Source: Clostridia bacterium (lineage in GTDB: Bacteria; Bacillota; Clostridia; Oscillospirales; CAG-272). From it: 41,808 nt of DNA. Shown here one piece after another: positions 1-41,808 of this stretch (its first letter is position 1; each line of letters begins with the position of its first letter). The stretch is from contig JAFUKI010000128.1 of assembly GCA_017467815.1 (NCBI GenBank), positions 1 to 41,808 of the forward strand, in the 5' to 3' direction. The notes under the pieces were generated by a model. The model saw only the letters and a program-made list of their open reading frames with translations. It was not told the origin of the DNA and made no database searches. The position numbers and the translations under genes were made by a program.

Positions 1-190
1 CTTCCCCCGCAGAAATTTCATCATTCGAAGTTGTCATAACATCAAATGTGTCAATCTCATCAACGACGGAATCTGCTGTAATATCTGACGTGATATCTGC
101 AGTATCCGTCGCCGAAACAGTCATCGGAACCACACTGCACATCATGCACATCGTCAACAGCAGTGCTAATGATTTTTTGAATATGTTCAT
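1..190 (-). CDS. Secreted protein, N-terminal part only
   Basis: The first 63 codons of a minus-strand gene that runs off the left edge. It starts at an ATG at 190 preceded by GGAG (198-201) with 7 nt spacing. The N-terminus MNIFKKSLALLLTMCMM is a positive, hydrophobic signal peptide, with likely cleavage after VSA (V-x-A type). The mature part starts Thr/Asp/Ser-rich and acidic, as in many clostridial surface proteins. It begins 21 nt after the radical SAM stop, so it is probably the last visible gene of the peptide-modification operon that starts at 3562. The second such system, at 23792, also has a secreted protein directly beside it. The function of the mature protein cannot be told from this fragment. 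Confidence 0.8.
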   Translation of the reverse strand, partial: MNIFKKSLALLLTMCMMCSVVPMTVSATDTADITSDITADSVVDEIDTFDVMTTSNDEISAGE

Positions 191-211
191 GATAATTCTC
201 CTTTTAGGATC

Positions 212-1348
212 TTATTTATCTACATGCAGAGTTTCACAGGCGATTTTTCTCATCTCCTGAGAAACTTTACACATATAAATCGGTATACCAGATGCCTCAC
301 CTGTTTCCGCATACGCGATTGCGGCACACGGGTGGCATACATCAATATTGGGACATGAATTGCATACGCCGCTGAGCCGCAGCACATCGGTCATATCCGT
401 AACGGCTTTCCAGGCAGACGCGAAAGACTGCTTCTTCAAATCCGTTTTCGGTTCGGGCATCATCCCGCATGGGGTCATCCAACCGTCCCAGGTGATCCAG
501 AAAGATGACCTTCCTGCGCGACAACGGATCTTTCCGTCCACAGGATCGGTACATCCTTCATCAAGTCCCGGCGGTTCGACACACCCATCGATAATATTTT
601 GCAAATATTGTTGATATGCCTGTTCGCCTCGGTCAAGCTCCAGATATCGCATTCTGTATCGGGCACATTCTTCCGGTGTCAGACGTTCATTTTCACCAAA
701 GCGTGAAGGATCTCTCCGAATTGGCGGAAACATATAGGTCGCGGTTCTGATCGTTGTACCTATTCCCTTGGCATATGCAATGATACTTTCAAGATCGGCA
801 GCATTTTCAGGTGTTACCGAACAGTTGATCTTCACCGGCAGGTCGGCGGCAGATAAACTGCGAATCGCTCGGTCAACACTGTCAAACACGCCATCCACAC
901 CGCATAGTCGGTTATAGGTTTCATTCCCTGCTCCGTAAAGTGTAATGTTTATCTTTTCCGGTGGACATTTTCGGAATCGTGCGACAGCATCCTCATCGAT
1001 CAGAGAACCATTGGTATTGATGGATATCAGGAAACCCATGTCAATAAGTTGTTCATACAGTTTCCAGAAATCCTGCCACAACAGCGGTTCTCCGCCGGTC
1101 AGCAGCAGATAGAGCATTCCTGCGTCTCGGGCTTCACGTGCTATCCTGAGCCAGTCTTCCAATGTCAAGATACCGCGCGGACTTAACTGCACTTCATTTT
1201 GACTCTTACGAATATAACACATCCGGCAGGAAAAGTTACACACGGGGCTTAACTCAAATGTACCGCTCAACGGGACCTTCATATGAATTGCTTTACCTGC
1301 AAGATATTCCGACAAACTTCTGTAGGATTTGTTTTCAGAAATATTCAT
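212..1348 (-). CDS. Radical SAM/SPASM peptide-modifying enzyme (system 1)
   Basis: A 378-residue radical SAM protein. The [4Fe-4S]/SAM motif C-x3-C-x2-C (CNFSCRMC) lies at about residues 37-44, followed by the GGEP-type motif (LLTGGEPL). The C-terminal SPASM domain shows C-x12-G-x4-C (CRAG...DGWMTPC), then CNSC...C..C and a final Cys, enough for auxiliary Fe-S clusters. SPASM enzymes of this length typically modify ribosomally made peptides (thioether, C-C or epimerising chemistry). The substrate is inferred to be the four-Cys peptide at 2217-2462. The start is ATG 1348 with GGAG 8 nt upstream; an in-frame TTG at 1354 is less likely. It overlaps the kinase stop as ATGA. The enzyme at 25625 is a clear paralogue, sharing the GKT/GGEP region, the TYMFPP segment and CRAGR..FW.TWDG. 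Confidence 0.93.
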   Translation of the reverse strand: MNISENKSYRSLSEYLAGKAIHMKVPLSGTFELSPVCNFSCRMCYIRKSQNEVQLSPRGILTLEDWLRIAREARDAGMLYLLLTGGEPLLWQDFWKLYEQLIDMGFLISINTNGSLIDEDAVARFRKCPPEKINITLYGAGNETYNRLCGVDGVFDSVDRAIRSLSAADLPVKINCSVTPENAADLESIIAYAKGIGTTIRTATYMFPPIRRDPSRFGENERLTPEECARYRMRYLELDRGEQAYQQYLQNIIDGCVEPPGLDEGCTDPVDGKIRCRAGRSSFWITWDGWMTPCGMMPEPKTDLKKQSFASAWKAVTDMTDVLRLSGVCNSCPNIDVCHPCAAIAYAETGEASGIPIYMCKVSQEMRKIACETLHVDK

Positions 1349-2217
1349 AGGCAAAACTCCTTTTGCAGTGCTTGTTCCAGATAATCAACAGCCTGTTCGT
1401 CCGGCGTACAGCTGAACGCAAATACCGGAACTGAGGAAATCAGGTCAATAGCCAAGGCACTTGCTTTTTCCACAAACGATTTCTCCCAGGTATGAACCGT
1501 CAGACCTGACCATATTCCTCGGAAAGCTTCACCGGAAGATAATTTATGTATTGAACATTCCGGAGCTTGTTTGAGGAGTATAATTGCTTTTATCGGACAG
1601 TTGGCATTCACATGGACTTTAGATGAGCCGGCATAAGGAGATCCCCACGCCGTCCACTGAGCGTTTTCTTTTGAGAGAATCGGTCTGTCTCCGTTGATCT
1701 GCCGGGCACCGCGATACTTACACCATAAATCAGCCTGAGTGGATTTACCGATTCCGGAAACACCGGAAAAGAGAATTCCACCAATGGATGTTTCTATACA
1801 TGATGCGTGAAAACACAGCTTGTTTCGTTGGAGAAGAATAGACTCAAAGTTCAGCAAATAGAAACAATTCTGCATCTCCGACACACAGCGATTGTAGGAG
1901 TTCAGATAATCCACATAAACCCGTCCATTCGCCCAGTCATATGTTGCGGAAGCATAATATTGCGGATCATCATGTCTCTCATAGAAATATTTCTTCAGAT
2001 TCCCATCTTTGTTTTCTACGATCTTGAAAGAATGTTCTGCTGCAATTATGTTTTCTGATATTGGAAGAAATGTGTCTGTTCCATAATAGACTGCACGAAT
2101 TTCTGCTGTAGTTCTTTTTAGACGAAATGGTTGGAATTCTTCGTTTTCGACAATGGGGTGATCGGTCTCAAGTTGAATCGTAATTCCTGAAATAGCCAGC
2201 CAATAGCTATACAACAT
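1345..2217 (-). CDS. HPr-kinase-like P-loop protein (system 1)
   Basis: A 290-residue protein with a C-terminal HprK-type kinase fold. A Walker A motif GVSGIGKST is at residues 152-160, followed by an INGDR motif typical of small HprK homologues found in RiPP clusters. The N-terminal ~130 residues show no motif I recognise. Established knowledge: HprK homologues in Paenibacillus-type lasso peptide clusters phosphorylate a C-terminal serine of the precursor. Here the adjacent peptide ends in Ser, so the same chemistry is possible, but this is inference. Start ATG 2217 overlaps the peptide stop by one base (TGATG) and its stop overlaps the radical SAM start by 4 nt, so the genes look translationally coupled. 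It is paralogous to 24891-25640 but longer at the N-terminus. Not a true HprK: the context is wrong and it lacks the usual HprK length and signature. Confidence 0.85.
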   Translation of the reverse strand: MLYSYWLAISGITIQLETDHPIVENEEFQPFRLKRTTAEIRAVYYGTDTFLPISENIIAAEHSFKIVENKDGNLKKYFYERHDDPQYYASATYDWANGRVYVDYLNSYNRCVSEMQNCFYLLNFESILLQRNKLCFHASCIETSIGGILFSGVSGIGKSTQADLWCKYRGARQINGDRPILSKENAQWTAWGSPYAGSSKVHVNANCPIKAIILLKQAPECSIHKLSSGEAFRGIWSGLTVHTWEKSFVEKASALAIDLISSVPVFAFSCTPDEQAVDYLEQALQKEFCL

Positions 2218-2462
2218 CAGGAATTGAATATATTAAATAAATTCCCAGAGGCAACATGCTCACAGTATCCTTCACCTTGTGTAACGCAAACTCCATTACC
2301 AACATTGAATATTGTAACTGTACCTCCGAAACCATCAGAACCGGTGAAACCACAATTTGAGACATCCATTAAAGTACCCTTGGAGTCATAATCACAAGAT
2401 GCAATCTGCTGGGACATTTCAAAGCTTTCATAAATCAGCTCAGGCTTAACATATTTTTTCAT
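2217..2462 (-). CDS. Putative RiPP precursor peptide, four Cys (system 1)
   Basis: An 81-residue peptide starting MKKYVKPELIYESFEMSQQIA, with no signal peptide or membrane segment. Cysteines lie at 23, 37, 59 and 67, the region after residue 23 is Gly/Asn/Ser-rich, and the last residue is Ser. The leader-like first 21 residues match those of the peptide at 23792-24028 almost position for position, including KPE, the acidic/aromatic stretch and the Met-x-x-x-Ile-Ala. The second half is diverged, as expected of leader versus core in RiPP precursors. It lies between the anchored-protein gene and the kinase gene and overlaps the latter. Start is ATG 2462 with GGAG about 11 nt upstream; an in-frame TTG is at 2465. 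Family name not known to me; the precursor role is inferred from composition, paralogy and neighbours. Confidence 0.75.
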   Translation of the reverse strand: MKKYVKPELIYESFEMSQQIASCDYDSKGTLMDVSNCGFTGSDGFGGTVTIFNVGNGVCVTQGEGYCEHVASGNLFNIFNS

Positions 2463-2483
2463 CAATTCATTTTCTCCTTATAA

Positions 2484-3296
2484 TTAAGAATTATTGATTT
2501 CAACACGTACTACTTCAGCGAAGCCAAGGATGCAATCCACGGCTTCAAACTCTGCAGTTCCATGTGCGGGTAAGCTATTGATAGTATAATTATATGTAAT
2601 GCCGCCAAAATACCGGTCTTCCAGTACGGAACGGCAGTATACAACGATTTCATTTATATCAACATCGGTATTGTTCTTCAGAGTTATTCTCGTCCCCTTT
2701 GTTGAAATAGATATTTGCTCGGAATGCATGGATGCCTCTAGATCGAAAATGGTTTCATATCTGATATTTCCGAATACAGTATCCACTAACGATGATGCAT
2801 TTTCAGAGGAAAATACCATAACACTTTTTCCGGCAGGAAGTTCTCTGATTGCAAAGTGTATTGTTTTACCCTCATCAGAATCCAGGGTGATCAAACCTTT
2901 TTCAAGATATTCAGTCGAAAGATTCCGCACTTCCAGTGCAGTAATACTGTTTCCCTGACTATTATTACAGTCAGGATTCAGTCCATCGTACAGAAATACT
3001 CTTTCGATCTCCAATTTACCGTTTTCCAGACGTATCGGAAATTCGATCGGATCATCAATCATGACAGTTTCAGATTCGTTGATGGTTTCGGAATATTCTG
3101 AAGCTGGGATCTCCGTTTCTGGCGATTGTAGATCCTCAACAGGTACATTGTTTCCACTATCTGCTTCACGGCTTATGGGATCCACAAGTACAACCAACAT
3201 GATGATCGGTATAATGAACAAAACTGCCAGTATCGCAAGAAATCCCAAATGTTCCGCGCGACTCTCTTTTCTGTGTTTCTGTTTTTGTTTTTTCAT
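2484..3296 (-). CDS. Membrane-anchored extracytoplasmic protein of peptide system 1
   Basis: A 270-residue protein of unknown family. A basic Lys/Arg-rich N-terminus (residues 1-16) precedes one hydrophobic helix (about 17-39), then an acidic Ser/Glu/Thr linker (about 45-80) and a beta-rich soluble domain, predicted outside the cell. It is a diverged paralogue of 24098-24901: both share (L/I)PAGKS(V)..VF and Y(F/L)GGITY motifs at matching positions in the C-terminal half. Start ATG 3296 overlaps the PqqD stop as ATGA. Being encoded in both copies of the system, it is probably a dedicated component such as a receptor, immunity or display partner; which of these cannot be told. It has no protease or transporter signature. 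Confidence 0.8.
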   Translation of the reverse strand: MKKQKQKHRKESRAEHLGFLAILAVLFIIPIIMLVVLVDPISREADSGNNVPVEDLQSPETEIPASEYSETINESETVMIDDPIEFPIRLENGKLEIERVFLYDGLNPDCNNSQGNSITALEVRNLSTEYLEKGLITLDSDEGKTIHFAIRELPAGKSVMVFSSENASSLVDTVFGNIRYETIFDLEASMHSEQISISTKGTRITLKNNTDVDINEIVVYCRSVLEDRYFGGITYNYTINSLPAHGTAEFEAVDCILGFAEVVRVEINNS

Positions 3297-3562
3297 TCTT
3301 CAATAAGTATCTTCATTTGACGCAGCTGGTTCAGAAAGGTCTCGGTGTCCTCAACTGCTTCCTCCTCCGAGACTTTATATTCAGAGGTCAGAGCGGAAAC
3401 CAATTCCTCTCTTGTGCAGCCGTTTTTCAGTTTATTGTAGAGCAAAACGGCGCTTTCCGACAAAGCTATCAACCCTTTAACATGAATTGCAGCATCACCA
3501 ACCGGAATCAGAAGATTTTCATCAGCGATCGTCCGCAGGATAAATTGATCATTGATTCTCAT
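3293..3562 (-). CDS. PqqD-like peptide-recognition protein (system 1)
   Basis: An 89-residue PqqD-family protein starting MRINDQFILR. It shows the family pattern of an N-terminal beta-wing (LIPVGDAAIHVKGLIALSE), then a winged-helix part (SAVLLYNKLKNG.TREELV..L), and a C-terminal helix with FLNQLRQMKIL. PqqD-type proteins bind the leader of a RiPP precursor and present it to the radical SAM enzyme. Start ATG 3562 has AGGA and GGAG upstream; an in-frame ATG at 3607 would add 15 residues unlike the family. It is the first visible gene of the operon and overlaps the next gene by ATGA. Its paralogue is at 26739-27005 (LVPVGETAL, ..ITEVGAKIWEML.DG). Confidence 0.9.
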   Translation of the reverse strand: MRINDQFILRTIADENLLIPVGDAAIHVKGLIALSESAVLLYNKLKNGCTREELVSALTSEYKVSEEEAVEDTETFLNQLRQMKILIEE

Positions 3563-3581
3563 ATATTCCTCATTTTCTCCT

Positions 3582-3731
3582 TCAATATTTAAAACTGAGT
3601 GGAACATATTCTGGTGTATCCAGTGAATTCAACAGCGATTTTATGATTTCTTTTCTCCATTCTTCCTTAAATCGCTCGGATCGTCGAACTTCCAAACACA
3701 GTATCGATACAGAAATCGTGTCCGTTTTTTG
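3582..3731 (-). pseudogene. Possible 3' remnant of a broken gene upstream of the PqqD gene
   Basis: A 49-codon open stretch with no ATG start, bounded upstream by TAG (3732-3734) and ending in TGA at 3582-3584, 19 nt before the PqqD start. The end reads like a natural protein C-terminus, with amphipathic charged sequence (RRSERFKEEWRKEIIKSLL) followed by a short aromatic/proline tail. Its upstream part lies in another frame inside the 3' end of the AP2 gene. One reading is that an operon gene was cut by arrival of the AP2 gene, leaving only its tail. It is short, so a chance open frame is possible. No family recognised. Confidence 0.3.
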
Positions 3732-4635
3732 CTACGTTAAAGTAGAATGGATTCTCGTCTGCCCAGAACTTATCTGCTTCTGCGTGAATCTGCCAGGTCT
3801 GGTAGGCTTCTACAAAACCGTCGTGCAGTGCTTCTTCGATGCGCAGGCGTGCTCTCACTGCATCATCGAAATCTCTGAACAATCCGATATAGTACCGTTT
3901 ATTCTGCATGCCGATGGTGACCATCCATTTTCCATCCGGTCCTTTGGATACGCCGCGGAATCCGCTGGTATTGTCTGAACGTGATTTACGGTGTTCCAAC
4001 ACTTCCAGGCAGGTATTCTCAACGTATGTCATTGTATCATGCAGGTTCTCCTGACGCTCTTGTCTGATACATCCGCAGCTATGATACAGACCGCCTGTAA
4101 GACTGTCTCCGGACACCCGGATCTCCGTCCCGCAGGTACATCGACATCGCCAGAGTATGGTGCCTTCCTTTCCCGGCGGTTTTACGGATTCCAAAACGGT
4201 CAGTCTGCCGAATATCCGTCCTGTCAGATCAACTGTATTTCCTGTTTCGGCTTCTCTGTGCAGACATCCGCAGCTTTTGCGTTTACTATAGTGGAGAGAA
4301 TATGCGGTTACGACACACTGGTTTCCGCAGTCACACTGACAGAACCAACTTGTTTTTCCCGATTCCAGTTGTTTTGCCAGATGCGTTACAGTCAATTTGC
4401 CGTATCTTCTGCCGGTAAGGTCTTCCGGTATGGGTCCCGGAGAAATCTGCAGCCTTTTTCCGCACCCACAGTCGGTTATCGTCCCTCTTGTCAGGCGTTT
4501 GGTATTTACTATTATTTCTTTTCCGCAGTCACATCGGCATTGCCATGTCCAGTAACGGTCTTCCTGCTCTCCTGTTTTGGCGAGAACTGTCAGTTTGCCG
4601 AATCGTCTGCCTATGAGGTCCGATGTTTTGCTCAT
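3667..4635 (-). CDS. AP2-domain protein with three Cys-rich ribbon repeats
   Basis: A 322-residue likely DNA-binding protein. Three tandem units each begin with a D-L-x-G-R-x-[FY]-G-[KR]-L-T-V box, followed by C-x-C-x-C-G and then CGC about 20 residues later, at about residues 4-60, 68-130 and 133-190; these look like zinc ribbons. The C-terminal half has an AP2/ERF domain (SGFRGVSKGPDGKW...YYIGLFRDFDDAVRARL). AP2 domains in bacteria and phages are usually found in HNH homing endonucleases, recombinases and other mobile genes; no HNH or recombinase motif is visible here. Start ATG 4635 has GGGGGA 7 nt upstream; a GTG at 4653 is the longer alternative. It neighbours a serine recombinase, which supports a mobile island. 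Confidence 0.85.
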   Translation of the reverse strand: MSKTSDLIGRRFGKLTVLAKTGEQEDRYWTWQCRCDCGKEIIVNTKRLTRGTITDCGCGKRLQISPGPIPEDLTGRRYGKLTVTHLAKQLESGKTSWFCQCDCGNQCVVTAYSLHYSKRKSCGCLHREAETGNTVDLTGRIFGRLTVLESVKPPGKEGTILWRCRCTCGTEIRVSGDSLTGGLYHSCGCIRQERQENLHDTMTYVENTCLEVLEHRKSRSDNTSGFRGVSKGPDGKWMVTIGMQNKRYYIGLFRDFDDAVRARLRIEEALHDGFVEAYQTWQIHAEADKFWADENPFYFNVAKNGHDFCIDTVFGSSTIRAI

Positions 4636-4711
4636 TCTCAGTCCCCCTATCACAAGACCTCTTGCGGACTGCCTACAAAAATGTGTACTTTATTGCAAGC
4701 TAAATCAACGA

Positions 4712-4782
4712 TCAAAAAAGTGAATCCCCTATCTCAGTTCCGACCGTAATTCTGTTTGGGAACACATTTAGGGGATTCACTT
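4712..4782 (-). terminator. Terminator of the serine recombinase gene
   Basis: A perfect 14-bp stem: AAGTGAATCCCCTA (4718-4731) pairs with TAGGGGATTCACTT (4769-4782). Read on the minus strand the hairpin is followed by a run of six T (4714-4719). It lies about 130 nt beyond the recombinase stop codon. The loop is long (37 nt), with a further GTTCC/GGAAC pairing inside. Confidence 0.7.
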
Positions 4783-4818
4783 ATATTAAAAAAATAAGAA
4801 AAATATATTGATTTACTA

Positions 4819-4847
4819 TTGAAATTAATCGAGACTTGTGGTATGAT
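4819..4847 (+). promoter_or_regulatory. Sigma-A promoter pointing into the recombinase gene (antisense)
   Basis: TTGAAA (4819-4824), a 17-nt spacer, and TATGAT (4842-4847) with an upstream TG. No plus-strand gene follows, so a transcript would run antisense to the serine recombinase. The sequence closely resembles the promoter at 15637-15665: both have TATTGAAATT, then ACTTGTG, and an AAGTACAC box about 65 nt downstream. It may be an orphan copy of that control region. Confidence 0.6.
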
Positions 4848-4915
4848 AATTATATGTATAACTATGGACTGTTTTCTACAATAAAGTACACAATGTTGCA
4901 AATTCCTTCTGTATT

Positions 4916-5518
4916 TTACTTTTCCGCAGTTTCATAAATTTCCGCACGGTAGCGAAATGTGGTAAGCGGCATACCGCATTCCCTTGCCGCCGCTGTGCAT
5001 GTGATCTCACCACATTTCCACCTTCGAAAAGCAGACTGAAATCCATCGGGTAAAGGTTTCGGCGGTCTTCCGAATTTCACACCTCGGATTTTTGCTGCCG
5101 CGATCCCTTCCGCCTGTCTCTGTCGGATATTGGTTCGTTCGTTTTCCGCCACAAAGGACAGTACCTGCAGTACAATATCGCTGAGGAATGTTCCCATCAG
5201 GTCTTTCCCGCGCCGGGTATCCAACAGGGGCATATCGAGCACCACGATATCTATTCCCTTCTCTTTTGTCAGCATACGCCACTGCTGCTGTATTTCTTCA
5301 TAGTTTCTTCCCAGACGGTCAATACTTTTTATAAAAAGTAGGTCGTCTTTTTTTAATTTTCTGAGAAGCTTCCTATACTGCGGACGTGCAAAATCCTTTC
5401 CGGACTGTTTATCCAGAAAAATATTCTGTTCTTCCACACCGGCTTCCTTCAATGCAATCAGCTGTCTGTCTTCATTCTGTTCTCGGGTACTTACCCTGGC
5501 ATAACCACATATAGTCAT
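4916..5518 (-). CDS. Small serine recombinase (resolvase/invertase family)
   Basis: A 200-residue site-specific recombinase. The catalytic serine lies in the N-terminal GYARVSTREQ motif, followed by the family's conserved SIDRLGRNYEE and ENERTNIRQRQAEGIA segments. The C-terminus (KFGRPPKPLP then a short helix-turn-helix, TAAARECGMPLTTFRYR) fits the DNA-binding tail of the Tn3 resolvase/DNA invertase group. Length matches this group. Start ATG 5518 has GAGG 8 nt upstream; a GTG at 5527 is also in frame. A TATAAT on the minus strand at 5576-5581 may be its -10, but no good -35 is visible. No transposase is encoded nearby, so its target could be the inverted repeat at 4682-4892 or an invertible segment elsewhere. 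Confidence 0.92.
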   Translation of the reverse strand: MTICGYARVSTREQNEDRQLIALKEAGVEEQNIFLDKQSGKDFARPQYRKLLRKLKKDDLLFIKSIDRLGRNYEEIQQQWRMLTKEKGIDIVVLDMPLLDTRRGKDLMGTFLSDIVLQVLSFVAENERTNIRQRQAEGIAAAKIRGVKFGRPPKPLPDGFQSAFRRWKCGEITCTAAARECGMPLTTFRYRAEIYETAEK

Positions 5519-5742
5519 GTATGTCACCTCTCTGTCTTTTTGCTCTGTGATTATTATCCTTTTGTTGACTTAACCATTATACATGATATGTCCAAACAAT
5601 TCATGTTTATCTTTTTCGAATAAGCTTCCGTAAGTGCAGAAAACTCCGTGTACAGTATTTTCAGTGATTTCTCACAGTATTCATTCTGCGGTTTTACTGA
5701 ATTTACCTGTGGTGTCTGCCGTCAGTTTCTCCCCCACATTTA

Positions 5743-5771
5743 TTGACAAACCGTATATAGTGTGCTATAAT
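5743..5771 (+). promoter_or_regulatory. Consensus sigma-A promoter of the exopolysaccharide operon
   Basis: TTGACA (5743-5748), exactly 17 nt, then TATAAT (5766-5771) with an extended TGC. Transcription should start near 5778, about 57 nt before the dehydratase ATG. The rest of the 5519-5742 gap between the divergent genes shows no other clear signal. Confidence 0.88.
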
Positions 5772-5834
5772 AAATCATAAAATGCCATAGTTATATTATT
5801 TATGACAATTTATTCAGGACGCGGTATATATCAT

Positions 5835-7736
5835 ATGAATACACATTTTTATCACAATCAAAAACCGCCCAGACGGAAGATTCTTCTGCATCTGGTGGAC
5901 TCTTTGTTTATTCTTTTTGCCTGTACATTCTCTTACGGATGTCATATTCTCACATATCATTTGCCCTACGACCCTCTGATGCTTTTAGCAGAGTTATTGT
6001 TTACTTTGGTCGTACATACCGTATTTTCTCTGCTGCTCAGAGTCAACAATATCATCTGGCGTTACGCGGGAAGCTATGAATATCTGTATATTGTCGCCGT
6101 TCATGCTTTTGCGGGCATTATTTCCTTCGGATTTTCAGTATTTCTGTTCCGCAACGAGCTGCCTGCTGCCTGCTATATTTTCAGTATTCTGATCCTTCTC
6201 ACGATGATTGTACTTTCCCGTATCATTTATCACGAGATCTGTCTCCAGAAGTCCATGCCTTCCTATACATCCGATTCCAAGCGGCTGCTGATCATCGGTG
6301 CAGGTGCTGCGGGATGCCGGCTGCTTGAAGAAATTAAGTACACACCTGACTGCAATCTTCTGCCTGTGGGATTTGTGGATGACTCCAATCAGAAGATTCG
6401 CCGTACCCTTCACGGTATCCGTGTTCTCGGTACGATCTCCGAGATTCCCGAGATCTGTGAAAACGAGCAGATTGATATTATTTATCTCGCTATTCCTTCT
6501 CTGTCCCAGGAGAGACGCTCCGAAGTGCTGGCTGAATGTCTGAAAACATCCTGCACTCTCAAGACCCTTCCCGTAATTTCAGAAATTCACAATACAAACA
6601 GTCTGATTACCAGTCTCCGCTATATTACCCCTGAAGAACTGCTCTGTCGTGAACCCATGGAGGTTGCTGACAGCAATGTTACCGCTTTCATCAAAGGCAA
6701 GCGTATTCTCATTACGGGCGGCGGAGGTTCCATCGGTTCCGAAATCTGCCGGCAGGTTGCTGCCAACGAACCGGAGCGGCTTGTACTGGTGGATGTGTAC
6801 GAAAACAATGCTTACGATATTCAGCAGGAACTGATCAGTAAGTACGGTGACAGTCTGAATATTGAAGTGTATATCGCCACAGTATGTGATGTAAATAAGA
6901 TCAATGCGATTTTTGATGCGGAAAAGCCGGAAATCGTTTTTCATGCCGCTGCACATAAGCACGTTCCGCTGATGGAACAGGTACCCGATGAGGCTGTCAA
7001 GAACAATGTATTCGGTACATTCAACACGGTTATGGCTGCAAGACGCACCGGTGTTCAGGTCATGGTACTGATCTCCACGGACAAGGCGGTCAATCCCACC
7101 AATATCATGGGTGCCACCAAGCGTATGTGTGAAATGATCATTCAGTATGCCGACAGCATTTCTCCCGATACTCGTTTTACTGCTGTACGATTCGGCAATG
7201 TACTGGGTTCCAACGGTTCTGTAATTCCCCTGTTCAAAAAGCAGATCGAGAACAGACAGGATGTTACTGTGACCCATCCCGATATTATCCGTTATTTCAT
7301 GACCATCTCCGAAGCCAGCCAGCTGGTTCTTACTGCCGGTGCTATGGCCGGTGGTGGTGAGACCTTTGTACTGGACATGGGCAAGGCTGTGAAGATTGAT
7401 GATCTGGCTAAGAATATGATCCGTCTTGCAGGGCTTACCCTCGGCAAGGATATCAATATCCGCTACACCGGTCTGCGTCCCGGCGAAAAGCTTTACGAAG
7501 AACTTCTGATGAGTGAAGAAGGTCTGAACAAGACGCCCAACAAGAAGATCTTTATCGGAAAGAATATTCCGCTGGATCTGGAAATTTTCGAAAAGCAGCT
7601 TGCCGAACTTCGTGCGCTGGTGGATGATCCCGCTGTGACTTCCGAAGCAGTGGAAAAAATGCTCATGGAGATCGTGCCAACTTTCCATCGTGTCGACGCG
7701 GCTGCGCTTCCTTCCGATAAAACTGTGGGTGCGTGA
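5835..7736 (+). CDS. Membrane NDP-sugar 4,6-dehydratase, CapD/FlaA1/PglF type
   Basis: A polysaccharide-biosynthesis nucleoside-diphosphate-sugar epimerase/dehydratase of about 633 residues. It has four hydrophobic N-terminal helices (to about residue 135), then a first nucleotide-binding fold (LLIIGAGAAGCRLLEEI), then the catalytic SDR domain with ITGGGGSIGSEI and the characteristic STDKAVNPTNIMGATKR segment holding the TDK catalytic site. Long PglF-type enzymes convert UDP-GlcNAc to the 4-keto-6-deoxy sugar, the first step toward bacillosamine or FucNAc-like sugars. It is the first gene of the operon behind the 5743 promoter. Start: ATG 5835 has AGGA 15 nt upstream; an in-frame ATG at 5802 lacks any binding site, so the start is uncertain. 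Confidence 0.93.
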   Translation: MNTHFYHNQKPPRRKILLHLVDSLFILFACTFSYGCHILTYHLPYDPLMLLAELLFTLVVHTVFSLLLRVNNIIWRYAGSYEYLYIVAVHAFAGIISFGFSVFLFRNELPAACYIFSILILLTMIVLSRIIYHEICLQKSMPSYTSDSKRLLIIGAGAAGCRLLEEIKYTPDCNLLPVGFVDDSNQKIRRTLHGIRVLGTISEIPEICENEQIDIIYLAIPSLSQERRSEVLAECLKTSCTLKTLPVISEIHNTNSLITSLRYITPEELLCREPMEVADSNVTAFIKGKRILITGGGGSIGSEICRQVAANEPERLVLVDVYENNAYDIQQELISKYGDSLNIEVYIATVCDVNKINAIFDAEKPEIVFHAAAHKHVPLMEQVPDEAVKNNVFGTFNTVMAARRTGVQVMVLISTDKAVNPTNIMGATKRMCEMIIQYADSISPDTRFTAVRFGNVLGSNGSVIPLFKKQIENRQDVTVTHPDIIRYFMTISEASQLVLTAGAMAGGGETFVLDMGKAVKIDDLAKNMIRLAGLTLGKDINIRYTGLRPGEKLYEELLMSEEGLNKTPNKKIFIGKNIPLDLEIFEKQLAELRALVDDPAVTSEAVEKMLMEIVPTFHRVDAAALPSDKTVGA

Positions 7737-7742
7737 CGGGTC

Positions 7743-8486
7743 ATGCTGTATTACGATATTCACTGCCATATTCTGCCCGGACTGGATGACGGTGCTTTCT
7801 CTGCGGATGAAACATTCCATATGGCTGAAATTGCCGTTTCCCACAGCACGGGCGGGATCGTCTGTACTCCCCACTGTCTGCCGGGTCACTTATATAATAA
7901 AGAAGATATTCTTTCCGTTTTCCGGATGGTTTCCGCCGGAATTACTGAAAGAAAGCTGCGGTTGAAATTGGCACTGGGTCAGGAAATTTTTCTGGATCAG
8001 CAGTTCCGCAGTACTGTCGGCGCACTGGAGAACGGAGAGTTATTTACACTCAATCAGTCGAAATATACGCTTGTGGAATTTGACCCTTATGAGGACACGC
8101 GGATTGTTTTTTCGGCACTGGATGCCCTTCGTTCCGCCGGTTTTACGCCGATTGTGGCGCATCCGGAACGATATGAGTTTGTCTGGGAAGATTACGGTGT
8201 TCTGCTTCAGCTGAAGGAATACGGTGCTTTTCTTCAGGTCAACAAAGGCAGTATCAAGGGTGCTTTCGGGTATGATGTACAGCAGATTGCCGACTTCATG
8301 CTGGAAGAAAGGCTGGCGGATTTTGTTGCCAGTGATGCCCACAGTCCGTTTCGCCGTACGCCGCCCCTGCAGGATGTACATGAGTATGTCAGTCTCCATT
8401 ACTCGCATTCCTATGCGGATCATCTGTTCTCTGCCAATCCTCTTGCAGTTCTGCGGGATCAGACGGTCTATCCCTACAATACTTGA
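7743..8486 (+). CDS. PHP-type protein-tyrosine phosphatase, CpsB/YwqE family
   Basis: A 247-residue PHP-domain phosphatase that removes phosphate from the Tyr-rich tails of the BY-kinases encoded downstream. Metal-ligand motifs are visible in order: DIHCHILPGLDDG near the N-terminus, CTPHC, AHPERY, and SDAHS near the C-terminus. Length matches CpsB/YwqE. It follows the dehydratase by 6 nt with a weak ribosome binding site, suggesting coupling. Manganese-dependent PHP phosphatases of this family commonly sit with CpsC/CpsD-type proteins in capsule operons of Firmicutes, as here. Confidence 0.93.
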   Translation: MLYYDIHCHILPGLDDGAFSADETFHMAEIAVSHSTGGIVCTPHCLPGHLYNKEDILSVFRMVSAGITERKLRLKLALGQEIFLDQQFRSTVGALENGELFTLNQSKYTLVEFDPYEDTRIVFSALDALRSAGFTPIVAHPERYEFVWEDYGVLLQLKEYGAFLQVNKGSIKGAFGYDVQQIADFMLEERLADFVASDAHSPFRRTPPLQDVHEYVSLHYSHSYADHLFSANPLAVLRDQTVYPYNT

Positions 8487-8530
8487 CTTAATTCTCTACC
8501 CGATATTTGTTATTTCAGGAGTTTTCTAAA

Positions 8531-9346
8531 ATGAGGATCCTACGTATCACTGTTGCTGCCCTGTTCGTTATCGTTCTGTGTCTGTTTGTTTTCTTCCACA
8601 TTCAGCAGCGCGGTGCGGACCAGTCCTATCCCGTTATCACCATCGAAAATGAGGTGCTGAATGTTTCTATCAGTGCCACCGATACAGATCTGCTGGAAGG
8701 TGTTACGGCTTATGATGAAAAAGACGGGGACATTTCCCACAAAATCATCGTTGAGTCCATTTCCCGCTTCACCAATCCAGGCGAGTCCGTTGTGGTATAT
8801 GCTGTCTGCGATGGAGACAATCATGCAGTTTCCGCTTCCCGTAAGATCGTTTACACCGACTACACGCCGCCGCGTTTCACCCTTACCGGTTCTCTGGTAT
8901 TCGGGATCTCCCAGAATATCAATATCCGCGGTCTTCTGGGTGCGATGGACTCCATTGACGGAGATATCAGTGACAAGGTGATCATTACTGCCAACGAATA
9001 TACCTCCAACGTAGCCGGTGTGAATTACATTTCCGCCGAGGTCACCAACAGCAAAGGAGATATGATCCTTATTCAGCTTCCCGTGTATATTGAGGAAATG
9101 CATCTTTCCGCGCCCGTTATCGAACTGGAGCATTATATGCTGTATCTGAAAGCCGGCGATTCTTTTGATCCCCATGCCAATCTGCTCTCCGCCCTTGATT
9201 CTGCCGGCAATGATATTTCCGCCGATGTTCAGCTGGATACCAATCTGAACACCCTAAAAGCCGGTATGTATGAAGTCCATTACCGTGTCACGGATTCTTC
9301 CGAAAGACGCGGACACGCAATTCTGACCGTTATTGTGGAAGAATAA
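8531..9346 (+). CDS. Membrane-anchored protein with Ig-like (DUF5011-type) repeats
   Basis: A 271-residue protein. The N-terminal helix (about residues 4-24) is a signal anchor with no clear cleavage site; the rest lies outside. The extracytoplasmic part shows two or three beta-sandwich-like units with the phrases YDEKDGDIS and DSIDGDIS.KV and a final HYRVTDSSER unit, typical of DUF5011/HYR-type surface Ig-like folds. Start ATG 8531 has CAGGAG 9 nt upstream. Its place between the phosphatase and the kinases suggests a scaffold role in polysaccharide assembly or attachment, but no specific function is known to me. Confidence 0.75.
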   Translation: MRILRITVAALFVIVLCLFVFFHIQQRGADQSYPVITIENEVLNVSISATDTDLLEGVTAYDEKDGDISHKIIVESISRFTNPGESVVVYAVCDGDNHAVSASRKIVYTDYTPPRFTLTGSLVFGISQNINIRGLLGAMDSIDGDISDKVIITANEYTSNVAGVNYISAEVTNSKGDMILIQLPVYIEEMHLSAPVIELEHYMLYLKAGDSFDPHANLLSALDSAGNDISADVQLDTNLNTLKAGMYEVHYRVTDSSERRGHAILTVIVEE

Positions 9347-9392
9347 TACATTTGCATTTCAAGCAATATTTCTTTGATTTGGTGGTATTTTT

Positions 9393-10892
9393 ATGAATCA
9401 GTCTCCGAATATAAGCAGTATTCATATTGAACCTTTCAGCGTACTGCGGGATCTTGTCAAAAACCTCTGGGTTATCCTGCTGGCGGCACTGATCGGATTT
9501 ATGTCGGTCTCCATCTGGAACGGCAGTATGTATACGCCCATGTATACAAGCACCGCTACCCTGCTTGTCAATCTGAAGAATTCCGCTGCCTATTCCTATA
9601 CGAATCTCAGTTCCTCTTCGGAAATGGCAAAGATCTTTACGGAAGTTTTCGTTCAGCCTACCATGAAGGCTTGTGCCGCAGATCATCTGGGCAATGACCG
9701 TTTCGTAGGTTCCGTTTCCTCATCCGTACTGCCCAACACCAATATTTTCACGGTGAGTGTGACTTCCTCTTCGCCGGAAATGTCTTACAATGAGCTTTGT
9801 GCCATTCTGGAGATCTATCCCAACATTTCCGATTCCGTGTTTGCCGACTCTGTGATCGAGATCATGCGCTCTCCCAATCTGCCTCTTGCACCCTCCAATC
9901 ACATTTCCCTGCAGAATCGGAACCTTGCCGTTCTCGGCTGTGTTCTGGTAACGGCTTTCCTTATTATTTATCTTTCCGTTATGCGGGATACTGTTAAAGA
10001 CGAGCATATCTTCCGTAAGGATGTAGATGCCAAGCTGTTTGGTGTTGTACGTCATGAGCATTCCCATCTTTCTCTGAAAGACCGTCTGCGCGGAAAGAAA
10101 GCATCGCTGCTGATATCCAATGCCCATGCATCTTTCCGATTCACGGAAGATTATCATAAGATCGCCACAAAATTCGAGTACCTGCGCCGCAACAATAAGG
10201 CTAAGGTATTTCTGATTACAAGTCTGGCGGAAAACGAAGGTAAATCCACGACTGCTGCCAATATTGCCCTGTCCCTTGCACAACGGAACAGCCGCGTATT
10301 GCTTCTGGACATGGACTTCAAGAAACCGGCACTGAGTAAGATCTTCGATCTGTGGGATCACGATCTGCCGGATCTTGCCACGCTTCTTGACGGTACGGTT
10401 TCTCTGGAGAACTTCCCGTTCTATTCCTACAAACAGACCGGTCTTGATCTGGGGCTTAACAAGAAGAGTCACAACGATTATGTAAACTGGATCTATTCCG
10501 ATCATGTAAATACCATCTTCCAGTATCTGCGCGGTCTGGACTGCTACGATTATATCATTATTGACACCCCGCCGCTTTCCGTTGCCGCTGACGTAACAGG
10601 ACTTATTCATCTGGCTGACCGTTCCCTTCTGGTCGTCCGTACCGACTTTGTTTACACAGCTGCCATCAATGACGCCGTGCTTTCCCTGAAAGAAAACTCC
10701 GACGGTTTTGCCGGCTGCATTCTGAACGATGTACATACAGAGTTTTCCATGCTCGGTCAGTTCGGTCTTGATGAAAGTGGTTATTACGGCACCCATTACG
10801 GTCGGCATAACTACTACGGTTCCTATCATTCCTACAGCAGCTACAGTAAATACGCCGAACACAAGGACAGTTCATCCAACCAATCTACTTAA
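9393..10892 (+). CDS. BY-kinase fused to Wzz-type chain-length domain (first of two)
   Basis: A 499-residue tyrosine autokinase. Two membrane helices (about residues 24-44 and 170-192) flank a Wzz-like external domain. The C-terminal cytoplasmic BY-kinase domain has Walker A' LLLDMDF, Walker B YIIIDTPP and a Tyr-rich tail of nine tyrosines (YYGTHYGRHNYYGSYHSY...). The P-loop reads SLAENEGKST, where family members usually have S-x-x-PGEGKS/T; the lysine is kept. Such proteins control polysaccharide chain length and export by cycles of tail phosphorylation, reversed by the CpsB-type phosphatase at 7743. Start ATG 9393 has GGTGG 7 nt upstream. It is a fused (Gram-negative-like) arrangement rather than separate CpsC and CpsD. 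Confidence 0.92.
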   Translation: MNQSPNISSIHIEPFSVLRDLVKNLWVILLAALIGFMSVSIWNGSMYTPMYTSTATLLVNLKNSAAYSYTNLSSSSEMAKIFTEVFVQPTMKACAADHLGNDRFVGSVSSSVLPNTNIFTVSVTSSSPEMSYNELCAILEIYPNISDSVFADSVIEIMRSPNLPLAPSNHISLQNRNLAVLGCVLVTAFLIIYLSVMRDTVKDEHIFRKDVDAKLFGVVRHEHSHLSLKDRLRGKKASLLISNAHASFRFTEDYHKIATKFEYLRRNNKAKVFLITSLAENEGKSTTAANIALSLAQRNSRVLLLDMDFKKPALSKIFDLWDHDLPDLATLLDGTVSLENFPFYSYKQTGLDLGLNKKSHNDYVNWIYSDHVNTIFQYLRGLDCYDYIIIDTPPLSVAADVTGLIHLADRSLLVVRTDFVYTAAINDAVLSLKENSDGFAGCILNDVHTEFSMLGQFGLDESGYYGTHYGRHNYYGSYHSYSSYSKYAEHKDSSSNQST

Positions 10893-10910
10893 CCAACGGT
10901 GGTTTTAGCA

Positions 10911-12461
10911 ATGAGTACAGTACATAACGAAAACGAAAACAAAAATTCCTCTGCGGAGCAGAACCAGAATCAGCTTCTGGATCTTTCAAGAGTTCTGGAA
11001 TCGTTTCTGAAGTTCTGGTGGGTCTGTGTGATCCTTGCCGTTCTGGTTGCCGGTATTTTATTCTACCGCAGCTATGTGCATTTCACGCCCGTATATCAGT
11101 CCTCCGTTACCTTTACGGTACAGACACAGCAGGTCGGTTCCGGAAACATGGGGATCACTTCCTATTCCTTTTCCTACGACCGTTCCACTGCCACCCAGCT
11201 TTCCAACAGTTTTCCGAATATTATCCGCAGCAATATTCTGCAGGATATTATCTGCAATGATCTGGGGCTGAGCTATTTCCCCTGTTCCCTTTCGGCGTCC
11301 TCTGTTTCCGGTACGAATATGTTTACCATTACGGCTACCGGTTATGATCCCCAGGTTACCTACGATGTTCTTCAGTCCGTTATCAAGAATTATCCCGTAG
11401 TTGCCCAATATGTTATCGGGAATACGGACCTGCACATTCTGACCGAGCCGGTCATTCCGACGGTTCCCTCCAATCAGTTTGCTTACCGTTCTGACATCGT
11501 AAAAGGGCTTGCCATCGGTTTTGCTCTTGGAATGATCTGGGTACTGGTCTATGCTTTTCTGCGGCAGACCGTCCGTTCTCCCGGGGATGTAAAGAGTCTG
11601 CTGAATCAGAATTGTCTCGGGGTCCTGCCCGTTGTTTCCTTCAAAAAACACAATAAGGAGATTAACCGCTCGATTCTGCTGACCAATCCGCTGATCGGCG
11701 ATGCGTATCTCGAATCCTTCCGGGCATTGCGGAATTCACTGATGAATCTGCCGAAAAATCCTCAGGTTATTATGGTTACCAGTGTTGCCCCCGGTGAAGG
11801 TAAAACTTCTGTTTCCACCAACCTTGCCCTGTCTCTGGCTATGATGAACAAGCAGGTTATTATCGTGGATGCGGATGTACGCAATCCCAATGTTGGCGGC
11901 AGATTCGGTCTGAAAGTCAATGATGTTCCCTCTGAATCCGACAAAGTGGGCAAGATCTCCCATCTGCAGATCAGATCCAGCATTTCTCTTTCCGTGCTGA
12001 ACTTCAATTCTTCCGCCCATTCCATGTGGAAGTTTCTGGAGATAGAAAACCTTACCAATCTGTTTGAACAGCTCCGTTCCCGTTATGATTACATCATTGT
12101 GGATACTTCCCCTCTCGGTATCACATCCGAGCCGGCTGTTGTCGCTCAGGTTGCCGATGCCGCTGTTGTGGTCATCAAGCCTGACACCATCCGTACTTCC
12201 CGCATTATTTCCGTTATGGATACCCTGCAGACTTCCGGTGTTGAAATCCTCGGCTGTATTCTGAACGGTATGCAGACCGGTATTTCCGGCTACGGATACG
12301 GTTACGGCAAGCACTACGGACGTTACGGGTATGGCTATGGTTACGGTTATGGCTACGGATACGGTTATGGCAGTTCCTACGGTTACGGCAGTCATAAACA
12401 TAGACGAAGTGTTTTCACACGCAGAAAGAGACATTCCAATTCCTCTTCCGCAGACAAATAA
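10911..12461 (+). CDS. BY-kinase fused to Wzz-type domain (second of two, YG-repeat tail)
   Basis: A 516-residue paralogue of the preceding protein. It has membrane helices near residues 33-52 and 190-212, a canonical P-loop SVAPGEGKTS, Walker A' IIVDADV and Walker B YIIVDTSPL. The tail is an unusual run of Tyr-Gly pairs with 14 tyrosines, then a basic Ser-rich end. Start ATG 10911 has GGTGG 8 nt upstream; a GTG at 10899 is in frame. The two full kinase copies are only moderately alike, so this is an old duplication, perhaps with one copy modulating the other. It is followed by a terminator-like hairpin at 12473. Confidence 0.92.
   Translation: MSTVHNENENKNSSAEQNQNQLLDLSRVLESFLKFWWVCVILAVLVAGILFYRSYVHFTPVYQSSVTFTVQTQQVGSGNMGITSYSFSYDRSTATQLSNSFPNIIRSNILQDIICNDLGLSYFPCSLSASSVSGTNMFTITATGYDPQVTYDVLQSVIKNYPVVAQYVIGNTDLHILTEPVIPTVPSNQFAYRSDIVKGLAIGFALGMIWVLVYAFLRQTVRSPGDVKSLLNQNCLGVLPVVSFKKHNKEINRSILLTNPLIGDAYLESFRALRNSLMNLPKNPQVIMVTSVAPGEGKTSVSTNLALSLAMMNKQVIIVDADVRNPNVGGRFGLKVNDVPSESDKVGKISHLQIRSSISLSVLNFNSSAHSMWKFLEIENLTNLFEQLRSRYDYIIVDTSPLGITSEPAVVAQVADAAVVVIKPDTIRTSRIISVMDTLQTSGVEILGCILNGMQTGISGYGYGYGKHYGRYGYGYGYGYGYGYGYGSSYGYGSHKHRRSVFTRRKRHSNSSSADK
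12291..12389 (+). repeat. TAYGGN hexamer tract encoding the Tyr-Gly tail
   Basis: Tandem TAY-GGN codon pairs, eight in an unbroken row in the middle and several more on both sides. Slippage in steps of 6 bp would change the number of kinase tail tyrosines without a frameshift. Confidence 0.8.
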
Positions 12462-12472
12462 TTCACACACAA

Positions 12473-12516
12473 GACGGACTGTCGTATTTTTCCGTATGAC
12501 AGTCCCGTCGTTATTT
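12473..12516 (+). terminator. Terminator-like hairpin after the BY-kinases
   Basis: GACGGACTGTC (12473-12483) pairs with GACAGTCCCGTC (12498-12509) with one bulge, and GTA/TAC pairs extend it inward. It is followed by GTTATTTTA, a loose T-run. Probably partial termination, since the next gene begins 8 nt later in the same direction. Confidence 0.55.
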
Positions 12517-12523
12517 TACTGAT

Positions 12524-12997
12524 ATGACAGATACATTATCCATAAAAACGCTGGATGCCTTCAAAGACGGGAATAATCTGCTGGAACTGCTGAGCAGCGG
12601 TGCGGTGATCCCGATGATTGTGACCGGCTCCAGTATGCTTCCTTTTCTGAAAGACGGAAGGGATACGGTACTCCTACAAAAAGCCGATACATTCAAAAAG
12701 GGGCAGATTCTTTTCTTCCGCCGCAGAAACGGTTTTTTCGTTCTCCATCGGATACGTAAGATCCGGCGGGACGGAAGGATCCTGGTAAACGGTGATGCGC
12801 AGAATTGGTGCGAAGTGGTTATGCCTGAGCAGGCTGCCGCTGTTGTTATCGGATTCGTGCGTAACGGTAAGACCTGCGATGCTGACAGTTTTCTCATAAG
12901 GCTGCGGGATGCTTTATGGTATCCGACCCGTCCCCTGCGCCCTTTGATCTTCCGTTTGGCTTCCTTTTTACGGCGTTTATTCCCCCGGCGGGGTTAA
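12524..12997 (+). CDS. S24/S26-type serine peptidase, signal-peptidase-like
   Basis: A 157-residue protein with the S26 signature: nucleophile serine in VTGSSMLPFLKDGRD, then GQILFFRRRNGFFVLHRIRK, then LVNGDAQ. The LHRI segment with His in place of the bacterial catalytic Lys resembles the Ser/His ER-type signal peptidases. No N-terminal membrane helix is visible; a weakly hydrophobic, very basic C-terminus (ending RRLFPRRG) may touch the membrane. Established knowledge: small S24/S26 peptidases and nucleotidyltransferase-fold proteins like the next gene co-occur with PqqD and HprK-like genes in peptide clusters, so this may serve the systems at 2217 and 23792. That link is inference. No good ribosome binding site precedes ATG 12524. 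Confidence 0.78.
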   Translation: MTDTLSIKTLDAFKDGNNLLELLSSGAVIPMIVTGSSMLPFLKDGRDTVLLQKADTFKKGQILFFRRRNGFFVLHRIRKIRRDGRILVNGDAQNWCEVVMPEQAAAVVIGFVRNGKTCDADSFLIRLRDALWYPTRPLRPLIFRLASFLRRLFPRRG

Positions 12998-13019
12998 ATT
13001 TTGGCAAAGAAGGTTTTGT

Positions 13020-14216
13020 ATGCAATCTCCCTCTACTCTGCTGATCCGATGTATCCGTTCCGAACTCGGACAGTATTCCCTTGCCGATTTGTTTTCGGAA
13101 GATGAGCTTGCTTTTCTTGTTTCCGATGAAACGGCTCGGGCGGTGTTTGCGGCTGCTTCTCCTCAGGATCTGAGTCATATTCCTGCGGCGGTCTTCTGCA
13201 AACTGCAGTCACGGATTTCCGATGCTATGTTCGCTTCCGTGAAAAAGGTGCGTTTTCAGACGGCGTTCCGCTGTGAACAGATTACCCATGAAACGCAGGC
13301 TGTTTCCGGATTATTCTGTGCGTCCGGAATCCCTCATATTCCACTGAAGGGTGCTTTTATTAGACCGTATTATCCCTCTCCCGATATGCGTACCAGCTGT
13401 GACGTGGATATTCTTGTTTCTACAGATGATCTGCGAAAGGCGGAAAATGCGCTTACGGAAAAGCTTGGCTACACAAAGATCCGTGATGGCGGACACGATG
13501 TGCAGTTTTCTTCTCCCACGGGTGTTCTTCTGGAACTCCATTTCACGCTGATGGATGAAAAGGATTATCCCCGTATTTCTGCCGTTCTGTCCCGGGTGTG
13601 GGAAAATGTGCGGCCTTCGGATGAAGGTTCGTATAAGATGGTTATGTCACCGTCTTTTGCCTATTTTTATCATATTGCCCACATGGTCAAGCATTATCTC
13701 TACGGCGGATGCGGAATACGGACTCTGATGGATCTCTGGATCTTCAATCACCGCATTCCCGGTTTTGATCGTGGAGATGCTGCGGAATTGTTGGCGGAAG
13801 CCGGTATTCTGCGCTTTGAAGAAAAAGTGTATTCTCTTGCAGAAATGTGGTTTTCTGGTGCGGAATGTGATTTTGATGATAGAGAACTGTTATCCCAGAT
13901 GGAAGAATACATTGTATCCGGCGGTATATACGGTTCTGTGGAAAATAAGCTGAAGCTGAACCGACTGGATAATCCTGATCAGGGGGCATATCTGAGATCC
14001 AGGCTGTTCCCGCCTTTTGAACGGATGAAGTACGAATATCCTGTACTGCAGAAACATAAAATTCTTCTGCCCTTCTGTTATCTGAAACGATGGGGCAGAC
14101 TGCTTTCAAAAAATACTGCCAAGAAAGTTTCCTTAGAGTTAAAGCACAACAGTGAACTGACACCGGAAGGACAGGATAAATTCCGGCAGATGCTCACGGA
14201 TCTTGGTTTGAAATAA
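13020..14216 (+). CDS. Nucleotidyltransferase-fold protein (NTP_transf_5 type)
   Basis: A 398-residue protein of the uncharacterised nucleotidyltransferase family. The core is PLKGAFIRPYYPSPDMRTSCDVDILV, in which DVD supplies the metal-binding acidic pair, followed by VLLELHFTLMD. The flanking helical parts are unassigned. No reaction is established for the family to my knowledge; members recur in capsule and RiPP-like loci beside S24/S26 peptidases, as here. Start ATG 13020 has AAGAAGG 5-6 nt upstream. It is 22 nt behind the peptidase gene and 11 nt before the LCP gene. Confidence 0.8.
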   Translation: MQSPSTLLIRCIRSELGQYSLADLFSEDELAFLVSDETARAVFAAASPQDLSHIPAAVFCKLQSRISDAMFASVKKVRFQTAFRCEQITHETQAVSGLFCASGIPHIPLKGAFIRPYYPSPDMRTSCDVDILVSTDDLRKAENALTEKLGYTKIRDGGHDVQFSSPTGVLLELHFTLMDEKDYPRISAVLSRVWENVRPSDEGSYKMVMSPSFAYFYHIAHMVKHYLYGGCGIRTLMDLWIFNHRIPGFDRGDAAELLAEAGILRFEEKVYSLAEMWFSGAECDFDDRELLSQMEEYIVSGGIYGSVENKLKLNRLDNPDQGAYLRSRLFPPFERMKYEYPVLQKHKILLPFCYLKRWGRLLSKNTAKKVSLELKHNSELTPEGQDKFRQMLTDLGLK

Positions 14217-14227
14217 CGGAGTGACTC

Positions 14228-15487
14228 ATGAAAAACAGTGAAAAGAAAAAAATCAGTATAAAACGGATCATCCTTACCGTGATTCTTGTTCTTATTCTCG
14301 CCGTAGTGATCGCCGTTGCTGCTCTGGCAATTACACTGCTGGTACGGTATCAGAAGAATTCTTATATTTACCAGCCGCCTGTGGAACGGGAAAGTGAATT
14401 CATAATGCCGGACTACCCGGAGGTTGTTATTGATACGGAAGGCAAGTGGCAGGAAGGTGTGGACGAAACGGAAGCAGCGACTGAACCGGAAACCGAAACG
14501 GATGCACCGGAGACTGAACCTCCCGAGACAGAACCAGCCGGTCCGGAAACCGAGACTGTCGATGATATAACTACCGTATACGTGCCGCCGGAGACGGTTG
14601 CCCCTGTGGTGAATCCCACTCCTTCTGCGCCGGTATATGTTCAGCCGTCCAATCCCGATGCATCCTTTGCCAATTCTCCCAATGCGGTCAGCGTTTACGG
14701 CAAGGTTCCCATTTACAAGGTACAGCAGAAAGACCCCGATGTGAAAAATATTCTCGTTCTGGGCACGGACAGCAGAGATATAACGTCTGACAGAGGAAGA
14801 AGCGATACCATGATCATTGTATCCTACAATGAGAAGACCGGGTCTGTGAAGCTGACTTCCCTGCTCCGCGACTCCCTTGTTCCCATCGAAGGTCATGGCT
14901 GGAACCGTATCAACACCGCATATTTCTTCGGCGGTGTGGGTCTGGCGATCAATACGGTGAATCAGCTCTATGATCTGGATATTCAGAATTTTGTGGTGAT
15001 CGATCTCAACGGTGCAGAGGATTTTGTGGATTATATCGGTGGGGTTGATGTATATCTGACGCAGGCTGAAGCGGATCTTTACCACCTTTATACGGGAAGA
15101 GATCTTGTAGCCGGGGTGAATCATCTGGACAGTCAGGTGGCGATGAATCACATGAGAAACCGTGAGATCGGCAATGACTTTGAACGAACCCGGCGGCAGA
15201 GGGATACCATTACCGCTATCATCAATCAGATCCTCAAAAACAAGTCTGCGACGGAGATCTATGATATTGTGGATCACTCCTTCACTCTGATCAAGACCAA
15301 CATTTCCGCGACCGATCTTGTAGGGTTGACGACCTCTGTACTTGGTAATGCATCTGCGCTGACGGTAGAGTCTCAGAATGTTCCCTACAGCGATGCGTAT
15401 CAGTTCGGGTGGTATAACGGTATGTCGATCATTACATTCGATATCGCCGAGGCAGCTTCCAGAATCAATGCGTTTATATATGAATGA
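14228..15487 (+). CDS. LytR-CpsA-Psr (LCP) family glycopolymer ligase
   Basis: A 419-residue membrane-anchored enzyme. A basic N-terminus precedes one helix (about residues 13-38), then a Glu/Thr/Pro-rich linker (about 70-125), then the LCP domain with NILVLGTDSRD, GRSDTMIIVS, LTSLLRDS, RINTAYFFGG, VVIDLNGAEDFVDYIGGVDV and NREIGNDFERTRRQR, which together give the Arg/Asp pyrophosphate-lipid site. LCP enzymes transfer lipid-linked glycopolymers to peptidoglycan or protein outside the cell, so this is the likely final attachment step for the polysaccharide. Start ATG 14228 has GGAG 6 nt upstream. Last gene of the operon, followed by a hairpin at 15501. Confidence 0.93.
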   Translation: MKNSEKKKISIKRIILTVILVLILAVVIAVAALAITLLVRYQKNSYIYQPPVERESEFIMPDYPEVVIDTEGKWQEGVDETEAATEPETETDAPETEPPETEPAGPETETVDDITTVYVPPETVAPVVNPTPSAPVYVQPSNPDASFANSPNAVSVYGKVPIYKVQQKDPDVKNILVLGTDSRDITSDRGRSDTMIIVSYNEKTGSVKLTSLLRDSLVPIEGHGWNRINTAYFFGGVGLAINTVNQLYDLDIQNFVVIDLNGAEDFVDYIGGVDVYLTQAEADLYHLYTGRDLVAGVNHLDSQVAMNHMRNREIGNDFERTRRQRDTITAIINQILKNKSATEIYDIVDHSFTLIKTNISATDLVGLTTSVLGNASALTVESQNVPYSDAYQFGWYNGMSIITFDIAEAASRINAFIYE

Positions 15488-15500
15488 AGACTTTTTAAAT

Positions 15501-15554
15501 AAAAACAATCGCTGTATTTGGATATTGCTTCCTTGTACAGCGGTTTTTGTCTTT
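15501..15554 (+). terminator. Terminator after the LCP gene
   Basis: AAAAAC..CGCTGTA (15501-15516) pairs with TACAGCG.GTTTTT (15536-15548) around a roughly 20-nt loop, followed by GTCTTT. It separates the exopolysaccharide operon from the next promoter. Confidence 0.6.
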
Positions 15555-15636
15555 CAGGATGTTTTTCGGAGTTTTGTGTACCCAAAATCTGCCGGAATCA
15601 AAGGACAAATTTCGTTAAAAAAATTAAAGTTTGGTA

Positions 15637-15665
15637 TTGAAATTGCATATCACTTGTGATACAAT
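15637..15665 (+). promoter_or_regulatory. Promoter of the giant protein / peptide system 2 operon
   Basis: TTGAAA (15637-15642), exactly 17 nt, TACAAT (15660-15665) with extended TGA just before. It is very like the promoter at 4819-4847. Expected start near 15672. Confidence 0.8.
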
Positions 15666-15671
15666 AATACT

Positions 15672-15893
15672 AGGTATATTTATAGGCAGAATTACAGAAA
15701 AGTACACTTGGTGTAAGGCTTCTACCTTTTTCGCACTGAAATGGGATGGATCGGGATCGTTATTCCGTTTATCAGGAGATACTGCAGGATGTGTTCGATT
15801 CCCGCAATTCTCAATATAAATTCGTCTAAATTATTTTATATCGTCGTATGCGTTTCTATTATGGATGACCGCATACGGCAGAATGGAGATTTT
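15672..15893 (+). promoter_or_regulatory. Long 5' leader of the giant-protein operon
   Basis: About 220 nt of probable untranslated leader. An AAAGTACAC box lies near 15695. A hairpin CGTATGCG (15845-15852) / CGCATACG (15870-15877) with a 17-nt loop ends 6 nt before the GGAG at 15884. I recognise no known riboswitch. An in-frame ATG at 15789 with AGGAG upstream could give a 35-residue N-terminal extension instead. Confidence 0.45.
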
Positions 15894-18800
15894 ATGAAAA
15901 ACTTTTCATTCAAACGCTTGACAGCCTGGCTGCTGACGCTTGTGATGTTGGTTGGCGTAATGCCTTTGGGTATTGTGCTGCCGGTGGAAGCGGCGTCGGA
16001 CAGTGAGACTATCTATGTTCTGGCTGGCGGTGACTTCCAGGAAGCCGGTGACCACGCAAACAGTGCGGAAAATGTCACCAATATTCTGGCACAGATCAGT
16101 AAGAACTACGATACGATGGACGGATTCCTGTTCATCGGTGACTATGACTGCGAAACGCATGATAGTGCCACCGAAACAGCTAACGGTATCACTGCACTGA
16201 TGGGTGCTGTACAGGGTTCATATTCCAACCTTGTCGATTCCAATTCCGTTCTGGTACAGGGTAATCATGACTATATGGATTCCCGTATTGATGCTACCGG
16301 CGGACATGAGTTCGATGGTTATTCCGCTTATGTCCTGAACGAAGACGATTACCCCAACGGCGGCGGTTCTCAGTCCGGTGTTCAGACTCTTGCGAACAAT
16401 CTGAAGACCTGGCTGACCGATAAGATTGGCGAAGGTTACTCTGCCCCCATTTTTATTGTTTCCCATCTGCCTCTCGCATTCACTCCCAGAACTGTTACTC
16501 AGGGTGATGCAAAGTATGCGAAGTACATTTTTGATGTGCTGAATGATGCGGCTGCTAACGGTCTGAACATTATCTTCCTGCACGGTCATGACCATGCATA
16601 CGGTCCTGATAACTATATGGGCGGTGAAGCAATCTATCTGCCTGTAGGAGATAAGATCTGCATCGCTGAAGCGGGTTCTACCAGCGCATGGACTGAAGAA
16701 ACTCTTAATTTTACGTATATGAACGCCGGTTATACCGGGTATTATTCCGATGCGTATACATATGTTACTACTGCAGGTACTGACAAACTGACCATGACTG
16801 TTTTTGCCATTACCGACAATCAGGTGACAGTTGAGCGTTACAGCGAAGACGGTTTGTATAATCTGAAGTCTGCCGGTTATGACGGATCTTACAGCAATAC
16901 TTCTGTGGACAATATTTCTCTTGGTCTGCCTAAGTACGATACAGTTTATGCTTCTCCGCAGACTATTACTCTGAGCGAAGCACAGGATTATGGTTCTACT
17001 ATCGGTGAATGGGTTGGTGTTGAAGCTGAAACTACCGATGACGTTACTGTTGGAAATGAGGGTTGGGTTGAACTCATAGCGCCTAAGGAAGGTGGGACAA
17101 CTTACACCTATACACAGGCCAATTCTATCACTGCGGGTGAAGAATATGTCATCGTTGCTAGTAATGCAGCAGTAGCACTTCAGGGTACTACCAGTATGGG
17201 CACCCAGGGTGTTACTATTGAAGGTACAACAATGACTTCCACCGTGGAATTGACCGAATGGACGATTTCTGGTACAGGTAATGCTACCGTTTATAATGGT
17301 AGTCGTTACCTGCGCTATAATAACGGTATGGGTTTGAGTACCTACAATAATTCTGTTTATATTGTTGATAATGGTGATGATTTTATCATTAAGAGAAGAC
17401 AAAACAATACTGGTTATGCCTTGTACTATAATGATGGTTGGACAACAAGTGATCGAAATACTGCCCAATATGTCCGCCTGTATCAACTGACCGATACAAC
17501 CACCACCGAGGAGCAGAACGGTACCTACGGCAAGGTCGTTGGTAAGCTTTCCTACGACGCCACTGTCGGCATGACCGCTGATGAAGCGATGGCTCTGGTT
17601 AAGGCTGGTATTGATGGCTACTACTACGAAGCTATGTCTACTCCTGGTTCTGATGTAACCGGTACTATTGTTGACGACAGCGTTCTGACTTGGGAATGGG
17701 TTGATACCTTCGACGGCAACACTGCAGGTGACTATGAGGTTGCTATCAAGTATGGTGATTTCCTGCTCGGCACTGCTGAAGTAATTGTTCCTGCGACCAC
17801 TACTTATTATATTGCTGAAGGTAATGGTCTGTATCTGGTTGACATGAACACCACTGAAGCAAACGCTCTTGCAGCAGTCAAGGCTGGTATAACAGTTTAC
17901 TCTGCTACCGATTTGAACGGTACCGGCAAGACTGCTATTTCCGACGATGATGTTACCTGGAATTGGGTTGATAAATACAACGGTGCTGACTCCGGTCCTT
18001 ATACTGTTGAGATTCTGAAGGACGGTACTTCCCTTGGTACTGTTGAAGTTAAGGTTAACGTAAAGTATGAAACCGGGATCAATTCCGACTGGACTTATAT
18101 TGGTGAGTCTGAAGCTACCGGCGGTACTCATACCTATACGCTGGATACGGATGGTATTGATGCAGATGGACAGTATATTATCGTTGCTGAAAGTCAGGCT
18201 CTGGCTCTGCATACCAGTGGTTCTTCCGCGGCAACTGCCATTTCCGTTACTATTTCTTCCGATGGAAAGACCCTGACTACCGATACCCGTGACTACGAGT
18301 ATTATTGGAATTCCACCTACGGTTTTACCAGAGATGGATATAATGGCTTATATCAGTCCAGTTGGGCTATTTATCTGGGCGAGAAGAGTGCTTCCTATCT
18401 GGATGGTGTGGTCAATCATAATAACGGTACCTACACCCTGTATGATAACGAAGGTAATATTCGTGGCTTGACCTATAGCGGTGGTTGGACAGTTGCTGGT
18501 GACGAGGATACTTACACCGATTACAAAGTCCGTCTCTACAAGTACACCGGCACTACTGGTGGTACTTCTGCTGGTTCCATCTACGCAAAGATCGAAGGTA
18601 ATACTGTTTATACCGTTGACCAGGGTACTTCTTCCACACAGGCTCTTGCTGCTGTTAAAGCAGGCATTACCGGTTATATATCCAACAGTGCTGATGGTTC
18701 TACTCCCACTGCGATTGATGACTCTTTACTGACATGGAAATGGAAGAATACTTATACCGGCAACTATACCGGTTCCTACTGGGTTGAAATCAGTTATGAC

Positions 18801-21800
18801 GGCAAAGTACTTGGTACTGTTGAAGTTCAGGTTGTACCTGCTGTAATTGACGACTATCCCGATTACCCCAACGAAGGTGCTGTTAAAGTAAATAAGACTG
18901 CGATCTATACCGATGAAGATTTCCGTAAAACAGGTGTTGCTCAGGTTGAGCTTTCCGTTTCCGGTGTTCCCTCTAAGAAGGGTGTTGACGTTGTTATCAT
19001 GCTGGATACATCTTCTTCTATGGAAACTTGGTGTGTTTGCGGAACTCAGAACTGTACCAGTACCGGAACCGGTCACGCCAGACGTAGTGCCGTTCTGGAA
19101 GAATCTCTGAGTAATCTGGTCACTCTGTTCAAGACTCCCGGTGATGACGGCGAACTTCTGGATATCCAGGTAGCTATCGCTGACTTCAACGGTTTCTACG
19201 GCGACAATCACAATGCCTCCGGCACCGCTTACGACAGAGATGCTGCCGATATGATGTCCGATGACATTTACTATAATGCCAATAGCGAAGCACAGGTTTA
19301 TACCGGCGATGGAACGCTGACCGCGGGTGCTTTCATTGACGTAGCTGACTTAGCTTCGTCCTATACACTGAACTATACATCCGGTACTAACTACGACTAT
19401 GCAATGGACGCTATCTATCAGTTAGCAAGTGCCAAGCAAGATTCCAACTTCGAGGACCGTGACCTATTCGTTATCTTCCTGTCTGACGGTGCTCCTATGC
19501 AGTGGAACTATTACCATTCTCAGGGTAATTCTTCTCTTTGGAATAACTGGATCACCGGTGCTTGGTCCAGTAATCAGCTGACAACTACGAACCTGAACTG
19601 TACAACTCACGCATATTACTATGACGAAGTTGACCACGACGGCGACGGACAGCTTAATGAACACCGTATGGCTAACGCTATAAAAGGTGCCCCCACTGAG
19701 CAGTTTGAGGTAATCCGTAAGACGAATACCCTTGGTACGGCAACGGATGAAACCAACATGTATATGGTTCCCGGTCTGGGTGCAACCATGTTTGCCATCT
19801 CTTTTGGTGCGCAAGATGACGGTAATGTTACAAAAGAAAGTATGCACATTGCCATTGACTCTCTGGCATCACCTGAAGATGATACTTCTACTCCTTATCA
19901 CTACCACGTAACTTCTGCCGATGAACTGACAAGTGCTTTTAACTCCATCGGTACTGAAATTGCCTATGCTGCGAACAACGCACGTTTCGTTGACCAGATG
20001 GGTGAAGCTTTTGACCTGCAGCTCACACAATCTGTTACAAGAGAAGTAGACGGCACGCCAATAACACTGGATGTTAAACCAACTATTACTGTTAAGACGT
20101 ACGACATCTACACAAAGGCTGAAGCTGATGCAGATCCCAATGATGATATTACAACCGATATGATCGGAACTCGTAAAGGAACTTATAAAGTTCTTGAGAC
20201 GGTTTCATTTACCGATGACGGAGAGGGTACCGTAACTGGTGCATATTCCGATCAGATCAACAGTGGTAATACTAACATTCTCGCAGACGGTACACAGACC
20301 GGTTTCTATAAGAATGTAATCTACGCAAAGACATTTGTTTACAACAACAACAAGGACGGTACTTATGCATATCTTGATACCGACGGTGACGGCATCGAGG
20401 ATTATGCACTCGCTCCCGAAACCTTCTACTGGAAGGTCGGTACTGTGACTACAACCGAGTTGGCAATCAGCTATTATGTATATCTGACCGATACCATGAA
20501 TGGTGAACGTGCCCCCGGTTCCTACGCAACCAACAATTTTGCTATCCTTTATTATGACAACTACCTGGGTAATGAGTGTGAAATCCACACTGTATCCCCT
20601 ATGCTCGCTTGGAAACAGGCAAACGTAAGTTACGCGTTCTACCTTGTAAATAAAGACGGTGAAGTTATTGTAGACCGTAAAACCGGTGCAACTGGTACCT
20701 TTGCTAATAGAATTGCTGTAACTCGTCCTGTAGTATATGACTACTGTTATCTGAACACAGAAAGTACCATTGAAGCAAGAACTCTTTCTGTTGCAGAAAG
20801 TACAGTTCTTCCCGACGGTTATACTATTTACGATACTGATGCGGCATACAACATTCTGGTGCTTTCAGATGATTCGGATACTAAAGCAGGTTGGACCATT
20901 TCCAAGAGTAATTCTGTTGCAACTGCTTCAACTTATGTAACCGGGTTCTATTCAGATGTTCAGTATAGTAATGCACTTACTGAACATAATACCGCATACG
21001 ACTACACTCACACAACCGTTTGGTTCGCTGTAGTTTGGGTTCCCAGTACCATTCCGGATCAGGTTGTTGTAGACTACGGTCTGCCTGTTGACATCAGCGT
21101 CCTTGAAAACGATTTGTTCGAAACGAACAACAGAATACTTACTGGTATAGGTCTTACCAATCCTGTTGCCGCTGGTAATATTTCTCAAGAAAACCACGAC
21201 ACCAGTTTCGGCACTTCCCTTTCCATGGGTGAGAATGGTCTTTCTTATGGTACTGCTGTAATCAGCGATGAAGAGGTTCGTTATTCTCCAGCCGATATGC
21301 AGATGGATGGCTATGATAAGTTTGTTTACGAAGTTCAGTACACGATCAATAACGAAACCCAGTACTATTACGGCGATGTAACAGTCATTCCTGCGACTAC
21401 CATTTATTATGAAGAATCCTTTGTAACATTCACTCCTGCTTCCCGGGTAACCGTAAATTCAAGTGGCACTGTGGTCGAAGGTTCTGCTGTAGAAGTTAAG
21501 GCCGGTGAAATGGGTTACTGGTCTAAAGTTGGTACTGCAAGCAGCGGCACTACTCAGGATGAAGACCGTCCCGGTAAATCAAGTGTTGCTACGATCGACC
21601 GCGACAATATCTACGGATATGACGGAGTTTACAATTCTATTACCGAATACAGCCTTGGTACTGCAATGCAGGTAACTGTAGGTGACTCCGAGAAAGCGGC
21701 TGACGGTTCCTATACAACAACAGGTTACAACGGTTATGCTCCTAAGGCATCCTTCACCTTTACCGGTTCAGGATTTGACATCATTTCTCTGACCGACAGT

Positions 21801-23780
21801 GATGCCGGTGCCATCATAGTGACTGTTAAACAGGGTGATACGGTTGTAAAGACCAGTCTGGTAGCTAATTACTACGGTATGAGTTATGAAGCCCTCAAAA
21901 ATGAAGACGGCAGTCCCCAGGTCGATGAAGCCGGAAATACTGTTTACGGTTGGGTTCCCACCGAAAACGGTGCAATTTGGCAGGTTCCTGTAATCAAGAT
22001 GACCTCTGAAGATCTTGGCGGATACGGCACATATACTGTTGAAATTCAGCTTGTATATCTGCCTATGTTCGATTTAGGTACCAATCCTGCAACGCAGGGT
22101 CAGTATAACTTCGTTCTTGATGCAATTCGAATCTATGACCCGGCAAATGGCGGTGCTGCTGATGGCAATAACGCTGATGGCACTCCTGATACCACAATAG
22201 AGGATGCATACGCAGCAGACGGCGAGTCTAATCCTCGTTACCTGTTGATCAAAGAAGCAATTCTTGATGCAGCCAGTGCTGATACCCTCTACTCCAATGG
22301 TGATGAAGGTAATGGTGTTGTCTTTATTGACGGTATTCCTGAAGCTACCAAGGTAGATGATTACAAAAACCCCGGTCCTAACAATGAAGCATATCTTGCT
22401 CCCGGACAGTCAATTTCCTTTAAGTTGAAAGCCAATGCTACACCGCTTGAAGTACATGTCGGGGCCAAACTTGCAAACGGTACTTCCGCTGATGTAATGT
22501 TTACTTACACAGGAACTACTGGTTCTGACTCCAAGGTTCGTACGTTTGACACCGCTACGGATATGTATTATCCTATAACCGATTATCTTGGACTTGTACA
22601 GGATAACCAGTTTAGTACAACTGCTGTAGCTTGGACTTCCGGAACCATTACACTGACCAATGTTTCCGAAGATGCAATTGTATCTCTGACAAATATCAAA
22701 GCGACATTCTACCTTTCCTCTGTAGGTGATACTGATGGTGGTACATTTGTACAGAGCAAGAGTACTTCCACCGGAACCTTCTCGTTCCTGACAGCTCAGA
22801 CAAATGCATACTCTGTATCCAGTCTTACTACTACTGACACCACTGCTGAACCTGTTGCAATTGCATTCCTTGTTGATGCTGATGTAATCGAAGATGCTTG
22901 CAGTGTTATGAACGCACTCTACGCCCCGGCTCCTGAAATCACTGTTCCTGAAGTATTTGTTCCCGAAGTTCTTGAGTACACCGTTACTTCCGGTTTCTTC
23001 GGTACTAATACTGTAACCGTGATCACTTCCCAGGATGTTGCTTCTCTGACAGTTAACGGCATCGAAGCACAGAACCTGAACTCCTCCAGAATGTTCAGCA
23101 GCATGCTTAAGATGATCAGCAACTTTGAAAAGACCTTCGGTATTAACTTCTCCTCCGATGAATACTACCTCTGGACAGTTACAACAAAGCGCGCTGATTC
23201 TTACGACATCGTTGCGTTCAACGAGGACGGTCTCTCTTCCGATGCTTCTGTCACCGATTCCTACACAAGTATTACTGAGGAAGATATTACCGGATTCTTT
23301 GATCGTTCCGAAGTGTTTGGTGTTATGGAAGAACTTGCAAGACAGTCCTTCTCTCCTGAATATTTTGAATCGTACTTCAACGAAAGACTGGACGGCAAGC
23401 GCGAGATTATTACGCATACTTCCGAAGATGTTGATTATGTAATGATCGAAGGTGAGATCGTAGATCGTTATATTACTAAGACAGTCATCGACATCGAAAC
23501 CGGCGAAGAAACCCAGACACGCGTATGGATCGCCGACGCTGAAGATAAGACCGAAGACGAAGTTGAAGTAAATGCATACGATGAAAAGGGTGTTTCTTCC
23601 GATTCGAAGAAGGCTGAGCATAAGCGTGGTTTCAAATTTGATTCACAGAAGAATGAAGACACCGAAAGTGATTCCGGAAACAATCGTAACAACGGTAATT
23701 CTAATTCCTATTCCAAGAATAATGGAAAGAATAATAACAAGAATTGGAAGAAAAATTCCGGGAAAAATGTAAGAATGTGA
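15894..23780 (+). CDS. Giant secreted protein: metallophosphoesterase, repeats, vWA
   Basis: A 2628-residue exported protein. The signal peptide spans residues 1 to about 34 (cleavage after VEA or VEAA). A calcineurin-like phosphoesterase domain follows: IGDYD at 81-85, GNHDY at 123-127, SHLP at 190-193, GHDH at 231-234. Its first motif reads DFQ where D-x-H is usual, so activity is uncertain. Duplicated modules follow (17050-18843), then a vWA domain with MIDAS DTSSS at 1038-1042 and FLSDGAP, with many tandem beta-rich regions beyond. The C-terminus is Asn/Lys/Ser-rich with no LPxTG motif or membrane helix, so anchoring is not by sortase. Start ATG 15894 has GGAG 6 nt upstream; an upstream in-frame ATG at 15789 would hide the signal peptide. 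Its stop is 11 nt before the peptide gene at 23792, so it is likely co-transcribed with peptide system 2. Confidence 0.88.
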   Translation: MKNFSFKRLTAWLLTLVMLVGVMPLGIVLPVEAASDSETIYVLAGGDFQEAGDHANSAENVTNILAQISKNYDTMDGFLFIGDYDCETHDSATETANGITALMGAVQGSYSNLVDSNSVLVQGNHDYMDSRIDATGGHEFDGYSAYVLNEDDYPNGGGSQSGVQTLANNLKTWLTDKIGEGYSAPIFIVSHLPLAFTPRTVTQGDAKYAKYIFDVLNDAAANGLNIIFLHGHDHAYGPDNYMGGEAIYLPVGDKICIAEAGSTSAWTEETLNFTYMNAGYTGYYSDAYTYVTTAGTDKLTMTVFAITDNQVTVERYSEDGLYNLKSAGYDGSYSNTSVDNISLGLPKYDTVYASPQTITLSEAQDYGSTIGEWVGVEAETTDDVTVGNEGWVELIAPKEGGTTYTYTQANSITAGEEYVIVASNAAVALQGTTSMGTQGVTIEGTTMTSTVELTEWTISGTGNATVYNGSRYLRYNNGMGLSTYNNSVYIVDNGDDFIIKRRQNNTGYALYYNDGWTTSDRNTAQYVRLYQLTDTTTTEEQNGTYGKVVGKLSYDATVGMTADEAMALVKAGIDGYYYEAMSTPGSDVTGTIVDDSVLTWEWVDTFDGNTAGDYEVAIKYGDFLLGTAEVIVPATTTYYIAEGNGLYLVDMNTTEANALAAVKAGITVYSATDLNGTGKTAISDDDVTWNWVDKYNGADSGPYTVEILKDGTSLGTVEVKVNVKYETGINSDWTYIGESEATGGTHTYTLDTDGIDADGQYIIVAESQALALHTSGSSAATAISVTISSDGKTLTTDTRDYEYYWNSTYGFTRDGYNGLYQSSWAIYLGEKSASYLDGVVNHNNGTYTLYDNEGNIRGLTYSGGWTVAGDEDTYTDYKVRLYKYTGTTGGTSAGSIYAKIEGNTVYTVDQGTSSTQALAAVKAGITGYISNSADGSTPTAIDDSLLTWKWKNTYTGNYTGSYWVEISYDGKVLGTVEVQVVPAVIDDYPDYPNEGAVKVNKTAIYTDEDFRKTGVAQVELSVSGVPSKKGVDVVIMLDTSSSMETWCVCGTQNCTSTGTGHARRSAVLEESLSNLVTLFKTPGDDGELLDIQVAIADFNGFYGDNHNASGTAYDRDAADMMSDDIYYNANSEAQVYTGDGTLTAGAFIDVADLASSYTLNYTSGTNYDYAMDAIYQLASAKQDSNFEDRDLFVIFLSDGAPMQWNYYHSQGNSSLWNNWITGAWSSNQLTTTNLNCTTHAYYYDEVDHDGDGQLNEHRMANAIKGAPTEQFEVIRKTNTLGTATDETNMYMVPGLGATMFAISFGAQDDGNVTKESMHIAIDSLASPEDDTSTPYHYHVTSADELTSAFNSIGTEIAYAANNARFVDQMGEAFDLQLTQSVTREVDGTPITLDVKPTITVKTYDIYTKAEADADPNDDITTDMIGTRKGTYKVLETVSFTDDGEGTVTGAYSDQINSGNTNILADGTQTGFYKNVIYAKTFVYNNNKDGTYAYLDTDGDGIEDYALAPETFYWKVGTVTTTELAISYYVYLTDTMNGERAPGSYATNNFAILYYDNYLGNECEIHTVSPMLAWKQANVSYAFYLVNKDGEVIVDRKTGATGTFANRIAVTRPVVYDYCYLNTESTIEARTLSVAESTVLPDGYTIYDTDAAYNILVLSDDSDTKAGWTISKSNSVATASTYVTGFYSDVQYSNALTEHNTAYDYTHTTVWFAVVWVPSTIPDQVVVDYGLPVDISVLENDLFETNNRILTGIGLTNPVAAGNISQENHDTSFGTSLSMGENGLSYGTAVISDEEVRYSPADMQMDGYDKFVYEVQYTINNETQYYYGDVTVIPATTIYYEESFVTFTPASRVTVNSSGTVVEGSAVEVKAGEMGYWSKVGTASSGTTQDEDRPGKSSVATIDRDNIYGYDGVYNSITEYSLGTAMQVTVGDSEKAADGSYTTTGYNGYAPKASFTFTGSGFDIISLTDSDAGAIIVTVKQGDTVVKTSLVANYYGMSYEALKNEDGSPQVDEAGNTVYGWVPTENGAIWQVPVIKMTSEDLGGYGTYTVEIQLVYLPMFDLGTNPATQGQYNFVLDAIRIYDPANGGAADGNNADGTPDTTIEDAYAADGESNPRYLLIKEAILDAASADTLYSNGDEGNGVVFIDGIPEATKVDDYKNPGPNNEAYLAPGQSISFKLKANATPLEVHVGAKLANGTSADVMFTYTGTTGSDSKVRTFDTATDMYYPITDYLGLVQDNQFSTTAVAWTSGTITLTNVSEDAIVSLTNIKATFYLSSVGDTDGGTFVQSKSTSTGTFSFLTAQTNAYSVSSLTTTDTTAEPVAIAFLVDADVIEDACSVMNALYAPAPEITVPEVFVPEVLEYTVTSGFFGTNTVTVITSQDVASLTVNGIEAQNLNSSRMFSSMLKMISNFEKTFGINFSSDEYYLWTVTTKRADSYDIVAFNEDGLSSDASVTDSYTSITEEDITGFFDRSEVFGVMEELARQSFSPEYFESYFNERLDGKREIITHTSEDVDYVMIEGEIVDRYITKTVIDIETGEETQTRVWIADAEDKTEDEVEVNAYDEKGVSSDSKKAEHKRGFKFDSQKNEDTESDSGNNRNNGNSNSYSKNNGKNNNKNWKKNSGKNVRM
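17050..18843 (+). repeat. Duplicated modules inside the giant protein
   Basis: Two kinds of module are repeated. A roughly 150-residue type, with Y(I)IVA(S/E)...AL followed later by NGxY.L..., occurs at about 17050-17500 and 18079-18550. A roughly 88-residue type, with ALAAVKAGI, LTW.W and a closing LGT.EV.V, occurs at about 17524-17793, 17799-18063 and 18574-18843. The order is A-B-B-A-B. This suggests growth by internal duplication of carbohydrate- or ligand-binding-like units; the fold is not assigned. Confidence 0.75.
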
Positions 23781-23791
23781 GGTAGATTTTG

Positions 23792-24028
23792 ATGAAAAAA
23801 ACTTATGCAAAACCCGAAATCTTTTTCGAAAACTTCAAAATGACAAGCAGTATTGCTAATGGCAGCTGTTCAGATGGCTTTGAAGTCAGTTCAAGCAGCA
23901 TCGACACTTGTTCATACAATCACAACGGAGTAAAATACTTTGGATCAGATAACGTTTGTGTTTATGTAACATCTGATGCTACCTGCTATCAGGTACCCAT
24001 TCCCGGTGTAACACTCTTCGCTTCCTAA
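23792..24028 (+). CDS. Putative RiPP precursor peptide, four Cys (system 2)
   Basis: A 78-residue peptide starting MKKTYAKPEIFFENFKMTS, paralogous in its leader to the peptide at 2217-2462. Cysteines lie at 26, 40, 56 and 65 (the other copy: 23, 37, 59, 67), so the first pair is spaced 14 apart in both and the last pair 8-9 apart. Both have a VCV element at the third Cys, and both end in Ser (here LFAS). The core is Ser/Asn/aromatic-rich. Start ATG 23792 has GAGGT about 8 nt upstream; a TTG directly before is in frame. It lies 11 nt after the giant-protein stop and is followed by a hairpin that may raise its mRNA level above that of the enzymes. The precursor role is inferred. Confidence 0.75.
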   Translation: MKKTYAKPEIFFENFKMTSSIANGSCSDGFEVSSSSIDTCSYNHNGVKYFGSDNVCVYVTSDATCYQVPIPGVTLFAS

Positions 24029-24046
24029 ACTAAATTCTATTTTGAC

Positions 24047-24080
24047 AAACCCCTGCCTGCCATCGAGGTAGGCGGGGTTT
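24047..24080 (+). terminator. Hairpin between precursor and enzyme genes
   Basis: AAACCCC-T-GCCTGCC (24047-24061) pairs with GGTAGGC-GGGGTTT (24067-24080) with one bulge and one mismatch. Few T follow (GAATATTTAT), so it is probably an attenuator or 3' stabiliser rather than a full stop, a common feature after RiPP precursor genes. Confidence 0.6.
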
Positions 24081-24097
24081 GAATATTTATAAGAATC

Positions 24098-24901
24098 ATG
24101 AAAAATATAAAGAAGAATAACAATTCAACTGGCTCTTTGAAAAAGTTGCCGGAAGGGCTGATGGAGTTTTTTGTGCTTTTTGCAGGGGTGGCACTGGTAA
24201 TCCTTTTAGTGATCGGCATACGTTCCTGTTCTTCAGGTTCGGCTGTTCCTGACGGTGTTCTTGACGATGCTTCCCTGTCTGAGCAGAATCCGCCCGGTGC
24301 AACCGTTCTTACGGTTATTCCCACCGAAACAGTTTCCTTTCCTTTTTCCCTCTCTCAAGGAATTGTTTTAGAGCAGTTCTATACCTCCACAGGGTACTTT
24401 CCTGAAGACGGTACTGAAGAAGACATCGAAAATGTTCTGGCTGTCAAGCTGACCAATACATCTGACAAAACTCTGGAATATCTGACATTCACTCTGAATG
24501 TTAACGATATAAACTTTAAGTTTGCTGCTACTACCATACCTGCCGGCAAAAGCGTTTATGTGTTCAATACTGAACGCTTTGCTGCACCTGGCAGTATTAT
24601 TTCCCTGGAATCAGCTGTAGAATATGAGATTTATTTCAACGAAGAACCCTCAACATTGCCGGATATTCTCTCGTGTGAAATTCAGAACGGTTCCATTGTT
24701 GTAAAAAACATTTCCGAGTACGATATTTCTTCTGACATATTCATTTACTATAAGGTAACTGCCGATGGCGGTTACCTGGGCGGTATTACGTACCGTCTGC
24801 GTGTCTCCGGTGGTCTTGATGCTGGAGAAACTTACAACGCCTACGCACCTCATGCGTTCATCGATAAAACGGAGATTATGTTTGCACATTATGAAGAATA
24901 A
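24098..24901 (+). CDS. Membrane-anchored extracytoplasmic protein of peptide system 2
   Basis: A 267-residue protein, paralogue of the one at 2484-3296. A basic Asn/Lys-rich N-terminus precedes one helix (about residues 22-42), with a Cys just after it (RSCSSG), then a linker and a beta-rich outer domain. Shared landmarks are (T)IPAGKSVYVFN and GYLGGITYRL. The spacing from helix to domain is similar. Start ATG 24098 has no strong binding site. The stop overlaps the kinase start by 11 nt. Presence of this family in both systems argues that it is a core component; mechanism unknown. Confidence 0.8.
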   Translation: MKNIKKNNNSTGSLKKLPEGLMEFFVLFAGVALVILLVIGIRSCSSGSAVPDGVLDDASLSEQNPPGATVLTVIPTETVSFPFSLSQGIVLEQFYTSTGYFPEDGTEEDIENVLAVKLTNTSDKTLEYLTFTLNVNDINFKFAATTIPAGKSVYVFNTERFAAPGSIISLESAVEYEIYFNEEPSTLPDILSCEIQNGSIVVKNISEYDISSDIFIYYKVTADGGYLGGITYRLRVSGGLDAGETYNAYAPHAFIDKTEIMFAHYEE

Positions 24902-25640
24902 TAAGTACACATTTGGCGATGTCACTTTTGAAGTGGAGCTACCCGTCCCGCTTTCTGACGATAACAATTGTGTGGACTTCCTTTCGGAGCGTAATCCAGA
25001 TTATACGATTCGTATTCTTATCGTTGATGAAGTTGACAGTAATACATCGATGGCTGAAAGAAACGGCAACCAAATTACCCGTTTTTTCCGGAATGGTATG
25101 CCCAATAAATTAGCTATTGCTTCTCTGTTTGCTGATTCTAAAGTGGCATTTGTATTTCCGGATCACGACGCATTTATTCTTCATGCTTCGTATATTCTCT
25201 ATAAAGGAAAAGCAGTTTTATTTACCGCCCCCAGTGGTACAGGTAAAACGACGCAAGCGCAGTTTTGGCGTGATGTTCACGGTGCTGAAATCATCAACGG
25301 AGACCGTGTATTGGTCACAAAACGTAATGGTATCTTTTATGCCAATGGTATTTATGCGTCCGGTACCTCAGGTATTTGCAAGAATATCACTGCTCCTGTG
25401 GGCGCAGTTGTTCTATTGGAACAAGGAGAACATGACGAAATCCTGCCAATCCCGCCAAGAATGTTATTTCTGCGCATACTCTGTGAGTGTTCCTATGATT
25501 TAAGGGACAGCCACCAATGCGAAAAAATTACGGAGCTGGTCTCCGATATGATCAATGCTCTGCCAGCGATCTGTTATCGTTGTACAAAAAGTCCGGATGC
25601 TGCCGTGACTTTGGAAAGGATATTATGGAACAGACAGTAA
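24891..25640 (+). CDS. HPr-kinase-like P-loop protein (system 2)
   Basis: A 249-residue HprK-type protein. Walker A is APSGTGKTT at residues 113-121, and EIINGDRVLV follows, as in the copy at 1345-2217. The N-terminal 100 residues are diverged and about 40 shorter. Start ATG 24891 (MKNNKYTFGD) lies within the end of the preceding gene; upstream in-frame starts would only add overlap. The gene ends 16 nt into the radical SAM gene, so coupling is likely. The proposed role is phosphorylation of the precursor, by analogy with the lasso-cluster HprK homologues that act on a C-terminal Ser; not shown here. Confidence 0.85.
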   Translation: MKNNKYTFGDVTFEVELPVPLSDDNNCVDFLSERNPDYTIRILIVDEVDSNTSMAERNGNQITRFFRNGMPNKLAIASLFADSKVAFVFPDHDAFILHASYILYKGKAVLFTAPSGTGKTTQAQFWRDVHGAEIINGDRVLVTKRNGIFYANGIYASGTSGICKNITAPVGAVVLLEQGEHDEILPIPPRMLFLRILCECSYDLRDSHQCEKITELVSDMINALPAICYRCTKSPDAAVTLERILWNRQ

Positions 25641-26752
25641 GAACCACGCCTTCCGGTGAACCACTATGGTCATCCTTCATTCATGCCAAAGGAGCGGCAC
25701 TTGGTCTACCCATAGCAGGTAACTTTGAGCTGACCTCCAACTGCAACTTCAATTGCAAAATGTGCTATATCCATGGTGATAACCACAAAGAAGCATTGAG
25801 TACCGAGGATTGGATCAATCTCGGTAAAACCGCCAGAGATGCAGGTATGGTATTTCTGCTTCTCACCGGCGGCGAACCCTTTCTGCGCAAGGATTTCAAG
25901 GAGATCTATGCAGCTCTTATCGAAATGGGATTGCTGATTTCCATCAATACAAACGGTTCGCTTATTGATGACGATATGTTTGCTTTTTTGGTCAAGCATC
26001 CGCCGCTGCGAATGAATATCTCACTGTATGGGTGTAATGATACCGTATACCAAGAACTGTGCGGCAAGCCGGTTTCTGATGTTGTTAAGCATAATATACG
26101 TCGTCTCCATAATGCCGGTATCGGTGTAAAGATTAATGCATCTGTTACCCCATACAATGCATCCGAAATAGAAGAGATCTATGCTTTCGGAAAAGAAACC
26201 GGTGTCCATGTTCAAGCTACAACATATATGTTTCCGCCGGTCCGTATCTGCAGCGAACAGTATGGCTGTTCCCAAGCCAGATTTACAGCAGAAGAAGCGG
26301 CGGCATATATGTTAAAGTGTCGTGAGCAGTATATGACCGCAGAACAGCTAAGCAATTCCTCCGGCTTATCTGTGGATGAAGACAGCGATTGTGTTGCCGA
26401 AGAAGGAGAACATATGCGGTGCAGAGCCGGGAGAACGGCGTTCTGGGTCACCTGGGACGGTCGTATGCTTCCCTGTGGTATGTTTCCCTATGAGGGATAT
26501 AAGATCGCTGATATGGGCTTTAAAGCCGCCTGGGACGCTGTACGAGCTTTTACAGAGACTATTCGTATGCCTAAAGAATGTACAGGCTGTGCGCATAAAA
26601 ATCGCTGCAGTGCCTGTGCTGCGTCTGTAATTGCGGAAACCGGCAGTGCATCTGTAAGACCGGACTATATATGCCGTATGACTGAAATACTTAATAAGCT
26701 GACAACAGAAAAATATCCCAAGCAGGAGGACGATCAAAATGCTGATCAATAA
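25625..26752 (+). CDS. Radical SAM/SPASM peptide-modifying enzyme (system 2)
   Basis: A 375-residue enzyme, paralogue of 212-1348. Radical SAM cysteines C40, C44, C47 (CNFNCKMC) are followed by LLTGGEPF and the SPASM cysteines CRAGRTAFWVTWDGRMLPC, CTGC...C..C and YIC. Start ATG 25625 has AAAGGA 4-6 nt upstream and overlaps the kinase by 16 nt; earlier in-frame starts lie inside the kinase gene. The inferred substrate is the peptide at 23792. Chemistry (thioether, beta-thioether, epimerisation or other) cannot be predicted from the sequence. Confidence 0.93.
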   Translation: MEQTVRTTPSGEPLWSSFIHAKGAALGLPIAGNFELTSNCNFNCKMCYIHGDNHKEALSTEDWINLGKTARDAGMVFLLLTGGEPFLRKDFKEIYAALIEMGLLISINTNGSLIDDDMFAFLVKHPPLRMNISLYGCNDTVYQELCGKPVSDVVKHNIRRLHNAGIGVKINASVTPYNASEIEEIYAFGKETGVHVQATTYMFPPVRICSEQYGCSQARFTAEEAAAYMLKCREQYMTAEQLSNSSGLSVDEDSDCVAEEGEHMRCRAGRTAFWVTWDGRMLPCGMFPYEGYKIADMGFKAAWDAVRAFTETIRMPKECTGCAHKNRCSACAASVIAETGSASVRPDYICRMTEILNKLTTEKYPKQEDDQNADQ

Positions 26753-27005
26753 AAATGTAGTTCACAGAGAAATTGCAGGAGAGCATATTTTAGTTCCTGT
26801 CGGAGAAACTGCTCTGCGTTACAGTGGTATATTTTCCATTACTGAGGTTGGTGCCAAGATTTGGGAGATGCTTCGTGATGGTAAGGATATTCCGGATATC
26901 ACTGCGGCGCTTCTGGAGACTTATGATGTGGAAAAAGATGTCCTTGAGAAAGATATTGATGATTTTCTGCAGATGCTCCGGGAGAATGAGCTGATTCTGG
27001 AATAG
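26739..27005 (+). CDS. PqqD-like peptide-recognition protein (system 2)
   Basis: An 88-residue PqqD-family protein: HILVPVGETALRYSGIFSIT forms the wing strands, VGAKIWEMLRDGKDIPDITAALLE the helices, and DDFLQMLRENELI the last helix. Start ATG 26739 has AGGAGG about 8 nt upstream and overlaps the radical SAM gene by 14 nt. In system 1 the PqqD gene is first in the operon; here it is last, so the genes have been rearranged between the two copies. A strong terminator follows at 27039. Confidence 0.9.
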   Translation: MLINKNVVHREIAGEHILVPVGETALRYSGIFSITEVGAKIWEMLRDGKDIPDITAALLETYDVEKDVLEKDIDDFLQMLRENELILE

Positions 27006-27038
27006 CCCGTTTGGAATGCTAATATTATTGCTGAAGTT

Positions 27039-27075
27039 GGGAACAGGTTTGAAACGAACCTGTTCCCTTTCTCTT
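27039..27075 (+). terminator. Terminator of peptide system 2
   Basis: A perfect 11-bp stem GGGAACAGGTT (27039-27049) / AACCTGTTCCC (27057-27067) with a 7-nt loop, followed by TTTCTCTTTT. Confidence 0.9.
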
Positions 27076-27208
27076 TTGTCGTTTTTTACGCTGAGATTAC
27101 AGCAATAGAATAACAGAATAGAAATATGTACATGTCAGCAGCAAGTGCTTACTAAGTAATGTCAAAAGTTAACAGGTATTGGTTGATATTTTCCTGCAGG
27201 ATACAGAA

Positions 27209-27252
27209 ACACCGCCGAGAGCGACCTTTTACGGTTACTCCCGGCGGTGTTT
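27209..27252. terminator. Bidirectional terminator
   Basis: ACACCGCCG (27209-27217) pairs with CGGCGGTGT (27242-27250), with A-rich and T-rich flanks on both sides. On the minus strand it lies just after the pseudogene end, closing the BlaI-type operon. The 140 nt between this and the 27039 hairpin show no gene. Confidence 0.75.
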
Positions 27253-27256
27253 GTAT

Positions 27257-27720
27257 TTATGGATCAACATATTCTCCTTCGACGTAAAATACACCGTCGA
27301 TGAAAGTTTTTTCCGAATCCGGTTTATGCAGAACACCTCGGGAAATCAGATTTTCCATAACATACCCCGTAATACTGTTCAAATGATCATTCATATCGCA
27401 GGATATCCGCTGATCTATCTGATTTTCAAGCCGTTTCGGAACTTTCGAATACATATTCAGACGTATGATCTCAAAGATATTCTCGATAAAAGCAGACAGC
27501 GCTTTGGTGATTTACGGATCTTTAATTTCCGTTAATTTTTTCAGTGCGCAGAACTGTTCATTAGAGAATAACGGGAAATTGAACACATATCTTCTGTCAT
27601 CTCTGCGAATCAGACCATTGGCAATCAGAACAGCGATTTCTTCCTGGCAGGCGATCTTATATTACAGCATCTGGATGACATCGCTTTCCTGCACACTCTT
27701 TTTTGTGTACAGTAAATATG
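27257..27720 (-). pseudogene. Decayed regulator-like gene with two in-frame stops
   Basis: One reading frame of about 155 codons stays coding-like across two TAA codons, at about 27661 and 27512, and ends in a proper stop at 27257. Upstream of the first stop it reads YLLYTKKSVQESDV, between them QEEIAVLIANGLIRRDD.RYVFNFPLF, and after the second a run through RLENQI to a Tyr/Glu-rich end. The middle resembles a winged-helix regulator of a type common in clostridia, but I cannot name the family. The frame begins right after the stop of the 27726 gene, with no start or binding site, so the N-terminus has been lost. A sequencing error could explain one stop, but hardly both and the missing start. 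Confidence 0.6.
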
Positions 27721-27725
27721 TTTTA

Positions 27726-28811
27726 TTATTTTTCTTTGAGAAACAAAATCCCGTGCAGTTCATCACACAGTTCGGCTGCATTGCGGAATACGGCATCCGG
27801 GTCTTTGGTACGTTCCGGATCAATTTTTGTCATAATTGTCAGCACATATGCTCTTTCGGGTGCATATACGATTGCCGTATCGTGATAGCCGTCTGTACCG
27901 CCGTTGGTACCGTATTTATGGGCGGTTTCATACTTTGTTCCAGCCGGTATCTGGCTGTTGTGGGTGGTGTTTTTCATGTGATCGATCAGGATGCTGTTCT
28001 GCTCGCCGTAACGATGTATTTCGACCATCACGCGGGACAGTTTCTTCGGAGTGACATTCGCCCATTCGTATATTTCATCCATGGGACGGCCGCCGCTTCC
28101 GAATTTGGCTACATATCGGTTATAGTCTTTTATCCCAAAGGTTTCATAGAGAAGCCGATGGGCCTGGTTGTCCGAATCACGGATTGAATATTCCATCAGT
28201 TCCCCAACTGTGAATACGGTTCCGATGCTTTCCCATGTCAGTTTTCCCGTGGTACTGGTACGGCTGACATGGCGCAGGGTTATTTCTGTATCCGGATCAA
28301 CTCCGGCATCCAGAAGGTATTGACAGTACACCGGTTTCACAGTACTGGCGGTATGATACCACTTCTCTTCCCCGATGCCGAACCAGTACTCTTCCTGCAC
28401 ATCCGTGAAATATATGCCGGCATCCATTGCGGATGATACCGTTTCGTATATCTCCAGCAGAATATAGGCGGCAGCAGGATCTGTAATATTGGTATGCAGA
28501 TTCCACGGCAGCTCCGGCATGGACAGGAGTTCGGTTTCTGCTGAGGTATCGGTCTCTGTTGGCTGATCATCTGTGCCGGACGGAGGAATGAATTCAGCGG
28601 TTTCCGGGATTGTCTCCGGGGGGATTTCGGTAGTCGGTTCCCTCTCCGGAGCAGCGGTCTCGCAGAGTGACTCATGTTCAGAGATGTTCTCCGTTTCAAC
28701 GGTAATTTCTGATTCCCGGATTTCTTCAGTCTGCATATTCTCCTGGGGTACGGTTGCGCATCCCGTAAATAACAGCACGGCGTACATAAGGATTGTAATT
28801 TTATTCTTCAT
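27726..28811 (-). CDS. Class A beta-lactamase-like serine hydrolase lipoprotein
   Basis: A 361-residue lipoprotein with signal peptide and lipobox LFTGC (lipid on about Cys18). A long Glu/Thr/Pro-rich linker (to about residue 105) precedes a beta-lactamase-2 fold: SxxK as STVK, SDN as RDSDN, and KYGTNGG in place of KTG. The Glu166 region of true class A enzymes is not clearly conserved (MDEIYEWANVTP), so it may be an inactive or non-lactamase hydrolase or a D,D-peptidase-like protein. It is last in the operon led by the BlaI-like repressor at 35651. The start ATG 28811 has no good ribosome binding site; translation may depend on the sigma-like gene 28 nt upstream. Confidence 0.82.
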   Translation of the reverse strand: MKNKITILMYAVLLFTGCATVPQENMQTEEIRESEITVETENISEHESLCETAAPEREPTTEIPPETIPETAEFIPPSGTDDQPTETDTSAETELLSMPELPWNLHTNITDPAAAYILLEIYETVSSAMDAGIYFTDVQEEYWFGIGEEKWYHTASTVKPVYCQYLLDAGVDPDTEITLRHVSRTSTTGKLTWESIGTVFTVGELMEYSIRDSDNQAHRLLYETFGIKDYNRYVAKFGSGGRPMDEIYEWANVTPKKLSRVMVEIHRYGEQNSILIDHMKNTTHNSQIPAGTKYETAHKYGTNGGTDGYHDTAIVYAPERAYVLTIMTKIDPERTKDPDAVFRNAAELCDELHGILFLKEK

Positions 28812-28839
28812 ACGTATTTTGTTTATTTCACTTTGGATG

Positions 28840-29271
28840 TTATATTTTCAGCGGTGCTTTTCTCAGAATGTCCGATATTGTATTTCTGTACTGTTCCGGT
28901 GATAAGCCCACAATACGGGCTGATTCGGGCTCGGGAAGTCCGGAGGAAAAGCGTATGGCAACAAGCAGTCTTTCCTGCTTGGAGAGTACCTGAAGCGGTT
29001 TGGGCAGGTGATCTGTATGTGGTGTGCTGAACAGGAGTCTGCGTTTTGTGCGATGGTATACTTCGGATGTGAGTAAGAAACGGATTTCCTGTTCGTTTTC
29101 CAGGTTTCCGTATTTATGAAAACCGGTGACGCAGATTTTGGTGACGAGTTTTTCAGCAGTATCCGCATCTGCAAGTGCGAGATATGCTGTGTGGTACAGG
29201 TCATCTATGCACTTTTCGCAGGCTTGTTCGTATGGGGTTAGGGTTTCTTTTGTTTCGACAGTGTTCATCAT
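28840..29271 (-). CDS. ECF-sigma-like small protein
   Basis: A 143-residue protein. The C-terminal half (LSKQERLLVAIRFSSGLPEPESARIVGLSPEQYRNTISDIL) matches sigma-70 region 4, with its helix-turn-helix. The N-terminal half could be a diverged region 2 but lacks obvious core-binding residues, so it may be a sigma factor or a region-4-only relative. Start is ATG 29271 or the next ATG at 29268; no strong binding site. It lies 9 nt behind the giant M56 protein, in the same operon. Expected role: regulating genes in response to the sensor encoded upstream; targets unknown. Confidence 0.65.
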   Translation of the reverse strand: MMNTVETKETLTPYEQACEKCIDDLYHTAYLALADADTAEKLVTKICVTGFHKYGNLENEQEIRFLLTSEVYHRTKRRLLFSTPHTDHLPKPLQVLSKQERLLVAIRFSSGLPEPESARIVGLSPEQYRNTISDILRKAPLKI

Positions 29272-29280
29272 TCAGTCCAT

Positions 29281-32200
29281 TCACTTGTACAGATAAAAGT
29301 CTGTCCAGCGCCAGCCATCCTCCGTTAATGCGTAGGTAAAATCGTAATACTTTATCTCATCCGGTTCTTCAGCACTGGGTTCGCCCAATCGGATTTCCAC
29401 TTCCGCTGTGTATATAATTTCCGTATCGGAACGTGAAGTTACAGAATAGGCAACGGTCTTCTTGGAAATATCCGTTCCGGCATCTGCCATAATGCCGTAC
29501 AGTTCTCCGTTATAATCGATAAAGGTTTCTGTGGCAAGGAGATCGTCTGTCTGTTCATCCGACAGAATACCCCGCATATAGGTCTCCCATTCGGATAACG
29601 TAGAAAATACCGGGTTGTACATACGGCTGTACGGTCTGTTATCTTTCATGATAATCGGCCACTCGCTGCTCCAGAATTGCCCGCCATACATAGAAGAACT
29701 GCTTGTATAATATAAATTCATAATTTCATGCGCTGCAAAGTAGGCTTCTTCCATATATACTGCCAGTTCCGTATCGCTAAGTGATGTAGGGTCTTTTGGG
29801 GTTCGGAATCCGAAATCGCTGTGAAAACGGGACTGCAGCCATTGTTCACGGGTCAAAGGAGAAACATCTTCCAGGGTGGGGATCTCTTCAGTCATTGTAT
29901 TGGTAGTTTTCTCAGAATACTGTACACCGTACTTTGCTTCAAACGCAGACCAGTATTGCTGCATTCTGTCTGTGTATTCCGTTTCGGATACTTCTTCTCC
30001 GTTGACAGAATATTTCCATCCTTTACTTGGGTCGGATTGAATGGCTTCCTGTGTGAATACCGCCAGACGTTCTGCCTGGAGACAGCCTTCGTCATCGGAT
30101 GTAAACAGATAGTATTCAGCATTCTGCCAAAGTTCATTACCGTTATGGGAATACAGCAGGTACCCTTTTACATCCGTTGTACACTTCATAAATTTGATCC
30201 ATTTGTTGGTATTATGATTCGTAGGTACGCCGTTAAACGTATAGGAAACCGCATTTGTGGAAGGATCTGCCAACTTGACGGGCGGTATATCACTGTATTT
30301 GGTAATCCCTTCCGGTTCGGTAGAGAAACTGCGGATCTCCCTGTTTTCTACAGTAAAGATATCAATTCCCCAATTCGCACCGGCACCCCAGTTATACACG
30401 ATCAATTCCGGAATACCATTCTCATCCAAGTCAAGGTATTCCTTCCCCGTCATGTATTCTTCGTAGGGGGCAAGAAACGTATCTATAAAGTGAATATATA
30501 AATACCCGTTTTGCTCCAGTGGTACCTCCGTTAGTACCTGCATATTCATGATAGCCGTATTTACTATTTCTTCCTCGCTCTCCGGTTTTACACCGTCCGG
30601 ATCCTTAGGTTCGATCCATATAAAAGCATATAAATCCGGTTCCCAAAATATCAAATACAGATATTCTCTGGGATACAGTTCAGAATCCGGCGCGCCCTGT
30701 GCCCTCATCTGTTCGCGGATATCCTCAGGGACTTCATTAATATATCTCCGGGTATTGTATGCCCATCCGTCCTGGAAATCATATTCCTCATACTGCTCGA
30801 TCTTCCAAGCGGGAGCATATCCCCAATACGCACGGCTGAATACCTCATTGGGGTCGCACTTGTCCGTGCATTGGAGTACCTGAAAATCGACTACTTTGTA
30901 ATCCGAATCCATGTTCAGAAAAATTTCCGTATTTCCATAAACCGGCGTATGATCCGTGCGGTATACATCGTCACAGAGATAAATCGGAGAAGTTACAGAC
31001 AATTCACTTTCCCCAATATCATAGGCATACCATTCGGGCATACTTATCGACTCGTACCGTTCAAAGTATGATTGAAATTCTTCCTCTGTAACACTGTGGT
31101 CATCAATATAATAGGATATTGACGCATCACTGCCATCACCTTCACGGTATGCGAGCCTGGTTTCCGTACAAGCGGCACCGTCAAAATCAAGCTTGAGAAT
31201 GTACATATTAAATGCGCTGCTTGAAGATGTAAATGTTCCGTCTTGCTTTAATCCGTTAAACCCTCTGTACGGAAACTCATGAGCATATACAGTATCTTTA
31301 TCATGATGGAGAACCAGAAAACCGACGTAATCATTCCCGTATCGACCGAGGGACAGAACCATTTCCATTTCCCTGTCGTCGTTCAAGTCAAGTATCGTGT
31401 ATTTATCTACTGTATATTCGTTTTTCTGACTGTACTCTGAAAGAAGCATTTCTTCCATGGAATACGCAAGAGTGAGCGGTGTCTGGTTGGTGAGAACGGA
31501 CCCCAACATCTGCACGATGGGATCCGATTCTTCCGATTCGGTATTATCGTCAGTCTCAGTTTCATGATAAGTGAAATATATCCCCGTAAAGTATGCCTGC
31601 CAGCTGTCACCGAATCCGCCGATTCTGATTGGCAGACTCATCGTCCAGCCATCGCCGAGATATATACTGAAATTGATCGTCCCGTCTTCATCTGCGGAAG
31701 TGATTTTCAACATATCGCTGATTTCATCCTGGGTGGGGTTCTCACGGATGTTGTCCAGCGGATAGGGTGTATATTCTGTCAAGGAATCCGGCAGCAGTTC
31801 ATTGGGATCCTTGCCGTTACGGTAGGCATCAAGGACGGATGCTGCCATGTCGGTTATGTTCTGGTTCACCGTATAGTTTGATCCGTTCAGAGTACGGTCA
31901 TAGCTGAAATATTTGTAGTGTACGCCACGGTAGTAGTCCTGCGCGGTTTCAGGAACATCATAAGGGATCCATGCATTAAGATGTCCCTGGTCGGTTTCGT
32001 GGTCGATAACCATGTACATATTGCCATATGCATCCTGATTCACCGGCGTGTAGTATTCACCGTACACGGACTCAGGGTAGCTCTCCGGACGCTCGGCTAT
32101 GTCTTCGGTAAACAGGCAGTCTACATAATAACCTGTATCGTACTCACCTACCACACGCTGATTGATCAGCAGACGGTATCCTGCTGGAGTCCCGTACATT

Positions 32201-35200
32201 TCCTTATCTTCACAGTCCACATAGTCATGATAGGTAAGACGATAGGTGTATTGATGTTTTGATCCATAGGTTGGATAGGGGGAGAACAGCATACGGGTTG
32301 CATGGTATCCTTCCAAATTGTATCCCCGGTACACCACGTCAAACTTACCGTCCCCGAATACCGACGGGATGACACCGAGAATATTTTCTTCCGTCAGGGG
32401 ATAGGGATTGCCTGCTTCATCGTTGGTATATACATGCTCATTCATGAACTTCACAATATCGGATACTGTGTAATCCGCGAACTGCCCTTCGGCGTAGTAG
32501 GCGATGAATTCATCGGTGGAGAGGAAACGGTCCTCTTTCGTATTGTAATGGTAAATGTCGTAATCCAGCGTGGAAGCACCGGAGGCAAGGATCCCGTGGC
32601 TTTTTACGATATAGATCGTCAGCACATCCCCGGTGGTCACAGTATCATAGGTAATATGAGCGTAATACTCCGTATTGGTACCAAGTACGGTCTTGCGGAG
32701 CTGTTCGCCGAATTCTACATCGTATTGCTGATAGATATAGTTCCACTTTTCCGCGTAGAGAGCATCGCTGTTCAGCTGCGGCAGATGGATGTGAAAATCG
32801 AAAGTACCGGCATAGGGGGATTCGCATTCGTATTCTACGGTATAACCCTCGTATACGAAGGTGTTGCCGGGATTTTCGTTTTTGAAATCCGAGAGTGAAG
32901 ATGCGACGATGATAGGAACGTACTCCTGCGAATTGTTCTTTTCTTTGTCTCTCGCAGCACGGTTTGCTGCAAATTTTTCTTCGATACTGCCGTAACTGTC
33001 ACTCCAGTTTTGTGCGAACTCTTTATCCAAATCATATTTATCGGACATAACATAGCTTTCGTCGGGTTCATAGAAAACGACCTCACTGTTCACGATCAAA
33101 GCGTCACCTGTGGAATACAGAAATTCATCATAGCTTACCGCCACAGAGAGCGCACCTGTCTGAGTGATATCAGCGATGGAGTTGTGTGTATAATGGTATC
33201 TGAGTCTGCCATCCTCGATTGATAGGAAATATGAAGCGTCCTCACCTGGGTGTATCTCACTGGTTTTTTCGGGCAAAAGGATGTATATATCACCAATCCT
33301 GTAATATCCTCCCTCAAGAATAATCGCTCCCTCTGCTTCAAACAGCTCGAAATTGCAGTTTCCATAAATATCGCGTGGTTCTCTCAGTTCTATATATTGC
33401 CCGTGTGCTTCAACTGCTGCAACAGAGTCCATGCGCATATAGAGCTTTACAGGCACTGACAATTCAGTTACATTTATGGTGTATATCTCATCAGGATATG
33501 TTTCATCGTTCTCGATCTGTTCCATTGTGGCCAACAGTTCATCGCAAGGAATGGTCAGCGAGGGTTTGAGGTCGTACATTTTCTTGGAATGGTATTTCCA
33601 TGTAACACCGTCGGCACTATATTCTATTTTGAAACAGTCGCCGTTGTGCTGAAGCATACCATAACCTATATTAACCTCCGCAAATAGTCTGTCGTTTTCA
33701 ATATAATACTTATAGTGCTTATCAAAATACGCATTTTCTGGCAGATTGACCCTTTTACCTGATGAATCTACAATCCATCCATTACCGTTTTCGTCATGTT
33801 TTATTGCATTTTCTATCGTTTCAAAAGGTTTTGCGAAAGTATGAAGTATGCCATCTGCCCCGCTTAATACGTAAGCTTCTTTCATATGAATCCCGGTACC
33901 CGTTCCTGTGGTGAGAATAACCACTGCATCATTAGTTCCGTCAGCAGGCATGCCCGGTATTCCTATATCCATACAGTAAATCATCGGTTCCCATGTATAT
34001 CTGAGCCATGCACCTGTGGACGGTGCGATATATGCCTCATACTCATCGAAAGTAATACGGAAATACTTCGCGAAATCATTTTCCTCTGCTCCGTAAAACA
34101 AAGATACACTTTCACTCTCGTCGGTCATGAGAAATTCATATTCTCCTTCGTAAACACTCGGAGTGATTTCAGAAGTATTTGCATCCTCTACGTTGAGATC
34201 TTTTTCCTCATCATCTGCAACATTTCCATTCAGAGAAACAAACGAACATCCGGCAGCGCTTAAGGTCAGTACAATCGCAAGAACCATACAAATCCATCTG
34301 TTCTTCTGCTTCTTCGTCAGTCTGATGATCCGTTCCTTCATCGGTGCACTGCTCAGTCCTACGGTATATCGGTGTTTCTGCGGAACCGTATCCAGAAGAA
34401 TGTGCGCGTATCTGAGACGGGTCTCATCATCCAGTTTGGCGGCAACCGCGGCGTCGCAGGCAAGCTCTGCGTCCTGTTTGGATACAAATGCCGCTGCCCA
34501 CACCAGAGGATTCCACCAATGCACGATCAACGCCAGTATGCGGATGAATGCCCATATGTGATCCCCATGCCGCATATGTGTATATTCGTGGATCATGATC
34601 AATGTCTGGGATTTGCTTTTTTCCGCTTCCGGCGTAATGTATATCGACGGGATCAGTCCGGCAAGGCACGGTACGCCTGTATTTTGGGATACGTACACTT
34701 TTGTATGATGTATGGTTCGGATCCATCTGCGGTCTTTATACAGGCGATAATGTAACTGACAGCCGGTTGCGGTAAACCAGACAGCCATAACTATAGAACC
34801 GGCAATCCAGACCCTCTCAGTCCAGGATTTCCAGTTTATCATGTTTTTCTCTTCCGGTGTTTCCGTAACCGGTTCCTGCGGCGTGATCGGGGTGATTTCT
34901 TCCCTTCTCTCCGTTTCCTCCCTGGACGGTATTATAGGGGTAACGGGGGACGTTACCGGCGGTTCAACCGGGTAGGTGGGCGTTTGCGTCTGGACAACAT
35001 TTCCTGGGATGATCGGGGTTTTATCCGATACTGTTGTTTCTGCCGATACCGGCTCTGTTTCCGTCTCCTGTTCCATGTCCTCTGCTTCCATGAATGTGGG
35101 AAGCGGTACTTCTACTTCAAACAAGCTGAAAGGCAGGCACAGGCGCACGACGACTACCAGCCAGAGCGCATAAATAACTCTTGGCGAAATCGTTTTACGG

Positions 35201-35265
35201 AATATGCCACGGACAAGCAGGACTGCTGCTATCAGCAGTGAAAGTGTAACGATATATTCAAGCAT
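29281..35265 (-). CDS. Giant BlaR1/MecR1-like M56 protein with about 1650-residue outer region
   Basis: A 1994-residue protein. The N-terminal ~340 residues are an M56 peptidase sensor core: helices at about 5-20 and 30-47, a Pro/Thr/Glu-rich loop (58-140), a helix at about 150-168, zinc motif HEYTH (226-230) and Glu in DAELACD (about 265-271), a helix near 240-260, and a last helix at about 324-340. Normal BlaR1 is about 600 residues and ends in a penicillin-binding domain. Here about 1650 residues follow with repeated acidic modules, including two DLN/DLDE-type segments (ILDLNDDREMEMVLSL; YLDLDENGIPELIVYN), and a DUF4163/3298-like stretch. I see no SxxK/SxN/KTG set, so the ligand is probably not a beta-lactam. 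The gene starts 2 nt after the BlaI-like stop. Confidence 0.85.
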   Translation of the reverse strand: MLEYIVTLSLLIAAVLLVRGIFRKTISPRVIYALWLVVVVRLCLPFSLFEVEVPLPTFMEAEDMEQETETEPVSAETTVSDKTPIIPGNVVQTQTPTYPVEPPVTSPVTPIIPSREETERREEITPITPQEPVTETPEEKNMINWKSWTERVWIAGSIVMAVWFTATGCQLHYRLYKDRRWIRTIHHTKVYVSQNTGVPCLAGLIPSIYITPEAEKSKSQTLIMIHEYTHMRHGDHIWAFIRILALIVHWWNPLVWAAAFVSKQDAELACDAAVAAKLDDETRLRYAHILLDTVPQKHRYTVGLSSAPMKERIIRLTKKQKNRWICMVLAIVLTLSAAGCSFVSLNGNVADDEEKDLNVEDANTSEITPSVYEGEYEFLMTDESESVSLFYGAEENDFAKYFRITFDEYEAYIAPSTGAWLRYTWEPMIYCMDIGIPGMPADGTNDAVVILTTGTGTGIHMKEAYVLSGADGILHTFAKPFETIENAIKHDENGNGWIVDSSGKRVNLPENAYFDKHYKYYIENDRLFAEVNIGYGMLQHNGDCFKIEYSADGVTWKYHSKKMYDLKPSLTIPCDELLATMEQIENDETYPDEIYTINVTELSVPVKLYMRMDSVAAVEAHGQYIELREPRDIYGNCNFELFEAEGAIILEGGYYRIGDIYILLPEKTSEIHPGEDASYFLSIEDGRLRYHYTHNSIADITQTGALSVAVSYDEFLYSTGDALIVNSEVVFYEPDESYVMSDKYDLDKEFAQNWSDSYGSIEEKFAANRAARDKEKNNSQEYVPIIVASSLSDFKNENPGNTFVYEGYTVEYECESPYAGTFDFHIHLPQLNSDALYAEKWNYIYQQYDVEFGEQLRKTVLGTNTEYYAHITYDTVTTGDVLTIYIVKSHGILASGASTLDYDIYHYNTKEDRFLSTDEFIAYYAEGQFADYTVSDIVKFMNEHVYTNDEAGNPYPLTEENILGVIPSVFGDGKFDVVYRGYNLEGYHATRMLFSPYPTYGSKHQYTYRLTYHDYVDCEDKEMYGTPAGYRLLINQRVVGEYDTGYYVDCLFTEDIAERPESYPESVYGEYYTPVNQDAYGNMYMVIDHETDQGHLNAWIPYDVPETAQDYYRGVHYKYFSYDRTLNGSNYTVNQNITDMAASVLDAYRNGKDPNELLPDSLTEYTPYPLDNIRENPTQDEISDMLKITSADEDGTINFSIYLGDGWTMSLPIRIGGFGDSWQAYFTGIYFTYHETETDDNTESEESDPIVQMLGSVLTNQTPLTLAYSMEEMLLSEYSQKNEYTVDKYTILDLNDDREMEMVLSLGRYGNDYVGFLVLHHDKDTVYAHEFPYRGFNGLKQDGTFTSSSSAFNMYILKLDFDGAACTETRLAYREGDGSDASISYYIDDHSVTEEEFQSYFERYESISMPEWYAYDIGESELSVTSPIYLCDDVYRTDHTPVYGNTEIFLNMDSDYKVVDFQVLQCTDKCDPNEVFSRAYWGYAPAWKIEQYEEYDFQDGWAYNTRRYINEVPEDIREQMRAQGAPDSELYPREYLYLIFWEPDLYAFIWIEPKDPDGVKPESEEEIVNTAIMNMQVLTEVPLEQNGYLYIHFIDTFLAPYEEYMTGKEYLDLDENGIPELIVYNWGAGANWGIDIFTVENREIRSFSTEPEGITKYSDIPPVKLADPSTNAVSYTFNGVPTNHNTNKWIKFMKCTTDVKGYLLYSHNGNELWQNAEYYLFTSDDEGCLQAERLAVFTQEAIQSDPSKGWKYSVNGEEVSETEYTDRMQQYWSAFEAKYGVQYSEKTTNTMTEEIPTLEDVSPLTREQWLQSRFHSDFGFRTPKDPTSLSDTELAVYMEEAYFAAHEIMNLYYTSSSSMYGGQFWSSEWPIIMKDNRPYSRMYNPVFSTLSEWETYMRGILSDEQTDDLLATETFIDYNGELYGIMADAGTDISKKTVAYSVTSRSDTEIIYTAEVEIRLGEPSAEEPDEIKYYDFTYALTEDGWRWTDFYLYK

Positions 35266-35267
35266 GA

Positions 35268-35651
35268 TTATTCCTTTCCATTCTTTTCCGCTTCATCCAG
35301 AATACGGCGCAGTTCCGCTATGTCCTTCTCCGACAGTGCTTTTCTGCCCGCCAATGAGGATACCAGCATTCCGATACTGCCGTCATATACGCGGTTCAGA
35401 AACGACTCCGTTTCTTCCGGTGCCACATCTTTACGTTTGATGAGAGGATAGTATTCGTGTATTCTTACATTTTCGTCCACCCGCACTGCGCCTTTGGCAA
35501 TCAGTCGTTTCAGCATCACATGGATCGTGGGACGCGACCAGCCGGTTTCCGCTTCCAATGCGTTTGTTATTTCTCTGAGTGTACGGGGAGATGATTCCCA
35601 CATCAGTTTCATGATTTTCCATTCGCCTTCGGATAACATTATATTTCCCAT
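35268..35651 (-). CDS. BlaI/MecI-family repressor
   Basis: A 127-residue winged-helix repressor. The N-terminal DNA-binding part (LSEGEWKIMKLMWES, LREITNAL, WSRPTIHVMLKRLIAKGAV) matches BlaI/MecI closely, and the rest supplies the dimerisation helices. In the family, the M56 partner triggers cleavage of the repressor in the linker after ligand sensing. Start ATG 35651 has GGAGGG 5-6 nt upstream. It is the first gene of the operon and probably binds the two dyads at 35667-35723 to control itself. Confidence 0.93.
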   Translation of the reverse strand: MGNIMLSEGEWKIMKLMWESSPRTLREITNALEAETGWSRPTIHVMLKRLIAKGAVRVDENVRIHEYYPLIKRKDVAPEETESFLNRVYDGSIGMLVSSLAGRKALSEKDIAELRRILDEAEKNGKE

Positions 35652-35666
35652 TGTATCCCTCCGTTT

Positions 35667-35723
35667 TGTCGACTTGTGTCTACAGTATAATCAGTATAGC
35701 ATATGTGTTGACGTATGTCAACA
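35667..35723 (-). promoter_or_regulatory. BlaI-type operator pair overlapping the operon promoter
   Basis: Two 18-bp dyads: TGTTGAC-GTAT-GTCAACA (35706-35723, perfect) and TGTCGAC-TTGT-GTCTACA (35667-35684, one mismatch). On the minus strand a promoter has its -35 TTGACA (35716-35721) inside the first dyad, a 17-nt spacer, and -10 TATACT (35693-35698), with the second dyad just downstream of the start. Repressor binding would block transcription. Confidence 0.82.
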
Positions 35724-35881
35724 GGTTTTGGTTAGGTTTTACATATGATTCATATATTTTTTTGGTGGGAGAAAGAGTATGTATACGGAGAAGGAGGGGG
35801 GACTACATTAATATTTCGTCCCGCGAGATGGCTCAAGCGTAAAAATTGAGAATTATGGAAGACTCTATGATAGCGGACACG

Positions 35882-35944
35882 AAAAAATACTTCCAATACA
35901 ACGTTGCTCGTCACTTGAATTTCGTTTGTTTGGAAGTATTTTTT
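35882..35944 (-). terminator. Terminator of the small membrane peptide gene
   Basis: A perfect 15-bp inverted repeat, AAAAAATACTTCCAA (35882-35896) and TTGGAAGTATTTTTT (35930-35944), with a 33-nt loop; on the minus strand it ends in six T. It could terminate in both directions. The stretch 35724-35881 shows no gene. Confidence 0.75.
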
Positions 35945-36023
35945 GATATACATAATTAACAGCGGTCTTAAAATTTTCGGCAGGACTTTTTCGATCAACT
36001 ATGCAATTTGTTCTATAGATTGA

Positions 36024-36188
36024 TTAATTTTTTTCAGTTTTAAGTTGCAAATGATTAATATTTATGTAGCCTTCTCGTGTAAAGAATACTGGTACGGAAA
36101 CAGAGTATCTGAACTCAATTCTCATTACTTTTGGCATTGTGACGATTAATACACAAATAGTTACTGCAAAAAATATGTACCAAATCAT
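36024..36188 (-). CDS. Small membrane peptide, 54 residues
   Basis: A short gene too small for most gene finders. ATG 36188 has GGAG 8 nt upstream and opens MIWYIFFAVTICVLIVTMP, a single membrane helix of about 18 residues, followed by a basic, aromatic segment ending QLKTEKN. An in-frame ATG at 36209 lies only about 11 nt after the -10 element and lacks a binding site. The gene has its own perfect promoter (36221-36249) and a terminator (35882), so it is an independent unit. Function unknown; candidates are a regulator of a membrane protein or a toxin-like peptide, with no evidence for either. Confidence 0.65.
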   Translation of the reverse strand: MIWYIFFAVTICVLIVTMPKVMRIEFRYSVSVPVFFTREGYININHLQLKTEKN

Positions 36189-36220
36189 AAATGTGTCTCC
36201 ATACTTCATTTTACATATAT

Positions 36221-36249
36221 ATTATACTTTCCATGCATTGGTTTGTCAA
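36221..36249 (-). promoter_or_regulatory. Perfect consensus promoter of the small membrane peptide
   Basis: On the minus strand, TTGACA (36244-36249), 17 nt, TATAAT (36221-36226). Transcription should start near 36214. Confidence 0.85.
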
Positions 36250-36294
36250 TTATTTATTCGTTTTTACTGGAAGTTATAATTTTTGTTTCTGACA

Positions 36295-36337
36295 AAAACC
36301 TCCTATGGTAGTTCCTTTTTCTACCATAGGAGGGTTT
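36295..36337 (-). terminator. Terminator of the glycan export operon
   Basis: A strong stem: ACCTCCTATGGTAG (36298-36311) pairs with CTACCATAGGAGG (36321-36333) around a roughly 9-nt loop, flanked by A-rich and T-rich sequence so it can act both ways. It lies about 95 nt after the ABC ATPase stop. Confidence 0.9.
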
Positions 36338-36428
36338 GTTATCAATATCTATTTTTACAAGATTCGGTCTGCCAACTTCATGAAAGAGTGTTATTTTTTG
36401 TTATTGTAGTATAATAGCAACTCAAATA

Positions 36429-37721
36429 TCATTCCTGACTAACAATTTTCGGTGTGGGAAGCTGAATGTACCCCCAAACCTTAGGTCTCCAAATCAAGTA
36501 ATTCTCTTTAACCTTTGCTGCTTTTCGGAAACAAAGACCGGGTACACAATCCAAATCTGTATTGCCGCCGAATTCACTGTTGTTAAAGAATGTAATATAC
36601 GTTTTATAATCAGCATCCATTACCATGGAAGCGTCCATTTCCATGATCATCTCTGTGATCTGACCTTTTTCCCCGGAATAAAAATCGTACATAATGTATG
36701 TTGCCTGTGCTACATCCTCGAGATTCCACAGTTCAAAACGCAATCCGACATTCTTTACATCCTGCAGATTTTCCCATTTAAGACGCAGTCTGATGGGTTC
36801 AGTTTCGTCAAATACGTTACTGTTTTTATCGAGAAACTCGGCTTCCAATAATTTAATTTTTGTATTGGACAGCCATTGGGGACGGGCAAAATCATTATAA
36901 TCCCGAAAGGTACTATCGTTCATCTGTCTATTCATATAAATGTCGATAGCCTTCTCCACATCTCCCTCAAATACAACCTTCCCCTTGTCCAGTACAATAC
37001 ATCTGTCACACAACTGTCGGATCGTATTCATATTATGGGAAACATACAGTACCGTACGTCCTTGCTGTTTGGCTGCATCTCTCATCTTATCCAGACATTT
37101 TTTCTGAAATGCCATATCTCCGACAGCAAGAACTTCATCCATAATCATAATCTCACTGTCCAGATGCGCAGCCACGGAAAAAGCCAATTTGACATACATT
37201 CCTGAGGAATACCGTTTCACTGGAGTATCAATAAATTCCCGGACTTCCGAAAATTCAATGATATCTTCCATCTTTTCGTCAATTTCTGCTTTGGTCATGC
37301 CGAGAATGGCGCCATTCATATATACGTTTTCGCGACCGGTCATCTGAGGATTGAAACCGGTCCCTACCTCAAGCATGGAGGAAATTCGTCCGTAAATATC
37401 AATTTCGCCTTCTGTAGGTGCAGTAACACGGGAAAGCAGCTTCAGCATGGTGGATTTTCCTGCGCCGTTACCGCCGATGATTCCCAGTGCTTCACCTTTG
37501 TAAACTATAAGATCAATGCCGTTGAGTGCCATAAAGGTCTTACCCGCGAGTCTCTGGTCGGTGCCGATTACCGTATTGGGATCTTCCTTACCGCGTATTC
37601 TTGCCCATAAGCTCTGCAGGTCAGCTGTCAATGTACCGCCGCCGATCTGACCGAGCTTGTACATTTTTTTGACACCGGAGAGCTGTATGGCAACTTCACG
37701 GGTATTCTTTTCGTTGTTCAT
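36429..37721 (-). CDS. ABC transporter ATPase for glycan export, Wzt/TagH type
   Basis: A 430-residue ATPase. Walker A GGNGAGKST, signature RYSSGM, Walker B IMIMDEVLAVGD and a Q-loop region PQMTGRENVYMNG are all present in the first 250 residues. The C-terminal ~170 residues form an extra beta-rich domain, the size and position of the carbohydrate-binding domain in Wzt-type exporters, which reads the finished or modified glycan end. Start ATG 37721 has AAAGGAG 8 nt upstream. Last gene of the operon; its permease is the next gene upstream. Confidence 0.94.
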   Translation of the reverse strand: MNNEKNTREVAIQLSGVKKMYKLGQIGGGTLTADLQSLWARIRGKEDPNTVIGTDQRLAGKTFMALNGIDLIVYKGEALGIIGGNGAGKSTMLKLLSRVTAPTEGEIDIYGRISSMLEVGTGFNPQMTGRENVYMNGAILGMTKAEIDEKMEDIIEFSEVREFIDTPVKRYSSGMYVKLAFSVAAHLDSEIMIMDEVLAVGDMAFQKKCLDKMRDAAKQQGRTVLYVSHNMNTIRQLCDRCIVLDKGKVVFEGDVEKAIDIYMNRQMNDSTFRDYNDFARPQWLSNTKIKLLEAEFLDKNSNVFDETEPIRLRLKWENLQDVKNVGLRFELWNLEDVAQATYIMYDFYSGEKGQITEMIMEMDASMVMDADYKTYITFFNNSEFGGNTDLDCVPGLCFRKAAKVKENYLIWRPKVWGYIQLPTPKIVSQE

Positions 37722-37733
37722 ATATGCTCTCCT

Positions 37734-38579
37734 TTATACAGTGTCCATAAATGTCTTTTCGACATGATTAAAGATCATAATTCCGGCAAACACGACTAGT
37801 ACAGTAATACCCCATGATAAGCCATAACTGAACCATGAGAAGGTCCCCTGCCCCAGGACAGCGTAGCGGAAAAGTTCTACGGGAGCTGTGACGGGATTGA
37901 TCATCAGTATTGTCTTCATGGTACCGTCTGCCAACTGGGATATGGGATACACAATGGGGGTAGCGTACATCCAAAGCTGAATGCCGAATGTCACAACGAT
38001 AGAGAGGTCGCGGTATTTTGTGGTCAGGCTGGAAATGATGATACCGCATCCCAGGGAAAGAAGTCCCAAATGGACAAGAACAACTGGGATCAGCAGCCAT
38101 GCCCACCAATTGGGAGCTACAGCACCGGTAATTAAGTAGTATAGCAGGAACAGAATTACCAGCAGCATCTGTACACCAAACTGAACAATCGATTCCAGAA
38201 CATTGGCGATGGGCATGGTAAGTCTTGGAAAATATACTTTGCCGAAGACATTTGCGTTATTGGCAAAGACATTTGCGTTTTTCGTTAATCCGGAGGAAAA
38301 GTAGATCCAGATGGCGTTGCTACAGAGATAGAACAGCATTTGCGGAATACCGTCGGTGGAAATACCTGCGATACCGCCGAATACGAAGGCATAGACGATA
38401 CTGCTGATCAGCGGATTGAGAAAAATCCATGCGGGACCTAATATGGTTTGTTTATAGGTTATGACGAAGGATCTTTTCGTGAACAGAAAGATCAGGTCAC
38501 GGTACCGCCAGACTTCCCGGAGGTTTAAGTCAAGCAGTCGGTGATGGGAGGTTATATGGGTGTGATGTTGGTTGGACAT
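37734..38579 (-). CDS. ABC-2 type glycan export permease, Wzm/TagG type
   Basis: A 281-residue permease. A soluble N-terminus (HRLLDLNLREVWRYRDLIFL) is typical of polysaccharide ABC-2 permeases, followed by about six membrane helices, with TILGPAWIFLNPLISSIVY after the first region. It forms the membrane half of the exporter with 36429-37721. Start ATG 38579 has GAGGT 4 nt upstream, made within the end of the preceding gene. Undecaprenol-linked glycan would be exported; whether it is a teichoic-acid-like polymer or a capsule cannot be told. Confidence 0.93.
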   Translation of the reverse strand: MSNQHHTHITSHHRLLDLNLREVWRYRDLIFLFTKRSFVITYKQTILGPAWIFLNPLISSIVYAFVFGGIAGISTDGIPQMLFYLCSNAIWIYFSSGLTKNANVFANNANVFGKVYFPRLTMPIANVLESIVQFGVQMLLVILFLLYYLITGAVAPNWWAWLLIPVVLVHLGLLSLGCGIIISSLTTKYRDLSIVVTFGIQLWMYATPIVYPISQLADGTMKTILMINPVTAPVELFRYAVLGQGTFSWFSYGLSWGITVLVVFAGIMIFNHVEKTFMDTV

Positions 38580-38581
38580 GG

Positions 38582-39583
38582 TTACCTCATGGATTCAAAT
38601 AGGCATTCGGGAAAATATTTACGACAGATTTTGTAAGCAATCTTCGGGCTGATGACAAGCATCATCGCCATAAGCTTTTTCATTCTGCAAACTGTGGGAT
38701 TAAAAATAATGTAACGAAGTTTTCTGAGATACTGTCGACGGAAAGGAGTAAAGTCTTTTTTGTACTGTTTGTATTCGAAACATACCCTAAGTATGTGCTG
38801 TGAATAACGATCCAAGTAATCATGTGCAGCATAATTTCGTTGACTGGCATTTTTCCTCTTCAGGAAATAATCAACATGTTTGGATAGAACTAAACAAGCT
38901 GTAAAACATTTCGGTGAATACTCTTCATGCATTATACTTCCCATACGCTGATAGTAGTAATAAAACTCTTCGGCAATTATCACGAGTTTTTTTGCAGCGT
39001 TTAGGGTAGATAATGTTATATGAAAATCCTCATATATTAAGCCTATTGGAAATCTGATATTATCAAAAACTTTTCTCACGTATAGCTTATTCCAAACAGA
39101 AGCGTTTATTTTGTAACATATTTGCGGGTAATATATTTCCGCAATATTTGATGATTCAATAGTCTCTCGTATAGTCGCATCGTTTGGGAATTCAATATCA
39201 CTATTTATTTCGTTTACATCAGAATACTGTACCCACCCCCATTGAACAATATCTGCTTGATTCTTTTGAGCTGTTTTGAGAGCAATTTCATACGTTTGTC
39301 TATGTATAAAATCGTCACTGTCAACAAATCCAATATACTCACCCTGAGCTATATCAAGGCCAGCATTTCGTGCATCGGATATGCCACCGTTTTCTTTATG
39401 TATTACTACGACACGTGAATCCTTTTTGCTGTATTCATCACAAATAACAGGACAATTATCCGGCGATCCATCATCAACAAGGATGAGTTCAAAATCGGTG
39501 AAAGTCTGCGCCAATATGCTGTCAATACAACGGCGCAAGTATGATTCTACTTTATATATGGGAACAATTATACTTAATTTCAT
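38582..39583 (-). CDS. Family 2 glycosyltransferase
   Basis: A 333-residue GT2 enzyme. The GT-A fold is marked by LSIIVPIYKVE, LILVDDGSPDN, GGISDARNAGL and the metal-binding FVDSDDFI. No membrane domain. It adds one sugar to the lipid-linked glycan; donor and linkage unknown. Start ATG 39583 is 4 nt after the previous stop, within a tight operon. Confidence 0.93.
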   Translation of the reverse strand: MKLSIIVPIYKVESYLRRCIDSILAQTFTDFELILVDDGSPDNCPVICDEYSKKDSRVVVIHKENGGISDARNAGLDIAQGEYIGFVDSDDFIHRQTYEIALKTAQKNQADIVQWGWVQYSDVNEINSDIEFPNDATIRETIESSNIAEIYYPQICYKINASVWNKLYVRKVFDNIRFPIGLIYEDFHITLSTLNAAKKLVIIAEEFYYYYQRMGSIMHEEYSPKCFTACLVLSKHVDYFLKRKNASQRNYAAHDYLDRYSQHILRVCFEYKQYKKDFTPFRRQYLRKLRYIIFNPTVCRMKKLMAMMLVISPKIAYKICRKYFPECLFESMR

Positions 39584-39587
39584 TATA

Positions 39588-40745
39588 TTAGCTTTCTATA
39601 AAATCATATAATTTTTGCATTTCTCTGGAATTATCAAAGGACTCGTTTTTCAGATTCTCGACAAACTTTTCACGTATTTCAGGATGATCTAGGAGTGTTT
39701 TTATTCCATCGTAAAGTGCTCCCGGTGTCATTGCATCTACGATAAGTCCGTTTTCTCCACTAACAAACTGTTCACGCATACCGGGAGCATCGGTGGTTAC
39801 AATAGGTTTCTGAAAAATTTTGGCTTCTACAGTAGTGGTACAATATCCTTCAGAGAAAGAAGGCTGAACGTAAATATCGCAGTTTTTAATGTAGGGATAT
39901 GGGTTTGTCTGTGTGCCGAGTAGAATTACATTATCCGCAACACCGTGCTTTTCGATTTCCCTTTCGACCTCTTCACGAAGCGGACCGTCACCGACGAGAT
40001 ACCAATGTATATCGTATCCGGCGTCGAGAAGAAGACGTGCGGTTGCGGGAATCATTTGTTGACCTTTTTCCGGGGAAAGGCGGCCAACGGTAACTATTGA
40101 TGACGAACTAAAATACACAATTTTATCATCTGCCAAAGCCTTGATACCCTCATAATCAACAGCGTTTAACATTACTGCTGTTTTTTTCGCCAAACATGGA
40201 TATATTCGATTTGTTCGCATAAGTTGACTCTGTGAAACACAAAAAACTTTGTCGAATTTTTCGATATGCGGTCTAAATTCGCTCACTACATTTGACGCAT
40301 CGGAAAGGTCACCATGTACGATAGTTGCTTTTTTCTTACCCTTTAGGGCGTATAAAGCACTTGAAGTATCAATATAATTGGCTTTATATGCAATTACGCA
40401 ATCAAAGTATATATCAGATAGAGGATTTGCCTTGTGAGAATAAACATGTTTTTTATAATTATTATTTGTGATACGAATCAAAGCACGACAAAACAATCCA
40501 CTTACTGCTTTTGATATACGTAATTTTTTTATATCGTTTATCAGCCTTTCTTTGGGAACACATTGTGATATATCGCATATGCGGACATATACAGGAATTT
40601 CGTCAATGTATGGATTATCTTTTACTGCAGTGAATAGATAAATATCATATTTTGAATGATTAATGCTTTTCAAAAAATTCGACAGTGCCTTTTCCGCTCC
40701 GCCAACAATCATACGATTGAAAACAATTGCAATTTTCTTTTTCAT
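39588..40745 (-). CDS. Family 4 glycosyltransferase
   Basis: A 385-residue GT4 enzyme with GT-B fold: acceptor-side MIVGGAEKALSNFL, then TVGRLSPEKGQQ, HWYLVGDGP and the donor-site E-x7-E region (SEGYCTTTVEA). It is a retaining transferase with unknown donor. Start ATG 40745 overlaps the preceding stop (ATAAATG). Confidence 0.93.
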   Translation of the reverse strand: MKKKIAIVFNRMIVGGAEKALSNFLKSINHSKYDIYLFTAVKDNPYIDEIPVYVRICDISQCVPKERLINDIKKLRISKAVSGLFCRALIRITNNNYKKHVYSHKANPLSDIYFDCVIAYKANYIDTSSALYALKGKKKATIVHGDLSDASNVVSEFRPHIEKFDKVFCVSQSQLMRTNRIYPCLAKKTAVMLNAVDYEGIKALADDKIVYFSSSSIVTVGRLSPEKGQQMIPATARLLLDAGYDIHWYLVGDGPLREEVEREIEKHGVADNVILLGTQTNPYPYIKNCDIYVQPSFSEGYCTTTVEAKIFQKPIVTTDAPGMREQFVSGENGLIVDAMTPGALYDGIKTLLDHPEIREKFVENLKNESFDNSREMQKLYDFIES

Positions 40746-41699
40746 TTATTTCTTCCCTGATGAAGAGAGCAATTGAATCAGGTTTACCGGCAAATGCTGA
40801 TAAAGCCAATAAGTGCGTCTCTGAATTTTATCATAGCTTGGCTTAAATGTACCTTCAGGTAAGTCACTCCAAGCAGATGCTTTCCAATACCGCCTATAGA
40901 TATTTGCTTTCGGATGTTTATTATTCTCCCATGGGCGTCCGATATTGGAAGAAGTAAAATGGATGATCGCTGGATTCTTAACCGATTCTTTGATCTCTTT
41001 CTTCGTATAGTAGCGATCCCACAACTTGAAATACGCCTTGAGATTATCATAGGACATAATAAAGGTCGGGGTAAGTACATCATATCTCGGATGGAGAATA
41101 TAACAGTCATTCCAGAATACACCGTTCAGGATTGTCTGGTCATGATGACGGACTACACCTTTTCTGCCGTCAAGATATGCCATCATTCTTTCCTGCGCAT
41201 TGCTTTCACGCCATTTTTTCATGTCGATCAATACGATACCGGAACAGATGTAGCGATAGGGTTCAGGTGAGTCCGTTTCTGCCTGAAATACACAGGAAGC
41301 AACATCCTCAACTGCAGCTATGGTTTTGCCTTCCAAGTCTGTATTCCAAAGTTCTTCAAGACTATCACAAATGACAGTATCGCAATCAAGGTATAGCAAG
41401 CGTTCCACTGAATCAGGAACCATTTCTGTCACAAATAATCGTGCATATGCACTGATCGGCAACTCCCATTTGTTGTTTAGTGTCAGCTTTGTTTTGTGCG
41501 GACCCAAAGGTACGTATGTAATTTTTCTGTTGTATTTTTCTGCAACAGCATCGAGATTTTTATGATTTTCCTCGGAAATTCCATCGTCGATCAGATATAC
41601 GTTGACCGTCTCTGCGTCTTGGTTATGGTCATACAACGAGGTGATAGAAATGCCTACATGACGGGCATAGTTATCGTCACTTGAATAGATTATGTTCAT
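40746..41699 (-). CDS. Family 8 glycosyltransferase
   Basis: A 317-residue GT8 enzyme. MNIIYSSDDNYARHVGISITSLYDHN starts the domain, LLYLDCDTVI holds the DxD motif, and the late HFTSSNIGRPW is the family's usual HxxxxxKPW-like site with R for K. Relatives transfer galactose or glucose to surface glycans. Start ATG 41699 has GGAG 8 nt upstream and overlaps the preceding stop as ATGA. Confidence 0.92.
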   Translation of the reverse strand: MNIIYSSDDNYARHVGISITSLYDHNQDAETVNVYLIDDGISEENHKNLDAVAEKYNRKITYVPLGPHKTKLTLNNKWELPISAYARLFVTEMVPDSVERLLYLDCDTVICDSLEELWNTDLEGKTIAAVEDVASCVFQAETDSPEPYRYICSGIVLIDMKKWRESNAQERMMAYLDGRKGVVRHHDQTILNGVFWNDCYILHPRYDVLTPTFIMSYDNLKAYFKLWDRYYTKKEIKESVKNPAIIHFTSSNIGRPWENNKHPKANIYRRYWKASAWSDLPEGTFKPSYDKIQRRTYWLYQHLPVNLIQLLSSSGKK

Positions 41700-41806
41700 T
41701 TGTTTTTCTCCAAAACTCTAAAAAACAATTTATATTTTTCTTCATTATTACAAACCTTTTCTAACCCTTTACAACGCCTCAGCTTCTCACAAAGTTCAGG
41801 ATGATC
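41696..41806 (-). CDS. C-terminal fragment, probably a glycosyltransferase
   Basis: The last 36 codons of a gene that enters from the right edge. The end (DHPELCEKLRRCKGLEKV..) is charged and helical, like the C-terminus of a GT4 or similar enzyme, and it stops in TGA overlapping the next start. Family not certain. Confidence 0.65.
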   Translation of the reverse strand, partial: DHPELCEKLRRCKGLEKVCNNEEKYKLFFRVLEKNK

Positions 41807-41808
41807 GA

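Follow-up and report, generated by a model that had tools for sequence, protein, structure and literature searches.

A putative RiPP cassette of gut and rumen clostridia that couples radical SAM and HprK-like kinase genes with a giant secreted protein

We analyzed a clostridial DNA stretch of 41,808 nucleotides (the window) and found a recurrent cassette of genes for a four-Cys peptide, a membrane-anchored protein, an HprK-fold kinase, a radical SAM/SPASM enzyme, and a PqqD-type protein. On balance, we think it rather likely that these genes define a RiPP family in which the PqqD-type protein binds the leader of the peptide, its core is the substrate of the radical SAM enzyme, the kinase acts on the last Ser, and a giant secreted protein is the partner of the peptide. 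The original prediction had placed five plus-strand genes at 23792-27005 and read them as a RiPP pathway uniting radical SAM and kinase chemistry. All five genes were present there (Table 1), and gene content and recurrence agreed with such a pathway, whose chemistry we infer. Beyond that prediction, we found a second five-gene copy in the window, the giant partner protein, and a near-invariant Ser at the C-terminus of the peptide.

Table 1 Features of the peptide system and its surroundings in the window
Feature	Position	Strand	Description
Radical SAM/SPASM enzyme B	212..1354	-	43% identity to enzyme A
HprK-fold kinase B	1345..2217	-	
Precursor peptide B	2217..2462	-	Second copy; MKKYVKPELIYESFEM...CEHVASGNLFNIFNS
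Membrane-anchored protein B	2484..3296	-	
PqqD-type protein B	3293..3607	-	
Archaeal-type signal peptidase I (SpI)-like protein	12524..12997	+	GSSM...VLHRI, Ser-His type; candidate leader peptidase
NTP_transf_5 protein	13020..14216	+	PF14907; candidate modifier of phosphoserine
LytR-CpsA-Psr glycopolymer transferase	14228..15487	+	Context gene
Giant secreted protein A	15894..23780	+	2,628 aa; signal peptide, calcineurin-like phosphoesterase, VWA-like and repeat regions
~400-aa domain of giant protein	21336..22535	+	Common to about 43/50 relatives
Precursor peptide A	23792..24028	+	78 aa; leader MKKTYAKPEIFFENFKM, four-Cys core, C-terminal ...CYQVPIPGVTLFAS
RNA hairpin	24046..24081	+	Terminator/attenuator-like; between precursor and enzyme genes
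Membrane-anchored protein A	24098..24901	+	N-terminal TM helix and two Ig-like beta-sandwich domains
HprK-fold kinase A	24891..25640	+	
Radical SAM/SPASM enzyme A	25625..26752	+	PF04055 2.8e-25
PqqD-type RiPP recognition element (RRE) A	26739..27005	+	PF05402 3.3e-18
Stem-loop	27039..27067	+	Intrinsic terminator-like; end of cassette A

The unit begins farther upstream than had been noted, at the giant secreted protein gene, whose stop codon lies 11 nt before the precursor ATG. The cassette had also been described as one coupled plus-strand run, and its junctions do overlap or leave short gaps, but a stable hairpin parts the precursor from the enzyme genes, so cassette A is not one uniformly coupled run. 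The intergenic stretch that holds this hairpin had an MFE of -27.3 (z -4.4), and a strong fold (z<-2) was found in 28/32 homologous precursor-enzyme gaps. The second set (copy B) is complete and occupies 212-3607 on the minus strand.

The five-gene set recurs more than expected by chance, with its second copy in the window and 88 loci found by a radical SAM search, where HprK was present in 80, PqqD in 74, and the membrane protein in 57. The relatives in this first set were thus chosen by their radical SAM enzyme; a second, precursor-led set was independent of it. Among 395 family genomes, the precursor-led search found the precursor in 21, and a radical SAM gene of the cassette type was present in 19 of these (Fisher p 1.6e-26), so leader homologues do not occur mostly without this partner; G034 and G125 had the precursor and no radical SAM match. 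The peptide system occurs in gut and rumen clostridia, and its distribution among the family genomes is patchy. Plasmid and phage collections returned only generic radical SAM matches (<33% identity), which means that the system is not plasmid or phage cargo in the collections searched, and a kinase search on plasmids returned three weak matches only.

Through the leader alone, 73 non-redundant precursors were recognized. Their leader consensus was YxKPEIxFESFxLSxxIA, with Y5 and P8 invariant in the alignment, and the PqqD-type RRE, whose closest NCBIfam model is the Bacillota lasso-peptide PqqD, would bind this conserved YxxP leader of the ~80-aa precursor. In the radical SAM enzyme, the CxxxCxxC core and the SPASM Cys residues (C266, C284, C319, C322, C328, C331, and C350) were invariant across 88 sequences, which are the motifs of a putative radical SAM/SPASM maturase as judged from sequence; PF13186 scored slightly below its cut-off on enzyme A (19.7 vs 21.5), and none of the NCBIfam maturase cut-offs was reached. 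The Cys-rich core would be the substrate, most likely receiving thioether cross-links on its four conserved Cys. Four Cys were present in 55/73 precursors, no other trait of the core being as regular as the Cys, and Cys recurred in the shorter precursors of a sister branch (G433, G518, G602), which also has the radical SAM enzyme. Both observations speak against a phosphopeptide, akin to the linear polyphosphorylated peptides (LPPs; Nat Commun 2026, PMC13381572), on which the radical SAM enzyme acts elsewhere (a non-Cys residue, a C-C/C-O cross-link, or epimerization) and whose conserved Cys could form plain disulfides after export. This alternative is nevertheless a tangible one that we hold tentatively, as SPASM enzymes catalyze many reactions, the best PDB sequence matches of enzyme A were mixed (SkfB, MoaA, SuiB, PqqE), and the aromatic residues F50 and Y66 were conserved about as strongly as the Cys.

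With the window counted, 38 precursors lay directly behind a giant gene of this type, 35 of them at a spacing of -4 to 34 nt, and 17/18 family genomes with the giant domain also had the precursor (395 genomes). Where precursor and giant gene stood without the enzymes beside them, a radical SAM copy was found on another contig in 5/7 genomes. The N-terminal modules of the giant proteins were exchangeable (phosphoesterase, GH20 hexosaminidase, sialidase-like, VWA). A Pfam scan of giant protein A gave nothing at full length and Metallophos when it was scanned in pieces, and the ~400-aa domain had no Pfam or NCBIfam match and a single weak match in the PDB (E 0.094). Because the precursor gene usually lies directly behind the giant gene, these data suggest a partnership of peptide and giant surface protein, apparently undescribed, in which the product would act at the cell surface together with the giant protein that shares the first part of its operon. 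A secreted antimicrobial, similar to a sactipeptide or ranthipeptide bacteriocin and with the giant protein as an incidental neighbor, would also have a four-Cys core, radical SAM/SPASM and PqqD proteins, and a patchy distribution. We regard it as unlikely in view of the tight spacing behind the giant gene, the presence of this gene even where the enzymes sit elsewhere in the genome, and the lack of an adjacent exporter gene in most loci. In the window, too, no exporter gene was found next to the cassette, as predicted, a point that weighs against our main reading. That the small ORF is a structural subunit of the giant protein, which the enzymes would then modify, seems more doubtful still: giant and small gene are indeed the tightest pair, but the leader shows [Y/W]xxP, a motif for RRE binding known from LPP and lasso precursors (PMC13381572), and in several loci the giant gene was downstream of the cassette or on the opposite strand.

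The last residue was Ser in 71/73 precursors, compared with a background of 5.4% among 497 other ORFs, and the remaining two had Ser in the penultimate position. In the sister branch, kinase and radical SAM enzyme were present and the C-terminal Ser was not regular, so the phosphorylation site would differ there. The predicted model of kinase A (pLDDT 92) resembled HPr kinase and PEPCK structures, with a Foldseek probability of 1.0 against 1ko7/1kkl and a VIA Z of 14.0 (rmsd 3.8, 229 aligned) against PEPCK 2pc9; a sequence-profile search against the PDB gave no match, but the fold search did find relatives. H100, K121, and D140 (numbering from window position 24885) were invariant in 74/74 sequences and are the three residues that could be placed of the published His-Lys-Asp-Asp motif, so that HprK fold, Walker A, and catalytic His/Lys/Asp together mark the modeled protein as a putative HprK/PEPCK-fold kinase. 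In Bacillota, HprK/P serves in regulation, and with the same fold this kinase might act on HPr or some other regulator instead of the peptide and control how the surface operon is expressed, which we consider very improbable given its fixed place in the cassette (80/88 loci) and a near-invariant terminal Ser that fits lasso-kinase specificity. The lasso kinases PadeK, ThcoK, and PsmK phosphorylate the C-terminal Ser of their precursors (PMC9266682), and by analogy the last Ser of the peptide is probably (poly)phosphorylated by the kinase, a specific prediction for one near-invariant residue. For membrane protein A, we found no convincing structural relative (best Foldseek E 1.4e-3 to RbmA, TM 0.17; VIA Z <=6.5).

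A leader peptidase had been thought absent, but the archaeal-type signal-peptidase-like protein encoded 11 kb upstream means that a candidate is at hand, and it resembles the protease type found in LPPs. Its score against TIGR02228 (2.2e-06) was below the model cut-off, and its gene was enriched, not universal, in precursor genomes (16/21 vs 7/20 without precursor). This soluble protein would likely remove the leader, the part that LppS plays in LPPs (PMC13381572). The NTP_transf_5 gene was found in 18/21 precursor genomes vs 8/20 without precursor, and its product may add to the phosphate. Both accessory genes sit in a capsule-type operon in the window, and any link of the LytR-CpsA-Psr transferase to the peptide is speculative. 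It is conceivable, though we would bet against it, that the modified peptide is a surface component tailored to the giant protein and that its C-terminal phosphoserine, extended by NTP_transf_5 and possibly by LCP enzymes, tethers the peptide and the giant adhesin/enzyme to a wall or capsule glycopolymer; if so, the role of the RiPP would be structural, as an anchor, and not that of a cofactor or secreted antibiotic.

The original prediction could not name the type of system, and we find its nearest relatives among LPPs and phosphorylated paeninodin-type lasso peptides (PMC13381572 and PMC9266682). The SynChlorMet cassette, which shares radical SAM/SPASM members by model name and whose ScmC was the best, sub-threshold NCBIfam match of the kinase, was rejected with scores far under the cut-offs (ScmC 18.3 of 125 bits, ScmE 68 of 400, ScmF 47.6 of 400). 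Sactipeptides and ranthipeptides share the radical SAM/SPASM maturase, the RRE, and a Cys-rich core, whereas the present system also has a kinase, a conserved C-terminal Ser, a YxxP leader, and a giant surface-protein neighbor. Paeninodin and pseudomycoidin share the HprK-like kinase, the discrete RRE, the NTP-transferase partner, and a C-terminal Ser in kinase-bearing precursors (PMC9266682), a trait that 71/73 precursors show here. In place of their macrolactam synthetase and B2 protease, our system has a radical SAM enzyme and a ~80-aa four-Cys precursor. A standard lasso system was not found in the window: as predicted, lasso B/C genes were absent, with neither macrolactam synthetase C nor B2 leader peptidase among the annotated window genes, and the lasso leader-peptidase family PF13471 had no match in the window's own genome (90.7% complete).

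LPPs resemble our system in the YxxP leader, discrete RRE, HprK-like kinase, NTP transferase, and frequent location in capsule loci (PMC13381572), and their archaeal-type SpI has a candidate counterpart here. The pairing of a [Y/W]xxP leader with a discrete RRE is found here (Y5/P8 invariant; PqqD PF05402 3.3e-18), but the full LPP leader motif YxxPxVLxHQxIxFETxxS is not, being matched at YxxP only. A radical SAM enzyme is not part of the LPP core set, the phosphorylated Ser of LPPs is core residue 3 whereas the conserved Ser here is the last residue, and in the sections of the LPP report consulted neither a giant-protein partner nor a membrane protein is among the components (PMC13381572). 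The peptide appears to be a variant of the kind known from LPPs and paeninodin, and the giant-protein linkage is apparently undescribed. Our literature search, in which few subscription papers were covered, found no described pathway of this kind, so radical SAM and kinase chemistry appear to be joined in one undescribed pathway of gut and rumen clostridia. To our knowledge, kinase-modified RiPPs such as paeninodin and LPPs have no known role, and the gene-by-gene tie of such a peptide to a giant secreted protein offers a concrete, testable handle on function.

Cassette A of the window represents a real and conserved RiPP family, whose chemistry and function are predictions. Gene calls and domain searches of the window confirmed all five genes of the original prediction at the positions it gave, and the last four overlap: the start of the kinase gene lies within the end of the membrane-protein gene, that of the radical SAM gene within the kinase gene, and that of pqqD within the radical SAM gene. 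We also found a second complete set, whose genes run pqqD, membrane protein, precursor, kinase and radical SAM, and the contig ends 211 bases beyond its radical SAM gene. The radical SAM enzymes of the two cassettes are 43% identical, and an own-genome search returned no kinase and no closely related radical SAM enzyme other than the two of each in these cassettes. A recombinase adjoins the second cassette and another lies near a first-cassette relative (L013, 4684-6105), which hints at mobility.

Features of the window around the two cassettes
Feature	Position	Strand	Remarks
Second five-gene cassette	212-3607	-	
Protein with repeated GRRFGKLTV-type motifs; resolvase-type recombinase	3667-5527		adjoins second cassette
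Archaeal-type signal-peptidase-like protein	12524-12997	+	Ser-His signature GSSM...VLHRI; TIGR02228 2.2e-06, below cut-off
NTP_transf_5 protein	13020-14216	+	upstream of giant gene
LytR-CpsA-Psr (LCP) transferase	14228-15487	+	upstream of giant gene
Giant secreted protein	15894-23780	+	
Cassette A	23792-27005	+	
Terminator-like stem-loop	27039-27067		3' of pqqD of cassette A
Class A beta-lactamase-like lipoprotein (PF13354); sigma-like protein; 1,994-aa BlaR1-type M56 protein with very long extra part	27726-35651		

Searching with the radical SAM alignment turned up 80 loci whose genomes are named; almost all of these genomes are MAGs of gut or rumen clostridia. Adding seven relatives and the window itself brought the set to 88 loci, in which profiles made for this analysis detected the kinase in 80, PqqD in 74 and the membrane protein in 57; most often the genes of the giant protein and the precursor are followed by those of the membrane protein, the kinase, the radical SAM enzyme and PqqD. 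For a search that started independently of the enzyme, 395 family genomes were screened with the precursor alignment, and 21 had the precursor; of the same genomes, 23 had the radical SAM enzyme and 18 the giant-protein domain. The expected co-occurrence of leader homologues with the radical SAM enzyme was borne out in 19 of the 21 precursor genomes (Fisher p = 1.6e-26), and 17 of the 18 giant-domain genomes had the precursor (p = 3.9e-25). About 20 of 25 retrieved precursor neighbourhoods had the giant domain, and 17 had the kinase together with the radical SAM enzyme. Among seven genomes with orphan giant-precursor pairs, five had a radical SAM copy elsewhere in the genome, which meant that the enzyme can probably act in trans; genome search of G034 and G125 detected the precursor and no radical SAM enzyme. 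Five loci (L140, L141, L143, L144, L154) have precursor genes without modification enzymes nearby, and a giant gene adjoins all except L154. In L131 (G324, contig C127), one precursor sequence occurs twice in opposite orientations beside giant-domain frames containing stop codons, and this duplication may be an assembly palindrome.

For 38 precursors the giant gene lies immediately upstream on the same strand, with a spacing of -4 to 34 nt in 35. The giants share a domain of ~400 aa with no Pfam or NCBIfam match and vary N-terminal to it, with a metallophosphoesterase in the window protein and GH20 hexosaminidase, sialidase-like BNR or VWA/pilus-tip-like modules in others. A stable RNA fold was found 3' of the precursor in 28 of 32 gaps tested, so giant and precursor can be produced in excess over the enzymes. 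Own-genome contig C151 encodes a second giant with the common domain and a GH20 module (L191, 5493-10802), truncated by the contig end; it is probably the partner of the second cassette, and we infer that C151 adjoins the window's contig.

The precursor consensus is a leader MKKxYxKPEIxFExFxLSxxIA, a core usually containing four Cys and a C-terminal block CYHxP......FxS. Selecting precursors solely by their leader and reducing the set to less than 60% identity left 73, of which 55 have the four Cys. Ser is the last residue in 71 of them and penultimate in the other two, against 5.4% Ser-terminal among 497 other ORFs (>=150 aa) of the same loci, and it is the sole invariant Ser/Thr in the 18-sequence precursor alignment. 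The AlphaFold model of the kinase (pLDDT 92) matched HPr kinase/phosphatase and PEPCK, and H100, K121 and D140 (numbered from window 24885) are invariant in 74 sequences. Lasso precursors are (poly)phosphorylated on their C-terminal Ser by the kinases PadeK, ThcoK, SyanK and PsmK, and this Ser is extremely conserved in kinase-containing clusters (PMC9266682), so by analogy the last Ser would be the phosphorylation site. In a sister branch (G602, G433, G518) kinase, radical SAM, PqqD and signal peptidase I (SpI) are present, and the precursors are shorter (MKKEYTKP..., two to three Cys) and lack a regular C-terminal Ser, which thus marks the giant-linked branch. Loci of these genomes (L180, L182, L183, L190) carry multiple kinases alongside SpI proteins and YxxP precursors; some of the systems have no radical SAM enzyme, and single-contig G602 has four kinases in about 34 kb.

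A leader peptidase had been called absent, which is not supported: a candidate, the SpI-like gene, lies on the giant gene's strand and upstream of it, and CpsB/CapC and Wzz-type genes precede it and the NTP_transf_5 and LCP genes. Among 41 genomes, SpI-like proteins were detected in 16 of the 21 with a precursor and in 7 of the other 20; for NTP_transf_5 the counts were 18 of 21 and 8 of 20. Both are enriched, not exclusive. Some relatives (L015/L066, L070, L099) have ABC transporters beside the cassette, and none was found beside it in the window.

We found no published description of this family in the literature searched, a collection with few subscription journals. Its nearest known systems are linear polyphosphorylated peptides (LPP) and phosphorylated lasso peptides. 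According to PMC13381572, SpI and an NTP transferase are LPP core genes, and candidates of both types lie upstream in the window; in the same paper YxxP is the binding motif ([Y/W]xxP) for the RiPP recognition element (RRE) in LPP and lasso precursors. Among NCBIfam models, that of the Bacillota lasso RRE comes nearest to our PqqD protein, with a score below its cut-off. The family is set apart from both systems by its radical SAM enzyme and its giant surface-protein partner.
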